Position numbers and translations under genes: made by a program. A stretch of 64,000 nucleotides of DNA. Origin: Cepaea nemoralis (taxonomy: Eukaryota; Mollusca; Gastropoda; Stylommatophora; Helicidae). Below are positions 1 through 64,000 of the stretch, in pieces. The stretch spans positions 28,820 to 92,819 of the forward strand of contig JACEFZ010014499.1 of the NCBI GenBank assembly GCA_014155875.1. Direction: 5' to 3'. The notes beneath the pieces were generated by a model, which had not been told where the DNA came from, searched no databases, and saw only the letters and a program-made list of their open reading frames with translations. Each line of letters opens with the position of its first letter. Position 1 is the stretch's first letter.

Positions 1-1437
1 CATCAAGAAGATTGACGGCTGGTTACTGGCAACTGTGTTGGGAGTATACAGGAACTCGTTGGCTTGTTTTGGAGGTCAAAACCAGTGATGACAAATCTAA
101 CATTAATGGAGCCAGGGAGGATGGATCCCTGACAGGGGATGATCTGCCAATGTGCCACCTGTGTGGGGGCATAAAGGATAACGTCACGTGGCCAACTTTG
201 GTAGTTTGCCATATAAACCCGAGTTGGGACCAACTAGGGGAACTTGAAAATGTGGATTTAGGCAGACATGCTTGTCACTGCAGCAGTTAGAACATCTAAC
301 GTGTGAAGGAGATATTTGATTTAGTTTACACGAGCCTGTATGGCTACCATTAGATGTAATTTAGTGTAAACTGCAGTGCTGTAAGGTATAACCTATTATA
401 ATATATTCGTTCTAATTAATATAGGCTGTAGCCTTGTGAAAACCAAGTGTGATGATTAGCACTGTTAGTGGAAAACTAGCTAGAGTAGGGAAGTGATACT
501 TGGCTCTGTTAGTTGAAAATAGATTAGTGAAGTGTTGATAAGCTTTACTAGTTGAGAATTGAGTAATGATGGATAATTGGGAGACGGGGGGAATTGCCCG
601 CTGGGGTTTTGCACTCTGTATGGGTCTTTCTTTGTCATAGCCTGATTCGGCTCTAGGTGGGTAGCTAATCTGCTCTATGACTAAGTCTAGTTAGCTAAAG
701 ATCATTAAGCAAGGCGATAGGCTTACACTCAGCCGAAAGGATCAGTGACTAGTACTATCACCAGATGTGTTGTTTCTATCCTAGGTTCCCTACCAGATCC
801 AAGGAAACTCAACAAGTTTTTGGGAAAGAATCAAATCCCATTCGGAAGAACACCAGTTCAACAATCAATAAAGTTGCTTACAGAACGTAACTAAAGCTAG
901 AAGGAAGATGATTCACCAAAGAGGGTGATGATTACTGATGCACCACACAGCATCAGACAGTAGTAACTAACTGAGTACATTACTGATAATAGTTGCCTAG
1001 TGTGATATAATCTCGTGTAATAGAACACAAGACATGATACTTGAGGCTAGATAGACACGAGTGAGGATCCAGTACAGTAACAATTAACATTAGTAACTGT
1101 GTACACACTACAAAGGACTTGTGCATTTTTTTTAAGGAACGATAGGAACGGACATTGTGTAGGGTGCAACCGGTCCATGATTAACTGTTAATACCACCGG
1201 TGTCTATTTCGGATGATCATGAAATTGGATTACCAGAGGTCTACAGAGGCAAAGCAGTATCCGGCAAGATGGTTTCGGCACTGGGTGAGATGTACATGTT
1301 CTGACGTAACGTGCTGTGGTCTATCCTTGCTGGGATTCAGCTGACTGGGTTGTGGTCTGAGAGTCCGATTCTACACACTTTATAGAACACGTCACACATT
1401 TTCTTCGCATACACGTCTCATACACGTTACACTTTTC
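1..1437. other. Unassigned DNA, probably part of repeat P
   Basis: No convincing gene. The longest open frame (12-290) has no recognisable domain and ordinary composition. From about 1340 to 1437 the minus strand resembles 63427-63530 (tracts such as GAAAAGTGTA, then GTGTATGAGA-type words), so repeat P probably extends into this stretch. The similarity fades towards position 1000. Confidence 0.4.
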
Positions 1438-1672
1438 TTTTAATAAATTAATCTTTATTAATTTCTAGAAGCAAGAGTTGTTGAGTATGTTGCGTTGGGA
1501 AGTATGAGAGGGGGCATAGTACGACAGTGAGAGAGTGACAGGAAAAGGTGTCCATAGGCTGATGGAGTGTGTTGGACGGAAGCTGGTGGATTCTCCAGAA
1601 TATTGAGAGGAAAAAAAAATATTATAATGTGAGTGTCGACTCTCTTCATTCCAGGGACGACACTGTAAAGGA
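1438..1672 (-). repeat. Repeat P, copy 1
   Basis: Read on the minus strand, this segment runs from a GTGTCGTCCCTGG word through TATTCTGGAGAATCCAC, a TCATGCCCCCTCTCAT-like stretch and CAACTCTTGCTTCTAGAAATT. It matches 63206-63425 on the plus strand over about 220 bp with scattered substitutions. It ends next to an AT-rich AATAAA-like tract. It may be an LTR or UTR of an unidentified element; no terminal duplication was found. Confidence 0.6.
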
Positions 1673-1689
1673 GGACACGACACTGCTGT

Positions 1690-2115
1690 ATACTTGACTT
1701 TCTTTAACTTTACCCTCAATGTGCCTGTAATTAATCTGTGATCACTGTAACAGTCAGCATTTGGAACTGTTTTTACGACTGTTAACGCATTTCGAAACCT
1801 TTTGCTAATCAGGATATAATCTATCTGGATCCTTTTGTGTGGACTCCTCAATGTCCATAATCTTCTAGGATGCTGTTTAAACCAGGTGTTTCCTACAACC
1901 ATTTCTTGTTCTTCTGCCCATTCTACAAGCCTGTATCCTCTTTAATTTCTCTCTCCCAAACCATGGTTGCCTACACTGCATCCATCGCCTTGTTCCTATT
2001 TTTGCGTTGAAATCACCCATTATGATATTTATTTCTGATGTTTTACAGTTCTTCAAAGCATCTTCTAGTGGTATATCTGTGTGAATACTCTGTAGGTTTC
2101 TTTCTGCACAGCTAT
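1690..2115 (-). pseudogene. LINE B endonuclease fragment
   Basis: Two frame-broken pieces on the minus strand encode the middle and C-terminal part of an apurinic-type (EEP) LINE endonuclease. Visible motifs are MGDFNAKIG near 2000-2020, GNTWFKQHP near 1870-1895, a QIDYIL-type strand near 1815 and the YSDHRLI catalytic Asp-His box near 1735-1755. A frameshift separates the first motif from the rest. The copy lacks both ends of the element. The same family occurs almost complete at 32075-36290. It is a dead fragment. Confidence 0.75.
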
Positions 2116-2919
2116 AGCAACTGGAAAAACACACTGTTTCGCGCACATTCTTTATTAATGACACAGGTATATGATGAAACACACATGATAACATTTCCAG
2201 GCACAGTCTCACTATAGATACATGTACACACGTAATTACTGATAGTGTTTGGCAGCAGTTATCTACTCAGCCTAAGGCTCACCTCTACTCGACTGTCCGT
2301 TAAGTCCCCTGACTTAACTCAAACTCAACCCTACTAGGTCAGACCTCAATGTCTGGCTCACAACTCCACTATATCCTCACTAGCTTGGCTGGTGTCTCAC
2401 ACACCTCAGCCCAAGACTCAATACTCCGAGCTCAGACCTCCACTGTCTGGCTCAAAACTCAACTCCCCCTCATTTTCCAGACTTGCGTATTTATTCATTC
2501 TTGCCAGCCCTCCCAGGGAGTGCCCTTTAACCCCGTGATCACACTTATCAGTTCCCATGAAAATTACATTTAGAATCTTCCTTGTTTCTAGGTTTTCCTG
2601 TCACGTATACGCATCTCACATTACTGAACTATTCCGTTGATTTCTATGCATACCTGACTTCGAATGACATCTACTGTGATATATCTTAACCACCTGTTTA
2701 GGGGCTTGTCCCATTTGGGGACAATTTATGTGATGCGTACGTGTCTTTACCCAACACTTAGTCTGGGGTTACCCTAGTTTGTCGCCGGTTGTGATTTACC
2801 CTCCTGACCTCACATCTGCAAATTGCTTTTCTGACCCAATTACTCTTTCTAGTCTAATCAGGATTCCCAGCCAGGTCATTCACTCCAGTCGGGTGTAAAC
2901 CACGTTCGTTACACTTCGC
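2116..2919. other. Unassigned DNA between two LINE B fragments
   Basis: The stretch separates an endonuclease piece from an RT piece of the same LINE family. It is CT-rich on the plus strand around 2270-2480, with repeated CTCA/ACTC words and no coding signal. A solo LTR is possible (the right end reads GTTCGTTACA), but I could not find a matching left end or target duplication. Confidence 0.35.
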
Positions 2920-3101
2920 TATATAAGGAGAAGAGATCGGGTGACAAGACACATCCCTGTCGTACTCCTAGCGTTATCTGTTCGTAACTACTCTCTTTAT
3001 TTCCCATTTTAATTGCTGCTACTTGGTTTCAGTATATATTCTTTAATATTCTCAAATCTTTCCCATCAATGTTGGTATCCTCCAACATTTTAATCAGCTC
3101 A
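2920..3101 (-). pseudogene. LINE B reverse transcriptase fragment
   Basis: Nearly the same sequence occurs at about 34062-34250 inside the long LINE B copy, including the words GGAGAAGAGATC, GTGACAAGACACA and CCTGTCGTACTCC. In that copy it lies in the RT region just upstream of the YADD-type box. Here it is a 180-bp fragment ended by a TG microsatellite and carries no usable frame. Confidence 0.7.
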
Positions 3102-3102
3102 T

Positions 3103-3166
<64 letters not shown>

Positions 3167-3168
3167 TA
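3102..3168 (+). repeat. (TG)n microsatellite
   Basis: About 33 TG units with one GAG interruption near 3139. It lies immediately upstream of the S2 module of repeat R, a position where other R copies (16528-16618, 50481-50580) also have (TG)n. Confidence 0.95.
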
Positions 3169-4366
3169 TTGCAATTTTCGTATCAAGTATTTGGCCTTTG
3201 CATTCTCAATGGCGAAGAAGTTACGGGCGCAGTTTTTAATCCCACATACCCACGTTCGAAACATAGATGCGGGCGATTTGGCAGCAGATCACCTTGCGTT
3301 GTTTGTTTTTAACGAACTAATATCGGTGCTGGTCGTTCAGAAAGCAATGGCTAACTACTGAAGGTAAACTTGTAAAAATATCACAAACACCAAAACAATG
3401 CTGGGGTTTGACTGCGACGTCCTAAATAGGATATGCAACAAACTTTCTTTTCATAAATTTGGCCTGTAAAACAAGCCGGAAAAAAATTTCTTAATGACTG
3501 CAAATGCATACTGTCATTGAAAGGATAAAACCATTGAATGTCATATCGAAGAGAAATAGAAATATGCATTAGGAAATTCTCACATATCTAATATAGATCC
3601 AAAACTTTTAGAATATCTTTAAAGATACCTTAAAATTATTATCATTTTGTTTATAAAGCATATATCTCTAAGTAAGTTCTTTAAATATTTTATAAAGCAT
3701 TAAGATAAATGCCCAATTAAATAAATTACATAACACAGCTATGAGAATTTTGGTAATGTCCCTTTAAACTTATGTTGTTAAGTCCCTTAGCAAAATTTTA
3801 TTTACGTGTCTTTCTGTTTTAATGCGGGTGTATTTCGTACAAAAGTGTGTTGTCACAAGGTCCGTTGTGTCTTTTCTTTTACATTTACTAAATACAACAA
3901 GACCTCCAGACGTCAAATGCAGCAACATTTTCTAATTGTGTGTGTAATGACTTAGTTAGTCTTTCCTCTTGAGCCCAAGGCGGCGCATAGGGCAGAAGTC
4001 ATGGCTCTCCATGTCTGGCGGTTCGCTGCTACCTGTTGTAGATCTTGGATGTTTACTTGGCCGGTGAATGAGCCTTCTCTGATGATGGCTCTACGCAGGG
4101 TCTCTCTTGGTCTTCCCCGTTTTCTTTTCCCTACCGGTGACCATATGAGGGCTTGGTAGGGGAGTCTTGTCTTGTCCATTCTGAGTGTAATGACTGCATA
4201 CTATTTATTAATTTACATACTTTTATTCCCCGCAGACATTGAATGCGGTTTGCATTCAAACGGTGCATATCAATATGAAATGTTGGTATCCTTTTAAAAC
4301 ATTAAGTGTTATTGTCAAAACCAAAACCTACAAACAAGCGTTTCTCGTAATATTCTGTGAGTACAT
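3169..4366 (+). repeat. Composite repeat R, copy 1
   Basis: R starts with a SINE-like module (S2, to about 3432) and continues with an AT-rich body containing the words GGCCTGTAAAACA, GTAATGTCCCTT, ATTACGTGTCTTTCT, CCAGACGTCAAATGCAGCAACA, TGTGTAATGACTGCATAC and GCGGTTTGCATTCAAAC. The same ordered words recur near 16619-17744, 31400-32070, 38036-38967 and 50583-62099. This copy is cut by a LINE G fragment at 3953-4184. R has no open reading frame and I cannot assign it to a known class. Confidence 0.75.
3953..4184 (-). mobile_element. LINE G 3' fragment with target duplication
   Basis: A 232-bp, 5'-truncated LINE insertion. The minus strand encodes a LINE C-terminal tail of the type ...GKRKRGRPRETLRRAI... 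followed by a Trp-rich region, a stop and a short CTAA-type 3' tail at the left end. It is flanked by an 11-bp direct repeat GTGTAATGACT at 3942-3952 and 4185-4195, a clear target-site duplication inside repeat R. Confidence 0.85.
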
Positions 4367-4479
4367 GGAGCCATAGGCGTGGTCTGTATGTCAGGCTTGG
4401 ACCAATGGAGAACGGGCCCTGCAATGATTATTGCATGATACCACTAAACTTGTCTAAAAAAGTAAGAGTAAATGATAAT

Positions 4480-4639
4480 ATTTAGAGTATGAAAGAATTT
4501 CTATTGAAAGTGTGTAATAAGTATGAGTGCAAATTATTACTCCACCATCATTTTCAACAAGTAATGTCTATCTAATTACACCATGCTATGAATGTAATAT
4601 GATCATGTGTATATGAGTTTACATGTTGTATTCGTAAAT

Positions 4640-4702
<63 letters not shown>

Positions 4703-4835
4703 ACACAACGCAACTTGTAAATACACAGTTTTGTACGCCATGAAAGTTTAAAGAAAAATGGAAAAATGTTGATGGGTCTCCTTTCTTCATTATGCAAGGA
4801 ATGCGTGTGTACATGCGCCATGCCATAAATGTTAC
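4480..4835 (-). repeat. Repeat U, copy 1, with central (CA)n
   Basis: The reverse complement aligns with 16143-16527: GCATTCCTTGCATA, then GACCCATCAA, CTTTCATnnCGTACAAAACTG, TTTACAAGnTGCGTTGTG. A pure (CA)n tract of about 29 units lies at 4643-4700. No coding capacity or terminal repeats were found; a non-autonomous element is likely. Confidence 0.6.
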
Positions 4836-6035
4836 AGCATGTTATATATATATGAATGTATTTCTTTTATTCACACATGTGTCACAACTGATTCTGTGCC
4901 ATCCGCCACTTGGTTGACAATTAGTTTCATCTTTTGGGCCCCTTCGCAACTTTATTGACACGATCTTGGCAGTTCGTTTGTTTGTTTCTTTTGCGTACCT
5001 TCCTTAATTTTAATGTCCCGAAAATGACGTTTTACGCCGGAAGAAGGATATTCGCTTGGAAACAGCCCACGAGACACTGAGCATATCTAAATTTTGTGCA
5101 TAAATTCTTAGTTAAGGTTGTGGTTACTTTTCTGATTTTAGGAATGGCAACGGCCTTGATTTTTGGGTTCGCATATTTTACATTAGATAATAGTTTTAAA
5201 CAATGTTAGATTATAGTTATTCTGATTTAAAGGACTTTGTGAAAGTTTCTAAACTGATAGCACGTGTTAAAAATGTGGTTATTCTGTTAAAATGAGTTAT
5301 TTATAAATGAAAACAAAACTAACCGGCTAACCGTGAAAGTTTGTCATCATGCCAAATTAACTAATGGGCCATGCTTGTCCCCCTAAAGTTTGCTTTGCCT
5401 ATCACAAAGTATTTAAGGGGTGTTTAAATAATTAAATTTAAAAGAATAATAATTATAACTAAGTAAAAAATAGTGAAACATATTGTTTCTCAGTAGAAAA
5501 CGGTCAAAACCTGCCTCGTGATTTTCTGACATTTTCCATTTTATGTGACAATAACGTGCTTCAAATATGATGTTTTAATTGTGCTTTTAATTGTGTTATG
5601 GAGCAGTTCTAGTGATATTGGTATAGAAAAGTGGTGTATTTATAATTATTCAGTAAATTTCATTGGATTATCACGGCGATTGAGCAATAGCGCCCTGGTA
5701 AGTGGAAAGTTCACGTAATTGCCGCCTCTGTCTTCAATTTCATTTTTGAAACATTTGCTAACATTATTATTATATTTCTATTATATTGCGTTCCCTGTGC
5801 AATGTCCTTTAATTTGATACATAATACAATATATCTGCTGCCATTTTAACAATGTTTAGATCATTATTATGACACACCACTACTTCCAATTTTCTGCCAT
5901 CAATGTCTGCTTGGGCAAAACCCACTTTTGTTTGGCTACTGAATCAGTTAACACTAACAAACAGCAACTCTATGTGATATACACAAACAAAAGAAATACA
6001 CACTGCTTTGTATGAAAGAAATGGTTTGACAAAAT
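4836..6035. other. AT-rich DNA without recognised content
   Basis: About 1.2 kb of AT-rich sequence with no sustained open frame, no tandem array and no match that I can see elsewhere in the window. Confidence 0.5.
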
Positions 6036-6103
6036 CACGGAAGTGAATCCCCTACCCCGTGGGGGAAGAAAGGGAATCCCAACATTGGATCATTGGGGGA
6101 AAG

Positions 6104-6244
6104 TACTGAAAAACAGATGGTGCTCCCAGGTTGAAGCACTTCCATTGCACTTTGGTTGGGTTGACGCCTGCGATCACCCCAAATGTGGGTGTCTGGAGTG
6201 CGTAATTTTCTCGTAAGGGCGACTGCGTTCGCGCTATCTCCTCC
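6104..6244 (+). ncRNA. U1 snRNA-derived sequence (5'-incomplete, probable pseudogene)
   Basis: Strong resemblance to the 3' three quarters of spliceosomal U1 snRNA. It shows the stem-loop II word CCATTGCACTTTGG (6147-6160), TTGACGCCTGCGATC, the stem-loop III hairpin CCCCAAATGTGGG (6177-6189), an Sm-like GTAATTTTCT (6202-6211), and the stem-loop IV core GACTGCGTTCGCGCT (6221-6235). The 5' splice-site recognition segment (ACUUACCUG) and stem-loop I are not recognisable upstream, so it should not act as U1. A second copy with the same flanks is at 62826-62956. Confidence 0.8.
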
Positions 6245-6479
6245 AAATAAATTGAGATTTCTATTGAGATTTTCAGAACATTTACAACTTCTATATATGT
6301 TTAGGTTTAGCCTAATGTGTGCTCGATAATGCGGCACTACAATAATCGTGTTTATTCTGCTATTGACAAATGTATCACCTTCATGTGCAATGCTAATACA
6401 CTTAGGCGGTCTTGGTTCGCCATCTCACACTGTCGCCAGTCTATGGCCGGGTCTCTGTTTCTGTCTCCATTATGCTAAG

Positions 6480-6716
6480 CCAGCCGGTCTTCCTGGTGGA
6501 GGGATTAAGGACGTTGTTCGTAATCCCGTATACTCGAAACACAGTTGCGCGAGATTCGGCAGCGGATCGCGTCGCGTTGGTTACTTACGGAGGGTATGTG
6601 AGCCGATCGATCAGAAAGCAATGGCAAACTACTGAACGTAAAACTTGCCAAGGCATCAACAGCAGCTGAACATTGCTGGTGTTGACTGCAATGTCCTGTA
6701 AAGGATATGCGAAAAA
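6480..6716 (+). mobile_element. S2 SINE, inserted copy
   Basis: The copy begins GCCGGTCTTCCTGG and contains GTAATCCCGTATACTCG, a GCAATGGCAAACTACTGA word, TTGCCAAGG, GTTGACTGCAATGTCC and TGTAAAGGATATGC. It is equivalent to 29232-29476 and 32716-32941. It interrupts composite W, because the second W copy lacks it at this place. Confidence 0.75.
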
Positions 6717-6724
6717 AAAATGCT

Positions 6725-7010
6725 AAGCCATCCTGGCATGTATCTCTTCGTTTCCACATCCTCTTTTTCCCGTTAAGTTTCCTAGTGGTCACTAAGTTTT
6801 CAAGTTTATGTCTCATCCTACCGGGATTTTTAAACAAAACTGGACTGTTTGCGTGCTTTTTTAATATCCAATTTACGTTTTTTCATTTGTTCCGTGGAAG
6901 AACTTTCCCATTCGTTTTTCTACCCATCCATGGCATTCTTTGCATTATCCTCAGAAATCTCATTTCTACTGCCATTAGATGTTTCCTAGCTTGTCTGCCG
7001 TAAAACTGTA
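6725..7010 (-). pseudogene. LINE 3' fragment inside composite W
   Basis: The minus strand encodes a degenerate version of the C-terminal RT region also seen at 27388-27530 and 62317-62560 (…GACAAGCTAG…, ATGGCAGTAGAAATGAGAT, GAGAATGCAAAGAATGCC, ACGAATG…AGTT). It corresponds to residues near the VEMWFLRRMQRIP segment of LINE E (61259-61310). Stops and indels disrupt it. Confidence 0.65.
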
Positions 7011-7029
7011 GAAATGTAAACAATATAAC

Positions 7030-7166
7030 ATAACACGAGGTAGTGCAGTTTGACAGAACACAATGGCGGAAAACAAAGGACGTTGCGACGATTAGCCTTC
7101 ACCAGCCAAGTACGACCAGGGAGGCCAGACCCATTGTAAAATTCCGCCCCACTGCAGATTTCATGT
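7030..7166 (-). mobile_element. SINE1, 5'-truncated copy
   Basis: The reverse complement of this segment matches 17810-17945: CTGCAGTGGGGCGGAA, TTTACAATGG, CTGGCCTCCCTGGTCGTACTTGGCTG, AAGGCTAATCGTCGCAACG and a TGCACTACCTCG end. The tRNA-like promoter head visible at 17745-17805 is missing here. Confidence 0.75.
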
Positions 7167-7453
7167 AGCTGTCAGTATGCGACAGCGACCACCCCGGGAC
7201 AACGGCTTTGACAGGCCGGCAAAACCAGGCCAGGTTAACCGATTCGGCATCAAACCAATCGGTGAACTAGGGTTTGCCTACCCGGCATGTGAAGACAGGT
7301 TTCGGCAGACTGGTTCAACGGGCAAGACAGCGTTTATCTGCAAACCGTTGTGGAACGTAATGAGCACAGCAAGGCACGTACATCGTCCTTGTCATCCACT
7401 GCACCTGTACTTGTCTCCAGTCGTCTTGACTTGTCTTGCCACTGGATTCAAAT

Positions 7454-7551
<98 letters not shown>

Positions 7552-7639
7552 GACGAATTGCGCAACTCTTCCTCACTCTAATCCAATTCATCACGCATCA
7601 TTATTCATCCAACTTCATTTATCACCTACAAACTACAGT
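7167..7639. repeat. Unassigned DNA with (GA)n microsatellite
   Basis: A pure (GA)n run of about 43 units occupies 7463-7549. The flanks hold no recognised gene; open frames here only read the repeat as Arg-Glu. Confidence 0.8.
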
Positions 7640-8030
7640 GGCGATGTGCGAGTGGATAAGCGGCAGGCGTGGGTAAGCTGGCAGCCGTTGTCGCAGACCT
7701 GCAGACAGGCGGCTCAGGCCATATAGTCGTTTCCAACTGACCGGAGGAGCAGTGGGATTCGGCAGCCCCCTGAGCGACTGAGCAGTCTCTATAGGAAAGC
7801 ACTGCTCACCTTCATAGCACCAGGGTGTAGCTAGAAAAGATGCCCTAAACATTGTCTGCTCCATTATTACCTAACTAGCCAGCCGTGGTTTGAGGGTACC
7901 TTATAACTGCGGTCGACATAAAACCAAAGTAAAAACAGATAAAGCAAAAGAAACGTAGCCATACTCCCTTAACTATCGGGACTTGGAATGTACGCAGAAG
8001 ATAGGGAAGGCGAGTCGGGTCCAAAGACGC
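7640..8030 (+). pseudogene. LINE 5' end: untranslated leader and start of endonuclease
   Basis: A GC-rich leader (7640-7900) is followed by CTATCGGGACTTGGAATGTACGC at about 7974-7996, which encodes the TIGTWNVR start that characterises the EEP endonuclease of many animal LINEs. The reading frame is lost directly afterwards and an antisense S2 SINE end follows. It is a 5' fragment of a LINE. I could not tie it to one of the lettered families. Confidence 0.55.
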
Positions 8031-8037
8031 GTTTTTA

Positions 8038-8108
8038 TTTTTTGTTGCGTGTCCCATACGGGACGTTGCAGTCAACACCAGCATTTGTCAGCTGCTGTTG
8101 ATGTACTA
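8038..8108 (-). repeat. S2 SINE, 3' end only
   Basis: The reverse complement reads ATCAACAGCAGCTGACAAATGCTGG, GTTGACTGCAACGTCCC and a short end, which matches the last 70 bp of S2 copies such as 6650-6716. Confidence 0.65.
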
Positions 8109-8111
8109 GGC

Positions 8112-9485
8112 AATCCCTAAACAACCATATTGTGAACACAGACTTGCCGGCAGTAAGAATGGATGGGAGCATTTTGAGTAGAACCCAGTCAATGACATAT
8201 CTTGGCGTGAGGCTTGATTGTAGCCTGTCCTTCAGAGATCATGTCGATTATGTCATAACGAAAGCTCGAAAAGGTTTGTCAGCAATGAGAGTCATGGCGA
8301 CTGCCAATATCGAGCAAAGACTGCTAATACTTCTGTTCCAAGGACTGGTGCTTTCACGCATCGAGTATGCCCTGGCCATCCTCACTGTCAGCCCTACACA
8401 GATTGGAAGACTTGAAAAGGTACAAAACGAAGCCATGCGCATCATTTTGGGCTGCACGAGAGACACCAGCTGTGTAGCAATGAGATACCTCCTTGACTTC
8501 CCGACAATGGAACACAGGATCAAGATCTGGAGAGCTCGTGCATACCTAAAAATAAGTGCAGATGAGCAGCACCCTCTGCATGACGCTATATTCAGAGAAA
8601 AGGGTAACAGGCTAAAGATGGGCAAATCATGGATGGGTCGGGTGGAAGATGTCGTCAGACAGGTCTGCAGTCTTACCAATATCAACCACGGCAAGGAATG
8701 GGTGCCGGTGCCTCCAGTTTTAAGTGCACTTTCTCCTGCATTATCACACTCGACAGACGGTGCAGAGAGCAGAACCCTGCCGCTGTCAACGCAGAGGTCA
8801 ACGCGCTAATCTGTGAACACTCAGATAGCCCCGAAGTGCTCATCTATACAGATGGATCTGTTGTAAAGCAGCAGAGCAGAGATGTGCGTGGACATTTACA
8901 GCCCGTTCAGCGGGCCGAACCGTTCAAGAATCCAGTGGTGCCCACTCTATGACCACGAGCAGCATGACGATGGAGGTGATGGCAGTTACACAGGCTTTCA
9001 TATGGCTGAATCACAGCATTATACCAACGTGTGTACTAAGTGATTTAATTAGCATGATTCAGAAGGTCGAAGCTGGATCTGTACTTAGGCAGTGGACTGA
9101 GTCGCTGCGGAACTCTGTTGTCCGTAAAGTCACCTTCATCTTCGTCCCGGGACATGCGGAAGTCGAGGGAAATGAACGAGCTGATAAACTGGCTGGCTCT
9201 GCATCCCCTGTAGATGGCCAACCCATGGATCGTGCCGATGTTATTTATTAACGTCCTTAAAGATATGGCAAGAACAGAGGACTTTGACTTCACTGAATCC
9301 ACATCGCTGTCAAGGATGAAAGACTTGGGAATAAGAATCGGCACTGCCAGACGCGAGAGGTACATCGGAAAAACGAGGTGCCTCGTCAACCAACACAGAA
9401 CTGGCACTATTAGCCACCGGACGCTGATGCATATCCTGGGGGGGGGGGGGGATCTGAGCACCTATGGACCTATCCGGAGTGAGTG

Positions 9486-9491
<6 letters not shown>
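8112..9491 (+). mobile_element. LINE A, copy A1 (RT thumb and RNase H), 5'-truncated
   Basis: The plus strand encodes the thumb/connection part of a LINE reverse transcriptase (MTYLGVRLDCSLSFRDHV, VQNEAMRIILGCTRDTS) at 8132-8800. An RNase H domain then appears in other frames: IYTDGSV near 8842-8865, MTTSSMTMEVMAV at 8949, and FVPGHAEVEGNERADKLAG near 9140-9195. At least three frameshifts break the chain. The RNase H places the family in the I/jockey-type group of LINEs. Its last bases are displaced to 11285-11325 by the A2 insertion. Confidence 0.85.
9486..9491 (+). repeat. Target-site duplication of LINE A2 (left)
   Basis: CAATGA here and again at 11279-11284, flanking A2 exactly. Confidence 0.75.
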
Positions 9492-9521
<30 letters not shown>

Positions 9522-9522
9522 T
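9488..9522. repeat. (TGAT)n / (AATC)n 3' tail of LINE A2
   Basis: Eight to nine tetranucleotide units. On the minus strand they form the (AATC)n tail that follows GTTCCTAA at the 3' end of A2. Its first bases overlap the target duplication. Confidence 0.85.
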
Positions 9523-11278
9523 AGGAACCGACATCACAACATTCGGGGCATTCCCATAAGCGCTCTGTCGCCATCATCAGCAGCCAGCGAAGAGTACCAA
9601 CACTAATAGTACCAGTAGCAATCTGATTATATGTTCTTCTCGCCTTTCCTCTGAGCGTTGATCGTCGGCCAGATCCCCTCGTCACCCCTCGCTGTCGCAT
9701 TCTTTCCAGACCATGGTGATCCATTTGCTCCTCCGAGGTGTACACATGCTCCCACAAGGTCGCAACCACATCTGCTTTGTCATGCATCAATACTCCACCA
9801 AGTTTTGCCGAGCCAGCCAATCTATCCGCATGTTCATTCCCCAGCACACCAGCATGCCCCGGAAAAAAGATCCAGACGATGCTTGTTACCCGTGTGACTA
9901 CCGAAGCGAAGCAAGCCACTCTGCACGAAGCTTGCCTGTCTTTACCCTACTCAGCATGCTTTCTGAGTCAGTTACAATCACGATGTGTGTGTGTAACGTA
10001 TTCTCCATCCAGCGGAAAGCTGCACTGACCGCCTCCACCTCCATTCTTAAGCTAGATGTTGTGGTATCATATCCCAGGTTCTCCTGCACCAAACGTCGAC
10101 TATTGGCTTTTGCTAAGAACCCCCAGGCACTTCTCCTACCTCTCAACACCGACCCATCTGTGTAGATAATCACATCACCTGAACGAGAATTATACTGAAT
10201 TAGTTGCTGTAATTCCACTTCCGTGGCCCCTGATGGCCACTCCCTGCACTCCCGGCTCAATGTGATTATAACTCTGCACAAGTCTGACTGCTCCGCTGAC
10301 ACTCTGTCCCACTCTTCTCCCCTCCTAATGTTCTCCAAGGGGCACACCTGCCTGATCGTATCCTCCGCCTGAGCCATCCATGATTTCCCTCTTATCAGTC
10401 GCTGACCCTTAACGGCGTCCAGCGCCTCATGCAACGGGTGATCTGTGTCTGCAGCTACTCTGAGGTATGCCTTCGCCTGCATCACCTTGAGCCTACCTGC
10501 AACAGACGGCAAACCAAGGATGTAACGCATACACACAACTGGGGTGTCTCTGGTGCATCCAAGAATGACTCGCATCGCTTCGTTCTGTATGCGCTCTAAT
10601 TTCACAAGCTGACTTTTTGAGACAGTGAGCAGTCCTAGTCCATAATCAATCACTGAGAGGATCAAGTGCTGGTATAGTGTGAAAAGCATTCTCTGCTCTG
10701 TGTCCATTGCAGCCATAGTTTTAAGTGCATTGAGTCCCTTTTGAGACCTTGTCACAACCGTCTCCACATGGTCCTTGAAGGACAGGCTCCTGTCAAATGT
10801 GATTCCCAGATACTTCAGTTTGTTCTCTCTGTTGACGCTTCTACCATCTATCGTGAGGCTTGGGACATCAGCTCTCACAAACCTGTTGTCCACAGAGCTC
10901 TACAAAACAGCTGCCTTTTCTGGGTGGATGACAGCACTCATTTCAGTGCACCAGTCAATCACATTGTCTACTGTTGCCTGTAGCTTCTGGGCTGTTTACT
11001 CCCTATCTATCCCCTGCCTATATGCAAGAATATCATCTGCAAATGTTAGTATCCTTCCAACCCCTGGTGCTTCTTGGTTTGCAATCTTGCTCGTATACAC
11101 ATTAAAGAGCACCGGTGAGATTGCTGATCCCTGTGGCAGTCGCGGGGTTAAAATATGTGGCTCTGAGGTCCATGCACCCAGATGGAGAGCAACCCGACGA
11201 GAGTGCAGGACGGCTGCTATCCAGTTCACCAACCAGGGATTGACCCCCTTCTCCATCAGTACGGTCAGAGAAGGGGGT
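9492..11278 (-). mobile_element. LINE A, copy A2 (RT fingers/palm end, thumb, RNase H)
   Basis: On the minus strand, RT begins at about 11256 with PRLPQGSAISPVLFNVY and the catalytic box FADD(I) near 11030-11050. It continues through LKYLGITFDRSLSFKDHV to 9898 and includes an RNase H domain (IIYTDGSV near 10150-10170, SLRMEVEAV, VTDSESM). A second frame (9919-9521) carries the RNase H end FPGHAGVLGNEHADRLAG and a C-terminal CPECC. Two frame changes and a stop near 10990 disrupt it. The copy is 5'-truncated, ends in (AATC)n and lies in opposite orientation inside A1, with CAATGA duplications. Confidence 0.88.
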
Positions 11279-11325
11279 CAATGAAGATACACCAACTGAT
11301 AACTGATAACTGAACTGAATTGATA
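11279..11325 (+). mobile_element. Displaced 3' end of LINE A1
   Basis: After the right CAATGA duplication the sequence AGATACACCAACTGATAACTG resembles the 3' end of LINE A3 (CAATGAGGATGATCTGTCGACTAAC, read from 12555 downwards). This fits A1 continuing on the far side of A2. The tail is an irregular (AACTG)n. Confidence 0.6.
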
Positions 11326-12045
11326 CGTTCAGTAGTTTGCCACTGAACGACCGGCTCCCTTAACAGCAATGCCATACAGCAGTGGGAAAAAGCACACCTT
11401 ACAGAGAACCAAAGGATAAATGCAAAGCGAACTGCAGTGGACAGTGCAGTGGACAGTGCACGACCACTAGGACGTCACGACCACGTTCACGGGACAACGA
11501 AACCTTGACAACGGGATACGTTGTGTGACTTCCAAACGGAACGGACGTAGTTGTGTTTTCTAAGGATGACGTGTTCTGGTTAGGAGATGGATTGAAGGCT
11601 GGCAGCGGATTTATTACAAGCTACGAATATCTGACAACAGTTATTGGAAAACGCCATGGATAAATGAACGACCGGCAACCTCTAGACAAATAGATTCGGC
11701 GAAAGATAACACCAAGGACAAATTGATTCGACAAAGGAAAATGGACAGATTATTGTGGAGAAGGTAACGGTAGGACAGAGGACAATGCAGACGGTCAGTA
11801 AGTACCCATAGTAAATTAGGCCGCTCCCCGAATATCTCGGGACACTAATTCGAGTACTCACCTATGTGCATAATCTGTTGACACCAGAATAAATTCCACG
11901 TTTACTTCGATCCAAACTGTGTCGAGAATTTGTTTCTAAAGTTATCATTATTGCCAAGTGTTTAATGAGCCACCGGTTCTGTACCGTAAGTCCAGTGAAG
12001 TGAGATTTTCCCATGGCATGGCTTTAAATTAAGAGTACTCACGAT
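11326..12045. other. Unassigned DNA
   Basis: No gene or repeat recognised. A short duplication GTGGACAGTGCA occurs twice near 11436-11460. An AATAAA-like word near 11890 could belong to an LTR or UTR, but no paired copy was found. Confidence 0.4.
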
Positions 12046-12509
12046 ATGGCATGTGTGTGTATGTGTGTGTGTATATGTATGTGTGTTTGTGTGTGTGTAT
12101 GTATGTGTGCGTATGTGTGTGTATGTGTGTGTATATGTGTGTATGTATGTGTGTATATGTGTGTATGCATGTGTGTGTATGTGTGTGTATGTGTGTATGT
12201 GTGAGTGTATGTGTGAGTATGTGTATGTATGTGTGTGTGTTTGTATGTATGTGTGTATGTTTATATATGTATGTATGTGTATGTATTCGTGTGTATGTAT
12301 GTGTTTGTATGTATGTGTGTATGTATATGAGTGTGTATGTGTGTGTATGTGTGTGTATGTTGTGTGTATGTGTGTGCATGTGTGTATATGTGTGTCTATG
12401 TGTGTATGTATGTGTGTGTACATGTGTGTGTATGTATGTGTGTATGTGTGTGTATGTGTGAGTATGTGTATATGTGTGTGTATGTATGTGTGTGTATGTG
12501 TGTACATGT
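12046..12509. repeat. TG/TGTA-rich microsatellite, left part
   Basis: Imperfect (TGTGTATG)n and (TGTA)n array. Together with 13230-15081 it forms one array of about 2.3 kb split by LINE A3. The long open frames in it are Cys-Val-Tyr or Thr-His translations of the repeat, not genes. Confidence 0.95.
12499..12509 (+). repeat. Target-site duplication of LINE A3 (left)
   Basis: TGTGTACATGT, repeated at 13230-13240. Because the surroundings are TG-rich the exact limits are uncertain, but the ACATGT core is distinctive. Confidence 0.7.
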
Positions 12510-13229
12510 TAGTTAGTTAGTTAGTTAGTCGACAGATCATCCTCATTGCACATCGAACCATACAGTCCATAAGTGCTCGGATCCCCTCCTCAGCAAATCC
12601 CGCAACGTGTAGCGGCTAACGACGCCAGTTCTGTGTTGGTTTATAAATCTTCTTTGGCTTCCTGCGTAGTGTTCTTGTTTGGCCACCCCTCTTTTAATTT
12701 GCTGCTCTCGCAGTCTGACCATTGTTGTAGATTCACAGTCATCACTTGGTTCTCGCAAAAGTCTTACTTCTCGTAGAGCATTCAGAATGTCGGCCTGGTC
12801 CATGGCGCGTCCGCCCTCCACAGTAGCCTCACCTGCGAGCTTGTCAGCCCGCTCATTTCCTTGTACTCCCGCATGCCCTGGCACGAAGATGAAACTAATC
12901 TTTGCCAGTCGAGACCGCTCCAAAGGCAGCAACCATTCTCTTCGGATCGATCCCTCCTCTATCCTCTTGATCATGTTCATTGAGTCGCTAAGGAAACAAG
13001 CCCTAGTGAATGTCTGTGTCTCGAGCCATGTTATTGCTTTACTTACTGCCATGACTTCCATGGTCAGGCTACTTGTGGTTTCAGTGAAAGCACCAGAGTC
13101 CTCCTTCACAATTCTCCCTCCGGCCCGAGCTGTAAAGGCCCATGAGCTTCTCACATGTCGGACGACCGACCCATCTGTGTAGATGACCGCGTCACCGTCC
13201 TAGCGAATTCTCGAAAATCGATTTTCGAG
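12510..13229 (-). mobile_element. LINE A, copy A3 (RNase H domain and 3' end)
   Basis: The minus strand from 13154 to 12543 is an intact stretch of about 200 codons encoding most of an RNase H domain. It shows SLTMEVMAVSKAITWLE, LSDSMNM, FIFVPGHAGVQGNERADKLAG and a C-terminal INQHRTG segment. The upstream DGDAVIYTDGSV strand is present near 13165-13200 but out of frame. The 3' tail is (CTAA)n at 12510-12529. The copy is 5'-truncated and lies inside the TG/TGTA microsatellite with an 11-bp target duplication. Confidence 0.88.
13210..13229. repeat. Perfect 20-bp palindrome at the 5' junction of LINE A3
   Basis: CTCGAAAATCGATTTTCGAG equals its own reverse complement. It ends exactly where the target duplication begins. 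Inner bases fit the LINE coding sequence; the outer half looks like a fold-back copy. Confidence 0.85.
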
Positions 13230-15081
13230 TGTGTACATGTGCGTGTATGTGTGTGTATGTGTGTGTATGTGTGTCTATTTGTGTACATGTGTGTGTATGT
13301 GTGTGAATGTGTGTGTATGTATGTGTGTATGTGTGTGTATGTGTGTGTGTATATGTATGTGTGTGTATGTGTGTATGTATTTGTGCGTATATGTTTGTAT
13401 GTGTGTGTATATGTGTGTATGCATGTGTGTATATACGTGTGTATGTATGTGTGTATGCATGTGTATATGTGTGTTAATGTATTTGTGTGTAAATATGTGT
13501 GTATGTGTGTATGTCTGTGTGTGTATGTCTGCGTGTGTATATGTATGTGTGTATGTGTGTATGTATATGAGTGTATATGTATGTGTGTATATGTGTGTAT
13601 ATGTATGTGTGTACGTGTGTGTATGTATGTGTCTATGTGTGTATGTCTGTGTGCGTGTGTGTGTGTGTCTGTGTGTATGTCTGTGTGTATGTCTGTGTGT
13701 ATGTCTGTGTGTATGCCTGTGTGTATATGCATGTGTGTATGTGTGTGTATGTGTGTATGTATGTGTGTGTATGTGTGTATGCATGTGTGTATGTGTGTGT
13801 TTGTGCATATGTGTGTATGTATGTGTATGTATACGTGTGTGTATGTATGTGTGTCTGTGTGTATATGTATGTATGTATGTATGTCTGTGTGTATATGTAT
13901 GTGTGTATATGTGTGTATATGTGTGTATATGTGTGTATGTATGTGTGTGTATGTGTGCGTGTGTATGTGTGCGTGTGTATGTGTGTGTATATGTATGTGT
14001 GCGTATGTGTGTGTGAATATGTATGTATGTGCATGTTTTTGTGTATATGTATGTCTGTGTATGTGTGTGTATGTGTATGTATGTGTATATGTGATTATGT
14101 GTATGTGTGTGTGTTTGTATGTGTGAGTATGTGTATGTGAATGTATGTGTATATGTATGTGTGTATGTGTGTGTATGTCTGTGTGTATTTGTATATATGT
14201 GTATGTGTGTATATGTATGTGTGTGTATGTGTGTGTATATGTAAGTGTGTGTGTATGTGTATGTGTGTGTATGTGTGTATGTATGTGTGTATGTGTGTAT
14301 GTATGTGTGTATGTGTGCGTATGTGTGTATGTGTGTATGTGTGTATATGTAAGTGTGTGTGTGTATGTGTATGTGTGTATGTGTGTATGTATGTGTGTGT
14401 ATGTGTGTGTATGTGTTTGTATGTATGTGTGTATGTGTGCGTATATGTGTGTATTTATGTGTGTGTTTATGTGTGTGTATGTATGTGTGTATATATGTGT
14501 GTATGTGTCTGTATGTGTGTGTATGTATGTGTGTATGTGTGTGTATGTGTGTAAGTGTGTGTGTATGTGTGAGTATGTGTATGTGTGTGTGTGTGTGTTT
14601 GTATGTATGTGTGTATTTTTATATATGCATGTATGTGTGTGTATTCGTGTGTATGTATATGCTTGTATGTATGTGTGTATGTGTTTGTTTGTGTATGTGT
14701 GTATGTGTGTGTATGTATGTGTATGGTGTGTGTATGTGTGTATGTGTGTGTATATGTGTGTCTATGTGTGTGTATGTATGTGTGTGTATGTGTGTGTATG
14801 TATGTATGTATGTGTGTGTATGTGTGAGTATATGTATATGTGTGTATGTATGTGTGTACATGTGTGTGTGTATGTGTGTGTATGTCTATGTGTGTACATG
14901 TGTGTATGTGTGTGTGTGTGTATGTATATGTGTGTATGTGTGTATGTGAGTATATGTATATGTGTGTATCTATGTGTGTGTATGTGTGTACATGTGTGTA
15001 TGTGTGTATGTGTGTACATGTGTGTATGTGTGTATATGTATATGTGTGTATGTGTGTGTATATATGTGTGTGTATGTGAAA
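13230..15081. repeat. TG/TGTA-rich microsatellite, right part
   Basis: About 1.85 kb of imperfect TGTGTATG, TGTATATG and TGTCTG units, with CTGTG-rich sub-arrays near 13640-13720. No stop-free frame here is a credible gene. Confidence 0.95.
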
Positions 15082-15084
15082 CAT

Positions 15085-15935
15085 GTGAAAGTGTACAATT
15101 ATACAATGATAGATTGATTAATTTGGCTGAAAGGGCATTTCTAGGACAAAATATCCAAGGAAAAGTGGAGAGAATATTGGTGGAAATACTTGTAAATGGG
15201 ATATACACTGGCGGCTTCCCATTTAACCTTATGTGATAAAACCCTCTTAAATTAAAATTGGCCACCAATATTGCCATGACAGAAGAGAACTTAAGAAGAA
15301 GATATAAATTAAGGATTGGTAGAGAACCTGGTAGCAATATGGATATGGAGAGAAGAAGAACCAATGGACATTGGTCAGGCAAGAAACAGGTGGGGAAGAA
15401 ATAGAATTAATAATATGCCGAATAGAATTGGAATTCATTCAGTAGTACAGAGTAATAATCAACCTGTACGTGGTAGGGGAGTTCCGATACATTTTCGGCA
15501 TGGCGTAGACACAACAGTACCATGTGCTCCTTTAATCTGTTATATTTGTAATCAGGTCGGACATTTGGCTAAATTTCGTAGGAATCAAGCAATACGATCG
15601 AACTTTCGTAGGGCAGACAAAAGAGATAAATATAGAGATTCAATGGACGATGGTTGGAAGGGAAATGGAAGACCCACTTACTGAATAAGACCCGCGGAAG
15701 TGGGAAGGTTATAGTGGTCCCCAGAGACCGTGAGAGAAATGAACGACCAATACAGGTAAGGACATATCAAAGATTCCAGCGTGAATACGACCGAGGTGAT
15801 CACTCAAGAGTACATAATAATTGTATTAAGGACCCTAGTTCATGTGTGCTGGACATTGGAAAATATAAAATAAGAAGCATGATCGACACATGCACAGAAG
15901 TAAGTGTAATAAAAGAAAGTATCGATAATTTGGCC
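15085..15935 (+). pseudogene. gag - protease fragment of a second LTR retrotransposon family
   Basis: The plus strand shows a gag segment (LYNDRLINLAERAF, VERILVEILVNGI) at 15085-15235. In another frame a zinc-knuckle-like CYICNQVGHLAKFRR follows at 15538-15585; the last Cys of the CX2CX4HX4C pattern is replaced by Arg. A retropepsin-like segment IRSMIDTCTEVSVIKE at 15865-15915 reads DTC where DTG is expected. Several frameshifts and these altered key residues show that the fragment is dead. Sequence and gag style differ from the Gmr1-like family. An SINE3 copy follows directly. Confidence 0.65.
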
Positions 15936-15937
15936 GT

Positions 15938-16142
15938 GTCCAGCGTGTGCCGCGTGGTTACACACCCGCTTCACACGCCAGTGATCCGGGGTTTGTTTCC
16001 GGGTCCGGTCAAGGATATGCACTACTGACGAGCTCTAACGAGAGCGAAACTCGAGTCTATTGCTTCCACATTGACGTGGATAGGCCTTAGGTTCATACCA
16101 GAATACGATCAGCATTGCCAGTAGTAGGTTGTGCTCAATATT
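15938..16142 (+). mobile_element. SINE3 (tRNA-derived), copy 1
   Basis: A tRNA-like head (GCCGCGTGGTTACACACCCGC as A-box region; GGGTTTGTTTCCGGG as degenerate B box) is followed by a body with GAGCGAAACTCGAGTCTA and GAATACGATCAGC. It matches 38130-38345. The promoter boxes are weaker than in copy 2. Confidence 0.7.
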
Positions 16143-16525
16143 TAAATATGATAATATAACAATTATGGCACGGTGCATGAACACATGCATTCCTTGCATA
16201 TAGAAGGAAGGGGGCCCATCAATTTTTAAATATTTTTTATTAAAAACTTTCATATCGTACAAAACTGTATTTACTAGGTGCGTTGTGCGTGTTTACATTT
16301 GCGTATACAACATTGAAATTTATATACATTTATGGCATGGTGTAATTACCTACTTCTTGAGGATGATGGTGGGGTAGTCATTTGCTCTCATGCAAACTAA
16401 AAACTTTCAATATAAATTCTTCCATATTCAAAGTATTCTAAATCACACGTTTAAATAAATTTAACAGTATCACTGAATGGATAAATCAATAATCATTGCA
16501 ACAAGCGTCCCAATTTACAAAATAC

Positions 16526-16527
<2 letters not shown>
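16143..16527 (+). repeat. Repeat U, copy 2
   Basis: Plus-strand match to the reverse complement of 4480-4835 (GCATTCCTTGCATA, GCCCATCAA, CTTTCATATCGTACAAAACTG, AGGTGCGTTGTG). It lacks the (CA)n of copy 1 and abuts a (TG)n tract on its right. Confidence 0.6.

Positions 16528-16618
<91 letters not shown>
16528..16618 (+). repeat. (TG)n microsatellite
   Basis: About 45 TG units with one GGG interruption at 16560-16562, directly upstream of repeat R. Confidence 0.95.
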
Positions 16619-16619
<1 letters not shown>

Positions 16620-16937
16620 TTTTCGTAACAAGTATTTGGCCTGTGCCGGTTCCGTCACGAAGAAGTTACGGAAGCAGGTTTTAATCTCACATACCCGCGT
16701 TCGAAACACAGCTGCGGGCGATTTGTCAGCAAACCGCCTTGGGTTGGTTTATTCACGAATTAGTATGGGTGCAATGGCAAACTACTGAACATAAACTTGC
16801 AAAGCTATCACAAACACCAAAAAAAAAAATGCTTGGTTTGACTGCGATGTTCTGCAAAGGATATGCAACTAACTTTCTTTTATGAAATTTGGCCTGTAAA
16901 ACAGGCCAGACAAAAATTTCTTTCTAATTGCTTAAAG

Positions 16938-16975
<38 letters not shown>

Positions 16976-17744
16976 CGCTGAAAGTATAAAACATGAAATG
17001 TTATATTGAAAAGAACTAGAAAAATGCGTTAGAAAATTCTCACGTCTCTAAAATGGATCCAACATTTTTAGAAAAACTTTAAAGATGCATTAAAGAGTTT
17101 ATCACTTTCTTTATAAGCATATAACTGCATATAATTTCTATAAATATTTTATAAAACATTAAGATAAATACTACAATTATGTAAATTACTTATAAAGCAA
17201 TGCTACTGTTAGTAATGTCCCTTGATATAACTTATGTTGTTAAGTTCCTTTGCAATATTTTAATTACGTGTCTTTCTTTTTAATGCGATTGTATTTCGTA
17301 CAAAAATGTGTTGCTACAAGGTGCGTTGCTTGTTTTCTTTTACTTTTACAAAATACGACAAGACCCCCCAGACGTCAAATGCAGCAACATTCTCTAATTG
17401 TTTGTGTAATGACTGCATACTATTTATTACAGCACATACATTATTCCTCGCAGACATAAAATGCGGTTTGCATTCAAACGTTGCATATAAATAGGAATTG
17501 TAGGTATCCTTTTCAAACATTAAGTGTTTATTGTCAGAACCTACAAACAAACGTTTCTAGTAATATTGTGTGAGTTATTTCTCTTGGAACAATAGGACCA
17601 TTCATCTGTATTAGATTGTTCCCTTTTAGCTTACAAAATTTTCGACCTCTCAAATCCACGGACACAAATATTTCGTTAGAATGTTCCACTATACGCAAGA
17701 AAGCGTATGTTGTTCAATTGTAAGTACGCTTTCAACACGGAAGC
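16619..17744 (+). repeat. Composite repeat R, copy 2
   Basis: The clearest R copy. S2 module at 16619-16863; then GGCCTGTAAAACAGGCC (inverted repeat), a (TA)n at 16942-16971, GTAATGTCCCTTGATATAAC, AATTACGTGTCTTTC, CAGACGTCAAATGCAGCAACA, GTGTAATGACTGCATACTATTTATT, ATGCGGTTTGCATTCAAACG and the hairpin-like ATACGCAAGAAAGCGTAT. It is followed by SINE1. No coding capacity was seen. Confidence 0.8.
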
Positions 17745-17950
17745 CGAGCTAGCGTAGTGGCTAGATGCTCGCCTCTCGGCTCGGTGGTCATGAGTTCGAA
17801 TCTGCAGCGGGGCGGAAGTTTACAATGGACCTGGCCTCCCTGGTCGTACTTGGCTGATGAAGGCTAATCGTCGCAACGCTCTTTGTTTTCCGTCATTGTG
17901 TTCTGTAAAACTGCACTACTTCGTGCTATTTTATATTGATTACATTTCTA
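17745..17950 (+). mobile_element. SINE1 (tRNA-derived), full-length copy
   Basis: The tRNA-like head has an A-box-like TAGCGTAGTGG (17755-17765) and a B-box-like GAGTTCGAATC (17791-17801), spaced as in a pol III promoter. The unrelated body GGCCTCCCTGGTCGTACTTGG and a short 3' end follow. Other copies are at 62100-62312 and, truncated, 7030-7166. The Gmr1-like element inserted just after it. Confidence 0.8.
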
Positions 17951-17951
17951 C

Positions 17952-17956
17952 AGCTT
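17952..17956. repeat. Target-site duplication of Gmr1-like copy 1 (left)
   Basis: AGCTT, repeated exactly at 27388-27392. The sequence on both sides rejoins as the R/SINE1-LINE composite also seen at 62300-62330 and in W copy 1. Confidence 0.95.
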
Positions 17957-18554
17957 TGTCAGCAACCGCTGTCACAGGCATTCTAGGATACTTCTCTCGC
18001 ACCACACAAAAGACTTGCTAGTCGTACGAGAGGAATTGGTTACACATTTTATTGCCACTGGCTCTTTGCATCACATCATTGTACAACAAACAGTCGCTAA
18101 CAAATCACACAAGAATAAATGCACAGAACTTCCTATCACTAGTCGTTTCCTAACCCTATCGCTAATCTATCTACTCGGCTAACGAAACAAGCATCGCTAA
18201 GCGATGTTATCACTCTGAAGTCTGTGTCCCCTCTGATTCTACTCCGCGTGCTGTTTACACAGTACGCGGAAGGACTTGGGGCGCACTACGGCTTTTGCGT
18301 GCGGCCTCATTTAGCACGCTCGAGTAGTGGCCTCTCTTGAGTTACACTCTAGTTTCACGTTGCCGTGATCATGCCGTGACCAGAGTGCTAACTCTCTGGT
18401 TGACACCTCCGTGTCTCATGAGAGAACTAATTACTAGTTCCCCTTCCTATCACCTACCCTGCGCTCATGTAGGGGCACTGAGTTACCTCTAATCTACTTG
18501 AGGTAGACCACTCATTCAGGGTGGTCTTCCTGCTCTATACTTGAGTCTTTGACA
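17957..18554 (-). repeat. 3' LTR of Gmr1-like copy 1
   Basis: 598 bp, TGTCA...TGACA ends. A polyadenylation signal AATAAA on the minus strand lies at 18048-18053 within GGCAATAAAATGT, a block shared with the LTR of copy 2. Differs from the 5' LTR at about ten positions (about 98.3% identity by hand count). Confidence 0.95.
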
Positions 18555-18557
18555 CAC

Positions 18558-18570
18558 ACCCTCCCCTCCT
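18558..18570 (-). promoter_or_regulatory. Polypurine tract (plus-strand primer)
   Basis: On the minus strand AGGAGGGGAGGGT lies three bases upstream of the 3' LTR, the position expected for initiation of second-strand synthesis. The equivalent tract of copy 2 is GGAGGGGTGGG at 49180-49190. Confidence 0.85.
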
Positions 18571-20753
18571 GTGTTGCGTTACAAACTTTGACTCATGGTT
18601 GTGACGCAAGAGGTTTCTAAAAATTAGTGTATCTAATTTTTGTCAAAGACTCCTGATAACTTGGTTCTGGGTATCCTAATAGACCTCTACTGACTATTGT
18701 CACAGTGTAGTATCACTTTACTTGGCTATTGCTGATCGCCACAAACTTGTCAGGTTGGCGTGAGCCCTCTTCTCAATCGCAATATTATATAATTAGAGGT
18801 TTGTCTGAACCGGACCGTTGTCTTATAAGACCTGCCCTCAAATAGTAAATTAACTCACTACCCATACAAAGTTGACTTTCTTAGGGTCAACACATGAATT
18901 GCTTCATGTCCCCCATATAATATTAAACAACCCTTGCCCAAGCTGTGTGCGACAGGCTTTACCTATCTCGCTTCCGCGTGTAAATTTCTCTTTCACTGTT
19001 AAGTTAGTGTTTCGTTGTCTATTGTGTCCCCTGACCCGAAGTTATATCCCTTAGTTCTAAAAAATGTATGTGCTTTACATGTGTGTTTTCCTGGTTGTTT
19101 GCGTGTTTGAATCTACCTACTAATATAATTTAACTTCTAACATGTGTGTCTGTCTATAAATATGTATGCAAGTTAGTTTTCAAGTGCCATAATTCGGTTA
19201 AATGTGGCCACAAACAAGTGTATAACACTAATTCGTGACTACGTTTCCGTCATATGAGACTTAAAATACTCTATCTAAGTTTTACTCTAAACTACACACA
19301 AAACATTCGAGACCGCACATTACAACATTGAAAACAAACGCTTGACGCAGACAAATAATAAAAAGTCGCGCTGAGCGGCAGAAAAAATCTGCTGGCTGCC
19401 TTCACTCTCCCTTGTATATTTACCATTTTCTCTCACTTTCACACTTCTGTCACACATCTTTTATTCTCACAAATATTTAACAACCTTGAAGTGACACTGT
19501 ACAAGTTTAGCTCAGTTTTAAAAGAGTTGAGCTTCATGGCTGTGCTTAAGGTACTGCACGAGTCATGTATTTACAAAATATTTACATGGATGCAATAGGG
19601 TTGATAGATTATACCCTGATATTATTAAACACTATATACTATATAAATACTAATACTAATTCTCTAACTATCTATATTCTATTTTGTTGTACAAAATTAA
19701 TCTAATTTAAGGGAAGTAATCTAACTATCTAAAACATGAAATGATGTGAAATGAGTTATGTATCTTTATGAAATGGGTACAGTGCAATGTAACAAAAATT
19801 CTAAATAATGTTTTTAATGGAAAAAATGAAGAAAGACAGAAAGAAAAAAAATATAATGGATATATTTAATCTACATGGTCTAAATGATGTATGTTCATGT
19901 GTATAATCCTTTTATGCTATAAAGTATAACCTAATTTTAGTCCTAAATGATGAAGTTGTTAAAGTGTTCTTAAAGATGGAATGAAATAAAATGAAATTAA
20001 ATGACTACATGGTGTTGTTCCTATCTTAAGCTATTTATACTAATCTTTGATTCGCTGTCATTTAGTTTACTGTAATATTCTAATCTACGTTTCTAATTTT
20101 TTAAACCACTTTTTAAACCACTTTATCCTACTCTAATTTTATGCTAAGTAAGTGGGTAAATTAACGATTTATCTAAACTAAAATAAAAAATCTATTCTAT
20201 TTGCTAAATCTAATCTAACTCTATATTAAAGTAACTAATCTAACTATAATTTACCACTATTTTAAAACCGTTATATTACATATCACAATAAGTATATATA
20301 CATGATGTGTCTTTACCTCAGGTTAGTGGTCGCCATAACGTATAGAAATTGCTTTCGTTGGCATAGTTTATATATACACACTTATCCTGGGTATGCTATC
20401 TACACTACACAGTCATACTTGTGTCCTATGGGTATTCTTACACTCGTTGAGTCTGCTGGTGTCGTAGACAAGTATCTTCGTGTCTGCTATTTCACAATGT
20501 TCTACACTGTTCTGATATGAGTAACACAGGTGATTCACCGGAGCACAAATGGAGCATAGTAAGTACCGAGCTGTCTATGTACACACGGTGATTTCCTTGT
20601 TCTTGGCGCCTAGTTGTCATTCTGCTGTCTACGGACACATGGTAGTTCACTGTTCTTAGCACACAGTTCTGATCCTGATGTCTATGTACACAATAGTATA
20701 TTCTACATAGGATACGTTAAGTGTATAGTAAATGAACATTTCTTAAACTACCT
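18571..20753 (-). other. Non-coding 3' region of Gmr1-like copy 1
   Basis: About 2.2 kb of AT-rich sequence between the end of RNase H and the polypurine tract. No envelope-like or other sense frame is present. Copy 2 keeps a region of the same size and recognisable sequence (46991-49194), so this long 3' region belongs to the family. Confidence 0.75.
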
Positions 20754-20790
20754 ATTCGTGTGGAATATCAGGTATTTCTACCTCAGATGG

Positions 20791-22020
20791 TCAACTAAGG
20801 GTATCAGCAAGGATGTTGTCCCTACCCTTAATATGCTCTATACTAAAAGTATAATTCTGTAATATTAACGACCACCTGTAGATGCGGTCATTCCGATGTA
20901 CCCCACTTTGTATGACCGTGATCGGGGAGTTGTCAGTCTGGACTACAAAGTGATTATTCGCCAGAAATCGATGCAACTTCCTCACCGAATAGATGACGCT
21001 TAGGGCTTCCAACTCTGATATGGAATATCTGAACTCAGCCGGTGTGATCTTGCGGCTCACGTAGCAAATCAGATGGAAGATGCCATCATAAAATTGGCCT
21101 AGTACTGCAGCGATGGAAATCCTGCTGGCATCTGTCCTAAGATAATAAACGAGCCTAGGATTAGGCAAGCGGAGGATTAATACATTACTAAATAGGATTT
21201 TCAATTTAGACAATGCAGAAATTAATAATGCATCTTTGACATCTAATTTTACTGATGCTTTTAAAACATTTGAAAATACACTTGTAATTTTAGCTATGTT
21301 CGTTGTGAACTTGCTATAATAATTTACTAAACCCAAAAGGCTCCTGACCTGCTTTTTTGTTGTAGGCATGGTCAGGTTCATAATTGTGGTAATAATTCTA
21401 TTGTCAGTTTTCAGTTGTCCTTTTGAAATGACATGACCCAAAAAATCAATTTCTTGTAGGCCCAATTCGACTTTGCTCGGTTTGACAGTGAGACCGAAGA
21501 GTCGCAACCTATCGAAGACATGTCTTAGTTTCAGTAAGTGTGTTGTCCAGTCCTCTGTATGGACACAAATATCATCTATATAGGTCACCGTATTCGTCAC
21601 TCCATGTAGTAGATCTCTAGTTAAGCGTACGAAAGTGGCAGGAGCATTACGAAGTCCGAAAGGAAGAAATCGCCACTCGTAAAGGCCTAGAGGTGTTGAG
21701 AAAGCAGTAAGATGGATAGATTGAGTTTGCATAGGGACCTGCCAGTATCCCTTAGTTAGGTCTAATTTAGAAAAGATTTTGGAGGTGGACATATCCAGAA
21801 TAAGATCTTCGCAGGAAGGAATTGGTTCTGCGTCGATCTTAGTGACGTTGTTGAGTTTTCTATAGTCCACACAAAGACGAATGGTGGAGTCTTTTTTCTT
21901 GACCAGGACGATTGGAAAGGAGTACTCAGATATAGATTTTTGAATGATTCCACTAGCTTCTAAATTCAGAATTTCCTTATTTAGATTTTCTCTATAGCTA
22001 AGTGGGATAGAGTACGGCAT
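20791..22020 (-). CDS. pol: Reverse transcriptase - RNase H of Gmr1-like copy 1
   Basis: 409 codons in one frame. The RT is Ty3/gypsy-type: VDYRKLNNVT (51-60), LDLTKGYWQVP with the first catalytic Asp (87), LPFGLRNAPATF (119-130), TYIDD with the catalytic pair (149-150), IDFLGHVIS (191-199) and VRSLLGLVNYY (225-235). The RNase H follows with Asp297 (TDAS), Glu336 or Glu338, Asp363 (QTDN) and Asp406 (ADTLS). The frame ends in TGA where a CGA Arg codon would fit, so the original end was probably about 12 codons later. It is in frame with the integrase part, separated only by a TAG at 22036-22038, and lies downstream of integrase rather than upstream. Confidence 0.95.
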   Translation of the reverse strand: MPYSIPLSYRENLNKEILNLEASGIIQKSISEYSFPIVLVKKKDSTIRLCVDYRKLNNVTKIDAEPIPSCEDLILDMSTSKIFSKLDLTKGYWQVPMQTQSIHLTAFSTPLGLYEWRFLPFGLRNAPATFVRLTRDLLHGVTNTVTYIDDICVHTEDWTTHLLKLRHVFDRLRLFGLTVKPSKVELGLQEIDFLGHVISKGQLKTDNRIITTIMNLTMPTTKKQVRSLLGLVNYYSKFTTNIAKITSVFSNVLKASVKLDVKDALLISALSKLKILFSNVLILRLPNPRLVYYLRTDASRISIAAVLGQFYDGIFHLICYVSRKITPAEFRYSISELEALSVIYSVRKLHRFLANNHFVVQTDNSPITVIQSGVHRNDRIYRWSLILQNYTFSIEHIKGRDNILADTLS

Positions 22021-22035
22021 GCATTTGATAGGCTT

Positions 22036-22908
22036 CTAGTCCGAAAGAAGGATGGAGTGCTCGATCCTGTCCGTCCTACCTGGAATGTCGGAAAATATGT
22101 CCTTATATTCAGTCACTAATTCTATGATCTGTCGTCGTTGTTCTTCTGTCAGTCCCGTTTCTAATCGTATACAATCTAATGTAGCAGTCTTGTCCACAAT
22201 TGGAACGGGTAGTTCCATCCCGTCGTCGTCTACCTGATTCAGTACGGTTGTGGTGCTAAGTGCGTTTTCTGTAATCTCACTAAGTGTATGCATCTCGTCG
22301 GATTTGCCAGTCTCGCTAACTAGTGTAGTTGCGTTGTGTACGTCTGTCGTCTCATCCATAGGTGTGGGTGCATTATGTTCGTCTGTCTCTAATTGTGTCT
22401 CTTGTCGTGAAAAGTAGGGTTTCAACATGTTGATATGAAATATCTTTAAGTGTCCGTTTATCGATATTTCATAATCGACATCCGAAATTTTTCGTACCAC
22501 TTTGAATGGCCCTTGCCATGAGATCAATAATAAATTCCGTTTGTCTGGAAGTAACAGAAGTATGTCTTGATCTGGTTCAAGATTAATTGTTCTCGCACCT
22601 TTGTTTGCGTATTGGCGGTAGATTTGACCCTTCCTCTCCAAAGCTGCCTTAGCTATGATACACGATTTCATGATTTTATCTCGTGTTTCTGTCACCATTT
22701 CATAAGGTGTTTTTGGGGTTGGAATTTCAATCGAATTAGTTATTACCTGATGATAAATGGTTAGGGGTCCACGTGGGTTAGCCCCGTATACTAATTCAAA
22801 CGGTGACAAACTCGTGCTTGAATGGGGAATCTCCCGATAGGCGAACAGCACTGTTGGTAACAGTGTATCCCAATCAGCTGGGTTTTCTGCTGTCACCTTA
22901 GCCAGCAT
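22036..22908 (-). pseudogene. pol: Integrase C-terminal part and linker to RT, Gmr1-like copy 1
   Basis: Begins with the integrase C-terminal region (MLAKVTAENPADWDTLLP, SLSPFELVYGANPRGPL) and then an SH3-like or GPY/F-type segment (WQGPFKVVRKISDVDYEI, KIFHINMLKPYF). About 110 acidic, low-complexity residues follow. The end (IIELVTEYKDIFSDIPGRTDRIEH) is the leader normally found at the N-terminus of gypsy RT. This fusion proves that integrase and RT were translated in the order IN-RT. The upstream half (22925-24358) is in another frame because of a one-base change in a seven-A run near 22930. The part ends in a TAG in frame with RT. Confidence 0.9.
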
Positions 22909-22924
22909 GTGCTTAAGGTCTCCG

Positions 22925-24358
22925 TTAATTTTTTTCTACTATCCCATTGCTGGTTGGATGATAAGCTGTTGTAAAATGCTGTTTAATCCCTAACATTTTC
23001 GTAAGGGCTTGCGTTGCAGCCGATATAAATTGAGTTCCACGATCGCATAAGATGGTACGTGGAAATCCGAATCGTGAGAACAAATGTAGAAATACATTGG
23101 CAACGTCTTTGGAGGTGATGTATTTCAAAGCTACTGCCTCAACCCACCTTGAACATAGGTATACCATTGTTAAGATGAAGCGATTTCCTTTGCTGGACAC
23201 CTGGTTCAGGGGTCCAACAATATCTACCGCCACACTCTCAAATGGCCTAGAGGCCAGTGTTGAAGGTTGCACTTCAGCTGTAGGATGTTTACCCTTACGT
23301 ACTAGTTGTTGACAGACATTACACGAACGACAAAATAATTTTATATCATTACAAAAACCTGGCCAATAAAAATGAGTCTGAATTCTGGCCCTGGTCTTGT
23401 CGTATGCAAGGTGACCAGCAAACGGTGACTCATGTGCAATCTTTAGCACAGTTTGGCGGTGTTGTACAGGTAACACCGTTTGCTGAATCTCATGGTTACC
23501 AGTTGTATAATACCTAGTAAGGATACCATTATTAAGTCTAAAGAACCATGATGCGTTTTTTGTCACTTTGGCTTTTTCTTTCAAAAGCTTTAGATATGGA
23601 GACACACTAGGATCAGCTTTCTGCTGTTCTATGAATTTTTGTCTGGTGGTATCATCCGGGCTAGTTGGTGATAGCAAAAGTAATCTCTCATCTTGTAGTG
23701 CGTCTTGATGTTTCATAGTGTCTGCTCTTGTTGTTGCATTGGCTGCATTTAATTTTTCCCATGCAGCTATATCTTCGTTAGTACAATGTTTCAATCGGGG
23801 TAAGCATCCCAAAATTAAATCAGTACAAGGGTTATCTAAAATCGCACATGTAAAGGTACCAGAAAGGAAAGGAGTGTTAATACGGGCTTTGGCCAAAGGG
23901 TAAATTTCAATGTTACCCGAAAATGTTCGGCATTTGACAGAGTCACCTGTATAATCATTTGGGGTCACCAGTTCCTTTCTAAGACCAATAAGGGTGCTGC
24001 CGCTTTCTAGCAAACATTGGCATGGTCTGTCGTTGACCATTGCATTGTGGAACACTAAATTGCCTCTGGAGGCTAATGCTGCATTTACACTCTCAGTTGA
24101 GAATGGTACTGTATGTATACATTCTAATTTTCCGTCTGCATGAAATTGGTGACATCGATCACAACTGTCAAAGCTTAATATATCGTTTACACAACAAACA
24201 TCTTCAGATTGGTTAAAAGGTAATTCATTTTCAACTTCACACTCAGTCTCACTACCACTATCAGAAGATGTATCAATCAAAATAGCATTGTTGGCCTTCA
24301 TTCTTTGGCGGCCCAGGCACTTATTTGAATAGTGCCCGTAGCTAGAACAGAAAAGCAT
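22925..24358 (-). pseudogene. pol: Protease and integrase (zinc-binding and catalytic core), Gmr1-like copy 1
   Basis: 477 codons. It starts inside the second gag zinc knuckle. The retropepsin-like segment QCLLESGSTLIGLR (114-127) has Glu118 where copy 2 has the expected catalytic Asp. The integrase zinc-binding module follows: His309, His316, Cys346, Cys349, with HFYWPG (329-334). The DDE core has Asp379 (VAVDIVGPL), Asp439 (CDRGTQF) and Glu475 (NGIVE), spaced D-X59-D-X35-E, as in gypsy-type integrases. Integrase directly follows protease, with no RT between them. The frame stops at a TAA created by a homopolymer slip; the protein continues in 22908-22036. Confidence 0.93.
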
Positions 24359-25248
24359 TTGACTGCACGCCTGTATGCAGTTCTTTTGTTTTGTTGCTTC
24401 TTAATGACAATCTCAAGATGTGTCGGATAGTTTGGTGATTTATCACACATAGAATAAGTATCATGAAAAAGTTGACAATAGACACATTTCGACACTTTCT
24501 TATCTTTCTTGTCGACTCTATGAAATGGTTTTTTGTTGCTCTGATAGTTTTTAGGTTGGTCCTTCACAAAAGAAACTATTTCAGAGTCGTTATTTGATGT
24601 CTTGAAAATATCTCTATTTGAGGAAAAATATGCAGAGCCTTTCTTTTCAAATTGTTCTATGGTCTCAATGTCTGACTGCTGCAGGAATTTAGCGAAAGGA
24701 GATGGTATTGTGGATATGACTTTATCCATGGCTATTAAATTTTTAAGTTTGTCAAAATCCTTTCCTATTTTTGATGCACTAAGCCATCTATTTAGTACGC
24801 TTTGTACATTTGAGACATAATCGATAAAGGTCTCGCTTGGCTTAGGTTTTAAATTGGAAAACTGTACTTGATACCCAGGGGCAACAAGTAAGAAATGTTG
24901 CATTATCCTATCGTGGATGTACTGATAGTTAGATCTAAGATCAGTTGGTATAGATTCTATTACTTTAAGGGGCTCTCCACTTAAGTTCTTCATGTAGATC
25001 ATGGCCCACATATCGATTGGTACTTGGTGGTATTTAAATTGGTATTCGACATTTTCTGTCCAGGCTGATATGGAATCTTCTCTACAAAATGGTTTGATAA
25101 TGTTTTTGTACTTATTGAATTTATTTTCTTCTTGCTGACTTTTTAGTTTTGTAGCAGAGATCTCTAAGTGTGAATCTACATCCATACCTTTCATCTTTAA
25201 CTGTGTCTCTGATTCTACCTGTATTTGTTTTTCTTTTACTCTTGCCAT
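24298..25248 (-). pseudogene. gag: gag (capsid and nucleocapsid), Gmr1-like copy 1
   Basis: 316 codons. Residues 45-205 are a retrotransposon capsid: IIKPFCREDSISAWTENVEYQF, then at 127-205 a segment resembling the vertebrate SCAN domain (VLNRWL...FDKLKNLIAMDKVISTIP...FLQQSDIETIEQF). A first zinc knuckle CVYCQLFHDTYSMC (CX2CX3HX5C) comes next. A second, CX2CX4HX4C, straddles the switch to the protease frame near 24330. SCAN domains are known to derive from gag of Gmr1-like elements, so this fits the pol order. The frame is continuous with the upstream coiled-coil part apart from one TAA at 25273-25275. Confidence 0.9.
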
Positions 25249-25272
25249 TTCATCTATCTCTTTTTGCTTTAA

Positions 25273-25626
25273 TTATTTCTCCTGATCCAATTGTTTTTGT
25301 TTTAATTCTAATTCTTTCTGTTTAATTTCCTTATCATGTTCTAACTGTTTTTGCTTAATCTCTTTATCTTGTTCTATTTGTTTTTGCTTAATCTCTTTAT
25401 CTTGTTCTATTTGCTTTTGTTTTGTTATCTCCGCTAGTTCTACAATCTCTTTCTGATGTTGTCTTTCTTGTTCTCCAATCTCCTTTTGATGTTGTCTTTC
25501 TCGTGCACGTTCATCTCTCTCAGCATCTTTTGCTTCCCTAAACTTTTGAACAGCATATTGCTCTAAGTCCTTTCCTGTGTATTCTAATTCCTTGCCTGCT
25601 TTTATGAAATCAGCTAAAGTTGCCAT
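25273..25626 (-). pseudogene. gag: gag N-terminal coiled coil, Gmr1-like copy 1
   Basis: 117 codons from an ATG at 25626, the first ATG of the element's coding region. Residues 1-35 are mixed; 36-117 are a Lys/Glu/Gln-rich predicted coiled coil built from repeats of about 11 residues (IEQDKEIKQKQ). It ends in a TAA directly in frame with the capsid part downstream, so both are one gag broken by a single nonsense change. Confidence 0.85.
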
Positions 25627-26760
25627 GTTGTTGGGAGATTAGCTAGATTTGATAGGCACTTATTTATATCTACTTATTTGTATTAGATATGTTATGATTT
25701 TAAATCCCTGAGTACAAGAAATTGTACTCTTAGTTTATAACCTGAAGAACAGATCACCAAAAATATGCTAATACATCACACGCTGAAAAAGAGATGCATT
25801 ATTAATCATATTGCATGCAAAATCAATTGGGTATACTCATCTTAAATTTCCAGATCACTCATGTACACTCATTTGGCACTTCAAGTTCAATCGTTTGCCA
25901 ATACCACACACAGCTCGAGTTATGCTTATGCTCAGCTGTTGTTCTCCCTGTTTATCAAGAGCATCAACAATTAACTACTTGTAAACAATATATAAATGTA
26001 GACAATTTTTACAATTACAAGCCACAGGAAAATATGATGTGGTTTAATTAATATTAAATGTCACTGTCCTGTCTTCGTTCTAACGTCTTTTGCCTTCACT
26101 AACTCTAACTGTTTAATCTATGGAAGTGTTGTGCAGACTGCGTCTCATTTGCATAGCCAAAGTAGTGCCATCGCGACGGCAAGACAGAGAAAAAATATAT
26201 AAATAAATAAATAAATGCTTTAAAATAAATATAAAGGTGATAATATTGTTCAAATAAATAAATATATTCAATAAATAACTAATATAAACAAATAATATTT
26301 GATATAAGTCAACGATTCAGGCGAGCAGCCGCTTTGCGATTGTAAACAATCAGTCGCTGACTGCAAATGGCGTACCACAGCTGTTTGTCAGTCGCGATAC
26401 GTCAGAGGCGCAGCGCTATTTTTAGATTGGAAAAATCGATTTTGTTCTCGGCTCAGTTTTGTGTATCGCTCCGCCATGAATCATATTTGACAACTACTGG
26501 TAAATAAATAAGTAATTACATAAATAAATGATACAAAAGTATAACAATAATACTTACAAATTAGAAGAAAACATATTCATAAGCACAAAATAATTCAGTA
26601 AGCATAAATAAACATAACTTGGTCACGATGGGCACAGCTCGCACTTTGCTCTGTCTGCACACGCCATTGTCACTAACGTAAATTAAACCCTGTGATTATC
26701 TAGCCGTAATACTAATTTAGAGCCGTGGGTGAGTGTTTTAGCTTGAACGATTGTCCAAGC
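25627..26760 (-). other. 5' leader of Gmr1-like copy 1
   Basis: About 1.1 kb of AT-rich sequence between the primer-binding site and the gag ATG. It includes (AAAT)n runs near 26190-26290 and no conserved frame. Presumably it holds packaging signals; none can be identified by eye. Confidence 0.6.
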
Positions 26761-26776
26761 CACACTTCTGACACCA
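26761..26776 (-). promoter_or_regulatory. Primer-binding site (tRNA-Leu-like)
   Basis: On the minus strand TGGTGTCAGAAGTGTG lies 13 bases inside the 5' LTR. TGG pairs with a tRNA CCA end, and GTGTCAG is typical of sites complementary to leucine tRNA acceptor stems. The gap to the LTR is longer than usual and the tRNA assignment is inferred. Confidence 0.65.
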
Positions 26777-26789
26777 CTTTATCCTAGCC

Positions 26790-27387
26790 TGTCAGCAACC
26801 GCTGTCACAGGCATTCTAGGATACTTCTCTCGCACCACACAAAAGACTTGCTAGTCATACGAGAGGAATTGGTTACACATTTTATTGCCACTGGCTCTTT
26901 GCATCACATCATTGTACAACAAACAGTCGCTAACAAATCACACAAGAATAAATGCACAGAACTTCCTATCACTAGTCGTTTCTTAACCCTATCGCTAATC
27001 TATCTACTCGGCTAACGAAACAAGCATCGCTAAGCGATGTTATCACTCTGAAGTCTGTGTCCCCTCTGATTCTACTCAGCGTGCTGTTTACACAGTACGC
27101 GGAAGGACTTGGGGCGCACTACGGCTTTTGCGTGCGACCTCATTTAGCACGCTCGAGTAGTGGCCTCTCTTGAGTTACACTCTAGTTTCACGTTGCCGTG
27201 ATCATGCCGTGACCAGAGTGTTAACTCTCTGGTTGACACCTCCGTGTCTCATGAGAGAACTAATTACTAGTTCCCCTTCCTATCACCTACCCTGTCCTCA
27301 TGTAGGGACACTGAGTTACCTCTAATCTACTTGAGGTAGACCACTCATTCAGGGTGGTCTTCCTCCTCTATACTTGAGTTTTTGACA
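26790..27387 (-). repeat. 5' LTR of Gmr1-like copy 1
   Basis: 598 bp, same length as the 3' LTR, followed on the plus strand by AGCTT. The AATAAA signal is conserved at the equivalent position. Confidence 0.95.
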
Positions 27388-27625
27388 AGCTTCACCGCAG
27401 ACAAGCTAGGAATCATCTAATGACAGGAGAAATGAGATTTCTGAGGAGAATGCAAACAATGCCATGGATGGACAGAAAAACGAATGAGAAAGTTCCTTCA
27501 AGGAACAATTGAAAAAAAAAAAACCTTAAAAGGAATAGAAAAATTAAACACAAACAGTCCAGTTTTGTTTACGAGTCATGGTACGATCAGAAATAAACTG
27601 GAAAATATAGTGACCACTAGGAAGT
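27388..27625 (+). pseudogene. LINE 3' fragment (continuation of the R/SINE1 composite)
   Basis: Homologous to 62317-62545 and to the reverse complement of 6725-7010 (GCAGACAAGCTAG, GAGAAATGAGATTTCTGAGGAG, GAATGCAAACAATGCCATGG). Stops throughout. It directly continues the sequence left of the Gmr1-like element. Confidence 0.7.
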
Positions 27626-27725
27626 TTAGTTTAGTTTAGTTTAGTTTAGTCGATGGATCAACGTCACGGCCCACAGGTGCAACCCATAAGTGCTCCGTTC
27701 TCCTCCTGACTCAAAACCTGAGTCT
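27626..27725 (-). mobile_element. LINE A-type 3' end with (CTAAA)n tail
   Basis: The minus strand ends GAGCACTTATGGGTTGCACC...GATCCATCGAC(TAAAC)n. It is close to the LINE A3 end but has a pentanucleotide tail of six units at 27627-27650. Only about 100 bp can be matched. Confidence 0.6.
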
Positions 27726-27824
27726 GGAGAAATTCAGCTCAGTGCACGAACTCCGTAGCACCGGCGAGGATCCTGAAATACTTTGGGTAGATTTTTAACT
27801 GGAAATTTTGCCCGGGCAGCGTTA

Positions 27825-28078
27825 AATGAAAATCGTAAATTGATTATAGAGATTAGACGAAGACAGTCAAATTAGTTTGGACATGTTATGAGAAGAAATG
27901 GATTGGAAAACTTATTGACAACTGGCAAGATCGAGGGGAACAGACCAAGAGGAAGACCGAGAGGAAAATACCTGGATGGCTTGGCCACACGGCATGGACG
28001 AGACAGGAACACTGAGCTGATACACGACTCCGGTGAAATGGCGAGTCATGACCGCCCACGCTTTCCGGCATGGTACAT
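27825..28078 (+). pseudogene. LINE E 3' fragment
   Basis: Encodes a degenerate C-terminus (RRNGLENLLTTGKIEGNRPRGRPRGK, LDGLATRHGR, ELIHDSGEMA) equal to 61405-61605 of LINE E. It includes the CGGCATGGTACATGA end. It is 5'-truncated and abuts the tail of the next LINE. Confidence 0.8.
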
Positions 28079-29225
28079 GATTGATTGATTGATTTGAGTG
28101 CTGGTATTTATTGTGGTGCTCTTGGCTGGGGTTTGACCTCTGCTTGCCTTCTACACACTTACATATCGTTATGCAACTATTCCAGTTCACTACTCCAGTA
28201 GGGTTTATAATGTTTACGGGCTTCTCTTGGTATTGTTTCTCGCGCTGCCTGTAGTATGCATTTCCCAAACTCTTCAACTACTTTCTTTATGTCCTTCTCA
28301 GTGTTCAGGTTTCTAACCAGTATGCTGGTGCGATGCTTGTACACTGCCCAGTCTGCTTTCTTGTAATTCCACCTCGAGAGGGTGCTGCTTTCACTCATAA
28401 GCTCATTGTCTACAGTTAGAAAGACTGGCCGATGGTCACTGTCACCAAGTTGTTTCCCTACAATTCGTGTAATGTTCCACTCCAGGTCTAGTGAATGAAA
28501 AGCCAGGTCAGGTGTAGTTGTAGTGTGCCATGATCTCGAGTAGAAGGTATGTGGGTCAGACGACTTGTTAATCAGGATGAATCTATTCTCGTCCTGCCAG
28601 TCTTCCAGTCTCTCTCCTCTCTGGTCCATGTGATCATAGCCCCAGCTCTGCGAGTGGCTGTTGAAATCGCCACACACATTCATTTTTTCCGTTTAATGGT
28701 AGTGTGTCCAGTGCCTGTGGGCGGTCATTTGGACAGTAGTAATTGACCAGGTGAATGTCTGTATTGTCTGTCTTAAGTTTGACTGCCTGATACTTAGCCC
28801 CTTCCATGTAAACTTTACTTTGGGAAGCAGGGATGTTGTTTTTGACAAGAGTCAGTATCCCACCCTTTCGCCTGTCCTTTCGGTCAGATCGGTAACATTG
28901 GTAGCCTCTGATTTTGAAGGCTATATTTTCGCTGAGGCGAATTTCTTGCAAGCAACATACACTTACATTTTCTTTGGCCAAGATGTTTTCTAGTTCTATT
29001 CTTTTGTTGTTGATACACTCTGCATTCCAGTGCATTATTTTAAGTCTTTGTTTGGTACGGCCAGACGTTCTATTGTCAGGCCCCCTGGCTCCGCAGGACA
29101 TCTGAAAAGGACCTCCAGTAGTTGTGGTTAGACCTTTCCGGGGTGTAGGACCCAGCACTTCACCTGCCTGGGGATCCAGAGCAGGGCGAGCACCATAACA
29201 TGTAGCAGTTGTCGACATAATTCAC
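28079..29225 (-). mobile_element. LINE with endonuclease domain only and (AATC)n tail
   Basis: The minus strand 29218-28634 encodes the N-terminal EEP endonuclease (KIMHWNAECINNKRIELENIL, LQEIRLSE, KGGILTLVKNNI). A frameshift near 28650 leads to 28683-28177 (MNVCGDFNSHSQSWGYD, TTPDLAFHSL, SDHRPVFLTV). The frame stops after KPYWSSELE. About 90 bases later the element ends in (TCAA)n, with no RT domain. The endonuclease is of the jockey/I type and may belong to LINE A. Either an internal deletion or premature 3' end formation removed RT and RNase H. Confidence 0.8.
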
Positions 29226-29231
29226 GGCGTA

Positions 29232-29476
29232 ATTGTCTGGAGCCGGTCTCTCTGGCCGAGGGGTTACAACACTTTCTCCGTAATCCCGTTTATCACGCAG
29301 AGTCTCATAGCGAGCGAGAACTGGGAGCGGTTCGTCCCCCGCTGGTGACTTGCGGGATAACTGAGCCGGCCGCTCAGAAAGCAATGGCAAACTACTGAGG
29401 GTAATCTTGCCAAGAAATCAACAGACAGCTGAAAGATGCTGCTGTTGACAGCGATGTCCTGTAAAGGATATGCGGA
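29232..29476 (+). mobile_element. S2 SINE, near full-length copy
   Basis: The tRNA-like head GTCTCTCTGGCCGAGGGG carries an A-box-like TGGCCGAGGGG, with a B-box-like GCGGTTCGTCCCC near 29327-29339. The body has GCAATGGCAAACTACTGA, TTGCCAAGAAATCAACAG, TGTTGACAGCGATGTCC and the end TGTAAAGGATATGC. The body resembles the 3' part shared by RTE/Bov-B-type LINEs and their SINEs, from memory only. Confidence 0.75.
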
Positions 29477-29595
29477 AGAAAAAAATGTGCGTGGCAGCCT
29501 TATTTCTGTGGTGCGCCTCCTGGCTGGCTGCCTCCGTCTTCAGCATCTATCTTTTTCAAGAGTAGACTGTGATCTTACTAGACACACGAACAAAT

Positions 29596-29760
29596 AATCT
29601 GGTTGACTTTAAGACGGCTTCACTTCTTGTTTGTTAAAAAAAAAAACTTCTCTTTATACCTGGATACTACTCATCTTTCTTCTACCTCTATCCTGCTCTG
29701 TTTAGTGCGCTTCGCTCCACTATATTCTATCGCATACTATATTTGATTTCTCTATTCATC
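29596..29760 (+). repeat. Repeat V, copy 1
   Basis: Shares CTGGTTGACT, AAGACGGCTTC, ATACCTGGATACTACTCA, TTTCTTCT and ATATTCTAT in order with 39029-39200. Class unknown. Confidence 0.5.
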
Positions 29761-29836
29761 ATTTTAATTCTGAGTCCCATTCTAAGTCCCATACTAAGTC
29801 CCATTCTAATTCCCATTTTAATTATGTTGTCCCATA

Positions 29837-30632
29837 ACAGTCACTCTGTACAACAGTCACTCTGTACAACATTCACTCTGTACAACAGTTACTCTGTACA
29901 ATAGTTACTCTGTACAATAGTTACTCTGTACAACAGTTACTCTGTACAACATTCACTCTGTACAACAGTTACTCTGTACAATAGTTACTCTGTACAATAG
30001 TTACTCTGTACAATAGTTACTCTGTACAACATTCACTCTGTACAACAGTTACTCTGTACAACAGTCACTCTGTACAACAGTTACTCTGTACAACATTCAC
30101 TCTGTACAACAGTTACTCTGTACAATAGTTACTCTGTACAACATTCACTCTGTACAACATTCACTATGTACAACAGTCACTCTGTACAACATTCACTCTG
30201 TACAACAGTTACTCTGTACAACAGTCACTCTGTACAACATTCACTCTGTACAACATTCACTCTGTACAACATTCACTCTGTACAACAGTCACTCTGTACA
30301 ACATTCACTCTGTACAACAGTTACTCTGTACAACAGTTACTCTGTACAACATTCACTCTGTACAACATTCACTCTGTACAACAGTTACTCTGTACAACAG
30401 TCACTCTGTACAACATTCACTCTGTACAACAGTTACTCTGTACAACATTCACTCTGTACAAAAGTCACTCAGTACAACAGTCACTCTGTACAACATTCAC
30501 TCTGTACAACAGTTACTCTGTACAAAAGTTACTCTGTACAACAGTCACTCTGTACAACATTCACTCTGTACAAAAGTCACTCAGTACAACAGTCACTCTG
30601 TACAACAGTTACTCTGTACAACAGTTACTCTG
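29837..30632. repeat. 16-bp minisatellite, about 50 units
   Basis: Unit ACARTYACTCTGTACA with a few discrete variants at positions 2-6 (acagtc, acattc, acagtt, atagtt, aaagtc, aaagtt). Units with CAGTAC in place of CTGTAC occur only in aaagtc units near the right end. Because 16 is not divisible by three, one frame reads through all three phases; the resulting open frame is not a gene. Confidence 0.95.
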
Positions 30633-30850
30633 TTATAGAGAACTAACACCTGCACTTCTATATATTTATGTGTGAGTGACCTAACAACTGCATTTGTATA
30701 TATTTATGTGTTTGAGAACTAACAGATGCACCATATATTTATGTATGAGTGAATTAACACCAGAATTGTTATATATTTATGAATGAGAGAACTAACAGAT
30801 GTACCATATATTTATGAATGAAAGAACTAAGAGCTGATATATCTGATAAG
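30633..30850. repeat. Degenerate tandem repeat of about 45 bp
   Basis: About five units of GAGAACTAACA..TGCAC...TATATATTTATG(T/A)(G/A)TGAG. It directly follows the 16-bp array and has no coding signal. Confidence 0.8.
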
Positions 30851-31085
30851 AGGACTAACGGCTGTACTTTGTACACTGTACATTAGGATACACAGCAGTG
30901 GCATGTGTACTTATACATAAAAACACACACATATGTACATGAGTATGGCACAGCTGTAGATATGTACATACAAGACACATACAGCTTTACTATGCAAATG
31001 TGTGCATGAGACACAAAGCTGTTCTGCACACTGAATCTGTTTTCTGTGTACTGTGTACATCAGGACATAAAGATATAGTCAGATA

Positions 31086-31199
31086 CATACATCCATCCAT
31101 CTATCATGTGCCATGCCGGTAAGCATGGGCGGTCATGTTCTGCCATCTCACTCGATCACCAGAGTCGTGGATCAGCTCCGTGTTCCTGTCTCGGCTGTA
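31086..31199 (-). pseudogene. LINE E 3' end
   Basis: Reverse complement of the last 110 bp of LINE E: ACAGGAACACGGAGCTGATCCACGACTCTGG, GAGATGGCAGAACATGACCGCCCATGCTTACCGG, GGCACATGATAGATGGATGG. It ends in an ATGG-type tail at the left. Confidence 0.8.
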
Positions 31200-31399
31200 C
31201 TTCTATATACGGGTACTTGAGGACACAAAGTATTAGCTTGGTACATGACACAATGCTGTACTATACTAATCCATCTGTGAATGTATCTGTTCGAACATGC
31301 ATAGTATGAAGTGTGTGTGTGTACTTGATGGGAGTGGCATTTTGCTTAATCTGTGAAATTTTTGTGTTTAACAAAATGTGTGGGAAATATATGTGTATT

Positions 31400-32070
31400 G
31401 AGTTTTTCATAACAAGTATCTGGCCTGTTTCTGCTCCATGGCTAAGGATGCAGTTGGTAATCCCGCATACCCGCCTTCAAAACGCCGTTGCGGGCGATTT
31501 GGCAGCGAATCGCCTAGCGTTATTTTGTTACGAATTGGAAGGTGTGCAGGTCGTTCAGAAAGCAATGGCAAGCAATTGAAAGTAAACGTGCCAGGATATG
31601 GTTGACTGCAACTTCCTATAAAGGAAATGCAACTAACTGTTATTTTATTTGGCCTGTACAACAGGCCGGAAAAAAATTTATTTGGATAACAGAAAATTTT
31701 TAGTGTTACTAAAAGGATAAAACAGTTAATGTCATATCGAAGGTAAATAGACAAATTAGTTTAAAAAAATGTACGCACATAAACTAAAGCTATAACTTTA
31801 AAACATTTTTTAAAGATGTCTTAAAGTTGTTATCTCGTTCTTTATATGGATTATAGCTGCAATTTAGTTTTTTTTGAATATGTTATGAAAGATTAGATAA
31901 ATACTGCAATTATTTAATTATACCATAAAATCAGGTTACTGTTAGTAATGTCCCTTGAAAAAACTTATGTTGTTATATCCCTTTGCTATATTTTAATTCC
32001 ATATCTTTCTTTTTAATGTGGGTTTATTTCGTACACGACTGTTTTTACAAGGTGCGTTGCGTGTTTTCCT
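31400..32070 (+). repeat. Composite repeat R, copy 3
   Basis: S2 module (31400-31630: TTCATAACAAGTATCTGGCCTG, GCGATTTGGCAGCGAATCGCC, GAAAGCAATGGCAAGCAA) followed by GGCCTGTACAACAGGCC and GTAATGTCCCTT. It ends inside TACAAGGTGCGTTGCGTGTTTTC, where LINE B begins. Confidence 0.75.
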
Positions 32071-32074
32071 TTCA

Positions 32075-32700
32075 TCATCATCATTAAGTGCCCTGTCAGC
32101 TGACGTAGGCGTTCATGGCTCTCCGCAGATCTCGGTCTTTGGTGTACTGGAGCAACTCTGCTGATGATATTCCTCCATGCCACCGTCTCAGTCCATCCAG
32201 CATCATTTCTCTTGGCCTGCCTCTGCCCCTCTTCTCCTCGATCTTTCCAGTTGTCAAGATGTTCCCCAATGTCTCTCTTCTCATCACATGACCAAAGAAA
32301 GCTGTTTGTCTCTGTCTTATTATTGTATATAGTCTTCTAGTTTCATTAGCCTCTTTTAGGCAATCGTTGTTAGTTATTCTGGAAACATTCGTCTCAAAAA
32401 CTACATCTCTGTTGCTTCTAAGTTCTTCCTAATTTGTTCATTTATATTCCAAGATTCACTGCCATACAGCAAAACTGGTTCTATATAGCATTTCAGCACT
32501 CTCTTTCTTTCATTCGTTGATAGTGACTTATTACATAAGATACTCTTCATTTTCTCAAATGCCGCCTATGCCTGCCATATTCTGCTCTTAATCTCTGTTG
32601 TACATCTTCCATCTGATGTTATAAATGCCCCTAGGTATTTAACATTATACGCTTGGTTAAGAATTTTCCCTTCTATTTCTACTCGTGTGTCATATTTTGG
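32075..32700 (-). pseudogene. LINE B RT C-terminal domain
   Basis: The minus strand shows thumb and C-terminal motifs: an EIKSRI-type helix near 32590, RRETLGNILTTGKIEEKRGRGRPREMMLDGLRRWHGG (32285-32150), then a stop and ATGATGATGATG. Stops are scattered in the upstream part. Confidence 0.7.
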
Positions 32701-32715
32701 TGTCACCATTTTCTT

Positions 32716-32941
32716 TGATGCCGGTCTCCGTGGTCTAGGTTTTACACGACTTTCTCCGTAATCCCGTATACTCTTGTGAGTAACGTGACGTTACGCGAGA
32801 ATCGGTAGCGGTTCTCTCCGCGTCGGTAACTTACGTGGTATTTGAAAGCAATGGCAAACTAATGAGCGTCATCTTGCCAAGAAATCAACAATCAGCTGGA
32901 AGATGCTGATGTTGACAGCGATGTCCTGTAAAGGATATGCC
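32716..32941 (+). mobile_element. S2 SINE inserted in LINE B
   Basis: Head GCCGGTCTCCGTGGTCTAGG, B-box-like AGCGGTTCTCTCC, body GCAATGGCAAACTAATGAG and end TGTAAAGGATATGC. No clear target duplication was found. Confidence 0.75.
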
Positions 32942-33472
32942 AACACGAAAGAAAATGTCTTTTATATCACCATTGTTACTGTTTTCTTGATATTCAAGGA
33001 GAGTCCTTTCTTTGCACTCTCTGTTACTACAATGTTCAACAATTGTTGTAGGTCAGTTGCATTATCCACCACCAATGCTGTGCCATCTGCATAGCGTATA
33101 CAGTGGTACCTCGGGTTACGAACTTAATTCGTTCCAGAACTCGGTTCGTAACCCGAAACGTTCGTAACCCGAAACATTGAAATCAGTTAAATAAAGACAA
33201 TCCGTTTCAAGATGAAAGAAAAGTTCTTGTTTAGTAACATTCGGTCGTTTACCCGACACAAGGCAAAGAATGCGTGTACTTCACGTATTAAATAAAGAGA
33301 AATAAAACAACCAAATGAATTAAATGTATAATAAAAAAGAAAGATTTAGTCTAACTTTATTACCAAGAAAACGATCATGAGAAATGTGTCACTTTCTTTG
33401 TTATTCTGAATCATTAGTTTCAGGAGTAGCTTGTCGCTGATTCTTGGCAGCCGACTGGGAATCTTTCTGCAC

Positions 33473-33730
33473 CTAGAAATTATCAAGGGAAATATGTCGC
33501 TTTCTTTGCTGGAGAATCTTTCTGACGTGGGCCATCGTGTTATCATTCATCGGATTTACTGCCCTGTTAGCAACAAGTTTGTTTGGATGATGGTTCACAA
33601 CGACGTCTTCGATGTCTGCCCTCTTGCTGCAAATTTCTTTAATCCTGGCAGTTGAAACGGTCTCTGACTCCTCATCATCAAATGACTGCTCCTCCTTTAA
33701 TGTCATTAGCTGTTCATTCTGAAGATCCAC
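33473..33730 (-). pseudogene. Tigger/pogo transposase C-terminal remnant
   Basis: 85 codons on the minus strand. The segment from IKEICSKRADIEDVVVNHHPNK through VNPMNDNTMAHVRKILQQRKR to the end SLDNF resembles the C-terminal region after the DDE domain of Tigger/jerky-type transposases, where an HPN(K) followed by NDN...HFR..LK.R pattern is common. The catalytic domain is missing, so the element is non-autonomous. Confidence 0.7.
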
Positions 33731-33794
33731 AAGGTCATCTGTAGTACTGTTTGTACTGTACGTGATCGTTTGTCTCCAACGTTACACCTTGTTT

Positions 33795-33814
33795 CTCTCT
33801 CTCTCCCTCTCTCA

Positions 33815-33873
<59 letters not shown>

Positions 33874-33880
33874 TCTCCCG
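33795..33880. repeat. (CT)n microsatellite
   Basis: Interrupted CTCTCT tract with CCCT and TTTCT variants, inside the Tigger element. Confidence 0.9.
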
Positions 33881-34270
33881 CCTTCGTTCGTAACCCGAGG
33901 CACTGTTCGTTACTCGAGACATAAAACTTTCGAAGTTGTTGTTCGTAACCTGAATTGTTCGTGACCTGAGGCGTTCGTAACCCGAGGTATCACTGTATTA
34001 TCTATATTATAACCCCCGCTTAGTATTCATGGCTTCTCTTTGATCCCCCTCATTATTACTTCGCTATATAGGGAGAAGAGATCCGGTGACAAGACACACC
34101 CCTGTCGTACTCCTAGCTTTTTCTGTTCGTAACTACAATCTTTATTTGCCGTTTAAATTGCTTCTGCTTGGTTCCAGTAAATATTCGTTTTTATTCTTAA
34201 ATCTTTCCCATCAATGTTGATATCTTCCAATATTTTAATCAGTTCATCATGTTTTACTTTATCAAATGCC

Positions 34271-34756
34271 TTAGTATAATATATGAAGCACAAATATGTT
34301 TTTATGTGTCTCTATTGATCTTTCTATTAGTGTCCATAATGTATATATTGCATTGTTTGTATTCTTTCCTTCCACAAATCCATACTGCTCTTCAACAATC
34401 TCCATGTTTATTTTCTTTCTTTTATTTCTCATTATAATTCTGAGTTGAAGCTTAATGACATGGTTTATAATGTTAATCGTACGAAAATCTTCGCATTCAA
34501 TTGGTACTTGTCTTTTTGGTATAGATCTAAATACAGATTTCAGCATATCGCCCCGTAGATATCCACTGCTGTAAATATCATTCAACACTTTGGTTAATAT
34601 ATCTACTCCAAATTCTCCCAATACTTCTAATTCTTCTATTGTGATTCCATCTGGCCCAGCTATTTTTCCTTTCTTCATATGTTTGATATCTTCAGCGACT
34701 TCTTCTTTTAGAATAGGTGGATCTTCTAAGTTACTTTCTTCTGTTAATTCTTCCAT
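34271..34756 (-). pseudogene. LINE B RT N-terminal part
   Basis: 161 codons. LKEEVAEDIKHMKKGKIAGPDGITIE is the start of LINE RT; IPKRQ...CEDFRTINIINHVIKLQLRIIMRN covers the next RT block; EEQYGFVEGKNTNNAIYTL is the Q(Y)GF..G block. The frame is lost before the FxDxxKAFD box. The YADD box is visible beyond the Tigger insertion as YADG near 33085-33098. Confidence 0.8.
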
Positions 34757-35381
34757 TTCTCCATTATATAATTCTCATATATACTCATTCCACGTCTTCT
34801 TTAAAGCATCTTCTTCCAATATCTTTTCTGTTGTTGATTTTAAACACCCCGTATTTATTCTTATTTTTCTTCACGTGAGCTCACTGATTTGTCTGTGTAT
34901 ATTGTTTGTAACTTTAAAAGAATTTAATTCAATTTTCTTGCACTGCTCGTTAATCATTCTTTTGCCTTCACACAATTATCTCTTATTTCTTTACATATCT
35001 TATCATATTCTTGTTTGTGAATTTTACTCTGGTGTCTTTTGGCCACCAACTTCAAGATTTCTTCAGTTATCAATGTCTTCTTAGCTTGTTGGCTTCTCTA
35101 CGGTAATATTTCTTTGCTCGTTTGATGAATGGAGTCCCTTAACATTTCCAATCGTTTGTTTATGTTTTATATTTTAGCTATTGCATTTAATCTATTTTTC
35201 ACAGTCACTCTGTATTGTTCTTGAATTTCTTTATCTACCTTCAAAACCTCTTTATCTCATGTCTCATGTTGTTAACCACTGTTTGTCCTCACTTCAGTTT
35301 TACTTTTATTACCCTACATAGTGGTACATGATTACTGTTATAGTCAGCACCCGGCATTGTCTTTACATGAATTAACGCATT

Positions 35382-36059
35382 TCAAAAACTTTTATTAATA
35401 AGTATGTGATTAATTTGGTTTAGTATCTTCTTATCAGGGCTTTTCCATGTGTAAAGCAGCCCTTTATGGTGTTTAAACCAGGTGTTTCCAATTATTATAA
35501 CATTGATATTTGCCCATTCTATTAGTTGTTCTCCTATTTCATATTTTTGTACGAAACCATAATTCAACACTATATCCTCAATTTTTTCCTTTCCTACTTT
35601 TGCATTCAGATCACCTGGTAGTGTATTTATATCTTGTGATTTAATTCGAAACATCGCCATTTCTACTTCATCGTAAAAATGTTGTATTTCTTCATCACGT
35701 CTGCTTGTTGTTGTGGCATATACTTGTACAATATTTATATCTAGTTGGTGCCTTTCAATTTAACCATAATAACTCTATCTGAAATACACCAGTGATCACT
35801 AAGTGACATGGCTGTTTATTTATCAAATATTAGTCCTACTCCTTTTTCGTGTGTATCCCCTCTAGAATAAATTATTGTCTGTTTGACGATTATAATTTTG
35901 CCCGATTCCTTCCATCTCATCTCACTTATGCCTAGGATATTCAATTTCACGCTTTCCATTTTGCTTTTTAAAAAAAAAAGTCGCTTAAAAGTCGACAGGG
36001 TCGACTTCATAGCACCGGATTTTATCCCATATGGCTCGATCTCTTTCCACAGCGCGGAA
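35382..36059 (-). pseudogene. LINE B endonuclease
   Basis: Two frames: 36059-35816 with MESVKLNILGISEMRWKESG and KGVGLIFDK, and 35660-35382 with LPGDLNAKVG (canonical GDFNAK), EWANINVIIIGNTWFKHH and QINHILI. The final SDH box near 35345 is out of frame. The order is that of an EEP endonuclease. Confidence 0.8.
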
Positions 36060-36214
36060 AGCGTCGCATAGAGCACGAGCTCCGTAGCTCTAGCGACGAC
36101 CCACAGGAGTCTCCGAAAAATTTAACTCGTGAACCGAAGGACACGGCCCGGAATCGAACCCACAAACTTCGGAGCCCGAGTCAAACGGCTTGACCACTTC
36201 GCCACGAAGACTCC
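36060..36214 (-). mobile_element. SINE4 (tRNA-derived) inserted in LINE B
   Basis: The minus strand reads GGGAGTCTTCGTGGCGAAGTGGTCAAGCC, with an A-box-like TGGCGAAGTGG, and GTGGGTTCGATTCCGGGCC, with a consensus B box GGTTCGATTCC. A body with GAGTTAAATTTTTCGGAGACTCC follows. The intact promoter boxes and leucine/serine-like head suggest a fairly young SINE. A related body piece lies near 27735-27800. Confidence 0.75.
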
Positions 36215-36284
36215 CTTCGCTTATAACATTGTGCAACTTTCCACGCTCATTTACCGTTCTAATATTCCATGTACATCCTATGAT

Positions 36285-37500
36285 ATGCGTGGGGGTTGGG
36301 GTATTGGTGTGTGGGTGAGGGGATATGTGTATGGGTGGGGGATGTGTGAGTGGGGGATGTGTGTGTGAGGATGTGTGGGTGGGTTGGGAGATGTGTGTGT
36401 GTGTGTGTAGGTGAGGGATGTGTATGTGTGGTTGGAGAGATGTGCTGGTGAGTGGAGGATTGTCTGGGTGGGTGAGAAATATGTGGATGGGGGATATTTG
36501 GATGGGTGGGGAATGTGTGTGTGTGGGTGGGAAATGTGTTTGGGTGGATGGGTGGGGTGTGTGGGTGTTGGTGGGTAAGGGGATATGTGGATTGGTAGGT
36601 GTGTGGAGGTGTTTGTAGGGTGTGTGGGGATATGCATGTGGGATAGGGGATGGATGTATTGGCGGGGATTGTGTAGGTGGGGGTGTGTGTATGGGGAGGT
36701 GTGTGTGGGTGGGGGATGTATGTATGGGAGGATGTATGTGGGGGTTATGTATGGGGGGGTGTGTGTGTGGGGGGATATGTGTGCGTGCGTGGGTGATGTA
36801 TAGTTCGGTATGGGATGTGTATGTGTGTGTGGATGGGATATATGTGTGTGAATGGGGGATGTGTGTTTGGGTCTGGGATGGGGTGTGTGGTGCGGGAGTG
36901 CGTATGGATGGGGGATGTGTTTTTGGGCTGCGGGTATGGGTGTGTGTGGGAGGGGATGTTTGTGTGAGGTGGGTAGGGAAGGGTGTGATTTGTTGTGGGA
37001 TTGTGTGGTGGAAGGGAATATATGTAGGGTGTCGGGGGATTGTGTGAGTGGGGGATATGTATTTTTGCTGGGGTAGTTGGTGGGATGTTTTCGTTTTAGC
37101 TGGGTGGGTGGGGGATATGTGTGTTGATGGAAGTGTGGGGGATGTGTGGGTGGATGGGTGTGTGTCGGTTTGGGATGGGGGTGTGTGGGTCGGGGATGTG
37201 TGTATGATTGGGGATGTGTGTATGGGAGGGGAGGTGTTTTGTTGGGGATGTGTGTGTGTGGGATGTGTGGGGTGGGTGGGGGATGGGTGGGGTGTGTGAA
37301 GGATGTGTCGTTGTTGATGGTGTGTGTGTGTGTGGGTAGAGGATGTGTGGGTGGATGGGGGTGTGTGGGTGTTGGGGGTTGGGTATGTGAGTGTGGGTGG
37401 GTGTGTGGGGATAGATGTGTGTGGTGGGTGTGTATAGGGATGTGTACGTGGGATGTGTGGGGAGATGTATATGTGTGTATGTGTATATATGTGTGAGTGA
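36285..37500. repeat. G-rich minisatellite (GGGTG/GGATGTGTG-type)
   Basis: About 1.2 kb of imperfect units such as GTGGGGGATGTGTGTATGGG on the plus strand, with almost no C. The plus strand has many G3-5 runs. The long open frames on both strands (Thr-His-Pro or Gly-Trp-Val) are only translations of the array. Confidence 0.9.
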
Positions 37501-38035
37501 ATAAGTAAACATTTGTCATTGAGTTTGTGATTGTGATTGAGTATATGTATATGCGAGGGAGAGTGTATTTGTATGTTATCGAGTGAGTGCAAAACTGTAA
37601 GTTTGTGCAAATGATGTAAGTATGTATGCAGGTATGTGTGTTTTTATTAATGTGCGCGTGTACGTGTGTCTGCCTGTCTCATAACATGGTAATATGCATT
37701 GTTTATGTTTAGAGCATTCATTTGACAATGTTTTTTTTCCTATGTGAATGTATCATGCACTATTGATGAACGAAAGGTGAGTGGTTGGAAGGGCCGAATG
37801 TAAGATGGGCCCGTGCCCAATTTGTTACCTTTGAAAATAAAGTTCGTTTGTTCGTTAGTTCGTTCGTACCTATTTTAAATTTATTTGTTTTAGTTAATAT
37901 TTTGCCTTCAGTATCTGAATGACGGTTGTGGTGTCACCTGTGACTCACAACTGTAGCCACCAGTGGAGTATGTCCTAAGACAGCCATTGCCGTCTGTTAC
38001 TGCTATTGAAATGTGTTTTGTCATGAAGTCTTGAG
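37501..38035. other. Unassigned DNA
   Basis: The first part tapers out of the minisatellite (TGTATG words). The rest has no recognised gene or repeat except (TTCG/TTAG) words near 37850. Confidence 0.5.
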
Positions 38036-38967
38036 AAGATAATGGCAAACTATTGAACGTAAACGTGCCAGGATATGACACACAACTAGCCTACAACAAG
38101 CCTACAATGGGTGACCTTGTGATATTCTAGTATGAGTCTAGCGTGAGTCGCGTGGTCAGTGGTTGCACACCCGCCTCACACGCCAAGGATCTGGAGTTCG
38201 TTCCCGGGTTCAGTCACTACTGGCGAGCTCAAACGCGAGCGAAACTCGAGTCTAGCGCTTCCAACCTGATGCGGACAAGGTCCAAGGTTCGTACCCGAAT
38301 ACGATCAGCGTTGCCAGTAGGGGGTTGTGCTCAATCTTCGAAACACAAATCCCGAAACAACCAAATAAATTAATATGACAAACAGCCAAAAAAATGCTGG
38401 GGTTGACTGTGACGTCCTTTATAGGATATGCAATTAACTGTTTAAATGCTTTATTTAGCCTGTAAAACAGGCGGCCAAAAATTTCGGTACATCTATGCTA
38501 TTCAATTGATATCGTTGACAGAATAAAACATTAAATATTATATCTAAGAGTAATAGAAAAATGAGTTAGAAAATTTTCACTTATTACAGATTTTTTTTTC
38601 TTTTAACACAAACTCTAAATATTTCTTAAAGTGGTTTATAGTTTATATATAAAACACATAGTTTTCAGTTAATCTTATTTTGAAAGTTTGTAAAATGATA
38701 AGAAAAATCTATAACCGTTCAAATTACATAATATAGTCATGATATTGTTAGTCATTTCCTTTGATATAACTAATATTGTTATGTCCCTTTGCAATATTTT
38801 AATTACGTCTTTCTTTTTCATATGGTTTTATTTCATACAAAACTATGGTTTTACAAAGTGAATTGTGAGTTTTCTTTTACATTTACAAAATACAACTAAA
38901 CCCCCAGACGTTACATCCAGCAATATTCTCTAATCGTTTGTGTAATGACTGCATACTATTTATGACA
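38036..38967 (+). repeat. Composite repeat R, copy 4
   Basis: S2 words GATAATGGCAAACTATTGAACGTAAACGTGCCA at 38038, then an SINE3 insertion, then ATGCTGGGGTTGACTGTGACGTCC and the R body to GTAATGACTGCATACTATTTAT, where a LINE C end takes over. Confidence 0.75.
38130..38378 (+). mobile_element. SINE3 (tRNA-derived), copy 2
   Basis: Head GAGTCGCGTGGTCAGTGGTTGCACACCCGCC (A box) and GGAGTTCGTTCCCGG (B box), then the body GAGCGAAACTCGAGTCTAGCGC and an AAATAAATTAAT end. It lies inside the S2 part of R copy 4. Confidence 0.75.
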
Positions 38968-39015
38968 TTCTTCTTCTTCAGCATTCCGAGCCATTGAGGT
39001 TCTTTGCTGCAGACT
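38968..39015 (-). mobile_element. LINE C 3' end, short
   Basis: Reverse complement CTGCAGCAAAGAACCTCAATGGCTCGGAATGCTGAAGAAGAAGAATG: the last 45 bp of LINE C with a (GAA)n tail, at the same part of R that LINE C1 entered. Confidence 0.75.
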
Positions 39016-39028
39016 TCAAGACGGCTTC

Positions 39029-39200
39029 TCTGGTTGACTCCAAGACAGCTTCTCTCCTTGTTTTTTGTTGTTGCTATTGTACGTTTTTCCGTCTCTAAAA
39101 CGTCTCGTCATACCTGGATACTACTCAACTTTCTTCTTCGTGTATCTTGCGCTGAGCTCTTCGTTCCATTATATTCTATTATGCTTATGCAGTACTTCTC
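39029..39200 (+). repeat. Repeat V, copy 2
   Basis: Ordered matches to 29596-29760, for example CATACCTGGATACTACTCA and ATATTCTATTATGCTTA. Confidence 0.5.
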
Positions 39201-41257
39201 GGGCTTCTCTCTCCGTTTCTCGACCAAGACGTTCACGACCAGATGGATCGACCTGCAGGTGGTGTGACGAAACGATGCAGTATCTGTGCTGTGTCGTTCG
39301 GGAGTTCCGCTTGAACACGGCGCGTCACTAGGGACTTCCCCAGTTATTAATAAACGGGGGAAAGCCGAGCAAGTTTCTACGTCGAGAATGTTCTCGAAAC
39401 ACCTAGACTTGCGTGACCAGGTCCCTCAGTACAGTCACATTATCACGTGCAAGGAGAAAATAGTCTCCAGTGTGGAGAATGCATGGTTCTCGAGAAGTTG
39501 AGACACAACGAGGAGCACTAATTCTCCGTGCTCGTTGAGACGCACATAGGAGGGAATTAGGCAGAAAGACTCCATTCACTCTCGATATCTTGAGGTGTGC
39601 AGTCACACACTCAACTTTCAGCTACTGTCATCCCACAAGGCACAGTGGACAACAGACAGTATTGATAGCTGACTTGTGGTTGGTTCACATGTCGAGGTGT
39701 TGCCTGTTTGGTGAACTAAGTTACCTGTTGGTGAACTAGGTTGCCTGTTTATGGACCAGGATGCCTGTTTTTCTGAAACCACTACGTCTGTAAGGGCGAG
39801 TGATTGATATCCACACCTACCACGCCTGACTGTGCAACATCATGCTACAGGGTGAATCATCAAGCTGAATAAGAACCACCAGGTTGGTTCGTGACCCCTG
39901 ATGCAGCACTTTGGTTGAAAGGATTGTTCATCTTATCGACGGTTGATTAACCACTAGTTATGAAATATGTTCATTCACCTGAGAAATCATCCCTGTGTAT
40001 GATAATAGACAACTGAAGTACTTTGGAAAAGTGATGGTATGCTACCTCTAGGGAGACTTGTCAAGTTGGGGTAGAGTCACAGCTCTGGGAGCACATCAGT
40101 TCCACTGACTTTGTTTATCCGCCTAACCGTCGGAGATACCAGGTAGAGATTGGCACGAATCTATGTGCTGTAACTACGTCTGCAATTGTGCCCGGTCAAC
40201 ACTAGACCCACACCAGTTGGGCGTATAAACGTTACTGATAATTTTCAGGTAGACTATGGTCAACTCATCCCTGACCTACTGAACATTGCTGTGTTACGAT
40301 CAGACTTAAGTGGTGTTACCAAACTTGTTTGCCAGCTGCGTAAGGAACATTGCCATTAATATTTTCGGTCACCAAGGTATCCAGAACATGATTAACTTGT
40401 GGGACTCGACTCCGAGGGAGTCAGGTCACTTGTGACGGTACAGTTGTGTTCTAACATCTTCTGCCAGAGGTTATGAGTCTGCATTCATATAACCTGTAGT
40501 GAACTGGATATTGCAACTATCTGTTACCCAACCAGGGGTAATCGACTATATTCCAGGAGCAAGAGATTGGTATTTTGTTCATCGATGGAGGTCAAGATTA
40601 TTTTCCTGGGGACACCTCAGGGTAGAGGGTCCCCCAGCCAGGCTGAATACGAACTGTCGGTGTGTCATTAGACAGTGACTCATAGGGACAGTGCTGAGTT
40701 ATAGTTCTTCTAGTCAGCGGAGGTCCGAGTGGGTAACTCCATTTATTGCCGATCCGAGCTCTTGGGACGGAGTGGTCTCCAAGGTTCCAGTCAACCATAC
40801 TGGGAGGGAGCCGGGTGAGTGCCGGGCCGACTGGACTGAACACACACAGCAAATCTACCTTTCAGCCGATGACGAAGATGGACTCATCTCTGATTCTCTG
40901 ATTCTGTCTCTACTCTATCCTCTGTATTGTACATAGATTATATTCTATCAGGGTGTTCATTTCCTTTCTTTGTCTTTAGGGTAGAATAAACTTTTGTTTA
41001 TGTTGACATATTCTTGTCTATAGTTATTGAGTGTGGTCTCGGACGATGCCTAAGTGTTCATTGTCCCAAGGTAGAGGGTAGATAGTAGAGGTCTAGAATC
41101 TGGGAGGGGCGTGTAGACTCATTAAACTTAAACGAGGTCAACAGCGGAGTTACAGTGTATCTACCTGTCCAGCCCCTGGGGTCAGAATACACGAGAGTGC
41201 TAGGGACACCTCGGGGCTTGCGTTCAATCACAACAACCGAGGCGATCCTGTCACAGG
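39201..41257. other. Unassigned DNA
   Basis: Two kilobases with balanced composition and no credible gene. Short tandem words (GTTGCCTGTTT / GGTGAACTA) recur near 39700-39760. An AATAAA at about 40986 follows a TTATATTCTATCAGG stretch and could be part of an LTR, but no partner was found. Confidence 0.4.
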
Positions 41258-41575
41258 TGGGTATTGCCATGGATGTACGATTTCGCCGATGCTATTTGTC
41301 ATAGCCATGCAGGTCATCCTGGATGCGGCATCCAGCTACGCACACGGTCAGAATCTCAGCGAAGAACGGAACATTCCGCTGCTGAAGGCCTTCATGGACG
41401 ATCCGAAAATCCTGACACCGAAGGAGAGTGATGGGCGCAGCATCCTCCTCAGACTGGACGATCTGATTCGCTGGTGCAGGATGAGTTTCACGCCTAAGAA
41501 ATCGAGAAGCCTGTCGATCGTGAAGAGCTTAAACGCCAGAAAAACTCGAAACTCATTAGCCCACTCAATTGAAAC
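41258..41575 (+). pseudogene. LINE reverse transcriptase fragment with FMDD box
   Basis: A short RT piece: VGIAM (then one base missing), ISPMLFVIAMQVIL, PLLKAFMDDPKIL with FMDD in place of YADD, and WCRMSFTPKKSRSLSI. This style (LKAFMDD, FKPKKSRS) occurs in a group of animal LINEs unlike families A-E here. The frameshift near 41275 and the lack of flanking domains mark it as dead. Confidence 0.7.
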
Positions 41576-41946
41576 TAAACTCCAAGCTGTCTGGAACCAA
41601 AGTTAAACTCTAAAAAATGGCACTGTTTATCATGAGAACTTGCATGACAGCGCAACCACCAAAGACCAGCCATTGCAAGAAAAACACAAAATTATATGCA
41701 AACAATAAATTATAAACAATCTCCAAGGAAGATTACTCTGCGTAGACAGTTCAATACTACACATTCTCATGCACCCAAAAGATAAAAATATTCAACAGCT
41801 GCACATACACACATATTAATAGACAACAGCATGACAATCCCTCGGTCAAGGCATATTATTTTTGTGATAGAGATGAGTTCTGTTTGTAGGTTAAAAATAA
41901 TGACAGATGATTGTGAAATTGAAGATACAGTGATCTGAAAGTATGG

Positions 41947-42563
41947 TCACAAGCGTTTTAATGTCTTCTTTTTATCACGTTTCTTTTTCTCCAAAAGTTT
42001 TTTTTATCTCCAGCATGTTTCTTCGCAAGAGGACCCTCTGCTGTTTTATCTTCAGAAGAGCAGTTTTCCTCTGTAACTCTTAGAGGCTTGGCGTGAATTT
42101 CTGTAAACATTTTAGCTCTTAAGGAGTAGTCCTCATACTGTTCCAATAACAACTTTCCCGCTTCTGCATTAAGGGCTGACTCAGGGTTAGGAACAATCAG
42201 CAAGCACTTGACAGTCAACAAAATATGTTTAATGCCCAGTTCTGGCTTCCAATCTTTCTTTAATGTGTTGACACAGATTTCTCCATTGCCAGACACATTT
42301 GGATGGAAAATTTTAGTGAGGAAGAAAGCTTTTGGTGGTTCTGAGGGAAAATTGTTGCCAAGAACCAGTTTCATGCGGAAAGTTCCACCCGCATATGGTG
42401 TGCCAGCTGGTCCTTCAATAGTTGCTTGTATGTCTGTCACATCCTCATCATTCATAAACACTTTTATTCCCTCCGGCGGATTTCGATACAAACTACTTAT
42501 TTCTTTTGTAACTTGTCTAATTATCTGCGGTGACAGATTTTCCACGTTTGATACGTTCGACAT
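41947..42563 (-). CDS. UBE2S: Ubiquitin-conjugating enzyme E2 S-like, single exon, frame change in tail
   Basis: UBE2S extends Lys11-linked ubiquitin chains with the anaphase-promoting complex. The start [12 protein letters not shown] matches the family start; an in-frame upstream Met (42602) is less likely. The UBC fold is complete: HPN at 87-89, catalytic Cys97 in NGEICVN, and family words [13 protein letters not shown] and NPESALN. The tail keeps [10 protein letters not shown]. After a run of eight A (about 41999-42006) the direct frame ends [10 protein letters not shown] at 41958. A one-base shift gives a Lys-rich tail ending LKRL at 41947, like the C-terminal LRRL that binds the complex. 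No intron interrupts about 620 bp. It is either a retrocopy with a slipped tail or a gene with a sequencing indel. Confidence 0.85.
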
Positions 42564-42603
42564 TTTATGAGGAAAGACTCTACTGGTTATGGATACAGCC
42601 AAC

Positions 42604-43214
42604 GATCAATGATGAAATTCACTCCCATTAAAAATATGAGGGGTGTCCTGGCGAGATCAGGCCTATCTAGAAATGCCACGACATATACAAGTATTGTTCA
42701 TGGACCTGTTTATACGTTGTGAAGAGAAACCAGAGTGACAATGTCAGCGCGTCCATTGGGGGACAGTCGTTAACATCGTGCACGGAGCTTGCAGTGTTGC
42801 AACATTGTATATATTGCATTAACAAGTACATTTTATTCATTTTTACCAGTGTAAGTATTTCAGACTTTAGCATGTCAAATTATTGTGTTAACTGTGAATA
42901 GGTGGTGTCATTATATTAAACATTTAACAATTACAATTAATGTAACTAATTGCTTCTTTAGAAAAACGTTTGCGAGTTATGTCCCTTGCAAACAATAAAA
43001 TGAATATTATGTTCCCGTGAAAAAGAGGTATTTGTTTCCCCTTAAATTTCGCTTACCAAGTGCACAGGCCGTCGAGAGCGCGATAGCGAATGGTTACCCG
43101 TAGATCATGTAATTGAGTCCCAACTATTGCTCCCGGGTTGACTCAGCCGAAACTAAGCACCATGAAATGTTCTGGAAAGTAAAGGCGAAGTGTGCGCTAT
43201 TGACCACATCACCC
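42604..43214. other. Flank of UBE2S; possible SINE-like segment
   Basis: No gene recognised. At 43070-43200 the words GAGAGCGCGATAGCGAATGGTTACCCG and CTCCCGGGTTGACTC could be degenerate pol III promoter boxes of a tRNA-derived SINE, but no second copy was found. Confidence 0.35.
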
Positions 43215-43953
43215 ATTGAGTGACAAGGGGGAAATCATGGATGGCTCAGGCGGAGGATACGATCAGACAGGTGTACCCCTTGGAGAACATTAGGCGAGGT
43301 GAAGAGTGGGTCAGAGTTCCAGCGGAGCAGTTCAGACTTGTGCAGAGTTATAATCACATTGAGCCGGGAGTGCAGAGAGTGGCCAGCAAGGGGCCACGGA
43401 AGTGGAAATCCAGCAACTAATTCAGGATAATGCTCGCCCGGGTGATGTGATTATCTACACGGATGGTTCGGCGTTGAGAGGTAGTAGAAGTGCCTGGGGG
43501 TTCTTAGCAAAAGCTAATGGTCGACGTTTGGTGCAGTAGAGCCTGGCGTATGATACCACAACATCTAGCTTAAGAATGGAGGTGGAGGCGGTCAGTGCAG
43601 CTTTCCGCTGGATGGAGAACACGATACACACACACATTGTGATTGTAACTGAGTTAGAAAGCATGCTGAAGAGGGTGATGACAGGCAGGCTGGCTTGCTT
43701 CGCTTCGGAGGTCACGGGTAGCAAGCATCACATAGATCTTTTCTCCTAGGCATGCCGGTGTACTGGGGAATGAACAGGCGGACAGATTGGCTGTCTTGGC
43801 AAAACTTGGTGGAGTATTGATGCATGACAAGGCAGACGTGGTTGCGTGTGGGAGCAAATGGATCACCATAGTCTGGTAAGAATGAGGCAGCGAAGTGTGA
43901 TGAGGGGATCTGGCCGACGCTCGACGCTCAGAGGAAAGGCGAGACGGACATAT
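43215..43953 (+). mobile_element. LINE A, copy A4, left part
   Basis: Encodes SWMAQAEDTIRQVYPLENIRRGEEW at 43230-43310 and, in other frames, DVIIYTDGS near 43445-43470, SLRMEVEAV near 43568-43595, and GHAGVLGNEQADRLA near 43750-43795. It is nearly collinear with A2. It is cut at GGCGAGACGGACATAT by Gmr1-like copy 2 and resumes at 49788. Confidence 0.85.
43949..43953. repeat. Target-site duplication of Gmr1-like copy 2 (left)
   Basis: CATAT, repeated exactly at 49788-49792 within the LINE A4 sequence. Confidence 0.95.
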
Positions 43954-44262
43954 TGTCAAAGACTCGACCGCATCCCCTCCGCCAGGAAGAGCAGTCAATC
44001 TTGAAGAGGCCAGGAGGTGATACGGTGCCCGAGGTAAGGGCAGGGGAGATGAGGTAATGGGAGATGGTTATCCATTCCCTCATGAGACACGCAGGCGTTG
44101 TTCAGAGAGTTAGCACTCTAATCACGATAGCATCACGCCTCGTGGTAGCCACGGAGAAGTTGAGTATCCACTCAACATACCACGTCTGCGATCAGCGTGC
44201 CATGTGAGGCAACACGCACCAAGGTCAAGGTCGATCCGCGTGGTGTGTGACGACGGGATGAT
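43954..44262 (+). repeat. 5' LTR of Gmr1-like copy 2, 3'-truncated
   Basis: Matches 49195-49502 with about two differences (GTCGATCC versus GTCAAGCC), then ends at a deletion joined to gag. Its left half shares only TGTCAAAGACTC, CTCATGAGACACG and AGAGAGTTAGCACTCT with the LTR of copy 1. Confidence 0.93.
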
Positions 44263-44268
44263 AGGATT

Positions 44269-44850
44269 ATGCAGCACTTTTTACTTGATGCCCCTGGGTA
44301 TCAGGTTCAGTTCTCAAATTTAAAACCTAAACCTAGTGAAACGTTTATTGATTATGTTTCAAATGTGCAGAGTGTACTAAACAGGTGGCTTAAAGCAGCT
44401 AACATAGGAAAAGACTTTGATAGATTAAAAAACTTAATAGCTATGGATAAGGTTATATCCACTATACCTTCTCCTTTTGCTAAATTTTTGCAGCAGTCAG
44501 ACATTGAGAACATCAAGCAGTTTGAAAAAAAAGGCTCAGCATATTTTTCTTCTAACAGAGATATTTTTAGGATTTCAAATGACTCTGAAATAGTTTCCTT
44601 TGTGAAAGACCAACCAAAAAACTATCAGAGTAACAGAAAACCTTTTCAGAAATATGACAAGAAAGACAGAAAAGTGTCAAAATGTATTTATTGTCAACTT
44701 ATGCACGACACTTATTCTATGTGCGACAAATCGCCAAATTATCCGGCGCATCTTGAAAATGTGATCAAGAAGCAGCAAAATAAAAGATCGGCATACAGGC
44801 GTGCGATCAAATGTTTTTTTTTGTTCCAGCTATGGCCATTATTCAAATAA
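44269..44850 (+). pseudogene. gag: gag (capsid end and zinc knuckles), Gmr1-like copy 2
   Basis: 193 codons beginning inside the SCAN-like capsid segment (MQHFLLDAPGYQVQFSNLKP, FDRLKNLIAMDKVISTIP). It continues through the first zinc knuckle CIYCQLMHDTYSMC to KCFF, where the frame runs off in a nine-T tract (44813-44822). Identity with gag of copy 1 is high by eye. The N-terminal coiled coil and first capsid half are deleted. Confidence 0.9.
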
Positions 44851-45739
44851 GTGCCTTGGCCGCCAACGTATGAAAGCTAACAATGCTATCTTGATTGATA
44901 CCTCTTCAGATAGTGGTAGTGAGGATGAGTGTGAAGTTGAAAATGTATTACCTTTCAAGGAGTCTGAAGATGTCTGTTGTGTGAACGATGTGTTAAGCTT
45001 TGACAATTGTGACCAATGTTACCAATTTCATGCAGACGGAAAATTAGAATGTGGACATACAGTACCATGCTCAACTGAGAGTGTAACTGCAGCAATAGCC
45101 TCCAGAGGCAAGTTAGTGTTCCACAATGCAATGGTCAACGACAAACCATGCCAATGTTTGCTGGACAGCGGCAGTACCCTTATTGGTCTTAGAAAGGATC
45201 TAGTGAGTCCAGGTGATTATACAGGCGACTCTGTCAAATGCCGAACCTTTTCGGGTAACGTTGAAATTTACCCTTTGGCCAAAGCCCATATTAACACTCC
45301 TTTCCTTTCGGGTACCTTTACTTGTGCAATACTTGACAACCCTTGTACTGATTTAATTTTGGGTTCCTTACCCCAACTGAAACATTGTACTAGTGATGAA
45401 ATAGTTGCATGGGAGAAATTAAATGCAGCTAATGCAACTACTAGAGCAGACACTGTAAAACATCAAGACACACTACAAGATGGGAGACTACTGGTGCATT
45501 CTCCAACTGGCACAGATGATACCAACAGACAGAAATTTATAGAACAGCAGAAAGCTGATCCTAGTGTGTCTCCATATTTAAAATTAATGAAAGAAAGATC
45601 TAAAGTGACCAAAAATGCCTCATGGTTCCTTAAACCTAATAATGGCTTTCTTACGAGATATTTTACATCTGAGAACCATGAGAATCAGCAAACGGTGAAA
45701 CCTGTACAACACCGCTTAACTGCAAAAACCTGCACATGA
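44801..45739 (+). pseudogene. pol: Protease and start of integrase region, Gmr1-like copy 2
   Basis: This frame takes over at the second zinc knuckle (SSYGHYSNKCLGRQRMK). The protease-like segment QCLLDSGSTLIGLR retains the catalytic Asp lost in copy 1. The linker between protease and integrase is collinear with copy 1 to about 45720, then the frame is lost within the integrase zinc-binding module. Confidence 0.88.
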
Positions 45740-46310
45740 GTCACCGCTTGCTGGTCACCTGGCAAAAGACAAAACCAGGCCTAGATTCCAGGCTCATGTT
45801 CATTGGCCAGAGTTTTGGAATGAGATTAAATTATTTTGTCGTAATGTATTTTCTTGTAATGTCTGTAAACAATTAGTACATAAGTTTAAGGGTAGACATC
45901 CTACAGCTGAAGTACTACCTTCTACTCTGACTTCTAGACCTGTAAGAGGGAGGGTCAAATTTACCAATACACAAACAAGGGTGCTTGAACAATCGATGGT
46001 AAACCAGATCAAAACATGCGTCGGTTACTTCCAGACAAGCAAAATGGCAAGGACCATGCAAGGTGTTACGTGACATTTCCAATGTTGACTATGGAATATC
46101 GATAAACAGACACTTAAAGATATTCCATGTCAACATGTTAAAACTTTACTTTTCACAAGACACATAAGTAGGGACAGACGAACATAGTACATCCACACCT
46201 AGTAATCAGACGACAGACATACACAATGCAACTACACTAGTTAGCGAGACTGGCAAATCCGACAAGATGCATACATTTAGTGAGCTTACAGGATACGCAT
46301 GATATATGTT
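45740..46310 (+). pseudogene. pol: Integrase remnants, Gmr1-like copy 2
   Basis: Shows WPEFWNEIKLFC and CNVCKQLV of the zinc-binding module (45800-45880), then jumps over most of the catalytic core (deletion after about 45945) to C-terminal words (LLPDKQNGK, then HVKTLLFTRH near 46125-46165, and TTDIHNATTLVSETGKSDK near 46210-46270). Several stops and frame changes. Confidence 0.8.
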
Positions 46311-46329
46311 TCCATACGGATGACTGGAC

Positions 46330-46990
46330 AACACACTGACTGAAACGAAGACATGTCTGTGACAGATTGCGACTCTTCGGTCTCACTGTCAAACCGAGCA
46401 AAGTCAAATTAAGCCTAAAAGAAATTCATTTTTGGGTCATGTCATTTCTCAAGGTCAACTAAAGACTGACCTGAAAATTAGTACCAAAATTATGAATCTG
46501 ACCATGTCTAACAGAAAGAAACAGGTCAGAAGGCTTTTGGGATTAGTAAATTACTCAGAAATTATAATTCTTTATTCCAATGTTTTAAAAGCATTTGTAA
46601 AATGAAATGTCAAAGATGCATTATTAATTTCTGCATTGTCAAAAATGAAAATCCTTTTTTGTAATATTCCAATCCTCCGCTTGCCTAATCCTAGGCTCGT
46701 TTATTATTCTAGGACAGATGCCAGCAGTACTAGGCCAATTTTTTGAGGGCATCTTCCACCCGAGTTCCATCCAGAGATTCCATATCACAGTTGCAACCCT
46801 AAGCGTCATCTATGCGGTGAGAAAGCTCCATCGAGTTCTGACGGATGTTCACTGCATTGTCCAGACCGACAACTCCCCGATCACGGTCATACAGAGTGGT
46901 GTGCATCAAAATGACCGGATATACAGGTGGTCACTAATTTTACCATCTGGGGTAGAAATACCTGAAATACCACATATAAATGTAGAGTGA
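46330..46990 (+). pseudogene. pol: RT and RNase H remnants, Gmr1-like copy 2
   Basis: Begins after the RT catalytic box, with ATLRSHCQT-type frame debris and then FLGHVISQGQLKTD (46430-46480), KKQVRRLLGLVNYS and KDALLISALSKMKILF. The RNase H follows: RTDAS with frameshift, then LSVIYAVRKLHRVL, QTDNSPITVIQSGVHQNDRIYRWSL (46800-46940). RT lies downstream of integrase here too. Confidence 0.85.
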
Positions 46991-49194
46991 TAGTTAGTAC
47001 ATGAATAGATTATATTATTCTATGTAAAATAGGTTACATATACATCGACATTATGTGCTTAATCATGTACCAAGAACAGTGAACTATCATGTGTCCGTAG
47101 ACATCAAGTGAAGAACTGTGCTGCAAAACGTAGATATCACCGTGTGAAATAGGACAGCTCATTACCAACTAAGCTCCATTCCGGTGTATCATTTGTGTGA
47201 AGCGCAGAGAACATTGTCAGAACAATGCTTAATTACAGACACGAAAAGACTGAGCTACGACACCAGCGAACTCTACACGTGCACTACCGATAGAACACTA
47301 GTATGACTGTGCAATGTATTTCAGATACCCAGGCAAAGTGTGTATATATATTATGCCTATAAAACCAATGTACAATCATGAAGGCAACAACTTACCTGAG
47401 GTAGCTGAATACCATGTATATAAACTTATTGTGATATGTAAGATAACATTTTAAGATGGTGATAAATTAGAGGTAGGTTAGGAAATATAATAGTTCTCAT
47501 TTATTTTAATAGTGTAGGTAGTACAGTAATTAACCCATTAGAATTAAATTAGAATATTAATTTAGACGTAAAAATAGTTAATTACAAGCTAAATTAAAAG
47601 TTTGATAGGAATAGTACCATTTAGTTTGATATATTTCACTTAGCTTCATTTCGGTTCAGTTCATTCCATCTTAATGAAACCATACCACCTATCAAATATT
47701 ACCATTCAGTAATATCATCATTTTACATCAGAATAGGATAAAAAGATTAGATAAGTGAACATACATCATTTACACCATTTAGATTAAGAATATCACTCAT
47801 ATAATTCCTTTGTGCATTTAAAAACATTAGTTAGTAGAGTGTTAGAAAATTACATAATTTGTGTTCACATCATCCATGTAATTAAGGTACATAACTCACG
47901 TCACATTAATTACATTTAAATAGTTAGATTACATCCCTTAGATTAGACAAACATAACGATTAATATAAACATATCATATAATTAACATGACAAAAATTTA
48001 GTTAACACATTAAATACATATTTATAGAATTAATATTATTATGTTAGGATTTAGAGTGGTAGTTAGTATAATATAATGGATGATGAGACCAAGGGGATAC
48101 ACAATCAACCCTTTCTCGTCCATGTAAATATAGTGTAAATACATGACTCGTGCAGCGATTTTCGCACAGTCATTGGGCTCAACTATCTCAAACTGAGCCA
48201 AACCTGTACAGTGTCACTCCAAGGTTTTTAAATAATCGGAAGGATGAGTGGGGAAGGATAAAAGATGTGTGACAGAATTAAGGATGAAAGAAGTGTGACA
48301 GAAGTGTGAAAGTGAGAGCGAATGGAAAATAGACGGGAGAGAGTGAGATCAGTCAGCAAATTCTTCTGCTGCCTGGTGCGACTTTTAATGTTTTAGTGTT
48401 GGTTTTCGTTATTGAGAATGTGTTAGTGTGAATGTGTGTCTGTAAGATCGTTTAGAACTTAGATGAGTGTATTTTGGGTTTCATAACAAGGGAATGTAGT
48501 CACGAATTAGTGTTATACACCTGTTTGTGGCCACATTTAACCAAGTTATGACACTTAAAAAACTAACATACATACACATAGGAGGGAGAAACATAGGTTA
48601 GAAGTTAGATTAGTAGATTAATTACATCCAAACACACAAACAACCAGAAAAACAAACAGATAAATTACATACATTTTTTCTAGATCAAAGGGAGATAACT
48701 TCGGGTCAGGGGACATAATAGACAACGAAACACTAACTTAACAGTGAAATGAAACTTTACACGCGGAAGCGTAATAGGTAAATCCTGTCGCACACACCTT
48801 GTGTAATGGTTGTTAAATATTATATAGGGAACATGAAGCAATTCATGTGTTGACCCTAAGAAAGTCAACTTTGTATGGGTAGTAAGTTAATTTACTATGT
48901 GAGGGCAGGTCTTATAAGACAACGGTCCGGTTCAGACATACCTCTAATGAATATAATATTGCATGTGAGAAGAGGGCTCACGCCAACCAGTCAAGTTTGT
49001 GGCGATTGCCAGTAGCCAAGTAGAGTTTTGCTACACTGTGACAATAATCAGTAGAAGTCTATTAGAGTGCCCAAAGCCAGGTTATCTAGAGTCTTTGACA
49101 AAAAAAATTAGAGACATTAAATTTTTTTTAGAAACATATTTCGTCACAACCAATGAGTGAAAGTTGATGACGCAACACAGGAGGGGTGGGTGTG
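46991..49194 (+). other. Non-coding 3' region of Gmr1-like copy 2
   Basis: AT-rich, 2.2 kb, recognisably the counterpart of 18571-20753 (for example TGGTAGTAAGTTAATTTACTATG and CTTATAAGACAACGGTCCGGTTCAGAC). The polypurine tract GGAGGGGTGGG at 49180-49190 precedes the LTR. Confidence 0.8.
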
Positions 49195-49787
49195 TGTCAA
49201 AGACTCGACCGCATCCCCTCCGCCAGGAAGAGCAGTCAATCTTGAAGAGGCCAGGAGGTGATACGGTGCCCGAGGTAAGGGCAGGGGAGATGAGGTAATG
49301 GGAGATGGTTATCCATTCCCTCATGAGACACGCAGGCGTTGTTCAGAGAGTTAGCACTCTAATCACGATAGCATCACGCCTCGTGGTAGCCACGGAGAAG
49401 TTGAGTATCCACTCAACATACCACGTCTGCGATCAGCGTGCCATGTGAGGCAACACGCACCAAGGTCAAGGTCAAGCCGCGTGGTGTGTGACGACGGGAT
49501 GAAAGAACGTCAGACGGGAGGACAGGACTTGTAGTGTGCACCTCGTTAGAGTAGCGATAGGGGTTTTGTGTTTAACTAAATAGATAGAGAGTTAGCATAG
49601 GCATTAGCAACTAGTGATAGATAATTTCTGTGGCTTTATGTTGTGTGTTTACTAGCGACTGTTACCTGCGTGTAGCGAGCCAACGGCAATAAAATGTACC
49701 AGTTATTTTCCTCGCACACGACTTGCAAGTTTTCTTGTTTGGTGTGGGAGAAGTATCCGATAGTGCCTGTCAGTTGAGTTATTGACA
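49195..49787 (+). repeat. 3' LTR of Gmr1-like copy 2
   Basis: 593 bp, TGTCAAAG...ATTGACA. The polyadenylation signal AATAAA is at 49688-49693 in the shared GGCAATAAAATGT block. The right third resembles the LTR of copy 1; most of the left (U3) part does not. Confidence 0.95.
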
Positions 49788-49914
49788 CATATAATCAGGT
49801 TGCTACTGGAATTACTGTTGTTGGAACTCTTCGCTGGCTGCTGAGGATGGGGACGAACGCTTATGGAAATGCCCCGAATGCTGTGATGTCGGTTCCTAAA
49901 TCAATCATTCAATC
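49788..49914 (+). mobile_element. LINE A, copy A4, right part and 3' tail
   Basis: Resumes with CATATAATCAGGTTGCTACTGG, collinear with A2 near 9580-9615, and runs through TGTGATGTCGGTTCCTAA to an (AATC/ATTC)n tail. The tail abuts the RBM8A pseudogene at ATTGCATTCTG. Confidence 0.88.
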
Positions 49915-50295
49915 ATTGCATTCTGTGCCTCTTTGAATGTTTAATATTTAACCAGTGCATATCCCCTGAGAACGCCAGTTCGCCTGTTAAGATGTGCACA
50001 TACATTCTTGATTTCACCAACGCAGCAAATGTTTCATGCATGTCATCCTCTTGAGACTCCTCATGGACACCAGTTAAAAACAAAATCCAACCTTCAATAG
50101 ATCTCTGTGGGCCTGGACCTTCAGATTCATCAACATCAATTTCCATGCCCTGGAACTGATCAACACCACATCGAGTTGGACCCTCTCCGCCAAAACCTTT
50201 GCCTTTTCTTTGAGTTTCTGGAGACCCTGGTCTCCCTTTTCATCAATTTCGAAATCATCATCGTCTTCTTTGGTCACAAGCAGAACGTACGCCAT
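49915..50295 (-). pseudogene. RBM8A: RBM8A (Y14) processed pseudogene, 3'-truncated
   Basis: RBM8A/Y14 is an RNA-recognition-motif protein of the exon junction complex. The minus strand begins ATG (50295) with [23 protein letters not shown]. After a frame change it gives [21 protein letters not shown]...HETF (about 50120-50015). After another it gives the RRM segment [23 protein letters not shown] with a stop two codons later. This covers about the first 115 residues without introns, although Y14 genes normally have several. Frameshifts and the stop make it a pseudogene. Its 3' end is cut at the LINE A4 tail; no poly(A) remains. Confidence 0.88.
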
Positions 50296-50307
50296 TTTGC
50301 TCTCTTA

Positions 50308-50311
<4 letters not shown>

Positions 50312-50400
<89 letters not shown>
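50312..50400. repeat. (TA)n microsatellite
   Basis: About 44 uninterrupted TA units directly upstream of the RBM8A pseudogene start. Confidence 0.95.
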
Positions 50401-50404
<4 letters not shown>

Positions 50405-50480
50405 TGTGAGTGTGTGTGTGTGTGTATATATATATATATGTCAGAGACAATATTATAATTTCAATAACGTGCAGCCAATG

Positions 50481-50494
50481 TGTGTGTGTATGTG

Positions 50495-50543
<49 letters not shown>

Positions 50544-50580
50544 GTGCCTGCGTGTGCGTGCGTGTGTGTGTGCGTGTGTG
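50481..50580 (+). repeat. (TG)n microsatellite
   Basis: TG array with GC and CCTGCG interruptions, directly upstream of repeat R copy 5, as in R copies 1 and 2. Confidence 0.93.
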
Positions 50581-50582
50581 TT

Positions 50583-50658
50583 GAGTTTTTCGTAACAAGT
50601 ATTTGGCCTATGCCAGCTTCGTATAGGAGTTACGGACGCGGATCGTAATACCACATAC
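50583..50658 (+). repeat. Composite repeat R, copy 5, first part
   Basis: TTTTTCGTAACAAGTATTTGGCC is the start of the S2 module. It is interrupted after GTAATACCACATAC (50645-50658), the 14-bp target duplication of LINE C2. Confidence 0.8.
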
Positions 50659-51901
50659 TTCTTATTCTACTTCAGCGTTCCGAGCCATTGAGGTTCTTTG
50701 CTGCAGATACAATCCGTCTCCATTCGTCTCTCTGGTTGGCCTTCTCTTGCCAGTCGTTGATTCCAAGTGCTTGTAGGTCTGTATATATATTATCTCTCCA
50801 CCGTCTTCTTGGTCTACCTCGGGGTCTACGGTCATTTATTTCCTGAGTGTAAGCGAGTTTTGTTTCCCTATTATCTTCCATTCTTTCTATATGCCCCAGC
50901 CATTGTAGTCTATTAGCCTTCATGATACCAGTGATTAGCCGGGTCTTAAACACATCATAAATGTCTTTGTTACTTCTTATTTTCCACTCTCCACTTTGTG
51001 TATCCCTAATGGGTCCAAAGATGCGTCTTAAAACTTTGTTCTCAAAGGCTTGTAGCAAGGCTTCGTCTCCTTCCTGTTGTACTCCAGGTTTCAGAGCCAT
51101 ACAGCACAACAGGTCTGATCAGTGTTTTGTATATTGTGATTTTGGTGTTACGAGATAGCGCATTTGATTTTAGTAGATGTTATAGTGCATAGTATATCTT
51201 ATTTCCAGAATTGATTCTAGTTTGTATTTCTTCCCTTATGATGTTGGAGCAGTTGAAGATTGTACCCAGATTTGTATGTTTCCGTTCTTTTAACGACCAT
51301 ATTATCTATTTGTATGTGGCCAGAGTTTTCAGCCATTCCTTCTCTTGAAATTACCATATATTCTGTCTTATCATTGGTTGATAACCAGCCCCATCTGTTG
51401 GGCTTTTTAGTAGTATATTCCAATGTCTTTTGTTCATTTTCCCCTATAATATCTATATCATCTGCATAACCAAGCAGCTTGGATGTTCCTCCAATATCAC
51501 ATTCCTCCTTTACCTTCCTTACAACTTTCTCTAGAGCCAGATTGAAGAGTAGCGGTGATAGTGCATCACCCTGTTTCAAGCCAGATGTTATTTGGAAAGG
51601 CGTCTGATTTCCTGCCTGTATATGTTACTATATTATAAGTATCTTCCATGCATAGTCTGGTCATGTTGATTAACTTCCTTGGTATTCCAAATTCCTGAAT
51701 AGCATTCCATAGACTATTCCTATGGACACTATCATAAGCCTTTTTAAAATCCACAAAAAGTTATGGAGATGCCTTTTATATTCACAATTTTTCTCGGCTA
51801 TTTGTCGTATGATAAATATCTGATCTATTGTTGATCTGTTTTGTCTAAACCCGCCTGGTAGTCACCTAATATGTATTCTGAATATGGTTTTAGTCTATTT
51901 A
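50659..51901 (-). mobile_element. LINE C, copy C2 (RT and 3' end), 5'-truncated
   Basis: On the minus strand: LGDYQAGLDKT (near 51870-51840), VDFKKAYDSVHRNSLW with the RT palm Asp (51755-51700), KQGDALSPLLFNLALEKVV (51579), LGYADDIDIIG with the catalytic YADD (51475-51440), and after frame changes the C-terminus FENKVLRRIFGPIRD, LQWLGHIERMEDNR, RRPRGRPRRRWRD (51040-50780). The 3' end is CTCAATGGCTCGGAACGCTGAAG. It is flanked by GTAATACCACATAC at 50645-50658 and 51902-51915. Confidence 0.9.
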
Positions 51902-52630
51902 GTAATACCACATACCCTTTGTTCGAAATACAGCAGCGGGCGATTTGGCAGCAGACCGCCTTACGTTGTTTTATTTTTACGAATTGGTATGGGTGCTGGT
52001 CGTTCAGTAAGCAATGGCAAACTACTAAACGTAAACTTGCGAAGATATCACAGACAGCCAAGAAATGCTGGGGTTGGCTGCGACGTCCTACAAAAGGTAT
52101 GAAACTAAATATTGTTTCTTAAATTTGGCCTGTAAAACAGGCCGGAAAAAATTTTTTAACACTTCAACTTCAACATCTATCTATTAGGTACTCCGAAAAA
52201 AACATACATGTTATATCAATGAAAAGTAAACAAATGGGTTAGAAAATCTTGAGGTATCTAAAATAAGTCCATTAATTTTACAAAATCTTTGAAAATATCT
52301 GCAATTTTTATCTCTGTTTTATAGGAAGCATAACTGTAATTATCACATATAAATATTTTATAGAAGATTAAGACAAATCCTGCAATAATTTTAATTGCAT
52401 AATACAGTTATGCTACTATTAGTAATGTCCCTTGACTTTACTTACGCTCTTATGTCCATTAGCAATATTATTAATTACATGTCTTTCTTTCTAATGTGGT
52501 TGTATTTCGTATACCATTGTGTTGTTACAAGGTGCGTTCAGTGTTTTCTTTTACATTTACAAATATAACAAGATCCCCAGACGTCAAATGCAGCAACACT
52601 CTCTAATTGTTTGTGTAATGACTGCATACT
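51902..52630 (+). repeat. Composite repeat R, copy 5, middle part
   Basis: Resumes with the duplicated GTAATACCACATAC, then the rest of S2 (GCAATGGCAAACTACTAAACG), GGCCTGTAAAACAGGCC and the R body to AATGACTGCATACT (52617-52630), the left target duplication of LINE C1. Confidence 0.85.
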
Positions 52631-52914
52631 CCCCCGATGGTGTTTCCACCTTGTCGTGGTGGGGGAGCTTGAGTTTCTCAATGACCCTGAGAGCTATGCC
52701 GGCGGTAGCGTAGCTACCAGCAGGGCCTCCCAAGCCGGACAAGTCAAAGGGTAGAGAACAGACAAAGAGAAACACCCTGGTCCTCCAGGTTGGGGGTTGA
52801 AGCGTGGGGTTAACATCCCCACCTTTGTAAAAATATTTTGTTACGAAACATATATATAAGCCTCGAATTCGGACTGACTTATTTGGACAACGACCTCGGA
52901 ACGTTAAAGGACTC
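52631..52914 (+). other. LINE C1 5' untranslated region, strongly self-complementary
   Basis: Contains CCCCC (first bases) matched by GGGGG at 52666-52670, a hairpin TTGAG/CTCAA near 52670-52683 and GGTAGC-GTA-GCTACC near 52702-52717. I recall very similar leaders in RTE-type LINEs of other animals. The structure and the exact 5' start at the target duplication suggest a functional RNA fold. Confidence 0.6.
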
Positions 52915-53688
52915 TTGAGATTTGGAACATGGAATGTACGGACACTATATCGAGCTGGAGCGGCTGAAGAACTAACCCGGGAACTGGTTGAGTATCAAAT
53001 GGAGATAACAGCAATTCAAGAAATAAGGTGGCCAGGAGAGAGGTACTTTAGAGCAAAATGGATGATTGTAATATATGGAGGAAACACCCAAAATAAACAT
53101 GAATTAGGAACAGGTTTTGTCATCAAAAAAGAGTTATGGGGGAACGTTCTAAACTTTAAAGCTGTTAATGACAGAATTAGTAAATTACGAATAAAAGGTA
53201 AATGGAAAAATATAACGATGATTAATGTGCATGCACCTACTGAAGAGAAAGAAGATGACGTTAAAGAAGACTTTTATAATGATCTGGAAGATGTCATAGA
53301 AGAAACCTCCAAACAGGACATACTGATTGTGCTGGGAGACTTCAATGCAAAAATAGGTAGAGAGCAAACTCATACAAAAGTGGCCGGTATGGAAAGCCTA
53401 CATACAACTTCAAATGATAATGGATGGAGAGTCATCAACCTGGCGGAAGCCAAAGGTCTGCAGATTAGCAGTACCAGACTACAAAGAAAGGATATACACA
53501 AACAACTTAGGAAATCATGTGACAAGAGAACCTATAATCAAATAGATCACATTTTAATTAACAACAGAAATTCATCAAACATACAACAAGTTAGAAGTTA
53601 TAGAGGAGTTGAGTGCTACAGCGACCACTTCGTCGTTGGAGCAAAATTTAAAATAAAACTTAAGAGAGATTTCTATACTAAATTATAA
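52915..53688 (+). CDS. LINE C1 endonuclease
   Basis: 257 codons in one frame, an essentially complete EEP endonuclease. It shows RFGTWNVRTLYRAG (start), ITAIQEIRWPGE with catalytic Glu, MINVHAPTEEK, LIVLGDFNAKIG, YNQIDHILI and CYSDHFVVGAKFKIKL with the terminal catalytic Asp-His. This nicks DNA to prime reverse transcription. It starts at an ATG or CTT near 52909; frame loss after KLKRDF ends it. It is the best preserved endonuclease in the window. Confidence 0.9.
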   Translation: MRFGTWNVRTLYRAGAAEELTRELVEYQMEITAIQEIRWPGERYFRAKWMIVIYGGNTQNKHELGTGFVIKKELWGNVLNFKAVNDRISKLRIKGKWKNITMINVHAPTEEKEDDVKEDFYNDLEDVIEETSKQDILIVLGDFNAKIGREQTHTKVAGMESLHTTSNDNGWRVINLAEAKGLQISSTRLQRKDIHKQLRKSCDKRTYNQIDHILINNRNSSNIQQVRSYRGVECYSDHFVVGAKFKIKLKRDFYTKL

Positions 53689-53770
53689 AGATTACACCCA
53701 ACATATAACAGAGAAAAACTACAAGAAATTACAGTCAAAGAGAAATTTACAGATGAAATAATATGTAAAC

Positions 53771-54855
53771 TTGAAACTCTGCAAAACCCTTTGGAGGAAA
53801 GCGTTGACCAAACTTCGGTTGAACATCAAGAATACAATTCAATCTACCGCAGAAGAATGTCTAGGTGTGTTAACCACGCATAGAAAGAACAGATGGTTCA
53901 ATCAAAAATGTGAAGAAGCAGTCATTAGGAAAAAGAATGCCAGACATTTATGGTTAAATGACATCAACAACATCCAAAAGGAAGAGCAATATAGAAATGA
54001 ATGTAAAGAGGCTACAAAAATAGTTCGACAGCAGAAGCGAGAATATATGAGTAATATAATCAAAGATATGGAAACTAATCACCAGAAAAACGAATCCAAA
54101 AAGTTTTTTAAAGAACTGAAATCAATGAAACGAGGGCACCAACACAATGATTTTTTTAAAGAAAAAAAGGGGAATATGATAAATACCAATGAGGAAATGT
54201 GCAACACATGGAAAGAATATTTTGTTGAATTATTAAATTGTGAATCTCCAAGTAACACATTCCCACAGGAAGAGGTTCTAACGTGTGAACCACCAATTGA
54301 AGAACCTGCATTTGAAGAAATCCTATATGTCGACTTAAAAACAATAAGGCAACAGGGGCTGATGGAATTGCTGCTGAAATTATAAAGGCAGGTGGCCATG
54401 CATTACATCTAAAGCTATACGAACTAATAATAAAAATCTGGAGGACAGAAGAATTACCCCATGACTGGAAAGAGTCATTATTGATACCTATCTTTAAGAA
54501 AGGAGACAAGTTCCAATGTGAAAATTATAGAGGAATATCACTACTGTCCACTAGCTATAAGATATTATCCGCAGTATTACTAAATAGACTAAGACTATAT
54601 TCAGAAGACATATTAGGTGACTACCAGGCGGGTTTCAGAAAAAACAGATCAATAATAGATCAGATATTTATCTTACGACAAATAGCCGAGAAAAATTGGG
54701 AATATAAAAGAGATCTCCATAACATTTTTGTAGATTTTAAAAATAATCTTATGATAGTGTCCATAGGAATAGTCTATGGAATGCTATGCAGGAATTTGGC
54801 ATACCAAGGACGGTAATCAACATGACCAGACTGTGCATGGAAGATACTTATAATT
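53771..54855 (+). pseudogene. LINE C1 linker and RT N-terminal half
   Basis: 53771-54385 encodes the Lys/Glu-rich linker (NRWFNQKCEEAVIRKKNARHLW, TNEEMCNTWKEYFVELLN). After a frameshift, 54481-54816 encodes RT blocks IPIFKKGDKFQCENYRGISLLSTSYKILSAVLLNRL, YQAGFRKNRSIIDQIFILRQI and FVDFK. A deletion damages the KAYDSVHR block. The piece ends at the LINE D insertion. Confidence 0.88.
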
Positions 54856-54915
54856 CATTGGCACCTTGCCGTCTTGACAGACGATAGTTTGTGCTTTAAA
54901 AGGGCATAATAACCT

Positions 54916-55966
54916 TTACCTATGGCGGTAGCGAATGTGACTGATAAGGCCAATTCGCGCTGTAAATGTCCGTTCACAGTGGGTGCATATGAACACGTGG
55001 TCATTTTCACCATCATGCACCATCTTACGTCTCACACGCTCGGTGTGTGACTTATCTGCAATAATTTTCTCCTTTGTCTTTATTCCATTTCTGATGTTTG
55101 CCCTCCTTGCAACACGTTCAGCGGCGACTTGCTCCCAATGTGCATTATCAATGCCTGTATCAGTCATGTCCCGCTTACACACATCTTTGTATCGTAGTAG
55201 AGGCCGACCCTGAGATCTCTTACCCATCTGTAATTCACCAAAAAAGATGTCCTTTGGTATTCTAGCATCATCCATCCTCCTAAGATGTCCTATCCATCTA
55301 AGTCTACGAAGACTGAGCATGGAATAAACCGTCACACAACCTGATCTTTCCAATACTTCAGTATTTGTGATTTTGTCTTGCCACTTAATACCAAGAATTC
55401 TTCGCAGACACCGCATATGAAAGCTGTTTAAACGTTTCTCTTGGTGTGAGTAAGTTGTCCAGGTTTCACTGCCATAAAGAAGAGTACTAAGGACACAGGC
55501 TTGATAGACAAGGACTTTTGTTTTGGCAGTAAGCTTCCTGTTCTCCCAGACTCTTTTTCTTAACCTGTTCATTGTTGTTGCTGCCTTACCAATCCGGATG
55601 TTGATTTCCTGATCTAGGGATAATTTGCTATTTACCACTGATCCTAGATATGTAAAATGGTCTACCATCTCTAGTTCGGCGTCGTCAATAAAGATTGATG
55701 GTACCCCATGTGCATCCTTGTGACATAATCTGTGTCTTCTTTTTGCTAATTGTTAAACCAAATTCAGAACAAGCATTGGAGAATGCAGATAGTAGACATT
55801 GCAATTCTTCCTCAGAGTGGGTCGTAACTGCAGCATCATCTGCAAAAAGCAACTCTCTGATCAGTACCCTCCTAATTTTTGTCTTGGCCTTCATCTGAGC
55901 ATTGTAGAGGCCGCCATCCTGAGCGTGAGTGAATGTATATACCACCATCCTGATCACGAAAGGCAT
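54916..55966 (-). pseudogene. LINE D RT C-terminal part with C2H2 zinc finger
   Basis: 55966-55685 has RELLFADDAAVTTHSEEELQ with the catalytic FADD box. 55668-54916 (250 codons, intact) has FTYLGSVVNSKLSLDQEI, VLSTLLYGSETWT, HMRCLRRILGIKWQDKITN, LRWIGHLRRMDDARIPKD, KRSQGRPLLRYKDVCKRD, and at the very end a zinc finger CTHCERTFTARIGLISHIRYRH (CX2CX12HX4H). A C-terminal finger of this kind is common in several animal LINE groups and may aid target binding. Confidence 0.9.
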
Positions 55967-56008
55967 ATTTCAGTAGAAGTGAAAAGTATATTCCAAAGAG
56001 GGTGGGAG

Positions 56009-57088
56009 CTAGTACACAACCTTGCTTAACTCCACTTTGATTTCAAACTCTTCAGAAGTTGCACCATCAAACTTGATTATACCCTTCATGCCTGTGTGGA
56101 ACGATTCTACAATGGACAGAAGAGTTGGTGGGCAGCCAATCTTCTTTAGTGCCTTGAACAGATCCTCACGACTGACCAAATCAAATGCCTTTGTGAGGTC
56201 GATGAAGGCAATAAACAGTGGTTGATTCTGTTCACGGCATTTTTCTTGCATTTGTCGCAATGAGAATATCATATCAATGGTAGACCGGTTCTGTCGAAAA
56301 CCACACTGTGATTCGGGGCAGACTTGATCTCCTAGTACTTGAAGTCTGCGCAGAACAATTCAGGCAAATACTTTTCCTACAATACACAGAATAGAGATAC
56401 CCCTATAGTTGTTGCAGTCGCTCCGATAGCCCTTGTTCTTGTACAGTGTTATGATGCTTGAATCTTTGAAATCCTGTGGGACTTGTCCTTCTCGCCAGCA
56501 TAGCTCTATTAGCTGGTGGATCTGTAGAGTGAGTGTGTCTTGCCCACTCCTGATAACCTCTATTGGAATCCCATATTTACCTGGAGCCTTGCCAGATGAA
56601 AGTTCATTTATAGCACACTTAACTTCTGTTATGGTGGGAAGTGTGTCCAGGTGGTCAAGAGTTGGTAGGGCCTCTATGGCGTTGAGGGCATCATCCGCTA
56701 GTTTGGTCTCACTTGAGTAAAGCCCCAAATAGTGCTCTACCCATCTGTCCATCTGCTGTTTCTTATCATCAGTTATGATTTCTCCAGTCAAGGTTTTCAA
56801 TGGTGCACTTCGTTTGATCAATGGACCACAGGCTTTCTTTATTCCTTCATACATGCTTCTTATGTTTTTATTATCACTTGCGATTTGAATGGACTCACAT
56901 AACTTGATCCAATAATCATTTGCACTGCCTGGCAGCCTTTTGCACATCCTCCTAGCTTGCCTTAGCTCACTCAGAGTGTTACGCGTTGGTCTTTCCTTGT
57001 TTCTTAAGAGAGCTATCTTCTTCTTATCAATCAAGGGCTGCAGAGTCTCGCTGTTTGCCGCAAACCAGTCCTGCCTCTTATGATCCAC
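56009..57088 (-). pseudogene. LINE D reverse transcriptase, N-terminal and palm part
   Basis: 57088-56360 carries the linker and early RT blocks (LPTITEVKCAINELSSGKAPG, GQVPQDFKDSSIITLYKNKGYRSDCNNYRGISIL). 56272-56009 carries FIAFIDLTKAFDLVSREDL, with the palm catalytic Asp. They are separated by a stop near 56360. Order and spacing are normal for LINE RT. Confidence 0.87.
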
Positions 57089-57371
57089 AGTGCTGTAAAC
57101 CCCTACGGCAGTTTTATAAAGAGTTTCCTTAAGTTGACCACACTTTTCATTTACTGTACAATTTTCTGTGTATCAATGAAAGCGTCATCAAGTTGCTGTT
57201 GAAACTGAAAGCACTTTTCAGGATCGCGAGTGTTAATAATATTAATCCTGGGGCTAGATTTGTGTTTAGCTGTGTAGATTCTCTTTGGTCTCAGTCTAAC
57301 CCTTGCAACAACCAAAGAATGATCCGTATCACAGTCAGCACTGTGGTAACTTCGAGTTAATGATATATGGT

Positions 57372-58140
57372 TCAGATGTTGTCTCCGTGTGATGATGAAG
57401 TCCAGCTGGTGCCAATGGCCGGATCTGGGATGTTTCCATGTGACCTTATGCTCTCTTTTGTTTTAAAAAAGGAGTTTGTAATACATAGGTCATTACTGGT
57501 GCAATGCTCCAGCAGCCTTTGCCCATTTTCATTCATGCGACCGATGTTGTATTTTCCAAGGTACACTGGCCATGAACTCGAGTCCTTGCCCACACGAGCA
57601 TTGAAATCACCGAGCATATAAATGTAGTCAGATGTTGGAACTGCCTTGATCACGGAGTCTTACTCTTCATAGAACGAATCCTTCACATCATCAGAGGAAT
57701 CGAGTGTCGGTACATATGCAGTAATAATATTCGCAAAACCACAAGAGGTTGCCAAGCGCAGGGATAATAGTCTTTCATTTCCTCCTGCTGGAATTTTAAT
57801 CATTCCCAGTAGCGAATTCTTTACTGCAAAGGCCACACCGTGTTGCCTTTTTTCTGCCTGCCCTCTACCCTTCCAAATATAGGTGTAATTGCTTTCCCTG
57901 AGTGACCCTTCCTCAGCGAGGCGAGTCTCCTGCAGGCCAGCAATATCAATGTTAAGACTATTGAGTTCGGCATCAATCACAGCCGTTTTTCTCACATCGT
58001 CAATATTGGTCAAGTCAGTGGAAAATCCCGGACACGTGGTTCTCACGTTCCAGGTTGCAAGCCGTAGCTTGAGCTTTCTATTTTTCTTTTTATTTGTACC
58101 TGGTGCATTGGATTTACAGCCTGCGATTCAGATTTTATCC
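57372..58140 (-). pseudogene. LINE D endonuclease
   Basis: Frames 58046-57660 and 57653-57372 encode LRLATWNVRTTCPG (start near 58076), DIAGLQETRLAEEGS, GRGQAEKRQHGVAFAVKN, IITAYVPTLDSSD, and after a stop YIYMLGDFNARVGKD and NDLCITNSFFKTKE. The terminal SDH box lies further downstream (near 57320-57350: YHSADCDTDHSLV-like). One nonsense change and a frame change separate the parts. Confidence 0.85.
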
Positions 58141-58840
58141 TAGCCCCAAGCACCCATTGAAGCAGGCAGGCTATGGCGGATCAGCACCCAATTGGCCGGG
58201 GGCTGCCCAGCTTTGAGGCGGGCGGTAGATGATCAGTGACACCTGTAGGTGTCTCCCACCGTCAGAGGCAACGCGTGCCCCCCCCCCCCCCCCCCATGTC
58301 TACGCCAATTGACATGGACTTATAACCAGTAACAGTTGCCTCTCGCTTTGATTCCGAGACCAGCTAAGACCAGGGATGGAGTTATTGCCTCTCCATAGCA
58401 CAAAGAAGGGGTTAAAATAAAGAGATCATGTGTTGCCCATGCAGCATGATCCCTCTCTCGGCCTGCCTAGTTTACTCCAGAGGAAAGGTAACACCCCTAC
58501 ATCTGGAACAAGACAAGCTGCAGAAGCTGCCGAATCAGCAAAGCAATGCTCTAACTGTCCACCTGTCGGAGCTTCGATCCTAGGCCAGGCGCCAACCAAG
58601 GCTTAGGGCCTGGTCTGCCCTGCCATGATATTTTGTCTTTAGGTTGCATTTCCTCGAACCAGGGAAAGGCTTTACCCTCCCAATTGCGCTCTTCCGCCCG
58701 AAGCCGTTGGCACAATGTGGGGTGTCGGGTTTGGTAAGCGCCGCCCAACATTCGGCTCTAACAGAAAGCAGGTAGTACCGTCTACTGTTATATGGTAGCT
58801 CAGTCATATCTGACTAAGACCTGACACCAACTTATAAATT

Positions 58841-59780
58841 AGTAACATATAAAGGCAGGAAATCAGACCCTTTCCAAATAACATCTGGCTTGAAATAAGG
58901 TGATGCACTATCGCCGCTACTCTTCAATCTGGCTGTAGAAAAAGTTGTAAGGAAGATAAAGGAGGAATGTGATGTTGGAGGAACATCCAGACTGCTTGGT
59001 TATGCAGATGATATAGATATTATAGGGGAAAATGAACAAAAGACATTGGAAATATTGACTCACTTAAAGGAAAAGACCGAACAGATGGGGCTGGTTATCA
59101 ACCAAGATAAGACAGAATATATGGTAATTTCAAGAGAAGGAATGGCTAAAAACTCTGGCCACATACAAGTAGATAATATGACCATTAAAAGAACGGAAAC
59201 ATACAAATACCTGGGTACAATCTTCAACTGCTCCAACATCATAAGGGAAGAAATACAAACTAGAATCAATTCTGGAAATAAGATATACTATGCACTGCAA
59301 CATATACTAAAATCAAATGCGCTATCTTGTAACACCAAAATCACAATATACAAAACACTGATCAGACTAATTGTGCTGTATGGCTCTGAAACTGGAAGTA
59401 CAACGAAAGGAGAATAAGCCTTGTTACAAACCTTTGAGAACAAAGTTTTAAGACGCATCTTTTGACCCATTAGGGATACACAAATTGGAGAGTGGAAAAA
59501 AAGAAGTAACAAAGACATTTATAATCTGTTTAAGTAAGTCCCCGCTAATCACTGGTATCATGAAGGATAATAGACTACAATGGCTGGGGCATATAGAAAG
59601 AATGGAAGACAATAGGGAAACAAAACTCGCTTACACTCAGGAAATAAATGACCGTAGACCAAGGAGACGGTGGAGAAATAATATATATACAGACCTACAA
59701 GCACTTGGAATCAATGACTGGCAAGAGAAGGTCAACCAGAGAGACGAATGGGACGGATTTTATCTGCAGCAAAGAACCTC
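58841..59780 (+). pseudogene. LINE C1 RT second half and C-terminus
   Basis: Resumes with the sequence after the LINE D site: ITSGLK, then DALSPLLFNLAVEKVVRKIKEE, LGYADDIDIIGENEQK with catalytic YADD (58995-59040), EKTEQMGLVINQDKTEYMV, KYLGTIFNCSNIIREEIQTRI and VLYGSETG. After frame changes ENKVLRRIF, LQWLGHIERMEDNRETKLAY and RRPRRRWRNNIYTDLQ follow. It is cut at AAGAACCTC (59772-59780) by LINE E. Confidence 0.9.
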
Positions 59781-61619
59781 GCAAAGAATCTTCAAATATG
59801 AAGAAATTCACAGAAAAGTAAGAACCTTATGTAAGGAGGCAAAAGAAACATGGCTTGAGAAAAATTACAGAGAAATTGAAAAACAACACAACAGTAAAAA
59901 TGCGAAACTAATGCACAAAAGAATTCAGGAGCTTACTAATTAAGAACACGTACTTCAGCAGGCTGCCTAAAGACAAAAGATGGAAGAGTCATAATAGATA
60001 AAGATCAGATTTTACATGTATGGTCAGATTTCGTGAAAAACCTTTATGACGATAACAGAGACGAACAGTATGATGTTCAAAATAATAATGAAGGACCAGC
60101 AATTTTGAAGATGTAGGTTCAGAATGATCTTAATCATATCATACTAAATCTGGCAAGACCCTCGGTCCAGACAGCGTCACAACAGAAATGATTAATGCTT
60201 TAGAAGAATATGGAATAGATAAAGTTACCAGTCTGCTTAATACAATATATGATACTGGAAATATACCTCATGAGTTATGTAATTCTGTATTTATTCCAAT
60301 CCCAAAGAAATCAGGAGCCTTGGAATGTGATCAACATCGAACAATTAGTATAACGAGTCACATCACAAAGATGTTGCTAAGAATTATCATGCAAAGAGTT
60401 AGGAGGAAAATTCAACCTGAAATAGGAGAAGAACAATGTGGGTTTGTAGAAGGCAAGGGTACATTAAATGCTGTGTATATACTGAGAACCGTAATCGAAC
60501 GTTCTATAGAAGTAAACAAAGATCTACACCTTTGCTTTATTGACTACACAAAGGCTTTCGATAAAGTGAGACATGTCAACATGATAAGGATGCTTGAAGA
60601 TCTACAAATTGATGGGAAAGACCTTAGACTTGTAAAAAACATATATTGGAAACACAAGCTGCCATAAGAGTTAATAATGAACTAAGCCAATATCAGCCTA
60701 TTAAGAGAGGTGTGAGACAAGTATGTGTAATGTCTCCAGATCTGTTTTCCCTGTACAGTGAAAATATTTTCAGAAATATTGAAGATATGGAAGGAATCAA
60801 CATAGGAGGACGATGCATCAATAACATTAGATATGCAGATGATACAGTCTTGATTGCAGACAATGAACAGAACCTGCAAAATTTAGTAGATGCGGTTGTT
60901 ACACATAGTGAACAACAAGAGGTAGAATTAAATTGTAAAAAGACACAGATTATGGTCGTCACTAGGAAGAACGAAATACCACAATGTAATATACAAGTAA
61001 ATGGGAATATTCTTCAACAAGTGAATAGGTACAATTATCTCGGAACAGTAATAACATCTGATGGGAGATGCCTTGAAGAGATTAGAACAAGAATCGCCAT
61101 GGCAAAAGTAACCTTTAGCAAGATGAAAAACACACTGACCAATAAAAAGATGTCAATTGAAACAAGAAAAAAAAGTGTTGAGATGCTACATAGAACCTGT
61201 ACTCTCATATGGACTGTGAAGCTTGGACAATGAGCAGTCAAGCTGAAAAACATTTGATGGCTGTAGAAATGTGGTTTCTGAGGAAAATGCAAAGAATACC
61301 ATGGACAGCCAGAAAGACCAATGAACAAGTCCTTCAAGAAACAAATGAAGATCGTAAACTGATTAGAGACATTAGACGTAGACAGTCACAGTTTTTTGGG
61401 CATGTTATGAGAAGAAATGATTTGGAGAACTTGGTGACAACTGGTAAGATCGAGGGGAACAGACCAAGGGGAAGACCTAGAAACAAGTATCTGGATGGCT
61501 TGGCCTTGTGGCATGGTCGAGAAAGAAACACGGAACTGATCCACGACTCTGGTGATCGAGTGAAATGGCAGAACATGACCGCCCACGCTTACCGGGATGG
61601 CACATGATGGATGGATGGT
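59781..61619 (+). mobile_element. LINE E, 5'-truncated insertion in LINE C1
   Basis: 1839 bp flanked by exact 9-bp duplications AAGAACCTC (59772-59780 and 61620-61628). It contains the linker and most of RT to the 3' end, CCGGGATGGCACATGATGGATGGATGG. Only a few frame breaks are present, so it is among the younger LINEs here. Fragments of the same family are at 27825-28078 and 31086-31199. Confidence 0.93.
60188..61607 (+). pseudogene. LINE E reverse transcriptase
   Basis: 60188-60667: IPHELCNSVFIPIPKKSGALECDQHRTISITSHITKMLLRII, EEQCGFVEGKGTLNAVYILRTVIER, LCFIDYTKAFDKVRH with palm Asp. 60646-61233 (next frame): PIKRGVRQVCVMSPDLFSLYSE, IRYADDTVLIADNEQ with YADD (near 60830-60850), KKTQIMVV, YNYLGTVITSDGRC. 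61209-61607: CEAWTMSSQAEKHLMAVEMWFLRKMQRIPWTARKTNEQVL, QFFGHVMRRNDLENLVTTGKIEGNRPRGRPRNKYLDGLA, HDSGDRVKWQNMTAHA. Two frame changes separate nearly intact thirds. Confidence 0.9.
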
Positions 61620-61777
61620 AAGAACCTCAATGGCTCGGAACGTTGAAGAAGAAGAAGAAGAAGAAGACGAAGAAGAAGAAGAAGAAGAAGAAGAAGAAGA
61701 AGAAGAAGAAGAAGAAGAAGAAGAAGAAGAAGAAGAAGAAGAAGAAGAAGAAGAAGAAGAAGAAGAAGAAGAAGAGG
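61620..61777 (+). repeat. LINE C1 3' end and expanded (GAA)n tail
   Basis: After the second AAGAACCTC the LINE C 3' end AATGGCTCGGAACGTTGAAG leads into about 43 GAA units with one GAC. The tail is much longer than in C2 or the 38968 fragment, so it probably expanded after insertion. Confidence 0.93.
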
Positions 61778-62099
61778 AATGGCTGCATACTATTTATTCC
61801 ATTTCATACATTAATTCCTCGCAGACATTATATGTGGTTTGCATTCAAACGTTGCACGTAAATAGGAATTGTTTGTATGTGTCCTTTTCAAATAGTAAGT
61901 GTTTATTGTCAGAAACTACAAAGAATCGTTTCTAGTAATATTGTGTGAGTTATTTCTCTTGGAGCAATAGGACAATTCATCTGTATTAGATTGTTCACCT
62001 TTAGTTGACAAAATTTTCGACCTCTCGAATCCATGAACACAAATATGTCGTTTGTGTGTTCCCCTATACGCAAGAAAGCGTATATTGTTCAATTGTAAG
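61778..62099 (+). repeat. Composite repeat R, copy 5, last part
   Basis: Resumes with AATGGCTGCATACTATTTATTCC and runs through GTGGTTTGCATTCAAACGTTGC, AGTAATATTGTGTGAGTTATTTCTC and ATACGCAAGAAAGCGTATATTG, collinear with 17405-17735. Confidence 0.85.
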
Positions 62100-62312
62100 T
62101 ACGCTTTCAACACAGAAGCCAGACTATCGTAGTGGCTAGATGCTCGCCTATCGGCTCGGTGATCATGAGTTCGAATCTGCAGCTGGGCGGAATTTTACAA
62201 TGCATTTGGCCTCCCTTGTCGTCCCTGGCTGATGAAGGCTAGTCGTCGCAACGTCCTTATTTTTCTGTAAAGTTGCACTACTTCGTGTTATGTTATAATA
62301 TTAACATTTCTA
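62100..62312 (+). mobile_element. SINE1 (tRNA-derived), copy 3
   Basis: A-box-like TATCGTAGTGG and B-box-like GAGTTCGAATC, then GGCCTCCCTTGTCGTCCCTGGCTGATGAAGGCTAGTCGTCGCAACG. Collinear with 17745-17950; follows R as it does there. Confidence 0.8.
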
Positions 62313-62316
62313 CAGC

Positions 62317-62720
62317 TTTACGGCAGACAAGCTAGTAAACATATAATGGCAGTAGAAATGAGATGTCTGAAGAGAATGCAAAGAATGCCGTGGATGGACA
62401 TAAAAACGAATGAGAAAGTTTCTTCAAGAAACAAATGAAACACCTTAAAATGAATAGAAAAATTACACGCAAACAGTCCAGTTTTGATTAAAAATCATGG
62501 TACGGTGAGAAATAAACTTGAAAACTTAGTGACCACTAGGAAACTTAACAGGAAAATGGATGTGGAAACGAAGAGATTTATGCCAGGATGGCTTAGCATA
62601 ATCCAGACAAAGACAGAGACTCGGCCATAGACTGGCGACGGTGTGAGATGGTGAACCAAGACTGCCTAAGGGTATTATCATTGCACATGAAGGTGATACA
62701 TTTGTTAATAGCAGAATAAA
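62317..62720 (+). pseudogene. LINE 3' fragment inside composite W, copy 2
   Basis: Plus-strand counterpart of 6725-7010 and 27388-27625 (GACAAGCTAG, ATGGCAGTAGAAATGAGAT, AAGAGAATGCAAAGAATGCC). It continues to a LINE-like 3' end (GACAAAGACAGAGACTCGGCCATAGACTGG). Confidence 0.7.
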
Positions 62721-62825
62721 CACGATTATTGTAGTGCGACATTATCGAGCACACATTTGGCTAAATCTAAACACATATAGAAGTAGTAAATGTTCTGAAA
62801 ATCTCAACAAAGCTCTCAATTTATT

Positions 62826-62956
62826 TGCAAGGGATAACGAGAACGCAGTCACCCTTACTAGAAAATTACGCACTCGAGATACCCACATTTGGGATGATCG
62901 CAGGCGTCAACCCAAACTAAGTGCAATAGAAGGGCCTCAACCTGGGAGCATCATCC
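62826..62956 (-). ncRNA. U1 snRNA-derived sequence, copy 2 (probable pseudogene)
   Basis: On the minus strand: CTCCCAGGTTGAGGC, TATTGCACTTAG (stem-loop II), GTTGACGCCTGCGATCATCCC, AAATGTGGG, the Sm-like GTAATTTTCT, and GACTGCGTTCTCGTTATCCC (stem-loop IV). It shares flanks with copy 1 (6104-6244), including a downstream AAATAAATTGAGA tract. The 5' quarter of U1 is missing in both copies. Confidence 0.78.
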
Positions 62957-63004
62957 TTTTTTTCGGTTTATTTTTTCAATGCTCCAATATTGGGAGCTGT
63001 GGCT

Positions 63005-63186
63005 AAGGGCTTGCGAACGCGGTTTGTGAGCCCTTATACCCAGGTTCGAAACACAGTTGTGCTGTTTTTTTTTGAAAAAAATATAGATGCCGGTCGTTCA
63101 GAAAGCAATGGAAAACTACTGAACGTACAATTTGCCTAGGAATTACGAACAGCGAAAATGCTGGGGTTGACTGCGACGTCCTTTGA
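63005..63186 (+). repeat. S2 SINE module
   Basis: GTTCGAAACACAGTTG, GTCGTTCAGAAAGCAATGGAAAACTACTGAACG and ATGCTGGGGTTGACTGCGACGTCC; the last bases before repeat P. Confidence 0.7.
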
Positions 63187-63205
63187 AGTGCCGTGGATTT
63201 ATTTA

Positions 63206-64000
63206 TAGTGTCGTCCCTGGGGTGAGGGGAATCAACACCCACATTCTTTTTACCCCATATCATTATTCTGGAGAATCCACTAGATTCCGTCCACAACACC
63301 CCGTCAGTCACAGGATACCTCTTTCTCTCTCACCACTCACCACTGGATCATGCCCCCTCTCATTCTTCCCCAAAACAACATACTACACAACTCTAGCTTC
63401 TAAAAATTTAATAACAATTTAATTTAATGAAGAAAAGTGTATGTATGTGAGAAGTGTATGTGTAGAATGTATGTCGTATACTCTAGTGTGTCTGCAGAAT
63501 CAGACCGGACAGCTCAGAGGCAAAGTCAGATCATCCCGGTAATGGCACACAACATCATCATAGCTCAGCACACAATGACCTCACCAAACGATGTGTTCCT
63601 CCTGCCATATGTTGACTTCCTCCAGTTGCTCTTTGATAATCCAAATACCTGGTCACCAATCACGGATATAGTCCAATACTGATCCTGAATCGATCACACA
63701 CACAATGTTACTAAATGTCCCTACTGTTCTGAGATTTAACAATCCTTGTATCGTGAAAACACGGATCACTGTCCCTTGAAACAAAATGATTCATTCCTAA
63801 ATGTCCTAGAGTTTCACGATTACACAGTCAATGATTACAGTTCCACAGGAATCTAATAACTGAGAAGAACGCTAGGTTCGTTGTTGCCTGTTCCCCCTAT
63901 AACCCATATTGTTCTTTTTACATGTGGTATAGAAAATCACTTCACTCAACTTAAGTGAACCCTATCACTAAGGAGTCATTTCTAGATGATTATCTGTTTC
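63206..64000 (+). repeat. Repeat P, copy 2
   Basis: 63206-63425 aligns with the reverse complement of 1438-1672. From 63426 onward the match continues more weakly (GAAAAGTGTA, then GCAGAATCAGACCGGACAGCTCAGA versus TAGAATCGGACTCTCAGACC). No gene recognised to the window end. Confidence 0.6.

What the first reader, a model, noticed from the sequence alone, without database searches (positions are those of the whole stretch)
20750..25626. Ty3/gypsy-type retrotransposon with integrase upstream of reverse transcriptase (Gmr1-like order)
In transcript order copy 1 reads gag, protease, HHCC plus DDE integrase (24358-22036), then RT and RNase H (22020-20791). The integrase C-terminal part and the RT leader share one frame, separated by a single TAG. 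The RT (VDYRKLN, GYWQVP, YIDD) and the D-X59-D-X35-E integrase are gypsy-type, yet the order is that of Ty1/copia. This arrangement is the hallmark of the Gmr1-like clade, first recognised in deuterostomes. If the host is a mollusc or other protostome, this extends the clade. Copy 2 shows the same order, so it is not a local rearrangement.
Basis: partly seen in the sequence, partly recalled or inferred. Interest (0 to 1): 0.9.

Follow-up and report, generated by a model that had tools for sequence, protein, structure and literature searches.

The report
Mollusc retrotransposon with integrase first
This is a worn-out copy of a jumping element in a mollusc genome whose integrase lies before its reverse transcriptase, an order already known from the Gmr1-like group; elsewhere in the same genome many copies have lost just the integrase core and probably borrow that enzyme from complete copies.

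Summary
Copy 1 (minus strand) reads gag, protease, integrase, reverse transcriptase, RNase H. It is a whole LTR element, 17957-27387, about twice the reported span: 598-bp LTRs, 98.3% identical, 5-bp target duplication, no env found. A database relative carries protease tail, integrase and start of RT in one unbroken frame. RT and integrase trees place it with integrase-first elements (sea-turtle ones in the RT tree) against conventional Ty3/gypsy. So Gmr1-like fits, although no labelled Gmr1 reference could be added.

Extension to protostomes is not new: crustaceans (2013) and an annelid (2021) were reported. Molluscan-type haemocyanin in the 3.47-Gb host genome points to a mollusc; the 2018 mollusc survey does not name Gmr1 among its clades.

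The unexpected part lies outside the window. Of the 30 genome copies nearest by RT, 12 are complete and 18 share an in-frame loss of the integrase zinc finger and catalytic core. In three pairs compared the two forms are mostly 96-100% alike elsewhere; they are mixed in the RT tree, and the integrase-less protease block is about 21% diverged, apparently older than the split of the window's two subfamilies. I infer integrase supplied in trans, with recombination.

The parts
17957..27387 (-). copy 1, whole LTR element (9,431 bp)
   Evidence: LTR pair by blastn, ends and target duplication read
26790..27387 (-). 5' LTR, TG...CA, 598 bp
   Evidence: 10 differences in 598 from the 3' LTR
17957..18554 (-). 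3' LTR, 598 bp
27388..27392 (.). target site duplication AAGCT, upstream copy
17952..17956 (.). target site duplication AAGCT, downstream copy
26760..26776 (-). primer-binding-site-like TGG stretch, starting 13 nt after the 5' LTR; tRNA not assigned
   Evidence: sequence; interpretation inferred
18559..18570 (-). polypurine tract before the 3' LTR
   Evidence: similar purine stretch in copy 2
24298..25638 (-). gag, two frames split by a stop; N-terminal repeats that look like coiled coil (by eye), C-terminal zinc knuckles (by Cys-His spacing)
   Evidence: weak Pfam SCAN match E 0.035
22925..24400 (-). zinc knuckle end, protease (LLESGS, active-site Asp replaced), integrase HHCC and DDE core
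   Evidence: protease only weak in Pfam (E 0.14)
22036..22935 (-). integrase C-terminal GPF domain and RT leader, ended by TAG
   Evidence: 87% identical to P0121, where the frame runs on
20791..22035 (-). RT and RNase H, last coding part
18555..20790 (-). long 3' region without coding signal; no env found
   Evidence: no minus-strand frame of 80 aa or more, no clear 3-base rhythm between copies 1 and 2
22606..23756 (-). stretch present here but replaced by 58 nt in the integrase-less form elsewhere in the genome
   Evidence: L045 against window
43954..49787 (+). copy 2, relative from another subfamily with internal deletions; target duplication CATAT; LTR parts 99% identical over 311 bp

Best explanation
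Copy 1 is a decayed member of a young, high-copy Ty3/gypsy LTR retrotransposon family of a mollusc that belongs to the integrase-first (Gmr1-like) clade. In complete copies one gag-pol polyprotein is encoded in the order gag, protease, integrase, RT, RNase H; its RNA is copied inside particles and inserted with a 5-bp duplication (mechanism inferred from the anatomy and from what is established for the superfamily). The same family also circulates in a second form in which about 364 codons net, holding the integrase zinc finger and DDE core, are missing in frame while gag, protease, integrase C-terminal tail, RT and RNase H remain. I infer that this form makes particles and cDNA but uses integrase supplied in trans by complete copies packed in the same particles, and that template switching in mixed particles keeps exchanging most of what lies outside the protease-integrase cassette. 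Shown: anatomy, order, clade, both forms, mosaic pattern, young LTRs. Inferred: trans supply, co-packaging, template switching.
For: Order and domains. LTRs, target duplication, polypurine tract. Protease tail-integrase-start of RT in one frame in P0121. Trees: RT 99/99 for 30 rows (22 integrase-first, 7 of unread order, window) against 26 RT-first rows; integrase 99/87 for 14 rows against 33. Order in controls: 119 of 119 new proteins RT-first; of 28 loci, 19 have both domains, 18 RT-first and 1 integrase-first. Genome: 101 RT matches scored, 96 of 101 without a stop inside; 150 integrase-core matches and 150 matches to the integrase-less junction peptide, both at the scoring cap, hence lower bounds. 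Two forms: 12 and 18 of 30; the same junction in the 16 of 18 where it was read. Protease match start to RT start is 972 nt in 5 of 5 integrase-less copies and 2,064 nt in 4 of 11 complete ones (2,063-2,068 in five more; one partial match, one shorter), so about 1,092 nt or 364 codons less (differences). Mosaic. Target duplications in 3 of 5 integrase-less and 8 of 11 complete copies. Mollusc host: 81 haemocyanin beta-sandwich matches, 0 of 14 control genomes.
Against: No labelled Gmr1 sequence was in the trees. With fewer comparators the RT tree did not hold integrase-first rows together (p-AU 0.318, so not rejected either). For 19 of the 22 integrase-first RT rows only the integrase C-terminal motif upstream of RT was read, not the whole integrase. 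The SCAN-like gag signal is weak in both window copies and absent at E up to 1 in two other copies. The 30 copies were picked by RT likeness to copy 1, so 18:12 is no census. No expression, particle or integration data. 2 of 5 integrase-less copies show no target duplication by my test. Many copies of both forms have broken frames: 6 of 18 and 4 of 11 are open over the 490 codons upstream of RT.
Confidence: 0.8

Rival explanations
1. The integrase-first order in the window is a local rearrangement or assembly chimera of an ordinary Ty3/gypsy element.
For: Copy 1 is broken in several places and copy 2 has large deletions.
Against: 12 of 30 genome copies, window copy included, have the integrase core directly upstream of RT and 0 of 30 have it within 1,500 bases downstream of RNase H; 11 of 11 fetched complete loci read gag-protease-integrase-RT; P0121 runs from protease tail into RT in one frame.
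Confidence: 0.01
2. An independent, second origin of the integrase-first order, not the Gmr1-like clade.
For: No named Gmr1 reference was available; the RT tree did not unite integrase-first rows.
Against: One clade with a vertebrate (sea turtle) integrase-first element (99/99), and one clade in the integrase tree.
Confidence: 0.1
3. The integrase-less copies insert without help from complete copies: through integrase of another gypsy family, or by homologous recombination with older copies.
For: The first looks met 53,272 and 40,583 candidates, nearly all unscored, so other integrases may be abundant; 2 of 5 integrase-less copies lack a visible target duplication.
Against: 5-bp target duplications in 3 of 5; LTRs and most of the body 96-100% identical to complete copies in three pairs, and RT-RNase H identical between one integrase-less and one complete copy, pointing to a shared replication cycle.
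Confidence: 0.15
4. The integrase-less form is a mere splicing or deletion product arising again and again from complete copies.
For: Integrase-less copies are scattered in the RT tree; one clade is rejected (p-AU 5.6e-10).
Against: One shared junction in the 16 of 18 loci where it was read and a protease block about 21% diverged from that of complete copies: recurrent loss would keep the local protease.
Confidence: 0.04

Closest known systems
Gmr1-like Ty3/gypsy elements (cod Gmr1; Goodwin and Poulter 2002, known here only through citing papers)
   Same: Protease-integrase-RT-RNase H order with gypsy-type enzymes; pol ends at RNase H; RT falls with a vertebrate integrase-first element
   Different: Protostome (mollusc) host; 9.4 kb, against 6.1-6.5 kb for four puffer-fish Gmr families (PMC11117352, passage read); long 3' region without coding signal; accompanied by an integrase-less form
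Crustacean and annelid Gmr1-like elements (GyRex4 and others, PMC3587641; LGF3, PMC8220671; passages read)
   Same: Protostome Gmr1-like members
   Different: Other phyla; sequences not available here for comparison
Ty1/copia elements
   Same: Domain order only
   Different: RT and integrase are Ty3/gypsy type (Pfam RVT_1; nearest solved RT and integrase are Ty3's)
Plant autonomous/non-autonomous LTR pairs (wheat RLG_Wilma with RLG_Sabrina and RLG_WHAM, PMC9744471; sorghum CR2, PMC4079200; passages read)
   Same: A form lacking enzymes persists beside a complete partner; recombination between forms is described for the sorghum centromeric elements
   Different: There RT and integrase are both absent or truncated; here only the integrase core is gone, in frame, with protease, RT and RNase H retained

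Membership tests
Ty3/gypsy (Metaviridae) LTR retrotransposon | Ty3/gypsy-type RT and RNase H | tested here: met
   Pfam RVT_1, RT_RNaseH; nearest solved chain Ty3 RT, E 1.9e-65
Ty3/gypsy (Metaviridae) LTR retrotransposon | HHCC and DDE integrase with C-terminal GPY/F-type domain | tested here: met
   Ty3 integrase E 5.2e-19
Ty3/gypsy (Metaviridae) LTR retrotransposon | LTRs TG...CA, 4-6 bp target duplication, polypurine tract | tested here: met
   8 of 11 complete genome copies with a target duplication, two of the eight in simple repeats
Gmr1-like clade | integrase between protease and RT | tested here: met
   12 of 30 copies with the core upstream of RT, 18 of 30 without a core, 0 of 30 with it downstream
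Gmr1-like clade | RT and integrase group with other integrase-first elements, vertebrate ones included | tested here: met
   RT 99/99 with a sea-turtle element inside; integrase 99/87, no named vertebrate row in that one
Gmr1-like clade | groups with the named cod or Ciona references | not tested
   no such sequence came up in the calls
Gmr1-like clade | SCAN-like capsid C-terminus (reported in over half of frog Gmr elements only, PMC4131045 passage) | tested here: inconclusive
   E 0.035 and 0.011 in window copies, 1.8e-4 in relative L002, none at E up to 1 in two other genome copies; all below the curated cut-off; gag fold prediction unusable, pLDDT 41.8
Ty1/copia | copia-type RT (RVT_2) | tested here: not met
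   no RVT_2 match at E up to 0.01; RVT_1 instead
Non-autonomous LTR partner moved in trans | lacks an essential enzyme yet has young copies, and shares termini with a complete partner | tested here: met
   no integrase core upstream in 18 of 30; 5 of 5 fetched have LTRs 98.9-100% identical; complete against integrase-less nearly identical outside the cassette in three pairs
Non-autonomous LTR partner moved in trans | integrase really supplied in trans | not testable with these tools
   needs biochemical or cellular data

The most novel reading that the evidence does not exclude
The integrase-less protease cassette is a long-lived cheater allele inside a retrotransposon population. It split from the complete cassette before the two subfamilies in this window did (protease divergence 0.21-0.24 against 0.10 between copies 1 and 2), keeps a constrained protease, and has been carried onto the present backbone by template switching while complete copies pay for the integrase. 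The integrase-first order would make this possible, because the integrase sits between protease and RT and can be cut out in frame without touching RT.
Probability: 0.4. Interest if true: 0.75.

Novelty: new variant of a known kind. Interest (0 to 1): 0.55.

Why it matters
The domain order itself is known. The reading is useful because it puts a mollusc, a phylum for which the listings showed no Gmr1-like report, into a clade once thought deuterostome (with the caveat that an unnamed MolGy clade may be the same lineage), and because the host genome offers a natural test of integrase sharing: two forms of one family that differ mainly in a protease-integrase cassette, each with at least 150 matches and with young LTRs in the copies examined. 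That lets one ask, by observation, how parasites of retrotransposons arise and persist, and whether domain order changes which defective forms can spread.

Tried and rejected
Led nowhere: viral-contig scans (0, 1 and 0 loci); the one locus, L001, proved RT-first. Gag fold prediction (mean pLDDT 41.8), so no fold search was made. Gag against solved structures (nothing). Rfam on the window (nothing). tRNA scan (nothing), so the primer tRNA is unnamed. Goodwin and Poulter 2002 and Emerson and Thomas 2011 are not held.

Rejected: local rearrangement (genome copies), copia membership (RVT_1, not RVT_2), an env gene in the 3' region (no frame, no codon rhythm), Troyka (TG..CA ends and 5-bp duplication against CG..CG and 3 bp in PMC12440569, passages), a programmed gag-pol frameshift (copies 1 and 2 leave frame in opposite directions at the same place, worked out from the frames, while other copies read straight through there: decay).

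Full report
What was checked. The minus strand of the window carries five successive frames: gag in two pieces (25273-25638, 24298-25272), zinc knuckle-protease-integrase (22925-24400), integrase C-terminus plus RT leader (22036-22935) and RT-RNase H (20791-22035). Pfam gives Integrase_H2C2, rve, Integrase_p58_C, RVT_1 and RT_RNaseH in transcript order with strong E-values. In copy 1 the frame ends right after RNase H; in the other 29 genome copies read it runs on for 4 to 29 codons, 13 in 23 of 29.

The element is larger than stated. Two 598-bp LTRs lie at 26790-27387 and 17957-18554, 98.3% identical (10 differences), with TG..CA ends, a 5-bp target duplication AAGCT, a polypurine tract before the 3' LTR and a TGG-type primer-site-like stretch 13 nt after the 5' LTR. 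The 2.2 kb between RNase H and the 3' LTR holds no long frame and shows no clear coding rhythm between the two window copies, so I see no env. Copy 2 is a second insertion, 43954-49787 on the plus strand, with its own duplication CATAT and LTR parts 99% identical over 311 bp, but with internal deletions; its remaining pieces are colinear.

Not a local rearrangement. A database protein, P0121 (ENA, contig of 9,069 bases), reads protease tail, HHCC, DDE core, C-terminal domain and the start of RT in one unbroken frame, 87% identical over integrase tail and leader and 95% over the first 128 residues of RT. In one search P0122 reads protease, integrase, RT, and P0127 integrase, RT, RNase H. In the RT search (3,636 hits, 120 listed) the GPY/F motif lies upstream of RT in 16 of 16 listed proteins whose RT core starts at residue 270 or later; the core motif was found in 108 of 120, and in none of these does GPY/F lie after RNase H. 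The length limit of that search disfavours full RT-first polyproteins, so a control search was made from an RT-first protein: 119 of 119 new proteins are RT-first. Among 28 DNA loci from other sources 19 had both domains found: 18 RT-first, 1 integrase-first (L002, a 1,476-residue frame in a contig filed under a bacterial symbiont).

Trees. A first RT tree (48 rows) put the window with two land-snail proteins, Candidula and Bradybaena (100/100; taxonomy), but did not hold all integrase-first rows together; the AU test did not reject that they belong together (p 0.318). In a second tree (59 rows) 16 diverse RT-first loci were added and the earlier RT-first rows halved to 9 plus Ty3. There 22 integrase-first rows, 7 named rows of unread order and the window form one side of a branch with 99/99 support against 26 RT-first rows; a sea-turtle integrase-first element (P0088, order by Pfam) lies inside. 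Of the 22, 19 are called integrase-first from the GPY/F motif upstream of RT alone, P0088 from Pfam, and P0127 and L002 from the integrase itself. Three further rows of unread order (L004, L017, L021) lie outside. Seven loci with under 330 residues of RT, and L028 without an RT match, were left out. In the integrase tree (47 rows) 14 rows (6 integrase-first, 7 of unread order, the window) form one side of a branch, 99/87, against 33 RT-first rows; P0134 and P0136 were too short to enter. Most RT-first rows there come from one lineage (relatives of P0137). No named Gmr1 sequence was available.

Host. The window lies in a 3,472,891,610-base assembly of 26,579 contigs. Pfam PF14830, the haemocyanin beta-sandwich domain (molluscan type; recalled), gives 81 matches there, many clustered on a few contigs, and none in 14 control genomes. 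The two nearest named RT relatives are land snails. I take the host to be a mollusc; the species is not known.

Literature. Passages read: PMC3587641 says crustacean elements were the first Gmr1-like ones in protostomes; PMC8220671 places an annelid family in Gmr1; PMC8556966 calls Gmr1 present in several phyla; PMC6238403 surveyed molluscs and does not name Gmr1 among the clades found, but its 16 MolGy clades were named from RT/RNase H and the passages give no domain order, so one of them could be this lineage. The listings of searches showed no paper on Gmr1-like elements in molluscs; each shows only part of its hits, and the library holds open-licence papers only. Passages of PMC3424704, PMC4592553, PMC3406341 and PMC4131045 link the vertebrate SCAN domain to Gmr1-like gag. 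The gag of the window copies has a weak SCAN match (E 0.035 and 0.011), the integrase-first relative L002 a better one (1.8e-4), and two other copies of the family none at E up to 1: suggestive at most.

The genome family. 101 RT matches were scored out of 53,272 first-look candidates, 95-97% identical to copy 1 except the window's own, 96 of 101 without an internal stop; open frames reach 1,629 residues. The best 30 became loci. Mean pairwise RT-RNase H divergence is 1.7%; copy 1 differs from the others by 3.2% on average. Of the 30, 12 (window copy included) have the integrase core directly upstream of RT and 0 have it within 1,500 bases downstream. One of the 11 complete copies fetched has a single frame of 1,624 residues from gag to RNase H.

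The second form. The other 18 share a different upstream sequence: protease (DSGS in the copies translated), a short linker, then the integrase C-terminal tail, RT and RNase H. Against copy 1 the stretch 23756-22606 is replaced by 58 nt (L045). Measured on genome copies, protease match start to RT start is 972 nt in 5 of 5 integrase-less copies and 2,064 nt in 4 of 11 complete ones, 2,063-2,068 in five more, with one partial match and one shorter copy: a loss of 1,092 nt or 364 codons, in frame. The junction was read in 16 of 18 and is the same, small changes aside. The genome gives 150 scored matches to the integrase core and 150 to the peptide across the integrase-less junction, covering at least 161 of its 163 residues at 94-100% identity; both numbers are the cap of the tool, so no ratio follows.

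Mosaic. In three pairs of one complete and one integrase-less copy, LTR, leader, gag, RT-RNase H and 3' region are mostly 96-100% identical (lowest 300-column blocks 85 and 90%, in the leader of one pair), while identity falls to 91-93% and then 80-82% around the protease before the integrase gap. RT-RNase H of one integrase-less copy (L057) and one complete copy (L053) is identical over 1,242 bases. In the RT-RNase H tree of the 30 copies the integrase-less ones are mixed with complete ones; one clade is rejected (p-AU 5.6e-10). Protease-region divergence: complete against integrase-less 0.211, copy 2 against integrase-less 0.239, copy 1 against copy 2 0.098; gag: complete against integrase-less 0.035, copy 1 against copy 2 0.173 (7 of 11 complete and 5 of 5 fetched integrase-less copies used). 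So the protease of the integrase-less form appears older than the split of the two window subfamilies, while its gag is of copy 1's subfamily; capture from another family is not excluded. Protease-block differences fall 24, 21, 52 on codon positions with 42 synonymous and 34 non-synonymous codons (L065 and L073); two other pairs are alike (25, 19, 56 and 26, 19, 49), and a fourth, L064 and L070, is out of frame upstream and uninformative (61, 58, 86): constrained, not neutral. Among the integrase-less copies open over 490 codons upstream of RT (6 of 18) differences fall 202, 119, 340 on codon positions, among the complete ones (4 of 11) 42, 18, 138.

Age and insertion. LTR identity is 98.4-99.7% in 11 complete and 98.9-100% in 5 integrase-less copies (in L065 and L069 the repeat found runs beyond the LTR). 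Target duplications were found in 8 of 11 and 3 of 5 (two of the eight lie in a G run and a TA run). No absolute dates are given, for want of a rate.

Interpretation. The finding as given is a decayed copy of a known kind in a phylum for which I found no report. The new point is the pair of forms. Trans supply of integrase and exchange by template switching fit best, by analogy with plant pairs and with the recombination seen in Onsen bursts (PMC5668417, passages), but neither is shown here. In the plant passages read the non-autonomous partners lack RT as well as integrase; the listings of searches (15 of 432, 15 of 20 and 30 of 56 papers shown) held no case of an integrase-core-only, in-frame loss that I recognised from titles and abstract openings. 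Those searches are narrow.

Noticed in passing
window 41958-42605, minus strand: An open frame of 215 residues that looks like a ubiquitin-conjugating enzyme (UBE2S-like, recognised by eye), without introns, perhaps a retrocopy.
   Followed up: no
window 12051-15078 and 36282-37407: Long arrays rich in TG and GTGGGG with strong strand skew.
   Followed up: no
window 29836-30633: About 50 copies of a 16-bp unit, 91% matches, open in several frames.
   Followed up: no
window 50823-51600 and 58869-59660: Inverted pair of pieces that look like non-LTR retrotransposon (by eye), 93-97% complementary, 7.3-8.6 kb between the arms.
   Followed up: no
window 15636-16028, plus strand: Frame with an aspartic-protease-like stretch (IDTCTE), perhaps a remnant of another LTR element (by eye).
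   Followed up: no
window 44260-46943 against copy 1: Between copies 1 and 2 gag differences sit on third codon positions (72 of 99), those in RT-RNase H much less (42 of 92): gag stayed constrained longer than pol in at least one lineage.
   Followed up: partly
L002, 845-5275: Contig filed under a bacterial symbiont (Thiodubiliella) carries a whole integrase-first gag-pol frame: most likely host DNA in a bacterial bin (origin inferred).
   Followed up: partly
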